Shown: positions 1 through 51,122 of the stretch, in pieces
How the letters are laid out: each line of letters begins with the position of its first letter
How positions within the stretch are numbered: the first letter of the stretch is position 1
Source of the DNA: Roseiflexus sp.
Lineage (GTDB): Bacteria > Chloroflexota > Chloroflexia > Chloroflexales > Roseiflexaceae
Direction: 5' to 3'
DNA length: 51,122 bases
NCBI GenBank assembly: GCA_025062325.1
Contig: JANXAL010000118.1
Location: 1-51,122, forward strand
The notes under the pieces: generated by a model
Seen by the model: the letters and a program-made list of their open reading frames with translations, nothing else
Databases searched by the model: none
Told to the model about the DNA's origin: nothing
Translations under genes and position numbers: made by a program

Positions 1-88
1 GGGGCGGGGGGGTGGGGGGGGGTGGGGGTTGGGGGGGGGGGGGGGTGGGGGGGGTTTCTACCCCCCCCCCAACCCCCGCGCCCTCCCC
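1..88. repeat. G-rich then C-rich homopolymer tract
   Basis: Bases 1-54 are almost pure G with a few T and one C; bases 61-88 are mostly C. The G run at 46-54 can fold back on the C run at 61-70 across a short TTTCTA loop. The tract stops directly before the -35 element of the first promoter. It may be a real homopolymer or G-quadruplex-prone element, or an assembly artefact at a contig edge; the sequence alone cannot decide. Confidence 0.6.
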
Positions 89-116
89 TTGACATTTTTA
101 ATTTTTATTCTACAAT
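89..116 (+). promoter_or_regulatory. Sigma70-type promoter of the catabolic island
   Basis: TTGACA at 89-94 and TACAAT at 111-116 are separated by 16 bases, a near-consensus housekeeping promoter. Transcription should start near 123, inside the palindrome described next, about 110 bases before the binding-protein start codon. Confidence 0.7.
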
Positions 117-125
117 AGACGCATC

Positions 126-147
126 GTATACTTGTATACAAGCATAC
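126..147. promoter_or_regulatory. GntR-type palindromic operator
   Basis: A perfect 12-base palindrome CTTGTATACAAG (131-142) is flanked by GTAT (126-129) and ATAC (144-147). This gives a 22-base dyad with one mismatched pair. The core closely resembles the gluconate (gnt) operator of Bacillus subtilis and fits the general GntR-family pattern of GT and AC half-sites around an AT centre. It lies just after the -10 box, an ideal place for repression. The GntR-family gene at 8903 is the obvious candidate to bind here; that link is inference. Confidence 0.6.
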
Positions 148-235
148 GTTCAGTGGCGTTTGTCCGCCTGCCGCACGGCGGTGCGGCGTCGCTCTCGGCA
201 ATCCGAATTCCTGTCTGGCAACCAAGGAGACTGCT

Positions 236-1957
236 ATGGCGCTGCCTCCCTCACCCGCACGTTTCCATCCGTTCCTCATCGTCCTGTTGCTTGTGTGCTC
301 GCTGATGTTCTCGGCATGCGGCGCTGCTCCCCAACAGAGCGCTCCGGCGCCAACGCCAACTGGCGCCGCCGCGCCGCCGCCGACCTCTGCTCCCGCGCCG
401 CCGCCGACCTCCGTTCCCGCGCCGCCTCCTGAAACCGGACCGCAAACGACCAGCCGGTCACGCCTGGTGTTCTTTGGCAACCTTGAACCGGCCAGCATCG
501 ACGTCATCACGATGTCGGGCAACGTCAACGAACGTCAGGTCGCGGCGCAGATCTTCGAGACCCTGGTCTATATGGATCAGAGTCAGCAGATCTACCCCGG
601 GCTGGCGCGCGAATGGAGTCGTTCGGACGATGCGAAGACCTGGACGTTCAAACTGGTTTCGGGGGTGAAATGGCACGACGGCGCGCCATTCACCGCTCAA
701 TCGGTTGTGGAGTACTTCGAGTATGTGCGCGATAACCCGGTCGGCAGCGGACCGGGCTCGCTCAAATCGGTCATTGGCAGCGCCAGAGCGATCGATGAAA
801 CCACGGTTGAACTGACGCTGACTGCGCCGCGCCCCGATCTGCTGATCGAACTTGCCGATCCAGGGATGGGAATTGGCAATGCCGCTTACGTGAAGCGGGT
901 CGGCGCCGATGCCGGGTTCAATCCGATCGGTACCGGTCCGTTCAAGTTTAAGGAATGGGTGCGCGGCAGCCAGATCGTCCTGGTGCGCAACCCTGAATGG
1001 ACCTGGGGCTCGCCCATGTTCAAGATGAGCGGCCCTCCCGTGATTGAAGAAGTGGTCTTTCGCTTCTCTTCCGAAGCGCAGACCCGCCTGGCGGCGCTGG
1101 AAGCCGGCGAGGTTGATTTCGTCGATCTCCTGCCGTTCCAGGATGTCGTGCGCGTCCGCACCGATCCGCGCTTTACTGTGACCGGCGTCCTGCTGCCCGG
1201 CATGCCGCAGATGAACTACCTCAACACCAGTCTCCCGCCGACCGATGATCTGAATGTGCGCAAAGCGATCATCTACGCGACGGATAAGCAGGGTATCATC
1301 GAGAGCGTCTATTTCAATATGGTCGAACCGGCATACGGGCCGTTGTCGCGCGTCTTCCCGGAGTACGAACCGGCGCTGGAGCAGATGTATGAGTACAATC
1401 CCGAGAAAGCCAAGCAGTTGCTCGAAGAGGCTGGCTGGCTTCCCGGACCTGACGGCGTTCGCGTCAAAAACGGTCAGCGCCTTGAAGTGACCATCGTCGA
1501 GAACAAGGGCTGGAACGATTGGGTCTACGTCTTGCAAGCCAATCTTCAGGCAGTCGGTTTCGACGCCAAAGTGATCACGACTCAGGGTCCGTCGAACACC
1601 GAAGCGATTGCCAGCGGGAAGCACCACGTTCCGGCAATGGGCGATGTCTTCGCTTCTGCGAGTCAGATGACCCGTGACTGGCACTCAGAAGGGTATGGCA
1701 CCTTTCCTTCCGGTCATTTCCTCAAGGGTGAGAAAGGCGCCAGACTGGACGCGATGCTGAAAGACGCCGAGACGGAGATCGATCCGGAGAAGCGCAAGGA
1801 AAAGTATCGTGAGATTCAGCGATTCATTATGGAGAATGCGCTGATGGTGCCGATTTTCGAACTCTACTTTTACGTCGCCCACGCGAATAACCTGAAAGGG
1901 TTCATTGTCGATGGCACCGGCTTCTACAAGTACTTTGCGCCAGCTTACTTCGAGTAA
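236..1957 (+). CDS. ABC transporter substrate-binding lipoprotein, family 5 (oligopeptide/dipeptide type)
   Basis: This is a 573-residue extracellular solute-binding protein of the DppA/OppA type. The N-terminus is a lipoprotein signal: hydrophobic core at residues 13-26 and lipobox FSAC with the lipidated Cys28, followed by a Pro/Ala-rich linker to about residue 65 that would hold the protein off the membrane. The body carries family-5 features such as the TWTFKL and VKWHDGAPFTA stretch near residues 130-150. The start is fixed by AAGGAG at 224-229 before ATG 236. It is the first gene after the operator-bearing promoter and is followed 18 bases on by its permeases. Family-5 proteins bind peptides, nickel, opines and oligosaccharides, so the ligand cannot be named. 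Neighbouring hydrolases suggest an amide- or acyl-containing compound. Confidence 0.9.
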   Translation: MALPPSPARFHPFLIVLLLVCSLMFSACGAAPQQSAPAPTPTGAAAPPPTSAPAPPPTSVPAPPPETGPQTTSRSRLVFFGNLEPASIDVITMSGNVNERQVAAQIFETLVYMDQSQQIYPGLAREWSRSDDAKTWTFKLVSGVKWHDGAPFTAQSVVEYFEYVRDNPVGSGPGSLKSVIGSARAIDETTVELTLTAPRPDLLIELADPGMGIGNAAYVKRVGADAGFNPIGTGPFKFKEWVRGSQIVLVRNPEWTWGSPMFKMSGPPVIEEVVFRFSSEAQTRLAALEAGEVDFVDLLPFQDVVRVRTDPRFTVTGVLLPGMPQMNYLNTSLPPTDDLNVRKAIIYATDKQGIIESVYFNMVEPAYGPLSRVFPEYEPALEQMYEYNPEKAKQLLEEAGWLPGPDGVRVKNGQRLEVTIVENKGWNDWVYVLQANLQAVGFDAKVITTQGPSNTEAIASGKHHVPAMGDVFASASQMTRDWHSEGYGTFPSGHFLKGEKGARLDAMLKDAETEIDPEKRKEKYREIQRFIMENALMVPIFELYFYVAHANNLKGFIVDGTGFYKYFAPAYFE

Positions 1958-1975
1958 CCCGTCGCGGGCAAACGT

Positions 1976-2899
1976 ATGAGCGCGTATCTGGCACAACGCG
2001 TGCTGCTGACGATTCCGATCCTGCTCGGAATCGTCATCCTCACATTTTTCCTGGTGCATCTGATACCAGGAGATGCCGTGTCGGCCATGCAGGGCCAGTT
2101 GAAGATGAGCGCCCAGCAGATGGAGCAGATGCGGGAGGCGCTCGGATTGAATGACCCGCTCCACGTGCAGTTGGGACGGTACCTGATGAGGCTGGCTCAG
2201 GGCGATCTGGGGCGGTCGCTCTTTGGCGGTCAGCCGGTCGCACTATTGATCGCCTCCAACATCGGCGCAACCATTCAGTTGACTGCTGCAGCCATGGCGA
2301 TCGCGGTCGTTATTGGCGTACCGCTGGGCATTCTGGCGGCCGTCAGGCGCGGAACCCTCTGGGATGTGACGGCGGTCGTGCTTGCGATGCTTGGCGTTTC
2401 GATCCCATCATTCTGGCTGGGTCTCATGATGATCCAGTTGTTTGCCGTCACGCTGGGGTGGCTGCCGGTTATCGAAGATCGCAGCGCGCGCGGCCTGATC
2501 ATGCCAGCCGTTGCGCTGGGGCTGGCGGAAGCGGCGATTATTGTGCGCCTGACGCGCGCTACGATGGTGGAAATCTTGAATGCCGATTACATCCGAACTG
2601 CGCGAGCGAAAGGATTGCTGGATCGCGTCGTGCTCTGGCGCCATGCGTTGCGCAATGGCCTCCTTCCGCTCATAACGATGATCGGCATGCAGTTTGGTAC
2701 GCTGCTGGGGGGCGCGGTTGTGATCGAAAATGTCTTTGCCCGACAGGGGTTGGGCACGCTGGTGACTCAGGCGGTCATCAATCGCGATTTTCCCGTTGTC
2801 CAGGGATGCGTTCTGGTGGCGGCGTCCATGTACGTGTTGGTGAATCTGGCGGTTGACATCTTCTATGTTGTTGTCGATCCGCGGATTCGCTATTCCTGA
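1976..2899 (+). CDS. ABC transporter permease, DppB-like
   Basis: This 307-residue inner-membrane permease is the first of the usual family-5 importer pair. The N-terminal membrane helix is followed by the DppB-type signature LVHLIPGDAVSAM near residue 23. A periplasmic loop and five more helices follow. The cytoplasmic EAA-type loop that contacts the ATPase (IRTARAKGLLDRVVLWRHAL) lies around residues 205-225. Length and topology match the family. It follows the binding-protein gene by 18 bases and runs into the second permease, so the three are surely one transcript. Confidence 0.92.
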   Translation: MSAYLAQRVLLTIPILLGIVILTFFLVHLIPGDAVSAMQGQLKMSAQQMEQMREALGLNDPLHVQLGRYLMRLAQGDLGRSLFGGQPVALLIASNIGATIQLTAAAMAIAVVIGVPLGILAAVRRGTLWDVTAVVLAMLGVSIPSFWLGLMMIQLFAVTLGWLPVIEDRSARGLIMPAVALGLAEAAIIVRLTRATMVEILNADYIRTARAKGLLDRVVLWRHALRNGLLPLITMIGMQFGTLLGGAVVIENVFARQGLGTLVTQAVINRDFPVVQGCVLVAASMYVLVNLAVDIFYVVVDPRIRYS

Positions 2900-2912
2900 G
2901 GCGGTGTGCATC

Positions 2913-3806
2913 ATGAGTCGAGCAGCGCAACAACCACTGCGCACAGGCGATACGTCCATCACCATCGCTCTGAAGGCGCGGCGCTGGCAGCGCGCCTTCT
3001 GGCGTCATCGATCATTGCTGGTTGGTTCGGCGCTGCTTGCCATCATTCTCTGCGGCGTCGCATTTCCTTCGTTGTTCACAAATCGCAGCCCGGTTGTCAT
3101 GAATATCCGGGAACGGTTACAACCGCCGAATCCGACCTATCCCTTCGGCACCGATCAGTATGGGCGCGACATGCTGGCGCGCGTGCTGTATGGCGGGCGC
3201 ACCTCTCTGGTGATGGGCGTCGTGCCGATCCTGATTGCTGCTGGCGCTGGCGCAGCGTTAGGACTTGTCGCCGGTTACCATGGGCGCTGGCTGGACGCGC
3301 TTCTGATGCGCGTGATGGACGTGTGGATCGCACTGCCGATCATCCTGCTGGCGCTGGCGATTGTTACAGCGCTCGGACCTGGTCTGGTGAACATTATGAT
3401 TGCCATCGGCGTCGCGTGGATTCCTTACTATGCCCGGATGGTGCGTGGCGTGACGCTGTCGCTTCGAGAACATAGCTTTATCGAAGCGGCGCGCGTGCTT
3501 GGGTTAAGTGACGGGCGCATCCTGATGCGGCATATTCTGCCCAATACGATCGCACCGTTGATTGTGATGTCATCAATGGGCATTGCTGGAGCAATCCTCA
3601 CCGGCGCTTCCCTGAGTTTCATCGGCATGGGACCGCAGGCGCCGACGCCGGAATGGGGCCTGATTCTTGCTGATGGACGACAGTTCATTCGTCTTGCGTG
3701 GTGGATAGGGTTCTTTCCGGGCGCAGCTATCGCACTGACGGTTTTAGGGGCGAATCTGCTCGGTGATGGACTGCGCGACTGGCTCGATCCCCGTATGAAG
3801 ATTTGA
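2913..3806 (+). CDS. ABC transporter permease, DppC-like
   Basis: This is the second family-5 permease, 297 residues from the ATG at 2913. An upstream in-frame ATG at 2853 would overlap DppB by 47 bases and add residues that do not resemble the family. The DppC hallmarks are present: a short cytoplasmic N-terminus, a first helix near residues 35-55, the loop containing YPFGTDQYGRDMLARVLYGG, and the EAA loop EAARVLGLSDGRILMRHILP. No DppD/DppF ATPase genes follow; the next gene is an enolase-superfamily enzyme 54 bases on. The permease pair must therefore borrow ATPases encoded elsewhere. Confidence 0.92.
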   Translation: MSRAAQQPLRTGDTSITIALKARRWQRAFWRHRSLLVGSALLAIILCGVAFPSLFTNRSPVVMNIRERLQPPNPTYPFGTDQYGRDMLARVLYGGRTSLVMGVVPILIAAGAGAALGLVAGYHGRWLDALLMRVMDVWIALPIILLALAIVTALGPGLVNIMIAIGVAWIPYYARMVRGVTLSLREHSFIEAARVLGLSDGRILMRHILPNTIAPLIVMSSMGIAGAILTGASLSFIGMGPQAPTPEWGLILADGRQFIRLAWWIGFFPGAAIALTVLGANLLGDGLRDWLDPRMKI

Positions 3807-3860
3807 TCAACGATAACCATCACGTGCGCGAGCACGGACGATATCCAATGGAGCCACTGC

Positions 3861-5027
3861 ATGAAAATCACTCGTGTCTCGACCCTCGTTGTGCACGCAC
3901 GGATGCGCAACTGGATCTTTGTGAAGGTCGAAACTGACCAGGACGGTCTCTATGGCTGGGGCGAAGCGACGCTCGAATGGAAGACGAAAGGCGTGGTCGG
4001 CGCCGTCGAAGACGTCAGTCGCCTGATCATCGGCGAAGACCCCCGGCGCATTGAACACCTGTATCAGATTATGACTCGCCAGTACTTCTGGCGCGCTGGC
4101 ATCGAAGGGATGACCGCCATCAGCGGCATCGAGCAGGCGCTGTGGGATATCAAGGGCAAATGGTTGAACGTGCCGGTCTGTGAGTTGCTCGGCGGACGGG
4201 TGCGGGATCGGATTCGGGTCTATAACCATCTCGGCGGCGGCGAGATGGAGCAGATGTATGAGACGACCGATCCCCAACTGTTTGCTGAGCGCGCACTGGC
4301 AGTCAAAGAGCGGGGATACACGGCGCTTAAGTTCATGGCTGTGCCGCGGACGGAACCGATTGAGGGCATGCGCCCAGTACATTATGCCGAACGTCTGGTG
4401 CGCGCTGTGCGTGATGCAGTCGGCGATAGCGTCGATCTGATGGTCGATCTCCACGCCCGCTGCACGTCTCCGGCGATGGCGTTGCGTTACTGCCGCGCCT
4501 TTGAGCCGTATGGCCTGCTCTTCTTCGAGGAGCCATGCCCCAGCGAGGACATCGAAGCCACAGCTCAGGTCACCCGCGCATCGAACATTCCTATCGCCAC
4601 CGGCGAGCGCCTGGTGGGACGGCATCAATTCCGCGAAGTGTTCGAGCGACGCGCCTGTCACATCATTCAGCCCGATCTGTCGCACTGCGGCGGTCTGTGG
4701 GAAGCGCGCAAGATCGCCGCTATCGCCGAAGCGTATTCGATGGCGGTGGCGCCGCATAACCCGAACGGGCCGATTGCGACGGCGGCTGCCGTGCATTTTG
4801 CCGCCGCCACGCCCAACTGGGTGATTCAAGAGGCGATCAGCAATGATGTGCCCTGGCGGTACGATGTGGTCGACTCGGAGCACCACGTCCGGGATGGGTA
4901 CATTGCCGCGCCCTCACGCCCCGGGTTGGGCATCGAGGTGAATGAACGCGAGGCGGCGCGTCACCCATGGCAGCCGGAACTGGTGCAGCGCTATTTCCAT
5001 CCCGATGGTTCCGTGGCTGACTGGTAG
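3861..5027 (+). CDS. Enolase-superfamily sugar-acid dehydratase/racemase (galactonate-dehydratase-like)
   Basis: This 388-residue protein belongs to the mandelate racemase/muconate lactonizing enzyme group. The N-terminal capping domain (to about residue 115) precedes a TIM-type barrel. Candidate metal ligands are D196, E223 or E224 and E249. K157 is a possible base on one face, and D272 with H299 would form the His-Asp dyad on the other. H198 right after the first ligand and the PHNPNGP stretch around H299 resemble D-galactonate dehydratase. Such enzymes abstract the proton alpha to a carboxylate, then dehydrate or racemise. The exact substrate cannot be read from sequence. A paralogue lies at 12516. 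Expression is probably with the upstream transporter. Confidence 0.85.
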   Translation: MKITRVSTLVVHARMRNWIFVKVETDQDGLYGWGEATLEWKTKGVVGAVEDVSRLIIGEDPRRIEHLYQIMTRQYFWRAGIEGMTAISGIEQALWDIKGKWLNVPVCELLGGRVRDRIRVYNHLGGGEMEQMYETTDPQLFAERALAVKERGYTALKFMAVPRTEPIEGMRPVHYAERLVRAVRDAVGDSVDLMVDLHARCTSPAMALRYCRAFEPYGLLFFEEPCPSEDIEATAQVTRASNIPIATGERLVGRHQFREVFERRACHIIQPDLSHCGGLWEARKIAAIAEAYSMAVAPHNPNGPIATAAAVHFAAATPNWVIQEAISNDVPWRYDVVDSEHHVRDGYIAAPSRPGLGIEVNEREAARHPWQPELVQRYFHPDGSVADW

Positions 5028-5131
5028 GCGCGGCGGCGCGCTGCGTAGAAACAGGCGCACGCCGATGACCCGATTGTCACGGCGTAGACCGGGCTGATAC
5101 CGGCGATCTCGCAGCAACAAGAGGAAGCGCT

Positions 5132-6550
5132 ATGATGCGACGACTGCACGCCGGAGTCGCACGCACCGACATCACGCCGCCCCCTGGAATCGCCCATGCC
5201 GGGTGGGGCGCGCAGACCCATCAGCGGGCCGCTGGCGTCGATCTGCCGCTCTGGGCGACGGCGCTGGCGCTCTCCGATGGCGTTGAAACGGTGGTGATCG
5301 TTGATATTGACCTGATCTACATCTGGGACACGGAGGCGCCGGGCGTGGTGCAAGCCGTGAGCCAGGCGACCGGTCTGCCATCCTCACATATCCGCCTCGC
5401 CTACTCCCATACCCACTCCGGACCGATTAACGGCGCCACCTGGAGTTCGTGGGTGAAGGAAGGCGCCGAGATGACGCCTGCCTATGACGCGATTCTGGAA
5501 CATCATATCGCTGGCGTCGCCCGACAGGCGTTGCAACGGATGCGTCCGGTGCGCATTGCCGCCGGTTCCGGCGAGGCGCGGATCAACGTTAATCGGCGAT
5601 TTCAGCGACCCGGAGATGGCGCCGTAGTGTGCGGGCGCAATTGGGATGGCCCGGTGGATCATCAGGTGCAGGTCGTGCGGATCGATGATCTGGAAGGCGC
5701 GCCGCTGGCGGTGATCGTCAACTATGCCTGCCACCCGATTACGGTCGGTCCCGATTGCGACCTGATCACGCCCGACTATCCAGGGGTGATGAAGCGCGTC
5801 GTCGAGCAGTCCACCGGCGCAACATGCCTGTTTCTCCAGGGTGCGGCTGGCGATCTCGGACCGATCCGGGGCGTCGCCCGCGGCGGCCTGGCGGAGTACC
5901 GGCGGTTGGGCAGCATCCTGGGCCACGAAGTGAGCCGGATCTGGTGGGAGCTTGAACCGCAACGGCGGCGTGATCGCTACGTCGGTACGCTGGAGTCCGG
6001 CGCGCCGCTGGCCATCTACGAAGATGAACTCCTGCCTGACCTGGACATGACGCTCCGGGTCGGCGTGCGCGAGGTGCAACTGCCGCTGAAGCAGTTCGCT
6101 CCGGCTGCTGAACTGGCCGACGCGGCGGCGCAGCATATTGAGCGGCTCAACCGTCTGCGCGCCGAAGGCGGCGATCTGGAAGCGATCCGCACCGAGACGA
6201 TGCTGGCCAAGCGCGCCGGGATGCGCGCCGATCTCGCGCGCCGCAACGAGGGGCGCACCCACTGCAACGTGACATTGCAAACCTTCGCGATTGGCGACCA
6301 GATCGCCCTGCCAGCCGTGCCAGGCGAGCCGTTCTGTGAGATCGGCAGGCGCGTGAAGGCTGGCTCGCCCTTTCCGTATACCCTGTTCGCCGGTTATGCG
6401 AATATCGGTTGGGCGTACATTCCCACCGCTGACGCTTATCCGATGGGCGGCTACGAAATCGAGATCACGCCGTTTGCGCCCGAAGCCGCCGACATCCTGG
6501 TTGATGCAAGCCTGGCATTGTTGCGTGATGTGGCATCGGAGCGGCGCTGA
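5132..6550 (+). CDS. Neutral-ceramidase-fold hydrolase, paralogue 1
   Basis: This 472-residue protein matches the N-terminal domain of neutral/alkaline non-lysosomal ceramidases (the Ceramidase_alk fold). Zinc-site elements are visible: SHTHSGP with H93 and H95, NYACHP with H201, a PGEPFCEIG segment likely to give the acidic ligand, and the GYANIGWAYIPT tail motif. The ceramidase nucleophile motif (GDVSPN, with the catalytic Ser) reads GDLGP here (240-244), so the Ser is a Gly. That argues against ordinary ceramide hydrolysis. There is no signal peptide, so it should act in the cytoplasm. AGAGGAAG precedes tandem ATGs at 5132 and 5135. A second copy is at 10117. Confidence 0.8.
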   Translation: MMRRLHAGVARTDITPPPGIAHAGWGAQTHQRAAGVDLPLWATALALSDGVETVVIVDIDLIYIWDTEAPGVVQAVSQATGLPSSHIRLAYSHTHSGPINGATWSSWVKEGAEMTPAYDAILEHHIAGVARQALQRMRPVRIAAGSGEARINVNRRFQRPGDGAVVCGRNWDGPVDHQVQVVRIDDLEGAPLAVIVNYACHPITVGPDCDLITPDYPGVMKRVVEQSTGATCLFLQGAAGDLGPIRGVARGGLAEYRRLGSILGHEVSRIWWELEPQRRRDRYVGTLESGAPLAIYEDELLPDLDMTLRVGVREVQLPLKQFAPAAELADAAAQHIERLNRLRAEGGDLEAIRTETMLAKRAGMRADLARRNEGRTHCNVTLQTFAIGDQIALPAVPGEPFCEIGRRVKAGSPFPYTLFAGYANIGWAYIPTADAYPMGGYEIEITPFAPEAADILVDASLALLRDVASERR

Positions 6551-6611
6551 TGAACGTTGACGCCATCACGCCCGGCGTTACTGCAATCGAGACGACACGA
6601 GGGGTGACCCT

Positions 6612-7382
6612 ATGCGACTACGTGGCAAAGCAGCGCTGATCACCGGCGGCGCGACCGGCATTGGAGCAGCCTGCGCACGGCGCTTCGCTCAGGAGGGTGC
6701 GCACGTCGCCATTGCCGACATCAATCAGGACGACGGGATGCGTACCGCAGAAGCGATTGGCGGACGGTTCATCTTCTGTGACGTCGCTATCGCCGAACAG
6801 TGCCGTGCAGCGGTCGCCGAAACCGTCGCCTGCTATGGGCGCCTCGACGTTCTGATCAATGCCGCCGCGTATCTTGGCGGTTACCGAAATGTCGCTGAGA
6901 TGACCGAGGAGGAGTGGCGCAAAAGTCTTGCGGTAACCCTGGACGGCGTCTTTTACTGCTCGAAGTATGCCGTGCAGGAGATGCTCAAAACTGGCGGCGG
7001 CGCGATTGTTACCATTGCCTCGGTTGAAGGCATGATGGGCGCCGCCAACCATTCCGCGTATGTGACCGGCAAGAGCGCGCTGTTCGGATTGACGCGCTCA
7101 ATGGCGATTGACTTTGGCAAGAGCGGCGTTCGAGTCAATGCGATCAGCCCCGGCATCATTGACTCCGGTCGACCCGATATCGAGCGCCTGAAACACGATC
7201 CGGTCATCATGCGCTTCTGGCGGGATATGACGGTGCTGAATCGCATGGGGCGCCCGGAAGAGGTTGCAGCCGCAGCGCTCTTTCTGGCATCCGATGAGGC
7301 GTCGTATATCACCGGACAGAATCTGGCTGTCGACGGCGGCTGGACGATTGGACATCCCCCGCTGCCGCGTTCGTTCCAATGA
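6612..7382 (+). CDS. Short-chain dehydrogenase/reductase (SDR)
   Basis: A classical SDR of 256 residues. The Rossmann motif TGGATGIG is at 11-18, D36 ends the second strand (favouring NAD over NADP), LINAAA is at 81-86, and the catalytic Ser137, Tyr150 and Lys154 are all present. The C-terminal VDGGWTIG motif is typical. It would oxidise or reduce a hydroxyl/keto group of a pathway intermediate. It sits between the ceramidase-fold hydrolase and the creatininase-family gene on the same strand with short gaps, so is probably co-transcribed. AGGGGTG lies just before the start codon. Confidence 0.9.
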   Translation: MRLRGKAALITGGATGIGAACARRFAQEGAHVAIADINQDDGMRTAEAIGGRFIFCDVAIAEQCRAAVAETVACYGRLDVLINAAAYLGGYRNVAEMTEEEWRKSLAVTLDGVFYCSKYAVQEMLKTGGGAIVTIASVEGMMGAANHSAYVTGKSALFGLTRSMAIDFGKSGVRVNAISPGIIDSGRPDIERLKHDPVIMRFWRDMTVLNRMGRPEEVAAAALFLASDEASYITGQNLAVDGGWTIGHPPLPRSFQ

Positions 7383-7418
7383 GCCGTACATCCAGCATAT
7401 GACATCACGAGGTTCGCT

Positions 7419-8210
7419 ATGAGCGCTGGACATTCGTCTGTTCGACTCTTTCATGAACTGACGCGCGACGATCTGCGCGCCGCTGGCGCGAATGCGCTGC
7501 TCATCCTCCCCGTCGCCGCCGTGGAGCAGCACGGTCCCCATCTACCCGTCGGCACAGATTGGATCATCGTTGAATATGTTGCACGCGCTGCCGCTGCTGC
7601 CGCTGCGCAATATATTCCGGTCATCGTCGCGCCGACCCTGCCATTTGGCTCATCAGATCATCACCTGCCCTTTAGCGGGACAATGTCGTTCAGTACAACA
7701 GCGTACTACCGGTTGCTCGTCGATATCGTCACCTCGCTGCACACTGGCGGCTTCCGGCGCATGTTCATTTTGAACGGCCATGGCGGCAACCATGAAATCA
7801 TTCAGTTGGTGGCGCGTGATATGGCGCTCCGGCATCCGCTGCGAATCGGCGCTGCCAGTTATTGGAACATTGCACGGGAGCGATTGATCGCCCTGGATGC
7901 CGATCACGGTCAACGTCTGCCCGGTCACGCTGGCGGTTTTGAGAGTGCGCTGATGCTTGCGTTGCGCCCTGAACTTGTGCGCCTGCCGTTGCCATCCCGC
8001 GCCTGGACGCAGGAGAATGACCCGTTGGAACCGGCGCTGCCATTCCGCCTGGAAATGCATGGATTCTGGCAAGCGATCGATGGGTACAGCGACAATCCGG
8101 CGCAGGCGACAGCGGAGCGTGGGCGCGTGTATCTTGACGCTATCGTTGAGGCGGTGACGCACGCCTTCCTGACGTTCGATACGGTGACTCGTGAAGGTTT
8201 CACACATTGA
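7419..8210 (+). CDS. Creatininase-family amidohydrolase
   Basis: This 263-residue protein has the creatininase-fold metal-binding motif VEQHGPHLPVGTD (E36, H38, D47) and the second motif NGHGGNHEI near residues 115-123. Family members hydrolyse cyclic amides or related C-N bonds (creatinine, formylated pyrimidine intermediates, mycofactocin precursors). None of those specific contexts is present. The setting here is a catabolic island with other hydrolases, so an amide or lactam intermediate is a fair guess. The last 20 bases overlap the GTG start of the decayed gene at 8191. Confidence 0.85.
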   Translation: MSAGHSSVRLFHELTRDDLRAAGANALLILPVAAVEQHGPHLPVGTDWIIVEYVARAAAAAAAQYIPVIVAPTLPFGSSDHHLPFSGTMSFSTTAYYRLLVDIVTSLHTGGFRRMFILNGHGGNHEIIQLVARDMALRHPLRIGAASYWNIARERLIALDADHGQRLPGHAGGFESALMLALRPELVRLPLPSRAWTQENDPLEPALPFRLEMHGFWQAIDGYSDNPAQATAERGRVYLDAIVEAVTHAFLTFDTVTREGFTH

Positions 8211-8583
8211 GACCTTGGAATTGCCGGTCATCCCTTTACAAAAGCGGGGATTGAGGCAGAACGGCGATATCTTTGGCACGGAAAGCCTGCACGAGCGCTG
8301 TCCCGGAGGCGCCTCCGGGCACGAAACGGACAAGACGAGCGCCTCATCGCCAGCAGGAACAGTTCTGCTTGCAAAAGGACTGAATCCAGACGATGGCGGC
8401 GCAGAGATGGTGTATTACGCCACAACCAGCAGCGGCGCCGTGTTCTCGGTCGGGTCGATCACCTGGCCGCTCGCACTGCTCGTCGATTCGCACGTATCAC
8501 GTATCACCTCACATGTCATCCGGCGCTTTCCGGGTGAGACAGAACAGCGCATTGCTCCATGCGGCGCAATCGGACACAGATGA
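8191..8583 (+). pseudogene. Fused remnants: enolase-superfamily start joined to dimethylformamidase-like C-terminus
   Basis: An open frame of 130 codons starts with GTG and overlaps the creatininase gene by 20 bases. Its first 15 residues (MKVSHIETLELPVIP) look like the start of a mandelate-racemase-type enzyme. From about residue 20 it resembles the C-terminal domain of the large subunit of N,N-dimethylformamidase-like proteins: LHERCPGGASGHETDK, then EMVYYATTSSGAVFSVGSIT and ALLVDSHVSRITSHVIRRF. A full dimethylformamidase subunit is several hundred residues. The simplest reading is a deletion that removed the body of two adjacent genes and joined the ends. Both matches come from memory of the families. 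Confidence 0.6.
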
Positions 8584-8902
8584 CCACGGGTACGACGGAT
8601 GAACATGGATGGACAGCAAAAGATCAATCCGCGGTCATCCGTCCCAAATCCGCGCCCATCCGTGCGTTATTCCGCAGCGCCAGGTTCCGCAGATCAGATG
8701 ATGCTTCTTTAGCTCATCAGCCCGCAGCGCTCCGGTAGACTCTGTCACATGATGACTTCCTCCGACTGTCTGAACATGCTTGACTTTTTGCGTGGATCCT
8801 GCTATGTTTTAGACGGGTCTGATCGCTATTGTCTGTTAATTGTCCCTTATTGTCTTGATTATGTCTGATGCTCTTTGTTCTTTCCGGCAAAGTGTCTAAG
8901 GC
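8584..8902. other. Gene-free spacer with CGGAT-type repeat and regulator upstream region
   Basis: Bases 8591-8676 hold a degenerate copy of the dispersed CGGAT/ATCCG palindrome family seen elsewhere in the window. Bases 8811-8866 hold an AGACGGGTCT dyad followed by four TTGTC-like direct repeats (separate entry). No coding signal was seen. Confidence 0.5.
8829..8865. promoter_or_regulatory. Four helically phased TTGTC direct repeats upstream of the GntR gene
   Basis: TTGTC occurs at 8829, 8840 and 8850, and ATGTC at 8861. The spacings are 11, 10 and 11 bases, one helical turn each. The array ends about 40-55 bases before the regulator start. Phased direct repeats of this type suit a regulator binding one face of the helix. 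Confidence 0.4.
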
Positions 8903-9889
8903 ATGGAAGATGCCAGCGTTATGACCGATCCTGTTGCGCGCAACGAAACGACGCAGCGCTCGCTGCGTGCAAGCGATATCGTGCATCTGCTAGAGCAACA
9001 GATTCGATCCGGCGCATACCGGTTCGGCATGCGTCTGCCAACCGTTCGTGACCTTGCCGAACAGTATCAGGTGAACAAGAACACTGCTGCGCGCGCGTAT
9101 CAGATACTTGAACAGCGCGGGTTGATCGAGGTCTCGCGCGGACGCGGCGCATTTGTTTGCGCCAGATCCGAGTCGGATCAACCAACATTGCAACAGCAGG
9201 TTGAACGGTTGGTTCAGGCGGCCCGGCAGGCGGGGTTGAGCCGCAGCCAGTTGCTCGACTTGATCGACAACGCCGTGCACCAGTCGTATGGTTCCGAAGC
9301 GCCGCGCGTGTTATTCGTCGAGTGCAACCGGCGCGATGTGGAGACGCTTGGCGACGAGCTTGAGAGCATTGTTGATACGCCAATGGATCGGGCGCTGCTT
9401 GATGATGTTCTGCGCGATCCGATCACGCTGGTGCATCGATACGATCTGATCGTGACCACCTTTCAGCATCTGGGACAGATTCGCCAGGCTGTGCCGTCTG
9501 CCGCGCGCCAGCGAGTGGTCGGCGTGCTGGCGACTCCGTCTCACGAGTCGTTGCTGGCGCTCGCGCGCCTGCATGTGCCTTCGTTCGGTCTCGTTTGCGA
9601 CTCGCCGGGAACGATTGAGAGTCTGTCTCACATTATTCGCACCTATCACCCAACCTCAAGTGTTATCCCTGTGCTGATTGATGATCGGACCCGCCTCTAC
9701 GAGATGATTGAGCAGGTTGATGCACTGGTGGTCACGCGCTCATGCCGCGAACGCCTGCTTGCGCTGAATCCTGTGCTCCCTGTGATTACCGTCGTGTTCA
9801 CTATTGATCAGCAATCGATTGATTTCTTACGTCGCCGTCTCGAGGAAACAGCGCAGATCAACGCCCTGCAACCACGGATGTCACGATAG
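8903..9889 (+). CDS. GntR-family transcriptional regulator
   Basis: This 328-residue regulator has an N-terminal GntR winged helix at about residues 22-90, including RLPTVRDLAEQYQVNKNTAARAY cut around LPTVRDLAEQ and the wing GLIEVSRGRGAFV. The C-terminal 200 residues do not match a FadR, HutC or aminotransferase domain that I can name with confidence. They may be a periplasmic-binding-like or otherwise novel effector domain. ATG 8903 and ATG 8921 are both possible starts. Its place in the middle of the catabolic island, and the GntR-type operator at 126-147, make it the probable local regulator. Confidence 0.85.
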   Translation: MEDASVMTDPVARNETTQRSLRASDIVHLLEQQIRSGAYRFGMRLPTVRDLAEQYQVNKNTAARAYQILEQRGLIEVSRGRGAFVCARSESDQPTLQQQVERLVQAARQAGLSRSQLLDLIDNAVHQSYGSEAPRVLFVECNRRDVETLGDELESIVDTPMDRALLDDVLRDPITLVHRYDLIVTTFQHLGQIRQAVPSAARQRVVGVLATPSHESLLALARLHVPSFGLVCDSPGTIESLSHIIRTYHPTSSVIPVLIDDRTRLYEMIEQVDALVVTRSCRERLLALNPVLPVITVVFTIDQQSIDFLRRRLEETAQINALQPRMSR

Positions 9890-9967
9890 AGGCAGGCGAA
9901 GAGGGACAGCCTCCGGTTCTTCTGAACCATACACACGATCACCGAGAAAGCGTCCGTATGATGATAT

Positions 9968-10070
9968 GGAGTTTGAGAAAATAACCCGGTATTGCCCGAT
10001 ATAGCCCGCGCAAGCAGGCTTCGCAACCGTCGCCCGCGACTTCAGGCGCCGGGCGGGTAAGCGGATAGCG
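9968..10070 (+). repeat. MITE-like dispersed repeat, copy A
   Basis: This 103-base stretch aligns along its length with 44637-44739. Shared blocks include GGAGTTTGAGAA at the left end, TAGCCCGCG in the middle and GCGGATAGCG at the right. The terminal inverted repeat that is clear in copy B is weak here. It lies between the GntR gene and the second ceramidase-fold gene. Confidence 0.65.
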
Positions 10071-10116
10071 AAATAATGACTAAAAACCATACAAGGCGCC
10101 AGAAGCGAGGAAGCGC

Positions 10117-11496
10117 ATGGATCTGACGCGAATTCATGGGTTTACCTATTGTGCGGTCGGTGTTGCGCGCCGGGATGCGACGCCGCCCGTCGGCATCTAT
10201 GCGCGCTCATGGGCGGCGGCGCGCCACGATGTCGCTGAAGGCGTGCATCGACCGCTGACGGCGACGGCGCTGGTGATGCGCCCCATTCACGCGGATGCTT
10301 CGACGCTGGCGCTGATAGCCCTTGATGTGGGCTGGTTTCCGTACCTTCCCGATGAACGTCGCGTCCGCGAGTCCGTCCTGCGCGCCACCGGGCTGGACGA
10401 AGATGCGTTGCTGATCAATTTCTCGCATACCCACGCGGGAGCACACCTCAATACTCAGATCAGGGATAAACCCGGCGTGCATTTGATCGAACCGTACCTT
10501 AACGATCTGACCCATGCGCTCATCGAGGCGATTATTGAAGCCAGAAGCGCGATGCGCCCGGCGTGGATCACCTACGGGTACGGGCGCTGTGCGCTGGCGG
10601 CGAATCGCGATTTCTGGGCGCCGGACATCGGCAGATACGCCTGCGGCTACAATCCTGCGGCGCCTGCTGATGATACAGTGCTCGTCGCCCGCGTGACCGG
10701 CGAGGATGGCGCGATCATTGCCACGCTGGTCAACTACGCCTGCCATCCGACGACTCTCGCCTGGCAGAATCGATTACTTTCGCCGGATTATGTCGGCGCT
10801 CTGCGCGAAACGCTCGAGTCGATCTATGGCGCGCCCTGCCTGTTCCTCTACGGCGCTGCGGGCGATCTCGGTCCGCGCGATGGGTTTGTGGGCGATCCTG
10901 CCATTGCTGATCGGAACGGCCGCCAGCTGGCGTATGCCGCTGCGGCGGCGCTTGAGGCGCTGCCTCCGCCTGCCTCGCGCTTCGTCTACACCGGCGTGGT
11001 TGCGTCAGGCGCCAACCTGGCAACCTGGGAGTACCAACCGCTCGATGCGTTCGCCCGAAGGCGCTGCGCGATACTGCATTATCACAGAACGATCGTGCCG
11101 CTGCCACGTAAGCCGACGCTTGAGCCGATTGATCCGCCAGGGTCTGATCGCAGCGATGCGATCGCCGAGGCGGAGAAGGCGCTGCGTCGCCGCCTGCTTC
11201 AGGACTCCCTCGGCGATGATCCGGTCTACCCTATGACGCTCTGGTTCTGGCGGTTAGGCGACGCCCTCCTTGTGGCATGTCCCAACGAAGCGTATTCTCA
11301 AATGCAGATTGAGATCCGCTCCCGGTTTTGTCGTCAACCGGTGCTGGTGCTGGGATGCACGAATGGTGCGTTGGGCTATCTCCCGCCCCGCCATGTGTAT
11401 GGCAGCGGTCTGTATCAGGAGCAACAGTCTCCTTTTCTTCCCGGCTGCCTCGAGCAAACAATTGCCGCTGCCATAAGTGAATTGGAGCGCCTATGA
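10117..11496 (+). CDS. Neutral-ceramidase-fold hydrolase, paralogue 2
   Basis: This 459-residue protein is a divergent paralogue of the protein at 5132 with the same landmarks: ARRDATPPVGIYARSW at the N-terminus, SHTHAGAH with H104 and H106, NYACHP with H210, and GAAGDLGP at 246-253. As in the first copy, the position of the ceramidase nucleophile Ser is Gly. No signal peptide is visible. It overlaps the deacylase gene by four bases (ATGA), so the two are translationally coupled. The coupling supports a sequential two-step hydrolysis in one pathway; the substrate is unknown. Confidence 0.8.
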   Translation: MDLTRIHGFTYCAVGVARRDATPPVGIYARSWAAARHDVAEGVHRPLTATALVMRPIHADASTLALIALDVGWFPYLPDERRVRESVLRATGLDEDALLINFSHTHAGAHLNTQIRDKPGVHLIEPYLNDLTHALIEAIIEARSAMRPAWITYGYGRCALAANRDFWAPDIGRYACGYNPAAPADDTVLVARVTGEDGAIIATLVNYACHPTTLAWQNRLLSPDYVGALRETLESIYGAPCLFLYGAAGDLGPRDGFVGDPAIADRNGRQLAYAAAAALEALPPPASRFVYTGVVASGANLATWEYQPLDAFARRRCAILHYHRTIVPLPRKPTLEPIDPPGSDRSDAIAEAEKALRRRLLQDSLGDDPVYPMTLWFWRLGDALLVACPNEAYSQMQIEIRSRFCRQPVLVLGCTNGALGYLPPRHVYGSGLYQEQQSPFLPGCLEQTIAAAISELERL

Positions 11497-12500
11497 GCAC
11501 AACGCAGATCGTGACCCTGGTTGATTTCGAGAAGCCTGGCAAGCAACTGGGACGACTGGCTATTCCGCAATCGACCAACACCTCGGGGTGGGCGACGGAA
11601 TATCTGCCGATTGCGGTGATCAATGGCGCGCCGGGACCAACGGCGCTGCTCTTTGGCGGCAACCACGGCGATGAGTATGAAGGACCGGTGACGCTGTTGA
11701 AACTGGCGCATACGCTTGAACCGGACAGCATTCGCGGGCGAATCATTATGCTCCCAATGTTGAACCGTCCGGCGCTTGCCGCTGGCGCCCGGTTGTCGCC
11801 TCTTGATGGTAAAAACATGAATCGGGTGTTTCCCGGACGCGCCGACGGAACCATTACCGAGATGATCGCGCATTACGTCACGACGGTGCTCTTCCCGCTG
11901 GCCGATCTGGTGATCGATATCCACTCCGGCGGACGGTCGGCGCACTTTCTGCCGCTGGTCAGCATGCATCACGTTCCCAACACCGAACAGTTGCGCGCCA
12001 TGATCGATCTGGCGCTGGCATGGGGAGCGCCCTACATCCTGATCTACCGCGATGTAGGCGGCACGGGGCTGTTGCCCGGCGAAGCCGAACGTCTGGGAAA
12101 GCTGACGCTTGGCACAGAAATGGGCAGCGCCGCGCAGTTTGGCGTCGAGATGCTCAACCTGACAGAGCAGGGGGTGCGCAATGTGCTGCGTCAGGCAGGC
12201 ATGCTCATCGACCGGGCGCCCGATCCGCCGCCAGCGCCGCCGCAGCTTATGGCAGCGGATCAGTATGACGACTACATCATGGCGCCGGTCAGCGGCATCT
12301 TTGAACCGTTTGTCGAAATGGGCGCATGGATAGTTGCAGGCCAGACGATTGGCCAGATCCATTCCATCGAGCAGCCCTTCGAGCCGCCGACGCCGGTATC
12401 AGCACGAACGGAAGGCTTGCTGATCAGCCGACGCGCGTTCCCTCTCGTGCGTCAGGGCGATTGCCTGGCAACGCTCGCACGACCGTTTCGCCTGCCATAG
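11493..12500 (+). CDS. Aspartoacylase/succinylglutamate desuccinylase-family deacylase (DoeB-like)
   Basis: This 335-residue zinc hydrolase belongs to the AstE/AspA branch of the carboxypeptidase-A-like fold. The zinc motif GGNHGDEYEGP gives H58 and E61, and VIDIHSGG near residue 150 supplies the third ligand. A C-terminal beta domain follows (from about 255). The GGNHGDEYEGP form is reminiscent of N-acetyl-diaminobutyrate deacetylases of ectoine breakdown, but no other ectoine genes are nearby. The reaction is therefore best stated as removal of an N-acyl group from a carboxylate-bearing amine. It overlaps the preceding gene by four bases and is followed 15 bases on by an enolase-superfamily gene. 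Confidence 0.82.
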   Translation: MSTTQIVTLVDFEKPGKQLGRLAIPQSTNTSGWATEYLPIAVINGAPGPTALLFGGNHGDEYEGPVTLLKLAHTLEPDSIRGRIIMLPMLNRPALAAGARLSPLDGKNMNRVFPGRADGTITEMIAHYVTTVLFPLADLVIDIHSGGRSAHFLPLVSMHHVPNTEQLRAMIDLALAWGAPYILIYRDVGGTGLLPGEAERLGKLTLGTEMGSAAQFGVEMLNLTEQGVRNVLRQAGMLIDRAPDPPPAPPQLMAADQYDDYIMAPVSGIFEPFVEMGAWIVAGQTIGQIHSIEQPFEPPTPVSARTEGLLISRRAFPLVRQGDCLATLARPFRLP

Positions 12501-12515
12501 CACAAGGAGAAGCGT

Positions 12516-13628
12516 GTGAAAATTACTGATGTCGAAGCCATCTGGCTCCAACTCCCGACCGTAGACGACCGCGCCGACGGCACTCAGGATACGCTGGTGG
12601 TCAAAGTCCACACCGATGAGGGGATCGTCGGCGTTGGCGAAGTCGACTCGTCGCCGATGGCAGCGAAAGCGATCATCGAGGCGCCAATGTCCCATCAGAT
12701 TGCGCGTGGTCTACGGTTGTGCGTCCTTGGTGAAAACCCGCTCGACATCGCCCGCCTGTGGCACGCCATGTATCAGGGGTCAATCTTCTTCGGGCGCGGC
12801 GGCGCGGTGCAGCAGGCGATCAGCGGCATCGACATCGCGCTGTGGGACATCGCCGGCAAGGTGATGGGTCAGCCGGTCTATCGGTTGCTCGGCGGCGGCT
12901 TCCGCGACCGCCTGCGCGCCTACGCCTCGATCCTGTTCCAGGAGACGCCCGAAGCGACCTATGACCTGGCCCGCCGCCTCGCCGACCAGGGATTTACGGC
13001 GGTCAAGTTCGGCTGGGGACCGATTGGGACAGGCGAGACGATGGATCTGGCCCTGGTGCGAATGGCGCGACGTGGATTGGGGGATGACATCGATCTGATG
13101 ATTGACGCTGGACTGTGCTACGATACGGCGACGGCGATCCGGCGCGCGCACCAGTTTGCGGAATACAACCCATTCTGGCTCGAGGAGCCGCTGCACCCCG
13201 ACAATCTTGAAGGGTACGCGCGTCTGGCTGCTGTGTCCCCCATCCGTATCGCCGCCGGGGAGCAGGAAACCACACTTGCCGGGTTTCAGGCGCTGATGGA
13301 CGCCGGTCTGTCGGTAGTGCAGCCGGACGTGGCGCGGGTCGGCGGGTTGTCGCAGGCGATCCAGATCGGGCGGATGGCGGCGCAACGCCATCGGCTGTGC
13401 GTCAATCATTCGTACAAAACCGGCATCAGCATTGCCGCCTCGCTGCACTTCCTGGCGGCGCTGCCAAACGCTTCGCTGCTTGAGTACTGCGTCGAGCAGA
13501 GTCCGTTGCGGCAAACGCTGACCCGCGAAACTTTTCCGGTAGTGGATGGATGGGTGGCTGTGCCGCAAGAGCCAGGGCTGGGCGTCACCCTCGATGAAGA
13601 GGTGATCGCCCGCTATCGCGTGGCATGA
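12516..13628 (+). CDS. Enolase-superfamily enzyme (mandelate racemase/muconate lactonizing type), paralogue 2
   Basis: A 370-residue protein starting at GTG 12516, supported by AAGGAGA at 12504-12510. The capping domain runs to about residue 120 and the barrel follows. K164 sits in VKFGWGP as a candidate base. D197, E223 or E224 and E249 are candidate metal ligands, and D271 with H298 would form the His-Asp pair. The VKFGWGP stretch differs from the VKxK of true mandelate racemase, so specificity is open. It is only distantly similar to the 3861 protein, so the two probably act on different intermediates. It ends 13 bases before the truncated amidohydrolase. Confidence 0.85.
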
Positions 13629-13641
13629 CCAGGGAGTTCCG

Positions 13642-13713
13642 ATGATCATCGACGTGCATACCCACGCCTCACAGTATCGCAGTCCCGTGCCGCCGGGGCG
13701 TGAGGGAACTTAA
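13642..13713 (+). pseudogene. Truncated amidohydrolase (first ~15 codons)
   Basis: ATG 13642 opens MIIDVHTHASQYRSP, the beginning of a TIM-barrel amidohydrolase with its DVHTH metal motif, preceded by GGGAG at 13632-13636. The frame is lost after about 15 residues and stops at 13711-13713. The rest of the gene has been replaced by the ParA-containing segment. This looks like the break point of an insertion or deletion at the end of the catabolic operon. Confidence 0.65.
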
Positions 13714-14061
13714 GTATGGTCCACGCCGGCGTCGGTTGAGCGGACAAGAAATGTCGAGTTGCGGCTCAGAGCGCGCCAGGAAGTGCTTAATGGCGCGGTA
13801 GACCGTGTACTCCAGGTCGCCGGGCCGCAGCCCAGGCGCCTGGGTCAGGTTCCCCTGCGGATCGAAATTGACCAGTAACACGCGCTGCCCGCGTTCAGCG
13901 AGCGCCGCCTTCAGGTTGATGGTCGTGGTGGTTTTGCCGGCGCCGCCCTTGGGGACGGCCACGGCGATGATGCGGGCGCCGTCGCACGGCAGACGTGCGG
14001 ATGGCTTCGGTTGCGGTGCGCGTCGCCCGCCGTCGCGGAGAAAGCGTTTCACCTCGTCCAT
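13669..14061 (-). pseudogene. Truncated ParA/Soj-family ATPase
   Basis: Reading from ATG 14061 on the minus strand, the frame begins MDEVKRFLRD. It has the deviant Walker A motif KGGAGKTTTT (38-47) and continues NLKAALAERGQRVLLVNFD and GNLTQ. It resembles ParA to about residue 104 (near base 13750) and then runs into unrelated sequence, with a stop near 13669. A complete ParA is about 250 residues or more, so roughly two thirds is missing. The frame is open upstream to 14361 but that part looks non-coding. ParA suggests plasmid or element ancestry. No intact ParB follows. Confidence 0.75.
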
Positions 14062-14689
14062 CAGCCCGCAGCGCGCCAGGCGTCGCACCAGACGCCGGAA
14101 GGAACGGCGGCGATTGCGGGCGAACACGCTATCTCCCCGCGCAACTGATCGTCCCTGAGCCTGTAGCGGTCCCGCAGGGCTTGCCTGATCTGAGTCAGGG
14201 CTAACGAAGCCTAAACTATGTATTGTACCGCAAGGTTCGCCCGCTGCCCGCTCGGCGAACCTTTGCCGGTGCGCATCAACCCGCAGCGCCGGGAAGCTGT
14301 CTGACAATTTCACGCCCAGACCTCCACACTCCCACCCCGCGCCGTTCGGCCTTTGCCGCACCTATCCGACACTGCACGCGGCGGAAGCAAAGCAGAAGCG
14401 GCGGACGTCTCCCGACCAGCGCTGACGCAGTGATCGCGTGCGGTATACCCCTGCCAGTGATGAAATGGGCGACTATATTAAGACCTCGGGACCGTTCAAA
14501 ATGCCGGAGTCGCGGCATAATCACTATGAGTCCTGAGTGCGCGCGCGGCGGGGCGAACAACAACGTGTTCCAACCGCTGGAGTCGCGGCATGATCACACG
14601 AGGGCAGTCTGACTTCTGCCGCGCTTGAACGGCGGACGAATGCTCACAGGGCGAATGGACTCCGATGAAATTGTAAAAGGAGGTATCTC
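14062..14689. other. Gene-free stretch in the ParA/CRISPR-like scar
   Basis: I see no convincing gene. The stretch holds the two-unit CRISPR-like vestige at 14494-14603. It ends with a strong AAAGGAGGT ribosome binding site for the 14690 gene. Confidence 0.5.
14494..14603 (+). CRISPR. Two-unit CRISPR-like vestige
   Basis: Two similar units start at 14494 and 14567, exactly 73 bases apart. Each is about 31-37 bases: GTTC followed by a variable A/C-rich section, then GGAGTCGCGGCAT and ATCAC. That leaves a spacer-like gap of about 36 bases. Each unit can form a hairpin (ATGCCG/CGGCAT in the first, CCGC/GCGG in the second). Spacing, size and hairpin fit repeat-spacer-repeat. The units differ at several positions, no third unit was seen, and no cas gene is in the window. 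A decayed array end is likely; an unrelated hairpin repeat is possible. Confidence 0.4.
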
Positions 14690-16138
14690 ATGCCTGCCAA
14701 CGCACTGCTTCTGGCCGCGATATTTGGCGATGACATGTCCGATCTTGCTCAATTCGTGAATCGCGGGAAGGACATCCAGTTTCTGCTCCTGGCCGTGACT
14801 CGCAACGACGCACACGGCCAGAATGCGTGCAATGCATACCTGCGCATCGCTCTGGCTGCCGCTGGAGGCGCCGATCTTCCGAACAATCTGAAGCAGGAGT
14901 TGGCGCAGCATGCGCCAGATGTTCTAAAACTTCTGGCGCAAAACAATGCGCAGGACCTGCGCCAGGCGCTCATCCGGCGCTCAGACTGGGTACGCGCATT
15001 TCTGACAGCGCTCGTGCCGCCAGACAGCGCCACGACAGGTTGGTTTGGTACGCTGTCTAATGGGGCGCGCCGGGTGCTGGTTGAGCTCGCTTCGAGCGAT
15101 GCTACCGCTGCCGCTGATATGCTTGCGGCGCTCGGCAACAACGGCTGGCAGACGTTCCTCAATCACGGAGAGCGCGCGGCTCTTATCGATGCTGCCGCAT
15201 GTCAGGCGAACACAGCACGTAGGGCGCTTGCTGTATTCTGTCCCGTTCTCAATACTCTCGATCCACAATTCCGCAATCGCCTGTTTCACAAAGTTATCAG
15301 CGACCCTTATGCTGCTGCGGATCTGGTTGAGGATCTGGTTGGAGCTCCTGGCATGAACGCATGGCAATCGCTGACGAGCTATGAACGTCAGCTTGTGATC
15401 GATGCCGTTAAGCAATCTGCTTCGACCGCGAAAAGGGTGCTTGTCGCTTTGTTCCATTCGCTTGATCGCACCGAGCGCAAGAAACTTATTGATGCACTTA
15501 CGAGCCCTACCCTATACGCCTACGCCGTGAACGACGTACTTGTCGCACTGTTTCATGACCTTAGTGATGATGAGCGTGATCAACTGCTGCGCGCCGTCGC
15601 CGAAAGCGACCCCAGCGCTGTTCGTCGCCTGGTTGTCAAACTTGGTTTTAGAGAATGGCAGACGTTGACCCGCGACCAACAACGCATGCTGCTGCACAAG
15701 CTCACCTGCTTGACGGCATGGCTGCCTGACGCTAACGCAGATTTGATCGACGTCTGGCAAAGTGCGTTGCTGCAACTGCCTACAAACGAGCGCGATGACT
15801 TGATCGACGCTATTGCCAACAACGAGAGCGACTCTCTTTGCTTTATCGCGGGACTCGGCGCCGACGGATGGCAACAGCTGACCCGCGACCAACAACGCAT
15901 GCTGCTGCGCAAGCTCATCTCGCAGGAGGATGTCGCCGCCTATCTGCGGCACAAGAACGTCGTCTGGCACGACTGCCTGGAAGCATGGCTGCCTGACGCT
16001 AACGCAGATTTGATCAACGCCTGGCAAAGCGCGTTATATAACGGACAGTTACCACCAAACGTCTCGGCTATCATCGCCCTATTGTTTCCACGCACCTCTT
16101 CCTGCCGACAGAGGAGGCATTCGACTAGACAACCATGA
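14690..16138 (+). CDS. Unrecognised helical-repeat protein
   Basis: This 482-residue protein has an excellent AAGGAGG site ten bases before ATG 14690. I cannot assign it to a family. From about residue 123 it is built of degenerate helical units with a pattern W-Q-x-L-[ST]-x-x-[EQR]-R-x-[LV]-[LI]. Examples are WQTFLNHGERAALIDA, WQSLTSYERQLVIDA, WQTLTRDQQRMLL and WQQLTRDQQRMLL. Intervening segments have the form STAKRVLVALFHSLD. This suggests a HEAT/ARM-like solenoid. Two units near the C-terminus are nearly identical in DNA (15673-15703 with 15880-15910, and 15717-15768 with 15984-16035), so duplication is recent. There is no signal peptide or membrane helix. It overlaps the next frame by four bases. 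Confidence 0.7.
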   Translation: MPANALLLAAIFGDDMSDLAQFVNRGKDIQFLLLAVTRNDAHGQNACNAYLRIALAAAGGADLPNNLKQELAQHAPDVLKLLAQNNAQDLRQALIRRSDWVRAFLTALVPPDSATTGWFGTLSNGARRVLVELASSDATAAADMLAALGNNGWQTFLNHGERAALIDAAACQANTARRALAVFCPVLNTLDPQFRNRLFHKVISDPYAAADLVEDLVGAPGMNAWQSLTSYERQLVIDAVKQSASTAKRVLVALFHSLDRTERKKLIDALTSPTLYAYAVNDVLVALFHDLSDDERDQLLRAVAESDPSAVRRLVVKLGFREWQTLTRDQQRMLLHKLTCLTAWLPDANADLIDVWQSALLQLPTNERDDLIDAIANNESDSLCFIAGLGADGWQQLTRDQQRMLLRKLISQEDVAAYLRHKNVVWHDCLEAWLPDANADLINAWQSALYNGQLPPNVSAIIALLFPRTSSCRQRRHSTRQP

Positions 16139-16398
16139 CACCACGCCTTCTGCGTCGGCGGAGGAGTGCTGGCTCATCGCCTGCCGCGGATCAATGCAGC
16201 GCTGGACGCGCTGTAGTCAGGCGCGCTGTTCCCACAAGGCAAACAGTGACTGCCTTCTTCGCCTCCCACGAGGCGCTCACGCCCGTGATCGCGCTCCTGG
16301 AGCGCGCCGCTCCCGATCAGATTCGCACGTTGGCCCGGCTGCTGGAGCGCGTGACCGCTGAAACGCGTGATGCGCACCCGCTGCCCGGCGCACCGTGA
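16135..16398 (+). CDS. Small hypothetical frame, probably a decayed gene
   Basis: An 87-codon frame overlaps the helical-repeat gene by ATGA. Its C-terminal half (FFASHEALTPVIALLERA, then DQIRTLARLLERVTA) looks like genuine helical protein. The N-terminal half does not. Another frame of the same bases (from about 16163) reads GGVLAHRLPRINAALDAL before a stop. Two reading frames with protein-like content in sequence suggest a frameshifted remnant rather than an intact gene. I do not recognise the family. Confidence 0.3.
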   Translation: MTPRLLRRRRSAGSSPAADQCSAGRAVVRRAVPTRQTVTAFFASHEALTPVIALLERAAPDQIRTLARLLERVTAETRDAHPLPGAP

Positions 16399-16711
16399 TC
16401 TCCTTCGATACGTCAGGCCGCGACGAACAGATCGGGGGTGGACGTGGTTCGGTTGCTCCCGTCCGGTCACTGTGACGCTCGGCGTCGCCGCCAGGGGGTG
16501 ACAGCAGCGCCGCCCCTTTGGCGACATTCTGGCAAGATTGGGGGGCGCAAGCGCCGCGTGCGCTGCCAGGACGGGACGCGCCCGACGGACACGCTCTTCG
16601 GCGCCAGAGCGCCAATAATCTGCTACACTGCCATTGCATCACGAAACGTGATCGCCATCTGGCGCGTATGTATGAGGTGTAAACAGGTGCAACAAACAGA
16701 GGTGAGCCGAT
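16399..16711. other. Gene-free spacer
   Basis: I see no gene in this stretch. It ends with GAGGTGAG (16699-16706) as ribosome binding site for the SPFH gene. A possible -10 box TACACT lies near 16624. Confidence 0.4.
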
Positions 16712-18235
16712 ATGAACCGTCTTCAACGCAGTCTGGAGCTTGCCCGGCAAATGCTCGAACGCGGCGACGCCGAGCAGCTTCAGATCAAAGCCAGCGATTT
16801 TCTGTCGCAACGTTCACCTGGTGAGAGCGGCGCCACCCGCATTGAGCAGATGACCGCGCTCCTGGAAGAAGCGGCGGAGCTGCTCAATCGCAACTTTCAG
16901 CAACCGGAAAGAGGCGGGCAGGTCACGAATATCATTTCGCCGGTCGTTATTCCGCGCAATCCACGCTCGGCAGGCTGGATCTTCGTTACCGTGTTCCTGA
17001 CCATCCTTGGTCTGACCGGCTGGCTGATCGGCGCAGCGGTTGATTTTGTCTTGTTCGGTCTGACGAACTTCGCCACGGTCTTCTTCGGTCCGCACTACTG
17101 GCTGCTGATCGCTGGCTACGTCGCCTACAGCCTCTGGCGCAACAGCTTTATCATGGTGCCGGATGGCTGTCTGGCATTGATCACCCGCTTCGGCAAACTG
17201 GAAGAGATCGCGCCAGCGGGCCGCAAAATACTGCTCGATCCGTGGAAACGTGTCAGTTACATCGTCAACGTTACTCGCGAGTACCCCTACAATGCACCGA
17301 TCCGTGAAGCGCCAACCGCCTCGCGCGTGAATGCTTCGGTCGATCTGTTCCTTCAGTTCAAGATCGAAGACCCGGCAGCGTTTATTTTCACCCTGGGCGG
17401 CGCCAAGGGATTCCAGGAGAAGCTGCAAAACGCGGTTAGCGAGGTGACCCGCGCCCTCATTTATGAGCAGCGCGCCGAAGCGATCTATGATCTGGTCGGC
17501 GAGAGTACACAGGGTTTGCTCGATTCGCTCAATCAGCAGTTCCTGCCTGCCGTGCGCTTTGTCAACGCCAATATCACCCACGCCGAGCCGTCGAGTCAAG
17601 AGTACCGCATCGACCTCGCCAAACCGGAGATGATCCGGGTGGCGAAAGAGGCGTACACGTATGAGTATGAGCTGGCGTTGCGCAAGGAGCAGGACGAGGG
17701 GGACCTCAACCGTGAGCTGGCGGGACTGCGCGAGCAACTCTCCGCCATTCAGGCTGAGATTGCCACCTACCAGGCGCAGATCGACACGGCGCGCGAACGG
17801 GAGATCTACCGCGCGAACGCCTATGCCAGCCAGTTGTTGAGCGAAGCCGAGAGCGCTGCGCGCGCCAATGCAGCGCTGCTCGAAGCGCAGGCGCTCGACA
17901 TTCGCGCCGTCGGCGCCGCCGCCTACCCGGAGATTTTGCAGTATCGCTACCAGCAGGACATTCTCGACCGGCTGGAGGCGGTTGCCGACCACCTGCCGCA
18001 GATTGTACAGATTGGCAAGGGTGACGAGAAGGACATCGATTATCTGGCGATTGCACAGCGGATGCTGGGCGTCGGTGACACGCAACTCTACTCTCCCGAA
18101 GATGTGGCTGCAATCCGCGACCGTTTGCACGTCATCCAGCAACGTATTCAGGCACGTGCTGGACAGATCGGACAATTGACCGCTGTTGAAAAGGAGACAG
18201 CGCAGACCAAAGAAAGAGAGACCGCCAATGGCTGA
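16712..18235 (+). CDS. SPFH/Band 7 membrane protein 1
   Basis: This 507-residue protein begins with about 85 soluble, partly helical residues rich in Glu and Arg. Two membrane segments follow near 90-112 and 128-145. An SPFH (stomatin/prohibitin/flotillin/HflK) domain from about 148 (FIMVPDGCLALITRFGKLEEIAPAG) runs to about 330. A long Ala/Glu/Gln-rich coiled coil covers 335-410. Such proteins form large ring or cage assemblies in the membrane and often control proteases or membrane microdomains. The gene overlaps the next SPFH gene by eight bases, so the products likely form a hetero-oligomer, as HflK and HflC do. It lacks HflK-specific features that I can point to. Confidence 0.85.
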   Translation: MNRLQRSLELARQMLERGDAEQLQIKASDFLSQRSPGESGATRIEQMTALLEEAAELLNRNFQQPERGGQVTNIISPVVIPRNPRSAGWIFVTVFLTILGLTGWLIGAAVDFVLFGLTNFATVFFGPHYWLLIAGYVAYSLWRNSFIMVPDGCLALITRFGKLEEIAPAGRKILLDPWKRVSYIVNVTREYPYNAPIREAPTASRVNASVDLFLQFKIEDPAAFIFTLGGAKGFQEKLQNAVSEVTRALIYEQRAEAIYDLVGESTQGLLDSLNQQFLPAVRFVNANITHAEPSSQEYRIDLAKPEMIRVAKEAYTYEYELALRKEQDEGDLNRELAGLREQLSAIQAEIATYQAQIDTAREREIYRANAYASQLLSEAESAARANAALLEAQALDIRAVGAAAYPEILQYRYQQDILDRLEAVADHLPQIVQIGKGDEKDIDYLAIAQRMLGVGDTQLYSPEDVAAIRDRLHVIQQRIQARAGQIGQLTAVEKETAQTKERETANG

Positions 18236-19478
18236 CGCGCGACGCACATTTTCTCGCATCAAGGAAACGGTCGCCGCCTGGAGCGAGATCCGGCAACTGC
18301 TCCGTTCAGGCGAAGATGGTCAACTGGTGCCGGTGGTCATCCCGCGGAGCCGACGGCGTCTGGGATGGCTGCTGCCGCTGGGATTGAGCGTTTACCTTAC
18401 CGGTGTGGCTGTCTTTAGCGGCGGATTCTTTGGCGTTTTCGTCGGATTTTTCGCCCTGATCGCCTTTGTTGCCGCTGTCGTTTCCTTCATCACCGGAGCG
18501 ATTGTCGAGATCGAGCAGGGAACCACTGGCATTCTCTCGCGCTGGGGGCAGATCGTCGGCACGCTTGCTCCTGGTCGGCACTATCTCTGGCGGCCCTGGG
18601 AGAAAGTGGAGGCAGTGGTCGATACCAGCACTGAAATACCGTACACTGCGCCGGTGCTGGCGTCGCCGACCCGCGAGAATATTCCGCTCAAGTCGATTGA
18701 GTTCTTCCTCAAGTTCCGTATCGAAGACCCGATCGCGTTTGTGCGACGCCTGGGCGCCAGCAACTTCGATCTGGTGCTGAGCAGCGCTGTGCAGGATGCG
18801 ATCCGCCAGCGGGCGCGGCGCGTCGAAACTGAGCGCGCCTACGATCTGCGCGGCAGTGACGTGGGTGATATGCAGGAGTTGCTCAACCGCCAGTTGGCGC
18901 GGTATGGCGTGCGGATTACCGGCGCCAACATTCCCAATGTCCAGTTGCCCGATCAGTACCAGCAGCATCTGGCGACGCGCGAACGGGTGACGAAAGAATT
19001 GCAGGCGTATGAGCGCGAATGGGAGTTGATCAAGAAGCAGCGTATTGACAGTATGCGGCTGGAGATCGAGCGCGCCAGAAAGGTGCGCGATGCCAAACTG
19101 GTGGAGGTGCGCGCTGCCATCAATCAAGCGCGTCAGGACGTGGCGCGCATGCTTCAGGAGAAAGAAACTGAGGCGCAGCGCGTGCGCTGGGAGATTGAAG
19201 CGCGTGGCCGCGCGACCCTGCGGCAGGCCGAGAACGAGGCGCGCGGACTGGAATATCTCGGTCGGGCGTATCAGGACAACCGGGCGGTCTTGCAGTATGA
19301 ACTGGCGCGCCGTCGCCTGCAGGTCGCCGAGGCGCTGGTCAAACGCGCGCCGCGCCCGATTGTCATTCAGAGCGATGGGGGCGATCAGTCGCCGCTGACG
19401 ACGTTGATTACGGCGCAATTGCTTCCCCAACTGACATCCCGCCAGGACGACGCGGATACGCAGAGCACGTCCAGTTGA
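18228..19478 (+). CDS. SPFH/Band 7 membrane protein 2
   Basis: This 416-residue partner of the preceding protein starts at ATG 18228, inside the last codons of the upstream gene (ATGGCTGA overlap). An earlier in-frame ATG at 18186 would add a non-family, basic peptide and is less likely. A Gly/Phe/Val-rich membrane region covers about residues 44-95, including FFGVFVGFFALIAFVAAVV. The SPFH domain follows (IVEIEQGTTGILSRWGQIVG onward), then a charged coiled coil (about 260-360). The C-terminus is short and polar. Tight coupling with gene 1 suggests an obligate pair. No protease or FtsH gene is adjacent. Confidence 0.85.
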   Translation: MADARRTFSRIKETVAAWSEIRQLLRSGEDGQLVPVVIPRSRRRLGWLLPLGLSVYLTGVAVFSGGFFGVFVGFFALIAFVAAVVSFITGAIVEIEQGTTGILSRWGQIVGTLAPGRHYLWRPWEKVEAVVDTSTEIPYTAPVLASPTRENIPLKSIEFFLKFRIEDPIAFVRRLGASNFDLVLSSAVQDAIRQRARRVETERAYDLRGSDVGDMQELLNRQLARYGVRITGANIPNVQLPDQYQQHLATRERVTKELQAYEREWELIKKQRIDSMRLEIERARKVRDAKLVEVRAAINQARQDVARMLQEKETEAQRVRWEIEARGRATLRQAENEARGLEYLGRAYQDNRAVLQYELARRRLQVAEALVKRAPRPIVIQSDGGDQSPLTTLITAQLLPQLTSRQDDADTQSTSS

Positions 19479-19494
19479 CGAGCACAGGGGAGAG

Positions 19495-19687
19495 ATGGAC
19501 AGAGAGATCACATACCTGAATACCGATCTCAAGCTGACCTCGACTGATGACCTGACAATGCTCGCCAGCGCGCTTGAGTCTGGAGGTGCTGCGGCGCATA
19601 GCGGCAGTTGGCGCGTCGCTGCGCATCACGCTCTATCCTGCGGATCAGCGCGATGCGCCAGGGCCAGCGTCGTGTCGGGCGCCTACG
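19495..19687 (+). pseudogene. Small hypothetical gene with internal deletion and frameshift
   Basis: ATG 19495, with AGGGGAGAG just before it, opens a protein-like start MDREITYLNTDLKLTSTDD that runs to about 19570. From about 19575 the adjacent +1 frame instead reads SLEVLRRIAAVGASLRIT and LYPADQRDAPG before its stop at 19685-19687, which also looks like real protein. The two halves resemble the beginning and end of one longer conserved hypothetical protein from which the middle has been lost. I cannot name a function. Confidence 0.45.
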
Positions 19688-19706
19688 CGCGACTTGTCGT
19701 GACAGA

Positions 19707-19804
19707 ACACGGACTCACACGGATGCGACGGATTCATACGGATCTGCTTATGGCGGAAGGCAATCAGTCTTTGTGAGTTCGCCTCAATCCGTGTGAGTCT
19801 GTGT
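19707..19804. repeat. CGGAT-type palindromic intergenic repeat
   Basis: The left arm (ACACGGACTCACACGGAT at 19707-19724) matches, inverted, the right end (ATCCGTGTGAGTCTGTGT at 19787-19804). The stretch can thus form a long imperfect hairpin. The same word set recurs near 8591-8676, 40943-41112, 42673-42708 and 50000-50025. Confidence 0.6.
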
Positions 19805-20016
19805 ATTTCCATTCACCACGCTCACGCGCGATGAGCATGCCAGACCGCCGAAGCATCTAACCTCCTGACAACTCGCAACGACACCCTTGTGTCGGATGTC
19901 GGATCAATATGACGTGAGCGCTGTTTCTGAGATTTTCTCGTAGACTCCTGCTCTACTTATTATTGAACCGCGTCGCAGGGGAAATCGAGCGACGCTTGTG
20001 CTCTTTAAGCGTGCCT

Positions 20017-21840
20017 ATGGATCAGTTCCATCATCTCTGGCCCTTTGTGCGGCGCTACCGCCGGCGGTTGCTAATCGGCGCGCTGTGCGCTATGGCAGCG
20101 ACCGCCGTCGCTGCCATGATTCCGCAGATCGTGCGCTTCGCCGTTGATGACCTGAATACGCGCGGCGTCGTGCTTGATCGCTTATTGCAGTACGGCGGAT
20201 TGCTGCTACTTACTGCGCTTGTTGAGGGGGTCCTGCGTTATGGGCAGCGCACCCAGATCATCGGAACGTCACATCTGATCGATTTCGACATGCGCGAGGC
20301 GTTGTTTGCGAAATTGTTGACGCTCGATCAGGGGTTCTTCACCACAATGCACACCGGCGACCTGATGACGCGGGTGACGAATGACCTCTCGGCAGTGCGC
20401 ATGTTCCTCGGTCCTGGCGTCAGCAACCTGCTCGGTTCAATGCTGCTGCTGCTGACTGCTGCGACATTGATGTTTCTCACAAACCCGACGCTAGCGGCGA
20501 TTGTCGTCCTGCTCCTGCCGATGGCGGCAGTGCTGTTCGTTGTGATCGGCGGGCGCATGCGCGTGATTTTCCGCAAGGTGCAGGATCAGTTCGGCGAGAT
20601 TTCAACCCGCGCCCAGGAGAACTTCAGCGGCATCCGCACGATCAAGGCGTATGCTCAGGAGGACGCCGAGATCCGCGTGTTTCGGGAAGCCAACGAACGC
20701 TACCGCGCGCTCAACCTGCGCTATGTGCTGCTCAGCGGTATGCTCTGGCCCATCATCGGGTTGATGCTGGGGGCGATTGGCGCGTTTGTGCTACTTGTCG
20801 GCGGGCGCATGGTTGCAGCCGGTGAAATGACGGTCGGTGAACTGGTGCTGTTCAATGCGTACCTGGCGCAACTCGCCTGGCCCGTCATCGCGCTTGGGTG
20901 GACGGTGGACCTCTACCAGCAGGGAGCGGCGTCGCTGGTGCGTATCAGCGAGGTGCTGCAGCGCCGTCCCGCGATTGCCTCGCCGCCCGACGCACCGCGC
21001 GACTTTGTGGTGCGCGGGGAGGTCGAGTTTCGCAATGTCGGGTTGCGGTTTTCGTATAGTCAGAGCGCGAATGGCGACTCATCCGCGCATCCCGCGAGTG
21101 CACCCTCGCCGCACGCCCAACCATCCGTTGCAGGTGCGTCCGAATGGGTGCTGCGCCACATTTCGTTCCGCATCCCGCAGGGAGGTTCGCTGGGGATCGT
21201 CGGCGCAACCGGCGCCGGCAAGACCACCCTGGTCAACCTGCTGGCGCGCGTGCGCGATCCCGACGAAGGGCAGGTGCTGGTCGACGGGTTTGATGTGCGC
21301 ACCCTGCCGCTCGCTGCGCTGCGTCGCGGTATCGGCTACGTACCGCAGGATACCTTCCTGTTCAGCGTGCCCATCCGCGAGAATGTCACCTTCGGCAGAC
21401 CGGATGCGACCGAAGAGCAGATCGCTCACGCCCTCGCCGTCTCGCGGTTGGTCAACGATATTGAGCAGTTTCCCAACGGGATTGACACGCTGATCGGCGA
21501 GCGCGGCGTCACCCTGTCCGGCGGGCAGAAGCAGCGCACCGCTATCGCGCGCGCCATTTTGCGCGACCCGGCGATCTTGATCCTTGACGATGCTCTATCG
21601 AGCGTCGATGCGCACACTGCCGCCGAGATCCTTGCCGGTCTGCGCTCGATCATGAAAGGGCGCACCAGCATCATCATTGCGCAGCGGATTGCGACGGTGA
21701 AGGACGCCGATCAGATCATCGTGTTGCACAACGGTGAGATCGTCGAGCGCGGCACGCACCGCGAATTGCTTGAACGCGGCGGACGGTACGCCGATATGTA
21801 TCGCCGGGAGCTGCTGCGCGCCGAATTGGAAGAAGAGTAG
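20017..21840 (+). CDS. Heterodimeric ABC exporter half, degenerate catalytic site
   Basis: This fused membrane-ATPase half-transporter has 607 residues from ATG 20017; an earlier in-frame start at 19963 is less likely. The type I exporter membrane domain covers about residues 10-300. The ATPase domain has Walker A GATGAGKT at 396-403, a canonical signature LSGGQ at 500-504 and ILILDDALSSVD. In that last motif the catalytic Glu after Walker B is Asp525. The partner encoded three bases downstream has the reverse pattern. This is the arrangement of heterodimeric exporters such as TM287/TM288. The substrate is unknown; lipids or drugs are usual. Confidence 0.9.
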   Translation: MDQFHHLWPFVRRYRRRLLIGALCAMAATAVAAMIPQIVRFAVDDLNTRGVVLDRLLQYGGLLLLTALVEGVLRYGQRTQIIGTSHLIDFDMREALFAKLLTLDQGFFTTMHTGDLMTRVTNDLSAVRMFLGPGVSNLLGSMLLLLTAATLMFLTNPTLAAIVVLLLPMAAVLFVVIGGRMRVIFRKVQDQFGEISTRAQENFSGIRTIKAYAQEDAEIRVFREANERYRALNLRYVLLSGMLWPIIGLMLGAIGAFVLLVGGRMVAAGEMTVGELVLFNAYLAQLAWPVIALGWTVDLYQQGAASLVRISEVLQRRPAIASPPDAPRDFVVRGEVEFRNVGLRFSYSQSANGDSSAHPASAPSPHAQPSVAGASEWVLRHISFRIPQGGSLGIVGATGAGKTTLVNLLARVRDPDEGQVLVDGFDVRTLPLAALRRGIGYVPQDTFLFSVPIRENVTFGRPDATEEQIAHALAVSRLVNDIEQFPNGIDTLIGERGVTLSGGQKQRTAIARAILRDPAILILDDALSSVDAHTAAEILAGLRSIMKGRTSIIIAQRIATVKDADQIIVLHNGEIVERGTHRELLERGGRYADMYRRELLRAELEEE

Positions 21841-21842
21841 GT

Positions 21843-23675
21843 ATGTCTCGCAGTCAATTCGATGACGATGAAATTTTAGGAAAAGCCTACGACGCGACGC
21901 TGGTGCGCCGCCTGGGGGTGTTTGTCGCACCCTACTGGCGACGGCTTGCACTGGCGACGGCGCTGATGTTCGGCGGGGCAGCCGTGGAACTCGCGCCGCC
22001 GTTCCTCGTCAAGCAGGCGATCGACGGTCCCATCGCCGCGCGCGACCCGGCTGGCGTCCTGCCGCTCTTCGGATTGTACGCCGCTGCGCTGCTGGCTGCC
22101 TTTGGCTTCCGCTACGGGCAGACCTATATTGTGCATTCAGTCGGGCAGCAGGTGATGGTCGATATCCGCACCCGCATCTTCAGCCACATCCAGCGCATGA
22201 GCCTGGCGTTCTTCGACCGCAACCCCGTCGGGCGGCTGATCACGCGCCTGACGAACGATGTTGATGCGCTCAACGAGTTCATCACCCAGGGAACGGTGGC
22301 GCTGCTAGGGGACCTGGTGCGCCTGCTGTTCATCGTGATCACAATGTTGCTGCTGAACTGGCGTCTGGCGTTGATCAGTTTCATCGTGTTTCCGGCGGTC
22401 ATGCTGGCGTCGAGCGTGTTTCAGCGCATCATGCGCGGCGTCTATCGGCGCGTCCGGCAGCGGATTGCGCGCATCAACGCGTTTCTGAACGAGCAGATCA
22501 GCGGCGTGCTGGTGACCCAGTTGTTCAACCGCGAAGAGCAGAGCCGCATCCGCTTTGCTGAACTGAGCCGCGACTACCTGGCGGCGCAGCTCGAGTCGAA
22601 CCGGACATTTGCGGTCTTCTTCCCGCTCATTAACTTCCTTTCGGTGACGGCAATGGCGCTGCTCCTCTATTTTGGCGGGCAGGCGGTGCTGGCGGATGTG
22701 GCAACCCTGGGTATGCTGGTGGCGTTCATTCAGTACACCGACCAGGCATTTCAGCCGATCCGCCAGATCGCTGAACGCTACAACACCTTCCAGTCGGCGA
22801 TGGCGTCGGCGGAACGGGTCTTCCGCGTCCTCGACACGCCAGCCACGGTTGTCGATCCGGATCATCCTCGTTCACTGCCGTCGCCGGTGCGCGGTGAGAT
22901 CACGTTTGAGAATGTATGGTTCACCTATGATGCCGAAGCCGCCGGACCCGACGGCTCAGGACTGGCCGACTCGGACGACCGCTGGGTGCTGCGCGGCATT
23001 TCGTTCACCATCCCGGCAGGTCAGGCGGTGGCTGTCGTGGGTGCGACCGGCGCCGGCAAAACGTCGCTTGTCAGCCTGATGGCGCGCTTCTACGATGTTC
23101 AGCGCGGATCGATCAAACTTGACGGCATTGATATTCGTGAATTGCGCCAGGCAGAGTTGCGCCGTCACGTGAGCGCCGTGCCGCAGGACCCGGTGTGCTT
23201 CAGCGGTTCTATCGCCTCGAATATCCGTCTCCACGATGACAGCATCAGCGATGAGCAGGTGCGCCGCGCCGCCGAGATTGCGTGCGCTGCGCCGTTCATC
23301 GAGCGGCTGCCCGGCGGCTACGAGTACGAGGTGCGCGAACGCGGCAGCAACCTGTCGGTCGGACAGCGGCAGTTGCTGGCGTTTGCTCGCGCAATTGCGT
23401 TCAATCCCGAAGTGCTCCTCATTCTCGACGAAGCGACGTCAAGTGTGGACGCCGAAACTGAAGCGCTGATGCAAGAAGCGCTGGCACGCCTGATCCGCGG
23501 ACGCACCAGTATCGTCATTGCGCACCGGCTTTCGACCATTCGCCACGTGGACCGGATCCTCGTGCTGCACAAGGGGCGCCTCGTAGAAGACGGCTCGCAC
23601 GAAGAACTGCTGGCAAAGCGCGGCTATTATTATCGCCTGTATCAACTCCAGTTCGCCGAAGAGGTCAGAGGTTAG
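21843..23675 (+). CDS. Heterodimeric ABC exporter half, catalytic partner
   Basis: This 610-residue half-exporter starts two bases after its partner stops. The membrane domain spans about residues 25-320. In the ATPase domain Walker A is GATGAGKT at 400-407, the signature is LSVGQ at 504-508 (second Gly of LSGGQ replaced by Val), and Walker B is followed by the true catalytic Glu530 in ILDEATSSVD. Paired with the upstream protein this gives one complete and one degenerate ATP site. The C-terminal end runs into a heptamer repeat tract. Confidence 0.92.
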   Translation: MSRSQFDDDEILGKAYDATLVRRLGVFVAPYWRRLALATALMFGGAAVELAPPFLVKQAIDGPIAARDPAGVLPLFGLYAAALLAAFGFRYGQTYIVHSVGQQVMVDIRTRIFSHIQRMSLAFFDRNPVGRLITRLTNDVDALNEFITQGTVALLGDLVRLLFIVITMLLLNWRLALISFIVFPAVMLASSVFQRIMRGVYRRVRQRIARINAFLNEQISGVLVTQLFNREEQSRIRFAELSRDYLAAQLESNRTFAVFFPLINFLSVTAMALLLYFGGQAVLADVATLGMLVAFIQYTDQAFQPIRQIAERYNTFQSAMASAERVFRVLDTPATVVDPDHPRSLPSPVRGEITFENVWFTYDAEAAGPDGSGLADSDDRWVLRGISFTIPAGQAVAVVGATGAGKTSLVSLMARFYDVQRGSIKLDGIDIRELRQAELRRHVSAVPQDPVCFSGSIASNIRLHDDSISDEQVRRAAEIACAAPFIERLPGGYEYEVRERGSNLSVGQRQLLAFARAIAFNPEVLLILDEATSSVDAETEALMQEALARLIRGRTSIVIAHRLSTIRHVDRILVLHKGRLVEDGSHEELLAKRGYYYRLYQLQFAEEVRG

Positions 23676-23815
23676 GGGTCAGGGGTCAGGGGGTTAGGGG
23701 TTAGGGGTCAGGGGTCAGGGGTTAGGGGTTAGAGTTCTCGGTTCTCGGTTCTTGGTTCTCTGTTCTTGGTTCTTGGTTTTCGGTTCTCAGTTCTCAGTTC
23801 TCTACCCCATTCCCC
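23669..23815. repeat. Heptamer-type low-complexity repeats
   Basis: From the stop of the exporter gene there are about nine tandem variants of GGGGTTA/GGGGTCA (23669-23732). A second block of variants of GGTTCTC/GGTTCTT follows (23733-23803). The same two words recur together, inverted, at 46097-46143. Nothing coding is visible. Confidence 0.7.
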
Positions 23816-23856
23816 CGTACCCGACGTACAATACCTCCAGGCGAAAGGAGACAGCC

Positions 23857-24936
23857 ATGCGTCGTTTTGTGTTCATTCTCGTACTCGCCTGTGCGCTGGC
23901 GCTGAACCTGTCGTCCATAGTCGCCGCTTCAACTGTGCGCGCTCTGCTGTTCTACTCTCCCCGCTGCAGCCACTGCCACGTGGTCATCACAGAGCACTTA
24001 CCGCCGGTGCAGCAGCGATTCGGCGATCAGTTGCAGATACTGATGATGAATGTCGATCAGCCACAGGGCGCGCGCTTTATCGTGAGGCAATTGCCGCATA
24101 TGCCATCCCCGAAGCGCGGCGCGGCGTTCCAACCATGATCATCGGCGATTCCGTGCTGGTCGGTTCCGTTGAGATTCCGCAGCGTCTGCCGGGTCTAGTC
24201 GAAACGCTCCTGGATCGCGGCGGCAGCGACTGGCCCCCGCTGCCGGGTCTCGCCGCTTTCTTGCCCGCAGAACCGACTGCGCTACCCGCGGCGCCTTCCC
24301 CATCAGTCATGCCCGCCGAAACTCCTCCCTTCCTGCGCGACATGCCTGCCAATGCGCTCGCTGTGGCAGTGCTGGAAGGGATGGTGTTGAGCGTCATCTG
24401 GGCTGCTGTTGCCTGGTCGCGTCCGGCGCATCCGCCTGCACCCTGGCGTGACCGGACGATCCCGCTGCTGGCGCTCGCCGGGATGGGGGTGGCGGCATAC
24501 CTGACATTCATCGAAACTACTGGCGCACAGGCGGTATGTGGTCCCATGGGCGACTGCAACACCGTGCAGCAGAGCGAGTTTGCCCGGATCTTCGGCGTTC
24601 TTCCGGTTGGCGTGGCAGGCATTGCGGGATATGGTGCGATCCTGATGGCGTGGATCTTGGCGCATCGTCTGCGTGGCGCGCCTGGCGAGCGCACCGCGCT
24701 GGCACTGCCAGCGCTGGCATTGATTCGGTGCGCTCTTCTCGATCTATCTGACCTTCCTCGAACCGTTTGTGATCGGCGCCACGTGTCTCTGGCGCCTGAC
24801 ATCGGTGGTGATCATCACAGGGCTGTTGTGGCTCAGCATGCTGTACCGCTGGCGCTCCTTATCACTCAGGCATACCTGCATAATATGCCCTCATATGTTT
24901 GCATCTGTCCGACTAGCAGAGGAGTCCTATGACTGA
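23857..24936 (+). pseudogene. Thioredoxin-VKOR fusion gene, twice frameshifted
   Basis: ATG 23857 (after AAAGGAG) opens a signal peptide and a thioredoxin-like domain with FYSPRCSHCHVV. Near the GCGCGC run at about 24070 the frame changes. It continues with YREAIAAYAIPEARRGVPTM and a vitamin K epoxide reductase domain retaining the loop cysteines (VCGPMGDC). A second shift near 24725 restores IYLTFLEPFVIGATCLWR. The membrane-side CxxC motif reads CLWR, so the second active-site Cys is missing. An intact protein would oxidise DsbA-type thiols with quinone. Two frameshifts plus the lost Cys indicate decay rather than sequencing error alone. The restored end overlaps the next gene by eight bases. 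Confidence 0.75.
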
Positions 24937-25495
24937 ACCATCACCCCCGCGTCCCTGGCGGCGCACTGCCGAGATTGTTGCCATCACATCGCCGTGGGTG
25001 CGGATGATTGCCGAGCGCTGGATCGATGATCACGGCAGAGAACTCGACTACTGGCGCGTCGAGCGCGTGCCGTCGGTCATCGTTATTCCGATCTGGCGCG
25101 CCCAGATTCTGCTGCCGCACCCACAGTTTCGTCCCGGTGTCGGCAGGATGACGCTCGACCTGCCCGGCGGTCGCGTTCCGCTAGGCGCCACACCGCTTGA
25201 CGCTGCGCCGCAGATCGTGCAGCGCGAGCTTGGCATTCCGCCGGAAGCGATTGCATCTCTGGAACTGCTCAACGAACAGGGATGGCTCATCAACAGTTCC
25301 TTCTCGAACCAGATGCTGTTCGGAGTCATTGCGATGATCGATGATGCATCTGAAGTGCGAACGCCGCTGCTTTATCGTTCGGTTTCCAACACGTTCCAGC
25401 AGATCGCCGGGCTGATCCATGACCTGGAATGCCTGCAATGCCGCGCCGTGTTGCAAGAATGGACGCTGCGGCGGATTATGGCGAATGAATGGTGA
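24929..25495 (+). CDS. NUDIX-like hydrolase with degenerate motif
   Basis: A 188-residue protein with the layout of an ADP-ribose pyrophosphatase-type NUDIX protein: an N-terminal strand (RVERVPSVIVIPI), then DLPGGRVPLGATPLDAAPQ and IVQRELGI. The NUDIX box should give G-x5-E-x7-REUxEE. Here GG80-81 and RE99-100 survive but the first Glu and the final EE pair are absent. It may bind a nucleotide without hydrolysing it, or be inactive. GAGGAG precedes ATG 24929. Confidence 0.6.
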   Translation: MTEPSPPRPWRRTAEIVAITSPWVRMIAERWIDDHGRELDYWRVERVPSVIVIPIWRAQILLPHPQFRPGVGRMTLDLPGGRVPLGATPLDAAPQIVQRELGIPPEAIASLELLNEQGWLINSSFSNQMLFGVIAMIDDASEVRTPLLYRSVSNTFQQIAGLIHDLECLQCRAVLQEWTLRRIMANEW

Positions 25496-25510
25496 TCCGA
25501 TGTGTCGTTT

Positions 25511-25598
25511 TTGCTCCTGCTTTCGTTCGTGGTTACGGAGAGGTGCATCGTGATAATGATGCGTGGCGCCGTTTGTTTGACATGTAGAGCAGGAGCAA
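25511..25598. other. Structured intergenic region between convergent genes
   Basis: TTGCTCCTGCT (25511-25521) is the exact reverse complement of AGCAGGAGCAA (25588-25598). Inside the loop GCATC and GATGC can pair around GTGATAAT. It lies between the ends of the NUDIX-like and glgX genes, so a bidirectional terminator or folded RNA is possible. Confidence 0.35.
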
Positions 25599-25617
25599 TC
25601 AACGATTCCGGATAACG

Positions 25618-25731
25618 GTTGATGTTGCAGGTGTTCCGGCGGACCAGGCGCTCGACGAGATCGCACTGAATGCGAGGGAGCGGATGGCTGTGCTTCAAAA
25701 TGACTCCCGAAAGTCCCCGGCCCACTGGTGA
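25618..25731 (+). pseudogene. Possible C-terminal remnant of a solute-binding protein
   Basis: A 37-codon stretch without its own start reads VDVAGVPADQALDEIALNAR and ERMAVLQ before a stop at 25729-25731. The pattern of a short linker followed by an amphipathic helix DEAL-type end is common at the C-terminus of family-1 sugar-binding proteins. The assignment is weak. Confidence 0.25.
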
Positions 25732-25775
25732 GCACGAGGTCGATATCTCCCTGAATGAAACACTCGACAGAACGC

Positions 25776-27887
25776 TCAGGTTCGCGGTTCATGGAGCGCC
25801 TGCAACATTTCCTGGGTCGTGCGCGAGCGTAAGACCACAATGGATCGCGCGCTAACCACGTAGTAGGGCTGGCACACCTGCACTTCCTGCCCCGGTTCAC
25901 GGATATCGTCGGGAGAGGGGCGCGCGGTATCAATCACGCGCCACCATCCTCCTGGCGCCTGTTCCTGGATTGTAAACACCAGGTCCTTCCAGTAGCCATT
26001 GATCATCACATAGAGGTCGCAGTCGCCGACCGAGACACCGCGCAGGCAGTAGGCGACGGCGTGCGAGTTGTACGATGTGTCAGGCGGACCGTTGACGCCG
26101 TACCAGTGCACGTCGTCGCGCCAGAAGCGACTGCGATGGATCGAGGGATGCGCTTTGCGGAACGCAATCAGAGTTTTGACAAAGCGAAACATGTCACGAT
26201 TGCGCTCCAGCAAATCCCAGTCAAGCCACGTGATCTCATTATCCTGGTTGTACGGGTTGTTATTGCCGCGCTGTGTATTCAGGAACTCATCGCCCGCAAC
26301 GAACATTGGCGTGCCATTCGCCAGCATGAGCAAGGTGAAGAGATTCCGCGCCTGACGGCGACGCAGCGCCAGCACGTCCGGCGGCACATTCTCGTCCCCC
26401 TCCCAGCCGCAGTTCCAGCTAAAGTTTTGATCGGCGCCGTCGGTGTTCTGATGACCATTTGCCAGATTATGCTTGTGATTGTAGGAAACTAGGTCGTAGA
26501 GACAGAAACCATCATGTGAGGTGACAAAATTGACGCTCTGAGTCGGACGGTATGAGTCGGCCAGCGTGTCGGGAAAGAGATCGTCGCTGCCATACAGCCG
26601 ACACATCAAATCGCCAACCTTGCCCGGATCGCCCCGGACAAACGCACGCACATCATCACGGAACTTTCCATTCCACTGGCGCCAGGTCATGCCGGGGAAG
26701 GCGCGCCCCAGGAGGTAGGCGCTGATATCCCACGCCTCTGCAATCAAGCGTACTCCGTACCGTTGACCGAGCATGCTGATCTCGTGGATCAGCGCCGGAT
26801 CTTCGTGATTGATTGAACCGTCATCATCGCGCGCCAGGATTGACGCCAGATCGAAACGGAACCCGTCCACATGCATCGACTGAATCCAGGTGGTAAGGCT
26901 GTCGATAATCAGGGTTCGGACTGCCGGATCGGCGCAGCGCAGCGTATTGCCGCAGCCGCTTGCGTTGATGTACTGGCGTCGGTCGGGGGTCAGCAGATAA
27001 TAACTCCGATTGTCAATCAGGCGATAACAGTATGCCGGACCACGCTCATCCCCCTCGCTAGTATGGTTGTACACTACATCGAGCCAGACCTCGATGCCAG
27101 CCGCGTGCATGGCTTTCACCATCTCGCGGAACTCGCGGTGGGGATCATGGACGGCGTAGCCTTTGTGGGGCGCGAAGAAGTTAAGCGTCATGTAGCCCCA
27201 GTAATTTCCTTCCTGCGGGTCGAACTGATGCACAGGCAGGAGTTCGACCGCCGTCACTCCGAGTTCCACCAGGTATGGTATCTTCCGGATCAAGCCGAGG
27301 AATGTTCCCCGCTCCTCTGGCGCGACGCCTGAATTGGCGCGCGCGGTGAAGCCGCGCACGTGCAGTTCGTAGACAATCAGATCGTGGGTATGGTAGGGGC
27401 GCACATCGTCTTCCCAGTCATACGGCGGCTCACGGCGCGGCAGGACGCCAAGCGGCGCGCGGCCATCGTTCGGTCCCGGACGCATCGCCGCTTCTCGGCA
27501 GTAGTTCGGCGGAAAGAAGACCTCCGGCGCATAGGGATCGAGCACGATTTTCGTCGGATCGAAGCGATGCCCTTCTTCTGGTGCACGGGGGCCATCCACC
27601 CGATAGGCGTAGTAACGACCGCCAGGGATGGCAGCGGCGGGAACCCAGCAATGCCAGACGTGGTGAGTCTTGTTGCGGCGCGGATCGAGATGATGGCGGT
27701 AGATTGGATTCACGAAATCATCTGCGCTGTAGATGAGCAAGGTCACACTTGTTGCATGACGCGAGAAGAGGGCAAAATTGTACCCTTCGCCTGCGGGAAC
27801 CCACGTGGGACCTAAAGGCGCAGGCGAGCCTTCGCTGCGCTCCCAGGCGGATGGTTGGTACCACGACGCCGATTCTCTGGAAAGCAT
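25776..27887 (-). CDS. glgX: Glycogen debranching enzyme
   Basis: A 703-residue GH13 enzyme of the GlgX/TreX group that cuts alpha-1,6 branches of glycogen limit dextrin in the cytoplasm. The N-terminal CBM48-type domain (about 20-130) precedes the catalytic barrel. Landmarks are VYELHVRGFTA, DVVYNHT, GFRFDLA with nucleophile D346, IAEAWD with acid/base E384, and TSHD with D459. GNNNPYNQDNEITWLDW is typical of GlgX. The start is taken as ATG 27887; the longer frame adds 11 unlikely residues. A -10-like TATCAT lies only five bases before it with no ribosome binding site, suggesting a leaderless mRNA. It is a single gene facing the NUDIX-like gene. Confidence 0.93.
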   Translation of the reverse strand: MLSRESASWYQPSAWERSEGSPAPLGPTWVPAGEGYNFALFSRHATSVTLLIYSADDFVNPIYRHHLDPRRNKTHHVWHCWVPAAAIPGGRYYAYRVDGPRAPEEGHRFDPTKIVLDPYAPEVFFPPNYCREAAMRPGPNDGRAPLGVLPRREPPYDWEDDVRPYHTHDLIVYELHVRGFTARANSGVAPEERGTFLGLIRKIPYLVELGVTAVELLPVHQFDPQEGNYWGYMTLNFFAPHKGYAVHDPHREFREMVKAMHAAGIEVWLDVVYNHTSEGDERGPAYCYRLIDNRSYYLLTPDRRQYINASGCGNTLRCADPAVRTLIIDSLTTWIQSMHVDGFRFDLASILARDDDGSINHEDPALIHEISMLGQRYGVRLIAEAWDISAYLLGRAFPGMTWRQWNGKFRDDVRAFVRGDPGKVGDLMCRLYGSDDLFPDTLADSYRPTQSVNFVTSHDGFCLYDLVSYNHKHNLANGHQNTDGADQNFSWNCGWEGDENVPPDVLALRRRQARNLFTLLMLANGTPMFVAGDEFLNTQRGNNNPYNQDNEITWLDWDLLERNRDMFRFVKTLIAFRKAHPSIHRSRFWRDDVHWYGVNGPPDTSYNSHAVAYCLRGVSVGDCDLYVMINGYWKDLVFTIQEQAPGGWWRVIDTARPSPDDIREPGQEVQVCQPYYVVSARSIVVLRSRTTQEMLQALHEPRT

Positions 27888-27892
27888 ACTGT

Positions 27893-27898
27893 ATGATA
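27893..27898 (-). promoter_or_regulatory. -10 box adjoining the glgX start (leaderless candidate)
   Basis: On the minus strand TATCAT ends five bases before ATG 27887, so transcription would start at or beside the start codon. No convincing -35 box is present at the right distance and no Shine-Dalgarno sequence precedes the ATG. Confidence 0.4.
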
Positions 27899-28013
27899 CC
27901 ACAACCGCGCATAGCGCCATTTTGCGCGGCGGTCGCGTTGCGCACGGCAGGGAAAGGAAGCAGCAACTCTATTATAGTGTGCTTAATCTCGGTCAAGGAA
28001 CAGTAAAATGAGG

Positions 28014-28042
28014 TTGACAAGCGTCACTAACAGGGCTATAAT
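28014..28042 (+). promoter_or_regulatory. Consensus promoter of the tRNA cluster
   Basis: TTGACA at 28014-28019 and TATAAT at 28037-28042 are separated by exactly 17 bases, a perfect sigma70 consensus. The predicted start is about five bases before tRNA-Leu. Confidence 0.88.
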
Positions 28043-28053
28043 GCCATGCGCAG

Positions 28054-28142
<89 letters not shown>

Positions 28143-28143
28143 T

Positions 28144-28218
28144 GGGCGATTAGCTCAGTGGCAGAGCACCTCGCTTACACCGAGGGTGTCGGCGGTTCGA
28201 GTCCGTCATCGCCCACCA
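28144..28218 (+). tRNA. tRNA-Val (TAC)
   Basis: The acceptor GGGCGAT pairs with ATCGCCC (28208-28214). The anticodon stem CCTCG/CGAGG encloses CTTACAC with anticodon TAC at 28176-28178. The T arm contains GGTTCGAGTCC. CCA is encoded. It follows tRNA-Leu by a single base. Confidence 0.95.
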
Positions 28219-28262
28219 CGGCAGTAGAACAAGCGGCGAACCGTTTAGCCCTCGTTGCTCCT

Positions 28263-28338
28263 GCCAGGGTAGCTCAGTTGGTAGAGCGCGTGTCTGAAAA
28301 ACACGAGGTCACCGGATCGTTCCCGGTCCCTGGCACCA
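28263..28338 (+). tRNA. tRNA-Phe (GAA)
   Basis: The acceptor GCCAGGG pairs with CCCTGGC (28328-28334). The anticodon stem CGTGT/ACACG encloses CTGAAAA with anticodon GAA at 28296-28298. CCA is encoded. The T loop reads GGATCGTTCC, with GATCG in place of the usual GTTCG start, a small departure from consensus. Confidence 0.92.
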
Positions 28339-28381
28339 CTCTCTTTTGACAAGCTGCCTAGGTTAGGTCGTTGCGCTGAGG

Positions 28382-28409
28382 TGCAGCCCTCGAGGGTTGC
28401 ATCTTTATT
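28382..28409 (+). terminator. Rho-independent terminator after the tRNA cluster
   Basis: TGCAGCCCTC (28382-28391) pairs with GAGGGTTGCA (28392-28401), with one G-T pair, and is followed by TCTTTATT. Confidence 0.65.
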
Positions 28410-28905
28410 AATGCCATATCGATTTGCTCCGCTTTTGTCCGACCCCGATCCTACTGACGCGATCTCGGAATACTGCTGCGCGAAGTTCACAAGCGCCGGA
28501 TGTTTCGTGCTGAAGCGCTTTCTGTCCCCTGCACATGCGCCGCGAAGCGATCTTCTGGCTAGTTGATCGCTTGAGCCGCCGCCAATACCCCGCTCTGTCT
28601 ACAACATCGCTCCGCGCGATCCGGGCGCTGCTTGCGCTTCCCTGGTCAGCCTGCGCCGATCGCTGCCCGCCTCTGAACGGTTGCCGCCTGGCAGGCTTCC
28701 TTACCTCCATTCCGCGCAACATGCCTCCGCTCTTAAGCGTACCTTCTATGGAAGCAGGCAAAAACGTCACAATGATGTGACTTCTGTAACCAATTTGTAA
28801 GTCTGACGTGATGAAGCCTTCTTGTTGCGTGCTATACTGGTGATAAATCGTATGTGTCATGATAGTATGTGCCGCTCCGTCCTCGCCCCTTCCAGCAGGT
28901 GACCT
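28410..28905. other. Gene-free stretch with a GTCACA palindrome
   Basis: No convincing gene is visible on either strand. The dyad GTCACA-ATGA-TGTGAC at 28766-28781 is perfect. It has CRP/FNR-like half-sites in inverted order and lies about 125 bases before the HEAT-repeat gene. A possible -10 TATACT lies near 28843. Confidence 0.4.
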
Positions 28906-29964
28906 ATGTTCGATCAGCATATATGGCGGCAACAGCTCACCGACTATCTGGCAATCTTTGCTCGTCACCCCATCCAGGAAATGCAACTGGCAGGCAGTCC
29001 AGGCGTCTTGCCGCACCTAGCGCTGCGTACATTGACACCTTTCTTGAATGCACTGCACGCGCATCCGGTCGATGCCGTGGTGACCTTGGCAGCCATCACG
29101 CACGACACAGGCGCTAATCTCCTCGTCCGGCAGGTAATGCGCGTCCATTATCCGACAGCGAAAGACCTTGATCGCATCATGCGCGCCAGCACGGATCTGT
29201 GTATTACGATTGAGCGCCTCTTGGTTGAGTTGCAGACCATCCCTCTCGCACTCCGACGCCTGAATGCACAGCGCAGCGTCTGGCTGCGCAACACACTCAA
29301 ATATGAATTAGACGCCTACCCCTGGTCGTTCGTGTGGATCCGTGATCTGCTCCGCGAGCTGAACGGGCAGGATCGCATCGACGCGCTCCGTCGCCTGCGG
29401 TCGCGTAACGGTCGATACACAGGCAGCGATTTGACATTGATCGAGTCGGCGCTGTCGGACGCTAACGCTCAGACACGCGCCTATGCCGCACGCCTGCTAG
29501 GCGTGATGGTCGGCGCTCCTCCGCCTGCGTTGAGCAGTCGCCTGCTGGAGGTTGCGCTGCGCGACTCTGATGCCGAAACGCGCTTTGCGGCAGCGCGCGC
29601 GCTTGGTCTGCTGCGGGAGCGTGCCATCACAAGCGACGCGCTGGCATATATTGAGAGTCATCTCATCCACGAGGACAGTTTCTATCGCTCATCGGCAGCG
29701 CTTCTGCTGGGACAATTGGGCGAACACGCGGGCAAGCCGACAGTTGTCCGCGGTCTGTGCGACTTGCTGCGCGACCGCGATGCATATACGCGCGAAGCGG
29801 CGGCGCGCGCCCTGGGACGCATCGGACCTCCGGCTGCGCTGCCGGAGGTTATCGAAGCTCTTGAACGCGCCACCCAAGACGATGATGTGCAGGTCCACGA
29901 GGCCGCAACCGATTCGCTGGCGCTGTTGTGCCAGTTCGCCGAACTGAGCGTGCAGGCGGCGTAG
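28906..29964 (+). CDS. HEAT-repeat protein
   Basis: A 352-residue cytoplasmic protein. The first 170 residues are helical without a family I recognise. The C-terminal half (about 185-340) is a run of HEAT-type repeats: SDANAQTRAYAARLLGVM, DSDAETRFAAARALGLL, HEDSFYRSSAALLLGQLG, DRDAYTREAAARALGRIG and DDDVQVHEAATDSLALL. Such solenoids serve as protein-binding scaffolds or phycobilin-lyase-like modules. No partner is adjacent. AGGTGA lies just before ATG 28906. Confidence 0.8.
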   Translation: MFDQHIWRQQLTDYLAIFARHPIQEMQLAGSPGVLPHLALRTLTPFLNALHAHPVDAVVTLAAITHDTGANLLVRQVMRVHYPTAKDLDRIMRASTDLCITIERLLVELQTIPLALRRLNAQRSVWLRNTLKYELDAYPWSFVWIRDLLRELNGQDRIDALRRLRSRNGRYTGSDLTLIESALSDANAQTRAYAARLLGVMVGAPPPALSSRLLEVALRDSDAETRFAAARALGLLRERAITSDALAYIESHLIHEDSFYRSSAALLLGQLGEHAGKPTVVRGLCDLLRDRDAYTREAAARALGRIGPPAALPEVIEALERATQDDDVQVHEAATDSLALLCQFAELSVQAA

Positions 29965-30096
29965 GACGCAATGGCTTAAGCTCCACGCACTCAAACCACG
30001 GCACATCCTTCGCGGCCAACTGGTACCACGGGATATGCTCTTTTGCGTTTTCGCGCCGTCGCGCCAGCCTTTCTGATAAACCCTCCTGCTTTCTGG

Positions 30097-30102
30097 TATA
30101 AT
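30097..30102 (+). promoter_or_regulatory. -10 box TATAAT upstream of phosphatase remnant
   Basis: A consensus TATAAT stands just before the decayed phosphatase-family gene. No good -35 box lies 17 bases upstream. It is now about 310 bases from the globin start, which it may still serve. Confidence 0.4.
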
Positions 30103-30116
30103 GCTGCTATTCGCAG

Positions 30117-30372
30117 GAATGGAGCGTCTCTACGACAACCGCGGTCATCCTTGTCATAATCGGTGATGCGCGTCCCGATGCACTCGACGCGATACCGCGC
30201 CCGAACCTCGCTGCGCGTAGCGCAGCGGAATGACGATACCGGCGCAGAGCTTTTTCCATCAGGAACGCTCCCTGCCCGAAGGTCGATCTGCCACGGCGTT
30301 CCGCCGACACGCCACGGCATTACGACCAATATCTTTGTCCCGATGGCTCGTCCGCTGCCTGGCGTATTTTAG
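30117..30372 (+). pseudogene. Remnant of alkaline-phosphatase-superfamily gene (N-terminal part)
   Basis: One frame (from about 30126) reads TTTAVILVIIGDARPDALD and AIPRPNLAARSAAE, then stops. This resembles the start of type I phosphodiesterase/nucleotide pyrophosphatase proteins, normally VILVIIDGLRPDAL with PNLDAL. The metal-binding Asp-Gly is scrambled to Gly-Asp. A second frame ending at 30372 reads GVPPTRHGITTNIFVPMARP and LPGVF, which fits the next conserved block of the same family. The gene is therefore frameshifted and cut off before the globin gene. The rest of a roughly 250-400 residue protein is missing. Confidence 0.55.
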
Positions 30373-30411
30373 GACATGCGCTCCACACTGTGTGGGAGGG
30401 TCGAATCATCA

Positions 30412-30813
30412 ATGAACGCCGAACGATCAATCTACGAACGTGCAGGCGGCGATGAGCCGTTCCGCCGCCTAGTCGACGCCTTCTATGCGCGCATCGAGCA
30501 TGATCCTCTTCTGCGTCCCATGTTCCCGGCGGATCTCGAACCGGGCAAACTCCATCAGTTTCTGTTCATCACCCAGTACTTCGGCGGACCGCCGCGCTAC
30601 ACGGCGCTGCGCGGGCATCCGCGGCTGCGGGCGCGGCATTTGCCCTTTGTGATCGGGAAAGCAGAACGTGATGCCTGGGTTGCCCATATGCGCGCTGCTA
30701 TTGATGAGGCAGGCTTTCCAGAAGATGTACGCCCGGCACTGATCCAGTACTTTGAGCGGACCGCCACCTTCATGATCAATGCTGATCCTGAACGCCTCGA
30801 CCTGCGTGGTTGA
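30412..30813 (+). CDS. glbO: Truncated haemoglobin, group II (GlbO type)
   Basis: A 133-residue 2-on-2 globin. Tyr25 (B10) in DAFYARI, proximal His76 (F8) in RARHLPFVIG and Trp89 (G8) in AERDAWVAHM are the group II signature. These proteins bind oxygen or NO in the cytoplasm and are linked to nitrosative stress or oxygen handling. ATG 30412 fits the family length; the upstream in-frame start at 30376 adds 12 unrelated residues. It stands alone, downstream of the phosphatase remnant. Confidence 0.92.
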   Translation: MNAERSIYERAGGDEPFRRLVDAFYARIEHDPLLRPMFPADLEPGKLHQFLFITQYFGGPPRYTALRGHPRLRARHLPFVIGKAERDAWVAHMRAAIDEAGFPEDVRPALIQYFERTATFMINADPERLDLRG

Positions 30814-31021
30814 TCCTTGCAGCATTGCTAAAAATTGACGCAAAGACACGCAGTTCTACAGTTAACACCGCCGCACCCTTGCGTCTTTGCGCCGCTGCGT
30901 CAGCCTGTCGGAGAAACTCTCGCAGCTGCTGACCGGCGTATAAGCTCTGCTGCAGCGCGTCACTCCGCCTCAGTCTATGGTACAATCAGCACGCAATGGC
31001 GCAGCGAAAGGAGACGATGCT

Positions 31022-31666
31022 ATGTTTACTGTGCGAGGACGATTTGACGGCAAGACTATCGAGTTACTCGAACCACCCCCTGTTGATGAAGAAACATTTG
31101 TTCTGATCACTTTTCTCGAAGGACCGCTGGAGACCGCAGCCGCGCGCGCGAGTCGTCGTGAAGTCAGTGTGGCAATGTTCTCGCTTGATCGCTATGCCGC
31201 GCCGCTGAGGCAACGCCTGCGCGCGAGCCAGACCTCTGCCGAGGCGCCGCGTCCGTTCACCGTCGGCGAGGTAATGACGCGCAAAGTCATCAGTGTGGCG
31301 CCCGACGCTACGGCTGCTGAAGCGATCCATATCATGAACCGACACGGCATCACCAGTGTGCTGGTCGAACCCGATGCCAGCGGCGAATGGGGCATTATGA
31401 CCATGCGCGATGTGCTCCAGAAGATTGTTGCGGTGGATCGGTCTCCAGAAGAAGTGACCGTCAATGCGCTGGCATCGCGCCCGCTGGTGTATGTATCGCC
31501 CGATATGTCCTTGCGCGACTGCAGCAAATTGATGATCGACAAAAATATCCGCCGCGCCGCTGTCCGTGAGCGGGATCGGATCGTCGGCATCATTAGCGAT
31601 ACCGACATTTTCCAGGTTGTCGAGGAGCGCGGCTGGGGACCGGCGCCTGCTGCTGATGAGCGATAG
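31022..31666 (+). CDS. CBS-domain-pair protein
   Basis: A 214-residue protein with a short N-terminal beta domain (MFTVRGRFDGKTIELLE) and a linker, then two CBS domains. The first starts TVGEVMTRKVISVAPDATA (about 80-140) and the second SRPLVYVSPDMSLRDCSKLM (about 147-205). CBS pairs bind adenosine nucleotides and sense energy state. With no fused enzyme, it presumably regulates another protein. AAAGGAG supports ATG 31022. A TACAAT box lies at 30981-30986. It ends at a strong hairpin and faces isocitrate dehydrogenase. Confidence 0.85.
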   Translation: MFTVRGRFDGKTIELLEPPPVDEETFVLITFLEGPLETAAARASRREVSVAMFSLDRYAAPLRQRLRASQTSAEAPRPFTVGEVMTRKVISVAPDATAAEAIHIMNRHGITSVLVEPDASGEWGIMTMRDVLQKIVAVDRSPEEVTVNALASRPLVYVSPDMSLRDCSKLMIDKNIRRAAVRERDRIVGIISDTDIFQVVEERGWGPAPAADER

Positions 31667-31683
31667 CATGCGGGGAATGATCA

Positions 31684-31714
31684 GGAGGAGACGGTGCATG
31701 GCACCGTCTCCTCC
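31684..31714. terminator. Perfect hairpin between convergent genes
   Basis: GGAGGAGACGGTGC (31684-31697 region) and its exact complement GCACCGTCTCCTCC flank a three-base ATG loop. It sits between the CBS gene and the 3' end of icd and would stop both. No long T tract follows. Confidence 0.65.
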
Positions 31715-31731
31715 CGAGTCCATGCCCGATT

Positions 31732-33099
31732 TTAGTCATCGTCCATATTGGCAATCATCGCATCGGCGAACTGCGATGTCTTGACTTCCTTTGCGCCGGT
31801 CATCAGGCGTGCAAAGTCGTAGGTAACAATCTTTTGGGAGATGGTCTTCTCGAGCGCGCGGATGATCAGGTCTGCCGCTTCGGTCCACCCGATATAGCGC
31901 AACATCATATCGCCGCTGAGGATGACGCTGCCGGGGTTGACCCGATCCTGATTGGCATATTTCGGCGCCGTACCGTGGGTTGCCTCGAAGATGGCGTGCC
32001 CCGTGATGTAGTTGATGTTACCGCCGGGCGCAATCCCGATGCCGCCGACCTGCGCCGCGAGCGCATCACTCAGGTAGTCGCCGTTGAGATTGAGGGTCGC
32101 AATCACATCAAACTCTTCCGGTCGCGTGAGCACCTGCTGAAGGGTAATGTCCGCAATTGAGTCCTTGACAAGGATCGCCCCCGCCGCCAGCGCCTCGCGC
32201 TGCTCGGCATTCGCTGCCGCCTCGCCCTTTGCAGCTTTGGTGCGTTCCCACTGCGCCCAGGTGTAGACGTGTTCGCCAAAGGCGCGCTCTGCCAGCGCAT
32301 ATCCCCAGTCGCGGAAGGCCCCCTCGGTGAACTTCATAATGTTGCCCTTGTGCACAAAGGTGACACTCCGGCGCCGGTGGGTAATGGCATACTGAATGGC
32401 GGCAGCAACCAGACGCTCCGTTCCTAAACGACTGACCGGCTTGATGCCGATGCCGACTTCAACGGCGGCGCTTTCTTCCCCGCCATTCCCCAGCATAGCG
32501 AGAAACTCGCGCGCTTTCTCCGCTGTGCCAAAGCGGATCTTCTCGAAATCCTGCGGGAACGTCGTGCGCAGGAAGTCGAGCACTTTCTGCGCTTCGGGAG
32601 TGCCAGCGGCATACTCAATACCTGCGTAGATGTCTTCCGTATTTTCGCGGAAGATGACCATATCGACCAGTTCGGGGCGCTTGACCGGCGACGGAACCCC
32701 CCGGAAATAGCGCACCGGACGCAAACAGACATACAGATCAAGCAACTGGCGCAGTGCGACGTTCAGGCTTCGGATGCCTTTGCCGACCGGCGTCGTCAGC
32801 GGACCTTTGATGCCGACCAGGTACTTCTTGAACGCTTCAACCGTTTCGTCCGGCAGCCAACTGCCCGTCAGGTTGAACGCTTTCTCTCCTGCCAGCACCT
32901 CGTACCACATCAATTTCCGCCGACCGCCGTATGCCCGTTCGACGGCGGCATCGAAGACGCGCACACTTGCCCGCCAGATATCGGGACCAGTGCCATCGCC
33001 TTCGACATAGGGAATGATGGGCATATCCGGCACATGAAGGCGCCCGTTCTGAATCGAAATTGGATCTCCTTCGGGCGCTCGGTTGCGCGTCGCAGTCAT
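31732..33099 (-). CDS. icd: NADP-type isocitrate dehydrogenase
   Basis: A 455-residue homodimeric isocitrate dehydrogenase of the TCA cycle, oxidising isocitrate to 2-oxoglutarate in the cytoplasm. Landmarks are [25 protein letters not shown] (substrate-binding Ser, Asn and Arg), [38 protein letters not shown] and [11 protein letters not shown]. Start ATG 33099 is preceded by GGAGG; a longer frame to 33141 lacks support. Compared with E. coli Icd there are two extra short segments (around [10 protein letters not shown] and [14 protein letters not shown]), typical of non-proteobacterial forms. Confidence 0.95.
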
Positions 33100-33195
33100 A
33101 GCTTCTGGACCTCCAGATGTGTTACAGCGGTTTCGCATCATTATAGCAGGCTTCGCGCGAAATGATGATCTGGCGCGCTATAACGATATTTTGAC

Positions 33196-33224
33196 TTGAA
33201 CTCGGCCATGCTCTTTCATATAAT
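33196..33224 (+). promoter_or_regulatory. Promoter of the beta-helix gene
   Basis: TTGAAC at 33196-33201 and TATAAT at 33219-33224 with a 17-base spacer; the start would be about 110 bases before ATG 33340. Confidence 0.6.
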
Positions 33225-33339
33225 GTCCATGCGGTAGAAAGGTGACGTATCCCCGATAATAATGATTTTTTCCCGCGTGTGCGCAAGGCAGGGTGAGGTT
33301 TGCAACAACCGCTGCGACGAGTGTGTGGAAGGAGGAGGG

Positions 33340-35568
33340 ATGGCGCGCCGATCCCTAGCGCGTCGTGCAACGAACATCCTGTTGACGCTCGTCACGGTGA
33401 TGACTGCCATCGTGACCGGATCAGGGAATGTTACGCGTTCCGATGGATGGTCAACGCGCCTTGCTCATGCCGTGACGACGCCGATAATGCACACGACCGC
33501 GTTCGATGAGGTGGATGGCGCCGTTCGCCAGTCGCTCCTTTCCATAACGCATACTGTTATTACGGTAACGACTACGCTCGATGAACTGGATGGAGATACG
33601 TCCTCGTTTGAACGCCTGAAAGCTGACCCAGGCGGCGAAGGCATTTCACTACGCGAGGCGCTGATCGCTGCCAATGCTGAGCGCCCCGGCCCGCCGCTCC
33701 GCATCCATTTCGCTATTCCCGACAGCGATCCTGGCTATAATTCCAGCACCCTGGTCTGGCGTATCCGTCCGAACTTTTCGGCGTTGCCCGTCCTTGAGCG
33801 CGGTAATATCGTGATCGATGGAACAACTCAGCCGGGTGCAACTCTTGTGTCCCACCCGGTTATCGTGCTCGATGGGACGGATGTGTATGAGGGGGCAAGC
33901 GGGCTAAACGGGTTGACTATCACATCTGCCAGCAATGTTATTCGTGGCCTGGCACTGGTCTCATTTTGGGATGCGGGCGTCGTCATTCAGGGAGAGAATG
34001 CTTATGATAATGTCATTGCCAGATGCTTCATTGGCGTGTTGCCCCCTGGTGTCAGCATGGATGGGCCTCCCAGCTACTACGGCATCGATATCCGTGACGG
34101 CGCTCGCAACAACCTGATTGGCGGCGTTGCTGCCGCGGATCGCAATATTATTGGCGGGAACGAAAATGCGGGTGTTCGTATCGATGGCAGCGCCACGATC
34201 AGCAATACCGTTGCGGGCAACTGGATCGGCGTCGATGCCAGCGGAAGACGTGTAGCGGGCAACAAATACTATGGCGTGGTCGTCAGCGGCGGTGCGCACC
34301 GCAATGCCATCGGCACACCCGGACACGGCAACGTGATTTCGGGGAACGACCACGGAGTCATGATCTGGAATGCCCGCGAGAATAGCGTCGTTGGAAATGT
34401 GATTGGTCTTGCGCCAGACCGATCCACGCCGATGGGCAATCGTGAAGGCGGCGTGTTTCTGATCAATGGAGCAAGCGGGAATGTTGTCGGCGGCGAAACG
34501 GAGGCTGAACGGAATATCATATCCGGGAATGGATACGGCGTCTTCGTTGGTCGGTACTACGAAATAACGCCCGCTGACGCACGTCTGAACCGTGTCTTGG
34601 GGAATTACATCGGCGTTGACCCCAGCGGCATTCTCCCGCGAGGAAATATGCGCGAGGGCATCGTGCTGAATGCATATGCAGAACGTAATGTCGTCGGCGG
34701 AGTTCACGAGAGCGCAGGCAACGTCATTGCTTACAATGGCGGAAATGGTTTGTCTGTCGCCGGTTCTGCCAACCAGATTGCCTATAATCTGATCGGCGTT
34801 GGCGCCGACGCTCTGACACCGCTGGGGAATCAGCGGCACGGCGCATTGATCACTGGCAATGGCAACGTTGTCGGACCATTCAACACGTTTGCCTCTAATC
34901 AATTGTCTGGTCTGTTGATTGAGGGCGATAACACCTTCGTTCAGGGAAATGTCATCTATCGCAATGCTCGATCAGGCATGTGTGTCAAAGGCGATGGCTC
35001 GACCATCATCAGCAATACAATCCGAATCAATCAAGCACTGGAGACGCCGTGGGACGGTTTCGACGCCCAACGCGACGATTGCACGCTGACGAGCGGCATT
35101 GTCCTTACAGGAACATCGCTGACCCTGATCCGCAGTAATACGATCAGCGACAATGCGGCGCCGGGAGTGACGATCTTTGGCGGGGCGCGGAACCGCGTGT
35201 CTGGCAACAGCATCACTGCCAATGCTGGCGGCGGCATTCTCCTGCTCAACGGCGCCAACGGCGGCATTGAACCGCCAACCATCCAACACGTCGATCAAAC
35301 TGAGGTTCGTGGCGTCGCCTGCCGTGGTTGTCACGTCGAGATTTTCGCCGATCCCGGTAATCAGGGGCGCGAGTTTCTCGGTGCGACACGCGCCTCAGAG
35401 ACGGATGGCGCATTTTCGTTTCTAATTGTCGGCAGCGCCCTGTCTTCGCTGCATATCACTGCAACCAGCACCGACGCCAGCGGCAACACTTCCGCATTTG
35501 CCGCCTGGGTAAATGTGCCGCAGTTGCCGATTACCCATACGATCCATCTTCCGCTAGTTATTCGGTAG
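33340..35568 (+). CDS. Secreted right-handed beta-helix protein with CSLREA-type start
   Basis: A 742-residue exported protein. The signal sequence covers about residues 1-30 (basic RRSLARR then ILLTLVTVMTAIV). After a linker comes a CSLREA-like block (GISLREALIAANAERPG). About 20 parallel beta-helix coils follow, with recurrent N-x-I-x-G-N and GNVVGG words, as in NosD/pectate-lyase-like folds. A short beta domain follows (about 675-725). The end is THTIHLPLVIR. The HLPLV-type tail is common at the ends of Chloroflexota exoproteins and may be a sorting signal. AAGGAGGAGG precedes ATG 33340. The ligand is unknown; surface adhesion or polysaccharide binding is plausible. It ends four bases from the convergent STAS gene. 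Confidence 0.8.
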   Translation: MARRSLARRATNILLTLVTVMTAIVTGSGNVTRSDGWSTRLAHAVTTPIMHTTAFDEVDGAVRQSLLSITHTVITVTTTLDELDGDTSSFERLKADPGGEGISLREALIAANAERPGPPLRIHFAIPDSDPGYNSSTLVWRIRPNFSALPVLERGNIVIDGTTQPGATLVSHPVIVLDGTDVYEGASGLNGLTITSASNVIRGLALVSFWDAGVVIQGENAYDNVIARCFIGVLPPGVSMDGPPSYYGIDIRDGARNNLIGGVAAADRNIIGGNENAGVRIDGSATISNTVAGNWIGVDASGRRVAGNKYYGVVVSGGAHRNAIGTPGHGNVISGNDHGVMIWNARENSVVGNVIGLAPDRSTPMGNREGGVFLINGASGNVVGGETEAERNIISGNGYGVFVGRYYEITPADARLNRVLGNYIGVDPSGILPRGNMREGIVLNAYAERNVVGGVHESAGNVIAYNGGNGLSVAGSANQIAYNLIGVGADALTPLGNQRHGALITGNGNVVGPFNTFASNQLSGLLIEGDNTFVQGNVIYRNARSGMCVKGDGSTIISNTIRINQALETPWDGFDAQRDDCTLTSGIVLTGTSLTLIRSNTISDNAAPGVTIFGGARNRVSGNSITANAGGGILLLNGANGGIEPPTIQHVDQTEVRGVACRGCHVEIFADPGNQGREFLGATRASETDGAFSFLIVGSALSSLHITATSTDASGNTSAFAAWVNVPQLPITHTIHLPLVIR

Positions 35569-35572
35569 GTCG

Positions 35573-36526
35573 CTATGCGTACCTCATCATGAGCGCTTCC
35601 TGCGGGCTGCGCACGGTCACAATGTCGCTCAACCGAACGTTCTGCTGCGTCAGCGTCAGCGCAACATCCGACGAGATGCCGCTCAACGTCACGCGACAGC
35701 CGAGCAGTTTGAGCGCCTGTGCGGCGTGGATCAACGCCTGGGCAACGGCAGTGTCCACTGTCGAGACGCCCGAAATGTCGATGATCACGTGATGCGCACG
35801 TTGATGGTGCGCTGCCTCGAGCAGGCGCGAGGTTAGCAACACCGAACGGCGGCTATCAAGGCGCCCGACAATCGGCGCGAAGAGAATACCCTCTGCAAGA
35901 GTGATCGCCGGGATTTCGAGGGTGGCGACAAGGTCGAGCAGGCGGCGCTGTTCGTCAAGTTGCGCCTGCTGTCTGGCATTGGCAGCTTCTAGCGCGTGTG
36001 CCTGCTCCTCTGCATGCGCCTGCGCCGCTTCCGCCCGTTGACGCGCTTCGTCCGCCTGTCGCGCCGCCGTATCGAGTACGGCGCGTGCCAGGAGGAGAAT
36101 GCCAGTGAGCATGCTATACGCGATCACATCGTAGATATTGAGCGTCAGACCGGCGGCCAGCGCCCGAACAACGTAGATCGCAGCCGTCAGGAATGCGCCG
36201 ATTGTCATCCATAGCGGACTGGTCATTGCCATCGCCAGGACAGCGGGAAAGAGCAATACCATCGGCAAGGCGACAACGCCATTGATTGGGATAATGTCTA
36301 GAATGAATGCAATCGTGAGTGCTGCAATGATGATCAGCACATTCGGTGCGTGTTGCCATCCACGACGGTATGCGATTAGAAGCGCAAAGTCGATGATGCT
36401 CATCATTCCGACGATCGTAGCGCGGGTCCAGTGCTGGTTGAGCGCAAGCAAACCAAAGAAAATGGTATTTCCGACGATGAGTATTCCCAACCCCAAGGTA
36501 ACGACCTGTCGTTGAGTAATCGTCAT
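35573..36526 (-). CDS. Membrane protein with coiled coil and STAS domain
   Basis: A 317-residue protein with about six membrane helices (residues 8-165), a coiled coil rich in Ala, Glu and Gln (about 170-210), and a C-terminal STAS domain (about 212-310). The STAS domain contains VIIDISGVSTVDTAVAQALI. This is the conserved region of RsbR/RsbS-like anti-sigma antagonists that carries the phospho-acceptor Ser/Thr. The likely role is sensing a membrane signal and passing it to a stressosome-type switch. No RsbT-like kinase is adjacent. GGGGAG lies nine bases before ATG 36526, which decides against the much longer frame. Confidence 0.8.
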   Translation of the reverse strand: MTITQRQVVTLGLGILIVGNTIFFGLLALNQHWTRATIVGMMSIIDFALLIAYRRGWQHAPNVLIIIAALTIAFILDIIPINGVVALPMVLLFPAVLAMAMTSPLWMTIGAFLTAAIYVVRALAAGLTLNIYDVIAYSMLTGILLLARAVLDTAARQADEARQRAEAAQAHAEEQAHALEAANARQQAQLDEQRRLLDLVATLEIPAITLAEGILFAPIVGRLDSRRSVLLTSRLLEAAHHQRAHHVIIDISGVSTVDTAVAQALIHAAQALKLLGCRVTLSGISSDVALTLTQQNVRLSDIVTVRSPQEALMMRYA

Positions 36527-36707
36527 AGATCGCATCTCCCCAAAGTTGCACGAGTTGAACGAGTTCCAGGCATACTCAACCTCTCGGATGATACCGTTTG
36601 TGTCTATGAGAAAATGTTGCAATATTGACGCTAAATGAGTGCAAAATGACTCCAGACGATGTGGGTTTGCGAAGCGGAATGAGCGCGATGAATGGGAGGG
36701 AGGAACG

Positions 36708-38126
36708 ATGCCCGCCTGTGACGCAGTGATCATCGGCGCCGGTCCCAACGGGCTGACGGCGGCATGCGTGCTGGCGCGCGCCGGACGACGGGTGCTGCTC
36801 ATCGAGGCGCGCGAGACCATCGGCGGCGGCGTGTCGTCAGCCGAGATAACGTTGCCAGGATTCATTCACGACCTCGGTTCGGCGGTGCATCCATTCGGCG
36901 TCGCTTCGCCAGCGTTTCGCGCGCTGCAACTGGAGCGTTTCGGTCTGCGCTGGATCCAGCCGCCCGCGCCGGTAGCGCATCCGCTCGATGGCGGTCGCGC
37001 GGCGCTGCTGGAACGGTCGGTCCGCGCCACTACCGCCCGGCTCGGTCGTGACGGAGTCGCCTATGAGCGATTGATGGCGCCGCTGGTGCGCATGTGGGAC
37101 CGCATTCAGCCGCTGGTGCTGAACCCGCTGCGCTTCCCGAACCATCCGCTCGCCGGAGCGTATTTCGGCGCGCTGGCGCTCCTGCCGGTCACGCTGCTGG
37201 CGCGCATGCTTTTCCGTGAAGACGCAGCCCCAGCGCTGATTGCCGGGCTTGGAGCGCACTCGCTGCTGCCGCTGGAAGCGCCGCTGACATCGGCGCCTGC
37301 CCTCGTGCTCGGCGCGCTCGGGCACGCAGTCGGCTGGCCCATTCCCCAGGGAGGCGCGCAGGCGATTGCGAATGCGCTGGAATCCTGCCTGCGCGCCAGT
37401 GGTGGCGAGATCCGCACCGGGTGGCTGGTGCAGCATATCGATGAATTGCCGCACGCCAGGGCGTACCTGTTCGACACCTCGCCCCGCCAGTTGATCCAGA
37501 TCGCCGGCGACCGCCTGCCTGTATGGTATCGCCGGCAACTGGAACGCTTCCGTCCCGGACCGGGGGTGTTCAAGCTCGACTACGCGCTCGACAGACCTGT
37601 TCCCTGGGATAACCCCGAATGTGCGCGTGCAGCAACCGTCCATCTCGGCGGGACGCTAGAGGAGATTGCCGAATCGGAACGGGCGCCGCACCGCAATGAG
37701 CACGCGGCGCGCCCTTATGTCCTCCTGGCGCAACCGACGCTGTTTGACCCGACCCGCGCGCCGCCAGGGAAACATATCGCCTGGGCCTACTGCCATGTGC
37801 CGAATGGTTCGACGGTCGATATGACGACTGCCATCGAAGCGCAGATTGAACGATTTGCGCCTGGCTTTCGCCATTGCGTCCTGGCGCGGCGCGCCATGAA
37901 CTGCGCTGACATGGAAGCCTGGAATCCCAACCTGACCGGCGGAGACATCAGCGGCGGCTTACCTGACTGGCGGCAACTGATTACGAGGCCAACCCTCAGT
38001 CTGACGCCGCACCGCACCCCGGCACGCGGCATCTATCTCTGCTCCGCTTCGACGCCGCCAGGACCGGGAGTGCACGGCATGTGCGGGTATCACGCCGCCT
38101 GCGCTGCACTTGCCGACATGGAATGA
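36708..38126 (+). CDS. FAD-dependent oxidoreductase, phytoene-dehydrogenase-like
   Basis: A 472-residue NAD(P)/FAD-dependent amine-oxidase/CrtI-type protein. The FAD-binding motif VIIGAGPNGLTAACVLARAG is at residues 7-26, followed by the acidic strand end LLIEARETIGGG. The C-terminal GIYLCSASTPPGPGVHGMCG loop closes the flavin site. Actual substrates of this uncharacterised group are usually unknown; carotenoid desaturation is not supported by any carotenoid gene nearby. GGGAGG lies ten bases before ATG 36708. Its 3' end overlaps the convergent ABC ATPase gene by 37 bases. Confidence 0.85.
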   Translation: MPACDAVIIGAGPNGLTAACVLARAGRRVLLIEARETIGGGVSSAEITLPGFIHDLGSAVHPFGVASPAFRALQLERFGLRWIQPPAPVAHPLDGGRAALLERSVRATTARLGRDGVAYERLMAPLVRMWDRIQPLVLNPLRFPNHPLAGAYFGALALLPVTLLARMLFREDAAPALIAGLGAHSLLPLEAPLTSAPALVLGALGHAVGWPIPQGGAQAIANALESCLRASGGEIRTGWLVQHIDELPHARAYLFDTSPRQLIQIAGDRLPVWYRRQLERFRPGPGVFKLDYALDRPVPWDNPECARAATVHLGGTLEEIAESERAPHRNEHAARPYVLLAQPTLFDPTRAPPGKHIAWAYCHVPNGSTVDMTTAIEAQIERFAPGFRHCVLARRAMNCADMEAWNPNLTGGDISGGLPDWRQLITRPTLSLTPHRTPARGIYLCSASTPPGPGVHGMCGYHAACAALADME

Positions 38127-39202
38127 GCGGGTGATGCGTCTTCTCCAAGAACCAGGCAGGCTTCGGGGGCGAATTGGACAGCGATTGACGACCCTGGCTG
38201 CGGCGGGCGCAACTGCGGGTTGTTAAAGAGATCGAAGTGCAGTTTGTTTGCGGAGAGACGCACCCGAACACGCACAATTGAACCGAGGAAAGTGACATCT
38301 TCGACCGTGCCGCTCAGACGGTTGACCTCGCCGTTCATCTGTCCGTCGAGCGCGATCAGTTCCGGGCGGATGGCAAGGCTAATGGCGTCGCCAGAGCGGT
38401 GCTGCGGAAGCGGACGCGCAACGCGGATCGGCTGACCTTCAACGGTCAGAAGCCCGATAGCAGCATCGACGACCATCGCCTGCAGCAGATTGAGCGTCCC
38501 GACGAACGATGCAACGAAGCGCGTCGCCGGGAAGTTGTAGACCTCGAAAGGCGTGCCGATCTGCTCGATCCGTCCGCGGCTCATGACCACAATCCGGTCG
38601 GAGAGCGCCATCGCCTCTTCCTGGTCGTGGGTGACGTAAATCGTCGTGATGCCAAGCTGCCGCTGGATCTCGCGGATCTCCTGGCGCAACGACGCGCGAA
38701 TCTTGGCGTCGAGCGCCGAGAGCGGCTCGTCGAGCAACAGCACCTTCGGCTGAATGGCGAGCGCCCGCGCCAGCGCGACTCGCTGCTGTTGCCCGCCGGA
38801 CAACTGGTGCGGATAGCGCCGCCCAAACTCCGACATATGGATAATTCGCAGAAGTTCCTCGACTCGCGCACGGATCTCGTCCGCCGGGCGGCGCGCAATT
38901 TTCAAGCCGAACCCGATGTTCTCGGCGACCGTCATATTCGGGAAAAGTGCATACGACTGGAAGACCATGCCGATGTTGCGACGGTTGGGAGGCGTATCAG
39001 TCACATCAACGCCGTCAATGATAATCCGCCCTGCGGTTGGCTTCTCGAATCCGGCAATCATCCGCAGCGTGGTAGTTTTGCCGCATCCCGACGGTCCCAG
39101 AAACGAGACGAATTCGCCGCGCTCGACCGCCAGGTTAAAGTTCTCGACAGCCACAGAAGCGCCAAAACTCTTGTGCACATTGATCAGTTCAAGAAACGCC
39201 AT
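38090..39202 (-). CDS. ABC importer ATPase, PotA/FbpC family
   Basis: A 370-residue ATPase. Walker A is GPSGCGKTT near residues 35-43, the Q-loop is FQSYALFPN, the signature LSGGQQQR, Walker B LLLDEPLSALD and the H-loop [10 protein letters not shown]-terminal TOBE domain follows (about 240-360). ATG 39202 starts the family-typical MAFLELINVHKSFG. It is the last gene of a four-gene operon (binding protein, two permeases, ATPase). Polyamines, Fe(III), thiamine or aminoethylphosphonate are the usual cargoes; sequence does not decide. It overlaps the convergent oxidoreductase gene at its 3' end. Confidence 0.9.
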   Translation of the reverse strand: MAFLELINVHKSFGASVAVENFNLAVERGEFVSFLGPSGCGKTTTLRMIAGFEKPTAGRIIIDGVDVTDTPPNRRNIGMVFQSYALFPNMTVAENIGFGLKIARRPADEIRARVEELLRIIHMSEFGRRYPHQLSGGQQQRVALARALAIQPKVLLLDEPLSALDAKIRASLRQEIREIQRQLGITTIYVTHDQEEAMALSDRIVVMSRGRIEQIGTPFEVYNFPATRFVASFVGTLNLLQAMVVDAAIGLLTVEGQPIRVARPLPQHRSGDAISLAIRPELIALDGQMNGEVNRLSGTVEDVTFLGSIVRVRVRLSANKLHFDLFNNPQLRPPQPGSSIAVQFAPEACLVLGEDASPAHSMSASAAQAA

Positions 39203-39213
39203 AGACCCCTCGA

Positions 39214-39993
39214 TCAGCGCGGTCCCGCTATACGCGCCTGCGCACCTCGACCGATCCATTGCATAGCGGCAATCGCTGCCCATGTTAGCGCAAAGCTAAT
39301 GATCGCCAGCGCCGACGGCTCGTAGACCTTACTGCTGGCGAGCCGGTTCATGTACGGACCGAACGCCGGTTGCGCGAGCAGTGCAGCAATCGTGAATTCG
39401 CCCATCACGATGGCGAAGGTGATGAATGCGCCGCTCAGCAGCGCAGTATACACATTCGGAAAAATGACCCGCGCCAGAATTGTAAACCATCCTGCCCCCA
39501 GGCTTTGCGCCGCTTCGGTGAGATCGTGAATGTTGATCGCGCGCAGCCCGGTATCCACCGCCCGGTACATGTACGGGAACGATAGAATAACGTATGAGCC
39601 GACCAGCAGCACCCACAACCCCTCGCGGCTGTCGGTGAGCGGCGTACGGTTGTAAGTGCGCGCCAGACTGAAAACCAGCACAACCGCCGGGACGACAAAT
39701 GGCAGCAGCGTGAAGAACTCAATCACCGGGCGTAAACGCGGCATGCGGAGTTGCACCCAGTACGCCGTCGGCACAATCACCAGCGCACTGATCACAATCG
39801 TCGCCAGCGCGGTTTGGAACGAGAACCAGAAACTTTCGACGAATTTTATGTCGTTGAGCACATTCGCATACGCCGCAAAACTCAGTTCGCCGCGGCGGGC
39901 GCGCAACGAGAAGTCGAACGTAGCGTAGAGCGGCACAAGAAAGTATGTCGCGCCGATGATGAACCAGAACCAGGGCCAGAACCGCTTCAGCAT
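39214..39993 (-). CDS. ABC importer permease 2, PotC-like
   Basis: A 259-residue permease with six membrane helices. The EAA loop EAAQSLGAGWFTILARVIFP (about 157-176) contacts the ATPase. ATG 39993 is four bases after the upstream permease stop; the longer frame to 40050 would overlap that gene. The order PotB-PotC-PotA downstream of a binding protein is typical. Confidence 0.9.
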   Translation of the reverse strand: MLKRFWPWFWFIIGATYFLVPLYATFDFSLRARRGELSFAAYANVLNDIKFVESFWFSFQTALATIVISALVIVPTAYWVQLRMPRLRPVIEFFTLLPFVVPAVVLVFSLARTYNRTPLTDSREGLWVLLVGSYVILSFPYMYRAVDTGLRAINIHDLTEAAQSLGAGWFTILARVIFPNVYTALLSGAFITFAIVMGEFTIAALLAQPAFGPYMNRLASSKVYEPSALAIISFALTWAAIAAMQWIGRGAQARIAGPR

Positions 39994-39997
39994 AGCA

Positions 39998-40894
39998 TTA
40001 CGAACGCAGCCAGCGCGCCGAGAGACGCTGGAGCCAGGTGTACAGACCAATACAGACGCCCATGATGACGATCATTCCCAGAGCGAGCGCGTTGCCAAGA
40101 CCGGGGTTGGCGAGCGCGTCACTGCTGATCTGCGCACCAATCAGAATGGTGACCACGTTGCCCTGACTGCCGCCGCCGGTCAACTGGAAGGCGGTGGCAT
40201 GCGCGCCGAATGCATTCCCGAACAGCAACACCATTGTGCCGAGGATCGAGGGAAGCAGGATCGGCAGCCCGATGTAACGCCAGTAATGCCATGAGGACGC
40301 GCCCAGGCTCTCAGCGGCTTCACGCCATTCGCGCCGCATCCCCTCGAATGCCGGGGCCATGATCAGCACCATGAGCGGGATCTGAAAATAGATATAGACG
40401 ATACTCAAACCCCAGAAACTGTAGAGACTGAAGGCGGGGTACAGACTGATCCCAATCGAACGCAGCCACTGGGTGACCACTCCCAACTGCCCAAGGGTTG
40501 CGATGAATGCGAAGGCTAGCGGCAGCCCGGCGAAGTTCGACGCCACGCCGGAGAAACTAAGCACCGCATCGCGCAGCGGGCGCGGCAACCCGCCAATGGT
40601 AATGGCATAGGCCAGCAGCCCGCCGAGTATTCCGCCGCCAATTGCAGTCACCGCGCTGAGCTGCAGGCTGTACACGTATGACGAAACGATGAACGGATGC
40701 CCCAGCTCCAGGATGTTGCGCAACGTCAGGCGGCGCTCCTGATCGAGGAAACTCTGCGCAATGATTGACAGCGTGGGCCAGATCAGGAACGCTGCCACAA
40801 ACAGGAAGAAGGGCGCCACTCCCAACCACGTCCATGAAAAGATGCGACGTTCAACAACCGATTGCCTCGTATTTGTCTGGGTCAATGGCGCCAT
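39998..40894 (-). CDS. ABC importer permease 1, PotB-like
   Basis: A 298-residue inner-membrane permease: first helix FFLFVAAFLIWPTLSIIAQ and EAA loop EAAESLGASSWHYWRYIGLP. An AGGTGA sequence lies close to ATG 40894. It is separated from the binding-protein gene by 266 bases carrying the duplicated palindrome, an unusual gap within an otherwise tight operon. Confidence 0.9.
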   Translation of the reverse strand: MAPLTQTNTRQSVVERRIFSWTWLGVAPFFLFVAAFLIWPTLSIIAQSFLDQERRLTLRNILELGHPFIVSSYVYSLQLSAVTAIGGGILGGLLAYAITIGGLPRPLRDAVLSFSGVASNFAGLPLAFAFIATLGQLGVVTQWLRSIGISLYPAFSLYSFWGLSIVYIYFQIPLMVLIMAPAFEGMRREWREAAESLGASSWHYWRYIGLPILLPSILGTMVLLFGNAFGAHATAFQLTGGGSQGNVVTILIGAQISSDALANPGLGNALALGMIVIMGVCIGLYTWLQRLSARWLRS

Positions 40895-40942
40895 GCATCA
40901 CCTCGCGCCTTTGTCATAACTCCTGGGTGCGGTCTGTCATCA

Positions 40943-41112
40943 TGGGACGCGGATTCACACAGGTGCGACGGGTGGGCGCGGATCTGCCCGTGTCCATCCG
41001 TCTCGACCCGTGTAAATCCGTGTGCGCTGATGGGACGCGGATTCACACGGGTGCGACGGGTGGGCGCGGATCTGCCCGTGTCCATCCGTCTCGACCCGTG
41101 TAAATCCGTGTG
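40943..41112. repeat. Tandem pair of 88-base palindromic repeats inside a transporter operon
   Basis: Unit 1 is 40943-41030 and unit 2 starts at 41031. Over about 82 bases the two differ at one position (CACAGG against CACGGG). Each unit is itself an imperfect palindrome: GCGGATTCACACGGGT on the left matches, inverted, ACCCGTGTAAATCCGTGTG on the right. RNA from either strand could form long hairpins. The pair lies between the binding-protein and permease genes and could reduce downstream expression relative to the binding protein. Confidence 0.8.
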
Positions 41113-41160
41113 CTCCACACGTATGCAACCAGAGGGCTTAACCTTTCAATGACCACATCC

Positions 41161-42414
41161 CTATTTTACCGTTGCACCGACGATTGTGGGCCAGTTGGTC
41201 TTGATCTTGTCGAAAGCGGCGTTGATCTGGCTGCCGGTTGGGAACGCAACTGGCGCATCGGTCTTCGGCAGTCGGTCGAGCAACTCCTGCGGGATCAGCC
41301 CTGCCTTACGCATCGCCTCGAACCGCACCGGCGTCGCGTACCCTTTGAGCCAGATCAACTGACCCTCATCGGAGTAGAGGAACTCCATCCAGAGCCGGGC
41401 TGCGTGCGGGCGCGGCGAGTAGGCGCTGATCGCTTGGACGTAGACGCCGGCCAGCGACCCGCTCTTGGGCACGACGACTGCAATCTCAACGTTCCCGGCG
41501 TTCTGATCGCGGTTTGCCAGGGCATTATAATCCCAGCGCAACGCGATCGGCGTTTCGCCCTTGGCAATCGTCGCAGGTTTGGCAATCACCGGCAGCAGAT
41601 TGCCCGCTTCGTTCAGCTTTTTGAAGAACTCTAGCCCAGGCATCGGATTGTCGAGTGAACCGCCATTGCCAAGCGCTGCGGCCCACACGGCGTTGATCGC
41701 CTGCCCGGAACCGGTCGGGTCGCCTGCCAGCGCTACCTGCCCTTTGTACTCCGGCTTCAACAGGTCCGACCAGTCCTGTGGAATGTTCTTGACGACCTGT
41801 GTATTCACCTCGAACGCCATCACGCCATAGTAATCGGCGTACCAGAACCCTTCCGGGTCTTTCAGGTTATCGGGAATCTCATCCCACTTCTCAACTTTAT
41901 ATGGCTGGAGGAGACCTTCCTTCTTCGCCTGCTCGCCCCAGGTAAACCCGACGTCGATCACATCGGGCGCCTGCGGACCCTTGCTGCCTGCGTTGGCTTT
42001 GATCGCCTCGATCTCCTGCGCCGAACTCGCATCGGGGTTGAGGTCTTCGTGCTTGATGAAAGGATACTTCTCAAGGAATTTCTTCTTCATCTCGCCGTAG
42101 TTGGCCCAATCGTCCGGCAGGGCGATGGTGGAGAGACTGCCCTCCGCGCGCGCTAGTTCGATCAGCTTCTCCATGCCGCCAGCATCCTTAGCGGTCAAAG
42201 GACCGGGCGGAGGCGGCGGCGGAAGTTGGGCGGGAGCGGTCGCTTGGGCGGCAGGTGTAGCGGTTGTGCCGGGTGCGGTGGTCGCGGCTGGCGCTGTCGG
42301 GGCGGGCGGGGCTGCCTGACCGCAAGCAGCAAGGATTGCTCCTGCACCCGCACCAACCGCCATACGCAGGAAAGCCCGGCGCGATCGGCGCCAGTCTCTG
42401 GTTTCTGTACTCAC
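41161..42414 (-). CDS. ABC substrate-binding lipoprotein with Tat-type signal
   Basis: A 417-residue family-1/PotD/AfuA-type binding protein. GTG 42414 is preceded by AAGGAGAG and opens MSTETRDWRR, then the Tat motif SRRAFLR and the lipobox LAAC with Cys31. A long Pro/Ala/Thr linker follows to about residue 70. The mature domain contains KFLEKYPFIKHEDLNPDASS and DVIDVGFTWGEQAKKEGLLQ, typical of iron(III)/polyamine binders. Tat export implies folding before secretion, perhaps with a cofactor or metal. It is the first gene of the operon continuing to 38090. Confidence 0.88.
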   Translation of the reverse strand: MSTETRDWRRSRRAFLRMAVGAGAGAILAACGQAAPPAPTAPAATTAPGTTATPAAQATAPAQLPPPPPPGPLTAKDAGGMEKLIELARAEGSLSTIALPDDWANYGEMKKKFLEKYPFIKHEDLNPDASSAQEIEAIKANAGSKGPQAPDVIDVGFTWGEQAKKEGLLQPYKVEKWDEIPDNLKDPEGFWYADYYGVMAFEVNTQVVKNIPQDWSDLLKPEYKGQVALAGDPTGSGQAINAVWAAALGNGGSLDNPMPGLEFFKKLNEAGNLLPVIAKPATIAKGETPIALRWDYNALANRDQNAGNVEIAVVVPKSGSLAGVYVQAISAYSPRPHAARLWMEFLYSDEGQLIWLKGYATPVRFEAMRKAGLIPQELLDRLPKTDAPVAFPTGSQINAAFDKIKTNWPTIVGATVK

Positions 42415-42939
42415 GCTCTTCTCTCCTTGCAATTTCAGAGGACATCTGCAATGCACGCCGTAGGGCGGAGCGCTAGCGTGCCATCAAGTAAGAGGCGTCC
42501 TTCTGGACACATCACAGATGCAATGATGGCTGCATCACGCTAGTAGAGCATAGGCAGAAAACATCAAGGTTCGGTGATGCCTGTGTAAACGTTGTATTAA
42601 GCAAGCGCAAAAGTTTCGTCGCCATATTGACAGCTTTGTCTATCCCTTCTATACTGCCGCGCGCAGGCGTTATGGAGATGGGACACGGATGCGCACGGAT
42701 CGAGACGGATTTGGTACTGATTGGGCGGTGCATTACATTGGCAGAGCGAAAATGCTGATAGAGCGATCAACCTCAACCCGGACAAACAAGCCTGCACCTG
42801 TGGATCGGCTGGCGTTAGCGGCGAGAGATGCCATCGACCTTGGCGGCGAGAGACGTCATCGGCGCTAGCTGAGCCTGTCGAAGCCGGCGCCAATCACGAG
42901 ACAGTCAGCGTCAGGACGTTCTTTCTCCTAGAGTGGAAT
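42415..42939. other. Gene-free divergent region with short repeats
   Basis: Bases 42673-42708 hold a short CGGAT-type repeat. Near 42820-42860 the words GCGGCGAGAGATGCCATCG and GCGGCGAGAGACGTCATCG form an imperfect tandem pair. CTGAGCCTGTCGAAG at 42869-42883 is a word widely scattered between genes in many bacteria. No gene is seen. Confidence 0.5.
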
Positions 42940-44496
42940 ATGCGATTACACGACCTTCTGAGAACCATCAGTGATCCAGCGCATCTGCCTGACTCCAACC
43001 CGCAGATTACCGCCGTGGTCTACGACTCGCGCGCGGTCACACCCGGCGCGCTGTTTGTCGCCTACCGCGGCTTTCACACCGACGGGCACCTCTACATTCC
43101 GCAGGCCATCGAGCGCGGCGCAGCGGCCGTCGTCTACGAAGACCCGGCGTGGGACGACCGCATCCCGGTTCCGGCGCTGCGCACGTCCAACGCACGTGTT
43201 GCGCTCGCGCCGCTCGCAGCAGCATTCTACGATTACCCCGGACGCCGGATGCGCGTCGTAGGAGTGACCGGCACCGACGGGAAGACGACTACGACGTTTC
43301 TGACCAGCGTGGCGCTTGAAGCCGGCGGCGCCGTCACGGGACTGATGGGCACCGTAGATTTCAAGATCGCCGGGCGCATGTGGGCGAACGATTCGCGCCA
43401 GAGCACGCCGGAAGCGCCGGAGGTGCAGGCGCTGTTGCGCGATATGGTGCACGCAGGCTGCACGTATGCCGTTGTCGAGGCGACGTCGCACGCGCTCTCG
43501 GCGCGCTGGAACCGGCTTGCCGGCTGCGCTTTCGATGTTGCGGTGTTGACCAATGTGACGCAGGAGCACCTGGATTTTCACGGCACAGTCGAACAGTACC
43601 GCCGCGACAAGGCGCGCCTGTTTGAAATGCTGGCAGAGTTCCGCAGCGCTGACGCACCCCATAAACAGCGCAAAATCGCCGTAGTGAACGCCGATGATCC
43701 ACATCATCGGATGTTTCTCGCTGCCGCCCCGCTCTACGCCGAGCGATTGACCTACGCTGTTCACGCCGACGCCGATGTGCGCGCAGAGGACGTCCGTTCG
43801 ACTCGTGATGGGCTGCGGTTTCGGGTAACGACGCCGTGGGGCGCAGCCGACGCGCGCCTGCGGCTCACTGGCGATTTCAACGTCTGGAACGCGCTGGCAG
43901 CGCTGACCGTCGCGTGCGCTGAAGGCGTGCCGCTCGCTGCGTGCCTTGCGGCGCTCGAACGGGCGCCTGGCGTGCGCGGGCGCATGGAACGGATCGAAGC
44001 AGGGCAACCGTTCACGGTGCTGATCGACTATGCCCATACTCCTGGGGCGTTCGAGAAATTAATGCGCATCGTGCGCCCGCTGACTGATGGACAGCTCATT
44101 GCGGTGTTCGGCAGCGCCGGGGAACGCGACCGCGCCAAGCGTCCGTTGCAAGGCGAAATCGCCGGGCGCTTCTGCGACCTCATTGTGCTGACCGACGAAG
44201 ACCCGCGGCTGGAGGACCGCGAGGCGATCATCGCCGAAATTGCGGCTGGCGCGGAAGCCGCTGGCAAACGCATTGGCGAGACCTGCCTCTGCATTCCAGA
44301 TCGCGCCCTCGCCATTCGCGCCGCCTTTGCGCGCGCCCGTCCCGGCGATATTGTGCTGCTCCTCGGCAAGGGTCACGAAGGAAGCATTATCTACGGCACG
44401 ACGCCAATCCCCTGGAACGAAGCGGCAGAGGCGCGGCGCGCGCTGGCGGAAATGGGTTTTAGTGATGGGTCTGAGCCGTTGTCAGATGGCGTCTAG
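42940..44496 (+). CDS. murE: UDP-MurNAc-tripeptide synthetase
   Basis: A 518-residue cytoplasmic Mur ligase adding the third residue to UDP-MurNAc-Ala-Glu in peptidoglycan synthesis. The N-terminal domain includes VVYDSRAVTPGALFVAYRG. The ATP site GVTGTDGKTTTT covers residues 108-119, and the MurE domains end with LLLGKGHE. The residue-3 selectivity motif, DNPR in diaminopimelate enzymes, reads DEDPR here (419-423). The Arg is kept but the Asn is lost, so the amino acid added is uncertain; ornithine is used by Chloroflexus aurantiacus. ATG 42940 fits the family. No other mur genes adjoin it, which is unusual. Confidence 0.9.
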   Translation: MRLHDLLRTISDPAHLPDSNPQITAVVYDSRAVTPGALFVAYRGFHTDGHLYIPQAIERGAAAVVYEDPAWDDRIPVPALRTSNARVALAPLAAAFYDYPGRRMRVVGVTGTDGKTTTTFLTSVALEAGGAVTGLMGTVDFKIAGRMWANDSRQSTPEAPEVQALLRDMVHAGCTYAVVEATSHALSARWNRLAGCAFDVAVLTNVTQEHLDFHGTVEQYRRDKARLFEMLAEFRSADAPHKQRKIAVVNADDPHHRMFLAAAPLYAERLTYAVHADADVRAEDVRSTRDGLRFRVTTPWGAADARLRLTGDFNVWNALAALTVACAEGVPLAACLAALERAPGVRGRMERIEAGQPFTVLIDYAHTPGAFEKLMRIVRPLTDGQLIAVFGSAGERDRAKRPLQGEIAGRFCDLIVLTDEDPRLEDREAIIAEIAAGAEAAGKRIGETCLCIPDRALAIRAAFARARPGDIVLLLGKGHEGSIIYGTTPIPWNEAAEARRALAEMGFSDGSEPLSDGV

Positions 44497-44635
44497 CGCA
44501 GCGGGCTAATGAAGGCTAAGAATGCTTTCGGTAAACCTGCACTGCCAGGTCGCACGTCCTCTGGGCTACGGGCTGAAGCCCTCGCTCAGGACGTGGAAGC
44601 CCTAGAGAGGCTTTCACGATCTCAGCCAGGGCTTG

Positions 44636-44757
44636 TGGAGTTTGAGAAGATAATCTGGTACCGCCGGATCTAGCCCGCGAAGGCGGGCTGCGCAACTGTA
44701 GCTCGCGACTTTAGGCGCTAGGCGGGTGGGCGGATAGCGGAGTATTCTCCAACTCCA
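44636..44757 (+). mobile_element. MITE-like element, copy B
   Basis: The left end TGGAGTTTGAGAAGATA (44636-44652) and right end TATTCTCCAACTCCA (44743-44757) are inverted repeats with one substitution and a two-base gap. The interior matches copy A at 9968-10070 and has an inner AGCCCGC/GCGGGCT dyad. At about 121 bases, with terminal inverted repeats and no coding capacity, it fits a miniature inverted-repeat transposable element. The transposase source is unknown. Confidence 0.55.
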
Positions 44758-45014
44758 TCAGCCCGCGGCGCGCAGGAGCATAATCCTCATAAGCCCTTGT
44801 TCAGGTCAGGCAAGCCCCTGCGGGGCTGCCCTGCGAGCCATTGGCTGCGCGAGGAGATGGCGTAAATTCGCTCGCAATCGCGCTTTCTTTTGGTGCACCG
44901 CCCGGCGTGCGGACTAGCCATGGAGGAACTTTCACGTCTTCAGCGATGGCCATAGCCCACAGCGATATGGCAGTTCCCGACACATCGTGCCAGCACCCTT
45001 TAAGCTATTTTCAC

Positions 45015-45043
45015 TTGACAAAGTGCGAATATAAGAGTACTCT
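45015..45043 (+). promoter_or_regulatory. Promoter with overlapping palindrome, leaderless ATPase gene
   Basis: TTGACA at 45015-45020 and TACTCT at 45038-45043 are 17 bases apart. The -10 box is the right half of a perfect palindrome AGAGTACTCT (45034-45043). Transcription would begin near 45050, within a few bases of ATG 45054. No ribosome binding site is present, so the mRNA is probably leaderless. The palindrome is a likely repressor site. Confidence 0.6.
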
Positions 45044-45053
45044 AATTTGCGGT

Positions 45054-46100
45054 ATGAGTACATCAAACAGCGCCATTGAATTACGATCTGTCAGCAAGCG
45101 GTTTCAGCGCAACACTCCTGCCGTTGACCGGGTATCGCTGCAGGTGCCGCGCGGTGCACTCCTTGCGCTGCTTGGGCCGAGCGGCTGCGGGAAGACGACT
45201 ACCCTTCGCCTGATTGCCGGGCTCGAAATGCCTGATACCGGCGAGATCTTTCTGGCAGGCGAACGAGTCGCTGGCAGCGGCGCCTGGATCCCGCCGGAGC
45301 GGCGACGTGTAGGGATGGTCTTTCAGGATTATGCGCTGTTTCCTCACCTGACAGTACGCGAAAATGTGGCATTCGGTCTCAACGGACGCTCTGTCCGAGA
45401 GCGTGCGGCGCGCGTGGACGAACTGCTGGCATTGACCGGGCTTACCGATCTGGCGGACCGTTATCCACATCAACTGTCGGGCGGGCAGCAGCAGCGGGTG
45501 GCGCTGGCGCGCGCACTGGCGCCTGATCCGCAGGTCATTCTGCTCGACGAGCCGTTCTCAAACCTCGACGCCGTGCTGCGCAAGGCGACGCGCGAAGAAG
45601 TGCGGCGCATCCTGCGACAATCAGGCGCGACTGCGGTCTTTGTCACGCACGACCAGGAAGAGGCGTTCAGCATCGCCGATATCGTCGCAGTGATGCGCAA
45701 CGGCGCCATCGAGCAGATCGGCGCGCCTCACGAGATCTACCTGCGCCCGGCGACCCGTACCGTCGCCACGTTCGTCGGCGAGGCGAATTTCGTGCCAGCG
45801 CGCGCCTCCGGTTGGTGCGCCGAATGCGTGCTTGGCAGGGTGCCGCTGGCCGCCCCGCGCGACGGACCGGTTGAGGTGATGGTGCGCCCTGAAGCGCTCG
45901 ATCTCTGCCCGGACGCTGCCGGTTGCGGATTGATCGAAGAGATTGTCTTCTTCGGGCACGACCAGTTGATCGGGATTCGCATGTGCGACGGAACGTTCAT
46001 CCAGGCGCGCACCGGTCCACGGATCGACATCGCCCCCGGCGCGCGGGTTGCCGTGCGGGTGCAGGGAGAGGCGGTGGCGTTTCCGTGTGCTGAGGGTTAG
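45054..46100 (+). CDS. ABC importer ATPase, FbpC/PotA family (orphan)
   Basis: A 348-residue ATPase: Walker [19 protein letters not shown] (about 40-57), Q-loop [34 protein letters not shown] and [13 protein letters not shown], then a short TOBE domain. The family energises Fe(III), sulfate, thiamine or polyamine uptake. No permease or binding protein is adjacent, and the other Fbp/Pot-type operon in the window has its own ATPase. ATG 45054 starts the family-typical sequence; the longer frame would cross the promoter. Palindrome control at the -10 suggests nutrient-dependent repression. Confidence 0.88.
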
Positions 46101-46401
46101 GGGTTAGGGATTGCGAGAACCAGGAACTGAGAACTGAGAACCTGACTCATTGCCCCTGCCCCTCTCTTGCCCCTTATCCTTACCATGCGCCGCTTGCCCC
46201 TTGTCTCTCGCTTCCTTCCTCTGGCCCCTTGCCTCACGCCTCTTACCTGCTCCTCTGCGCCATAGAGCCACAGAGGGCACAAAGCGGATCACCTGCAATC
46301 CCCACGCTTCGCCGGGGCAAGCCTTTGCACCTTCAACCTTTCCACCCCGTGCCTTCGTGCCTTCGTGCGACCATCATCTTCAACCTGCAGCCTTCCCACC
46401 T
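46101..46401. repeat. Low-complexity spacer
   Basis: GGGTTAGGGGTTAGGG (46097-46112) and GAGAACTGAGAACC (46129-46142) echo the two heptamer words at 23669-23803 in inverted relation. Further on are repeated CCTTCAACCT, CCTTCGTG and GCCCCTTGCC words up to 46420. No gene is seen. Confidence 0.55.
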
Positions 46402-47379
46402 TCAACCTGCGACCATGATTTCGCGCAAGAAACAGATCTTCTCCTGATTCTGGAACGTACCGCCGCCTTCGTGCTGGTTGTAGCGATAGACGCGGATCTG
46501 CTTCGGACCGGCGTAGTGGTTGTAGGCGGCATAGACCGTCGATGGCGGACACACCTCGTCCATCAACCCGACCGAGAAGAGCGCGGGCGCCTGCGCACGC
46601 GCAGCGAAGTTGACTCCATCGAAGTAGCTCAACGTCTGGAACACGGCCTCGACTCGATCGCGGTGCACTTTACAGTACCTCGCTATCTCGAAATATGGGT
46701 TTGCGTCGCTGATCTCGGTAGCGCGGCGGTAATGACAGAGAAACGGCACGTCGGGCATGGTTGCCCGGATGTCAGGCACGAGACCAGCGACTACAATCGC
46801 AATCCCGCCTCCCTGACTAGCGCCGGTCACCGCAATGCGCCCGGCATCGACTGCCGGATGCGCGCGCGCCGCTTCGACGGCACGCACAGCGTCGGTGAAA
46901 ACCCGGCGGTAGTAGTAGGTGAAGGGGCTGGCAATCCCACGGGTCATAAAACCGGGATAGTGCGGGTTCGACCCTTCCGGCTCGGGATCGGGCGTATCGC
47001 CTTTGAGCCAGGCGCTCCCCTGACCACGGGTGTCCATCACCAAATGCGCATACCCGGCGGCGCTCCAGAGCAACCAGTCTGTCGGGAAGCCGCGCCCGCC
47101 GCCATATCCGATGTACTCCACCACGCAGGGCAGCGGACCAGAGCGGTGGCGCGGCAGCAAGAGCCACCCCTTGATTGGTTGGCCGCCATAGCCGCGAAAG
47201 GTGACATCGAAGGTCTCAACTGTTGCCAGTCCGGCATCGTATGGCTCAAAATGTGCATCAAGCGGATAGGCGCGCGCCTCGTCCAGCGTCGTCTGCCAGA
47301 ATGCATCAAAATCGGGCGGCTCCTCCCGTGGCGGAAGATACTGTTGTAACTCATCGAACGAGAGATCGAAGAATGCCAT
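46402..47379 (-). CDS. Acetyl xylan esterase / cephalosporin-C deacetylase (CE7)
   Basis: A 325-residue alpha/beta-hydrolase of carbohydrate esterase family 7. The nucleophile elbow GASQGGG (Ser near 189), the Asp in [10 protein letters not shown] (near 276) and the His in YNQHEGGG (near 305) form the triad. YIGYGGGRG gives the oxyanion region, and [10 protein letters not shown] is a family hallmark. It removes acetyl groups from short xylo-oligosaccharides, usually in the cytoplasm; there is no signal peptide here. Length matches the family. It stands alone. Confidence 0.92.
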
Positions 47380-47569
47380 ACCTGTCCTCCCGTCTATTTC
47401 CGTAATAATGCCGCTGCATTATAGGGCAGCAGGCGCCTACCCATTTTTCCGGGCAGCATCCTGCGCGTTCCGGCGATGCCAGTTCACGGGTATGCCGGTA
47501 TGATCCGTACCAAAGGAGAACAGCATAACGCGCAGCATATCAGATAGCCAATGCTGCAAGGAGAAACCC

Positions 47570-48481
47570 ATGACCTCACCTTCCAGCGCTGACCTGATCA
47601 GTGCGCTCTCGAACCAGATGGCGGACGCCGTCGAACGCATTCACCGCTCCCTGGTCACCGTCAATGGCAGGCAACGCCAGTCGGCAAGCGGTATCATCGT
47701 TGCAACCGACGAGGTGCTGACGGCAGACCACGTGCTCGAACGCGACGACGATCTGACGATTCAGACCGACGACGGGCGCACCCTGGCAGCGCGTCTGGTC
47801 GGACGGGACCGGACGAGCGACCTGGCGCTCCTGCGCATTGATGGGCTTGGCGGCGCGCTTGCCGTCCCGGCTAGTGCGCCCGCGCGCGTCGGTCAGTTCG
47901 TTCTCGCAGTCGGGCGCCCTTCTCCAGGCGGACCAATGGCAAGCCTGGGAGTCGTGAGCGCCGTTGGCGGTCCGTTGCGCACCCGACGCGGCATGATTGA
48001 GCAGGTCATTCAGACCGACGCTACACCCTATCCTGGCTTCTCCGGCGGTGCGCTGATTGATGTCACGGGCGCAGTATTGGGACTATTCACCACCGGGCTG
48101 CTCGGCGGCGTAGCGCTGGCAGTTCCGGCGCCGCTTGCATGGCGCATCGCGCATGCCCTGGCGCGCCAGGGGCACGTCCGACGCGGCTTTCTCGGCATTA
48201 GCAGTCAGCCGGTCACGATTCCGCAAGGGCAGCGCGCTGGGCGCAATCAGGAACGCGGGCTGCTGATCGTGCGCGTTGAGCCAGACAGCCCGGCGTATCA
48301 CGCTGGCTTCCTTATCGGCGACATTCTTGTCGGCATTGATGGCATCGTGGTGAACGACACCGACGATCTGCAGGCAGTGTTAAGCGGGGATCGCGTCGGC
48401 GCGACGGTTCCGGCTGAGATTATTCGCGGCGGTGCGCTGATCACCCTGTCGGTGACGATTGGACAACGCAAGAGTGCTTAG
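47570..48481 (+). CDS. Signal-less HtrA-like serine protease with PDZ domain 1
   Basis: A 303-residue trypsin-like protease with intact triad His54 (LTADHVL), Asp84 (TSDLALLRI) and Ser158 in PGFSGGAL, where most HtrA proteins read GNSGG. A PDZ domain follows (about 215-300; LLIVRVEPDSPAYHAGFLIG). There is no signal peptide or membrane helix, unlike the usual periplasmic DegP/DegS proteins, so it should act in the cytoplasm. AAGGAG precedes ATG 47570. The next protease begins directly after its stop codon. Confidence 0.88.
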   Translation: MTSPSSADLISALSNQMADAVERIHRSLVTVNGRQRQSASGIIVATDEVLTADHVLERDDDLTIQTDDGRTLAARLVGRDRTSDLALLRIDGLGGALAVPASAPARVGQFVLAVGRPSPGGPMASLGVVSAVGGPLRTRRGMIEQVIQTDATPYPGFSGGALIDVTGAVLGLFTTGLLGGVALAVPAPLAWRIAHALARQGHVRRGFLGISSQPVTIPQGQRAGRNQERGLLIVRVEPDSPAYHAGFLIGDILVGIDGIVVNDTDDLQAVLSGDRVGATVPAEIIRGGALITLSVTIGQRKSA

Positions 48482-49375
48482 ATGATGACTCAGGTATCGT
48501 ATCATTCTTCCCTGATTGCTGGGTTCGCCGATCTTGCCGAACAGACCCGGCGGAGCGTCGTACACCTGCACGGCGCGGGTAGAGGCAGCGGCACGGGAGT
48601 AGTCTGGCAACCTGGCGGCGTCGTTCTCACGAACGATCATGTGGTTGCCGGGGCAGGCGGCGCGCTGCGGGCGCAAACACTCGATGGGCGCGATCTGCCG
48701 GTGACGGTGAAAGCACGCAGCCAGAACCTCGATCTGGCGGTGTTGCACATTCCTGCAAATGACCTCCCGCCTGTTCCGGTTGGCGACTCAACACGGCTGC
48801 GCGTTGGCGAGCTCGTCTTTGCGATTGGGCATCCATGGGGCCAACCGTGGGTCGTGACCGCTGGCATCGTCAGCGGGTTGGGCGAAGCGGAGACACGCAG
48901 CGGTCAACGGATCGCCTTCATCCGTTCCGATGTGCGTCTGGCGCCGGGCAACTCAGGCGGACCGCTGCTCAACGCACGCGGTAGGGTTATCGGGATCAAC
49001 GCTATGGTCTTTGGCGGCGATCTCTCAGTGGCGATCGCCAGTCATATCGTTGAACAGTGGCTCAATAGCGTGCAGGGACAACGCATGCGCCTTGGTGTTG
49101 GGGTGCAACCGTCGCCCCTGCCGGCAGGACTATTGAACGGACGTTCTCACGGGCTGCTGGTCGTCCGCATTGAACCCGGCAGTCCAGCAGAACGGGCAGG
49201 GGTGATGGTTGGCGACCTGCTGCTCCACGCGGACACTGTCTCGCTGGAGCGACCGGAAGATCTGCGCACCGCGCTCCAGCGTGCGGCGGGCGCGGCGGTT
49301 CGCCTCCGTCTGTTGCGCGCTGGCAACATTCGTGTGATTGACGCCCCCCTGAACAGGGCGCCGCAGGAACAATGA
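48482..49375 (+). CDS. Signal-less HtrA-like serine protease with PDZ domain 2
   Basis: A 297-residue paralogue of the upstream protein with His53 (LTNDHVV), Asp84 (LDLAVLHI) and Ser158 in the classic PGNSGGP, so all catalytic residues are present. The PDZ domain covers about 205-290 (LLVVRIEPGSPAERAGVMVG). There is again no export signal. The start is ATG 48482 or ATG 48485; the first abuts the preceding stop. It overlaps the regulator gene by four bases (ATGA), tying protease and regulator together. Confidence 0.88.
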   Translation: MMTQVSYHSSLIAGFADLAEQTRRSVVHLHGAGRGSGTGVVWQPGGVVLTNDHVVAGAGGALRAQTLDGRDLPVTVKARSQNLDLAVLHIPANDLPPVPVGDSTRLRVGELVFAIGHPWGQPWVVTAGIVSGLGEAETRSGQRIAFIRSDVRLAPGNSGGPLLNARGRVIGINAMVFGGDLSVAIASHIVEQWLNSVQGQRMRLGVGVQPSPLPAGLLNGRSHGLLVVRIEPGSPAERAGVMVGDLLLHADTVSLERPEDLRTALQRAAGAAVRLRLLRAGNIRVIDAPLNRAPQEQ

Positions 49376-49983
49376 TACACGTGGTGATTGTCGCTCCAAC
49401 GCCAGCGCTGCGCGCCGGGTTGCGCGCGCTGCTGGCCGAGGCGAACGTTGAGATCGCTGGCGCCGTCAGTTCGCTTGCCGACCCGGCGGGCCTTCCCGCT
49501 GCCGCCGATGTCATTCTAGCGGCGGATGAGAGTGTGCTGATCGATGCCGATCACGTCTTAGGGGAAGAGCCGCGCCACGCGGCGCTGCTCTTGACCGACG
49601 ACGCACGGCAGGCGGACGTCCTGCGCCGCCTGCCGCTCACCGCGTGGGGCATTCTGACGCACGATGTCAGCGCCGCGGAACTGGCGGCGGCGATCCACGC
49701 TGTCGCACAGGGTCTCATCGTCCTGGCGCCAGAACTGGCGCTGCGCCTGCTTCATCCGCGCCAGCCGCTTGAAGAACCGGCGGGTGAGCCGCTGACGGCG
49801 CGCGAACGCGATGTGCTCGAACTGGTGAGTCAGGGGCTATCGAACAAACAAATCGCTCAGAGGTTGCAGATTAGCGAACATACCGTCAAGTTTCACCTGT
49901 CCTCCATCTTCGCCAAACTCGGCGTTTCGAGCCGCACCGAAGCAGTCAACCGCGGCGCGCGCCAGGGGATCATCACCTTGTGA
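49372..49983 (+). CDS. LuxR/NarL-type regulator with degenerate receiver
   Basis: A 203-residue protein with a NarL-type layout. The C-terminal LuxR helix-turn-helix (140-197; LTARERDVLELVSQG and EHTVKFHLSSIFAKLG) is intact. The receiver-like N-terminus keeps the fold pattern (ALRAGLRALL, SAAELAAAIHAVAQG) but not the chemistry. The acidic pair reads VIVAPTP instead of VDDH, the phospho-Asp position reads Ala in DVILAADES, and the conserved Lys is His97 (LTHD). It therefore probably does not accept phosphate and may respond to the proteases or to a ligand. It is coupled by a four-base overlap to the second protease. Confidence 0.85.
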   Translation: MIHVVIVAPTPALRAGLRALLAEANVEIAGAVSSLADPAGLPAAADVILAADESVLIDADHVLGEEPRHAALLLTDDARQADVLRRLPLTAWGILTHDVSAAELAAAIHAVAQGLIVLAPELALRLLHPRQPLEEPAGEPLTARERDVLELVSQGLSNKQIAQRLQISEHTVKFHLSSIFAKLGVSSRTEAVNRGARQGIITL

Positions 49984-49999
49984 TAGCGGGGAATTGTTC

Positions 50000-50025
50000 C
50001 GATCCGTGCGCATCCGTGTTCGATT
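50000..50025. repeat. Short CGGAT/ATCCG repeat fragment
   Basis: GATCCGTGCGCATCCGTGT follows the regulator stop and matches words of the dispersed palindromic family at 8591, 19707, 40943 and 42673. Confidence 0.4.
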
Positions 50026-50039
50026 TGCATAAGTCGCTG

Positions 50040-50654
50040 TCAGGGACGAATCCGGCGCAGGATTGCCATCAGGCGGTCGTAGTCATCGTTGAGAAGCGCA
50101 GCAATCTCTCGCCCAGCGCGCACCAAAAATGCGCGCTCGTCACCAGAAGCGCGGGCTGCCAGACGCAGCGCCGCAGCCAGCGCCTCGTCGCCCGGGATGT
50201 GCGGCATAAATAGCACAGTGCGGAAATAATCGGTCGCCTGATTGAACCGCGCCACCTCGGCAGCATCGCACTCGTAGACGCTATAGTGCACAGGCGGCGG
50301 TTGCGGCGGCAGAAACTGACGGATCTCACCACGTTCCACAAACCCGACGATCACCGCAGAAAACTCAGTTTGCAACACTTCTGCCAGGTCGGGATGCTCG
50401 TGATAGATCTCGGCATCATAGACCTCGCGGCCGGCATATGTCCGCCCGCGCACCGTTGCGCGCGCGCCAATGTCGCGGCTGCCAGTGCGGATGTCGTATA
50501 CCAGGCCGTAGATCGCCATCGAGTCGTCGCGCGCCTGAGCGCGCACGAGTGCGCCGAACGGCGGCGCCTTCAGCAGCTCGTAGGCGCCTGCCGTAAATTG
50601 CGTACTGGTCGCTTCAATCACTTCTGCAACGCGCGTCGGCATCTCTGAGTCCAT
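50040..50654 (-). CDS. Conserved hypothetical protein, HAS-barrel-like N-terminus
   Basis: A 204-residue protein from ATG 50654 (ATG 50642 is an alternative). The segment RVAEVIEATSTQFTAGAYEL, then PPFGALVRAQ and IYGLVYDIRTGS, resembles the HAS-barrel domain found at the start of HerA ATPases and in a conserved cyanobacterial protein family. The C-terminal 80 residues are helical (EALAAALRLAARASGDERAF). No ATPase is fused or adjacent. The frame runs open upstream to 50795, but that part would cross the tRNA promoter. The function is unknown; a small nucleic-acid or complex-assembly protein is possible. Confidence 0.6.
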   Translation of the reverse strand: MDSEMPTRVAEVIEATSTQFTAGAYELLKAPPFGALVRAQARDDSMAIYGLVYDIRTGSRDIGARATVRGRTYAGREVYDAEIYHEHPDLAEVLQTEFSAVIVGFVERGEIRQFLPPQPPPVHYSVYECDAAEVARFNQATDYFRTVLFMPHIPGDEALAAALRLAARASGDERAFLVRAGREIAALLNDDYDRLMAILRRIRP

Positions 50655-50714
50655 CTGTTGTCGGGAGGTTTGACGCTCCCAGGCAGTATATGTCCTCGGC
50701 CTCCCTATGTCAAC

Positions 50715-50743
50715 TTGCGTTGTCTGGTGAATGCTGCTATAAT
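50715..50743 (+). promoter_or_regulatory. Promoter of the tRNA-Glu/tRNA-Asp pair
   Basis: TTGCGT at 50715-50720 and TATAAT at 50738-50743 with a 17-base spacer; the start would be near 50750, about 38 bases before tRNA-Glu. Confidence 0.6.
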
Positions 50744-50787
50744 ATGCGTGTCGGGGCCGCGAGGAGTTCGGGCCGACGAAGAGAGCA

Positions 50788-50864
50788 GGCCCCATCGTCT
50801 AGCGGCCTAGGACGCCACCCTCTCAAGGTGGAGGTCGCGGGTTCGAATCCCGCTGGGGTCACCA
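50788..50864 (+). tRNA. tRNA-Glu (CTC)
   Basis: The acceptor GGCCCCA pairs with TGGGGTC (50854-50860), with one G-T pair. The anticodon stem CCACC/GGTGG encloses CTCTCAA with anticodon CTC at 50822-50824. The T arm is CGGGTTCGAATCCCG. CCA is encoded. Confidence 0.94.
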
Positions 50865-50872
50865 AACTACGC

Positions 50873-50948
50873 GGGCCCGTCGTCTAGTGGTTAAGATGCC
50901 ACCCTGTCAAGGTGGAGATCGCGGGTTCGAATCCCGTCGGGCCCGCCA
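50873..50948 (+). tRNA. tRNA-Asp (GTC)
   Basis: The acceptor GGGCCCG pairs with CGGGCCC (50938-50944). The anticodon stem CCACC/GGTGG encloses CTGTCAA with anticodon GTC at 50906-50908. The discriminator is G and CCA is encoded. It is very similar to the preceding tRNA-Glu and lies eight bases after it. Confidence 0.95.
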
Positions 50949-50962
50949 GTTATGGCGATGAG

Positions 50963-50995
50963 GAAGGCTCACACGTGTGAGCCTTCTTGATTCTT
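50963..50995 (+). terminator. Rho-independent terminator after tRNA-Asp
   Basis: GAAGGCTCACAC (50963-50974) and GTGTGAGCCTTC (50975-50986) form a perfect 24-base palindrome, followed by TTGATTCTT. Confidence 0.8.
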
Positions 50996-51122
50996 GGACT
51001 CCAGGCGCTACGGCAGGTAGGCGCCGAAGAGTTGCTGCCCGTGCGAAGTTATTCGTCGCTCTTGAAGAACTATCGGCGTCTAGAAATGGAACCCTGACGC
51101 TCGACGCGCTGTACGTTCCAGC

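Follow-up and report, generated by a model that had tools for sequence, protein, structure and literature searches.

The locus

The window, by which we mean the whole stretch of 51,122 nucleotides of Roseiflexus sp. DNA analyzed here, contains an open reading frame of 482 codons at positions 14690–16138 of its forward strand, with no internal stop. An ORF carrying a truncated ParA remnant lies to its left, and its right neighbours are two adjacent proteins of the SPFH/Band-7 type (16712–19478). The features of the locus are collected in Table 1.

Table 1. Features in and around the helical-repeat gene, in window coordinates.
Feature	Positions	Strand	Basis and remarks
ORF with truncated ParA/AAA_31 remnant covering 62 of the 177 profile positions	13669–14361	-	Profile match; in G002 at 99%
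Dispersed repeat copy, in several genus members	14071–14202		Genus DNA comparison
Pair of 31-base direct repeats (84% alike) separated by 73 bases	14494–14597		DNA self-comparison
Ribosome-binding site region	14678–14692	+	AGGAGG at 14678–14683, 6-base spacer, ATG; read from sequence
Helical-repeat protein P0001, 482 aa	14690–16138	+	Coding-like codon use; all-alpha by AlphaFold2; family-less
Six consecutive repeat units, residues 122–321, two helices each	15053–15652	+	Profile matches, leave-one-out
Duplicated block, first copy, short form (54 bases fewer)	15655–15768	+	DNA self-comparison
Seventh scored unit, residues 363–393, between the duplicate copies	15776–15868	+	Profile matches, leave-one-out
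Duplicated block, second copy, long form	15868–16035	+	DNA self-comparison
C-terminal tail	16036–16138	+	Negative codon log-odds, low pLDDT, basic run at end

The gene at 14690–16138 is real. With six flanking genes as the reference, the codon log-odds of its frame are positive from the start to about position 15960 and turn negative thereafter (about 15960–16138); the C-terminal tail may have decayed or been altered. The opposite-strand frame also gives positive log-odds in places, yet it is interrupted by stops. The ribosome binding site had been called optimal in a preliminary description of this DNA, and the arrangement found at the start codon bears this out. From its sequence the gene would be expected to be expressed. 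A promoter scan upstream returned a single 9-of-12 match, at 14451–14479, which is no evidence of function.

In composition the gene stands below its neighbours, with a G+C content of 56.8% against 59–64% in the six flanking genes, and a GC3 of 61% against 69–77%. Over 14661–16138 the G+C content is 56.4%, compared with 60.7% for the whole window. The GC3 value is not extreme, as another long ORF of the window (33238–35565) stands at 0.613.

A short ORF of 87 amino acids (16135–16398, forward strand) overlaps the end of the gene by 4 bases. It has no Pfam support and is possibly debris; a MarR-like remnant suspected by eye at 16150–16398 was likewise dropped, Pfam lending it no support.

The surrounding DNA

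The gene appears to lie on a private stretch of about 2 kb that is unmatched elsewhere in the genus, since comparison of 14661–16711 with genus DNA gave no match, 22 bases excepted. A mis-joined contig may explain this stretch. To the left, positions 2412–6464 and 8195–14660 are 98.8–99.8% identical to the closest relative, G002, while values of 92–96% (18902–20435) and 86.6% are found in other stretches. The near-identical left block is possibly a recently exchanged block of metabolic genes, or a binning artefact. The G002 contig stops at 14660, 30 bases short of the gene, and absence from G002 is therefore unproven. Wherever a check was possible in other members of the genus, the left and right flank genes were found apart: G005 and G003 have the right flank with different genes upstream of it, G004 has the left flank with a different gene downstream, and in G001 the two flanks are on separate contigs. 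The SPFH/Band-7 pair itself is kept together in G001, G003 and G005.

The preliminary description placed the gene in a scar of mobile DNA. This is borne out in part. The surroundings fit an insertion or rearrangement scar, and may be one: the truncated ParA fragment matches a phage/plasmid-type ParA family, and it is accompanied by the dispersed repeat and the unmatched DNA. The adjacent proteins that were scanned included no recognisable transposase, integrase or phage structural gene.

Several further observations concern these elements. Longer relatives of the ParA fragment are present elsewhere in other genus members. G000, G002 and G005 carry copies of the dispersed repeat. In G003 a 32-base segment of it recurs at many sites, with spacings of 66 and 213 bases among them (L062). 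The repeat family is G+C-rich, and it is also represented in the window at 44479–44999. A CRISPR origin of the direct repeats at 14494–14597 was dropped because the genome contains their 21-base core at these two places alone, allowing up to 2 mismatches.

Repeat units in the protein

Residues 122–393 of the protein are covered by seven or more units, each about 34 residues long. When the protein was compared with itself, the best ungapped off-diagonal score was 101 (offset 89), whereas 200 shuffles reached 51 at most; the next scores were 77 (offset 71) and 54 (offset 33). With the part duplicated at the DNA level excluded (leaving residues 101–322) the best score is 54, at offset 33, and the shuffle maximum 41. 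The repeat profile was built from seven hand-cut units, making its tiling of 122–393 circular; the units were therefore withheld singly, each being scored against 1000 shuffles. Units 2, 4, 5 and 6 were matched by none of the shuffles, and units 1 and 7 were reached by 3 and 6 of them, respectively. Unit 3 fails, being reached by 123. Thus the internal repeats claimed earlier are beyond chance in the self-comparison, and six of the seven withheld units recur with the length of 30–40 residues looked for in an alpha-solenoid.

The units have a consensus core LxxxERxxLIDA...A...L..L followed by a second helix, and the invariant positions are L and R alone. The motif originally put forward, W-Q-x-L-T-x-x-x-R, is matched exactly by one unit (WQSLTSYER), but it is not the common core. 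Relative to this motif both duplicated units have one extra residue before R, and WQ is absent from several units; WQxLTxxxR is thus a looser feature of some of them.

An internal duplication of DNA

The duplication noted earlier near 15673–15768 and 15880–16035 is resolved into two pairs of blocks, each 89% identical. The first, of 53 bases, is found at 15655–15707 and 15868–15920 (spacing 213), and the second, of 63 bases, at 15706–15768 and 15973–16035 (spacing 267). These are best read as one tandem copy of 213 bases (71 codons) together with an indel of 54 bases (18 codons). The reading frame is kept across the duplicated blocks, and the indel is in-frame. In both blocks pS exceeds pN (0.19/0.08 and 0.21/0.19), on very few sites, and the pN of 0.19 is inflated because the count for that block, D1, takes in two codons beyond the matched block.

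The idea of active repeat expansion is not sustained. There is a single duplication, whose copies differ by 54 bases in length, and its divergence of about 11% marks a past event and is not evidence of ongoing expansion. The duplication itself is supported, as one moderately old event.

Predicted fold and structural neighbours

The protein is predicted to be an alpha-solenoid of no specific family. AlphaFold2, run on the single sequence, gives an all-alpha superhelix for the whole protein with pLDDT 65.4 and pTM 0.58; for residues 95–325 alone these values are 77.7 and 0.69. Ten-residue blocks over residues 121–210 have pLDDT values of 84–91, with one exception of 79, and in the whole-protein model pLDDT falls below 50 for residues 1–49 and 413–482. 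Because in both predictions only two of the five models stood clearly above the remaining three, the fold is not certain. The prediction nonetheless contains the tandem helix-turn-helix units, arranged in a superhelix, that are expected of an alpha-solenoid.

A Foldseek search of the PDB with the whole model gave six matches at E ≤ 0.001, with designed and natural solenoids on top, and TM-scores among the matches listed were at most 0.41. The core model gave no match in the PDB at E ≤ 0.001, and the same was true of a search of viral structures. Among the matches listed by VIA-align, the A subunit of PP2A was best both for the whole model (Z 11.4, rmsd 7.8, 315 aligned) and for the core (Z 8.6, rmsd 6.1, 219 aligned), where a Z under about 13 may be merely a common arrangement for repeat proteins. 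The structural neighbours are helical solenoids of the HEAT, PUF and ARM kinds, and the likeness is diffuse, with scores in the generic-repeat range. Sequence searches against solved structures yielded nothing convincing; matches to protein A, with E values of 0.006 or more, extended over a portion of a single unit and were taken as chance.

No Pfam or NCBIfam model reached its curated cut-off with the protein, and HEAT, ARM and PUF are absent among the 13 Pfam models listed at E ≤ 10. Matches in PHROGs are short and weak, and a PADLOC scan matched 0 families. In this respect the first account of the protein, as a helical solenoid without a recognised family, holds.

How does it compare with the closest known systems? 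Like the HEAT scaffolds, exemplified by the PP2A A subunit, it is predicted to have two-helix units stacked into a superhelix, but the identity is 11–14%, there is no HEAT profile match, and Z lies in the generic-repeat range. It resembles the PUF (Pumilio) proteins in its superhelix and in a unit length near their 36, with Z up to 10.4; in contrast to them it is acidic and lacks a PUF profile match. Each PUF unit is built of three helices and carries residues that contact bases (PMC11514114). A PUF member would be expected to have three RNA-contacting residues per unit, and the present model is too uncertain for side chains to be placed. MgtE_N (PF03448) likewise has short helical repeats and scores 15.1 bits with the whole protein and 18.0 with the core, but these are below its cut-off of 25.9 bits and no CBS or transporter-domain match is listed in the Pfam scan.

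Residues 290–371 match DUF3106 (PF11304) weakly, at 21.7 bits against a cut-off of 24.3, and the match is gone when residues 281–400 are scanned alone. Neither that real 120-residue piece nor any of the control pieces (one reversed, two of five shuffled and three block-shuffled) matched DUF3106. A DUF3106 search of 60 genomes, its own included, missed the gene, and membership was rejected. Nothing relevant was found in the literature on DUF3106 or on alpha-solenoids of Roseiflexus, where print coverage may be wider.

The search for relatives

How widely is the protein distributed? A whole-genome search of 60 relatives at E ≤ 0.01 matched four genomes, its own among them, and one of 400 genomes of the phylum at E ≤ 0.001 matched two, of which one was its own. 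The non-self matches, three in the smaller set and one in the larger, were rejected on their reading frames, which we take to be those of a glucoamylase-type enzyme, an alpha/beta hydrolase, the antisense of an FtsK-like gene and a pectate-lyase-like protein. With residues 101–393 as query, the sole match in 158 genomes of the class was again its own, and there were none in 47 genomes from another class of the phylum. These sets of 60, 400, 158 and 47 genomes overlap and all come from one phylum. The repeat profile found one match besides its own genome among 20 genomes; this lies in what is presumably a DNA-methylase-like frame and was rejected as chance.

There was no match in 50,697 phage and 72,556 plasmid records. 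Scans of genome and viral contigs, by which alone other phyla were covered, found no relative; they use exact short peptide patterns, and only close relatives are therefore visible to them. The protein is apparently an orphan, with no relative in any collection searched.

A probable binding scaffold, and its alternatives

With a probability of about 0.55, we read the gene as encoding a cytoplasmic alpha-solenoid that acts as a binding scaffold, lies on private DNA, was horizontally acquired or is fast-evolving, and has grown by tandem duplication. Its short two-helix units, at least seven and perhaps nine or ten, would stack into a superhelix, and a peptide, protein or nucleic-acid partner most likely docks on its grooved surface, making the protein a non-catalytic scaffold. 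By analogy with the fold class, whose members usually bind partners, this role is plausible, and is the likeliest guess. The lower G+C content relative to the neighbours suggests that the gene was probably acquired horizontally; otherwise it may be evolving too fast for relatives to be recognised. The repeat array would have grown at least once, by the 213-base in-frame tandem duplication, the copies later diverging by the 18-codon indel. If functional, the protein would be a small and tractable repeat scaffold with its last duplication still readable in the DNA, and could aid the study of how bacteria build new binding proteins. If not, it is one orphan gene among many.

We suggest only tentatively that this is a lineage-restricted alpha-solenoid with a repeat class of its own that has gained units by in-frame duplication on a newly arrived DNA island; it would be a natural case of a bacterial binding scaffold arising or diversifying through repeat duplication.

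It is rather doubtful that the gene is a decaying relic, that is, a repeat gene that arrived with a mobile element and is no longer under selection, its 3′ end damaged and its duplicated units made to differ by random indels. A relic would be consistent with the adjoining ParA remnant and dispersed repeat, the negative log-odds and basic tail at the C-terminal end, the 54-base difference between duplicates, and the fact that no conservation is seen in orthologues, none having been found. Yet there are 482 stop-free codons with mostly positive log-odds, the ribosome-binding site is intact, and the indel preserves the frame.

Unlikely, too, is a highly diverged but ordinary member of a HEAT/ARM or MgtE_N-like family that the profiles have missed. 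While PP2A-A heads the structural matches for both models and MgtE_N reaches 15–18 bits, every profile score is below its curated cut-off, and the Z values and TM-scores remain in the low range given above. A solenoid that binds nucleic acid in the manner of PUF, each unit touching a base or phosphate, is improbable: the net charge of -6 is unfavourable for a nucleic-acid surface and no PUF profile matches, and although PUF domains turn up repeatedly in the structural comparisons and the units have 30–40 residues, the likeness to PP2A-A, importins and others is at an equal level. Modular DNA-binding solenoids comparable to the TAL-effector class were also considered and set aside.

An anti-phage defence or counter-defence factor is very improbable. 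The accessory, apparently strain-restricted nature of the gene and the nearby phage/plasmid-type ParA fragment are set against the lack of any match in PADLOC or in the phage and plasmid records, and a scan of neighbouring proteins brought up no defence gene. Of the accessory roles first proposed for the protein, interaction or defence, it is interaction that is plausible.
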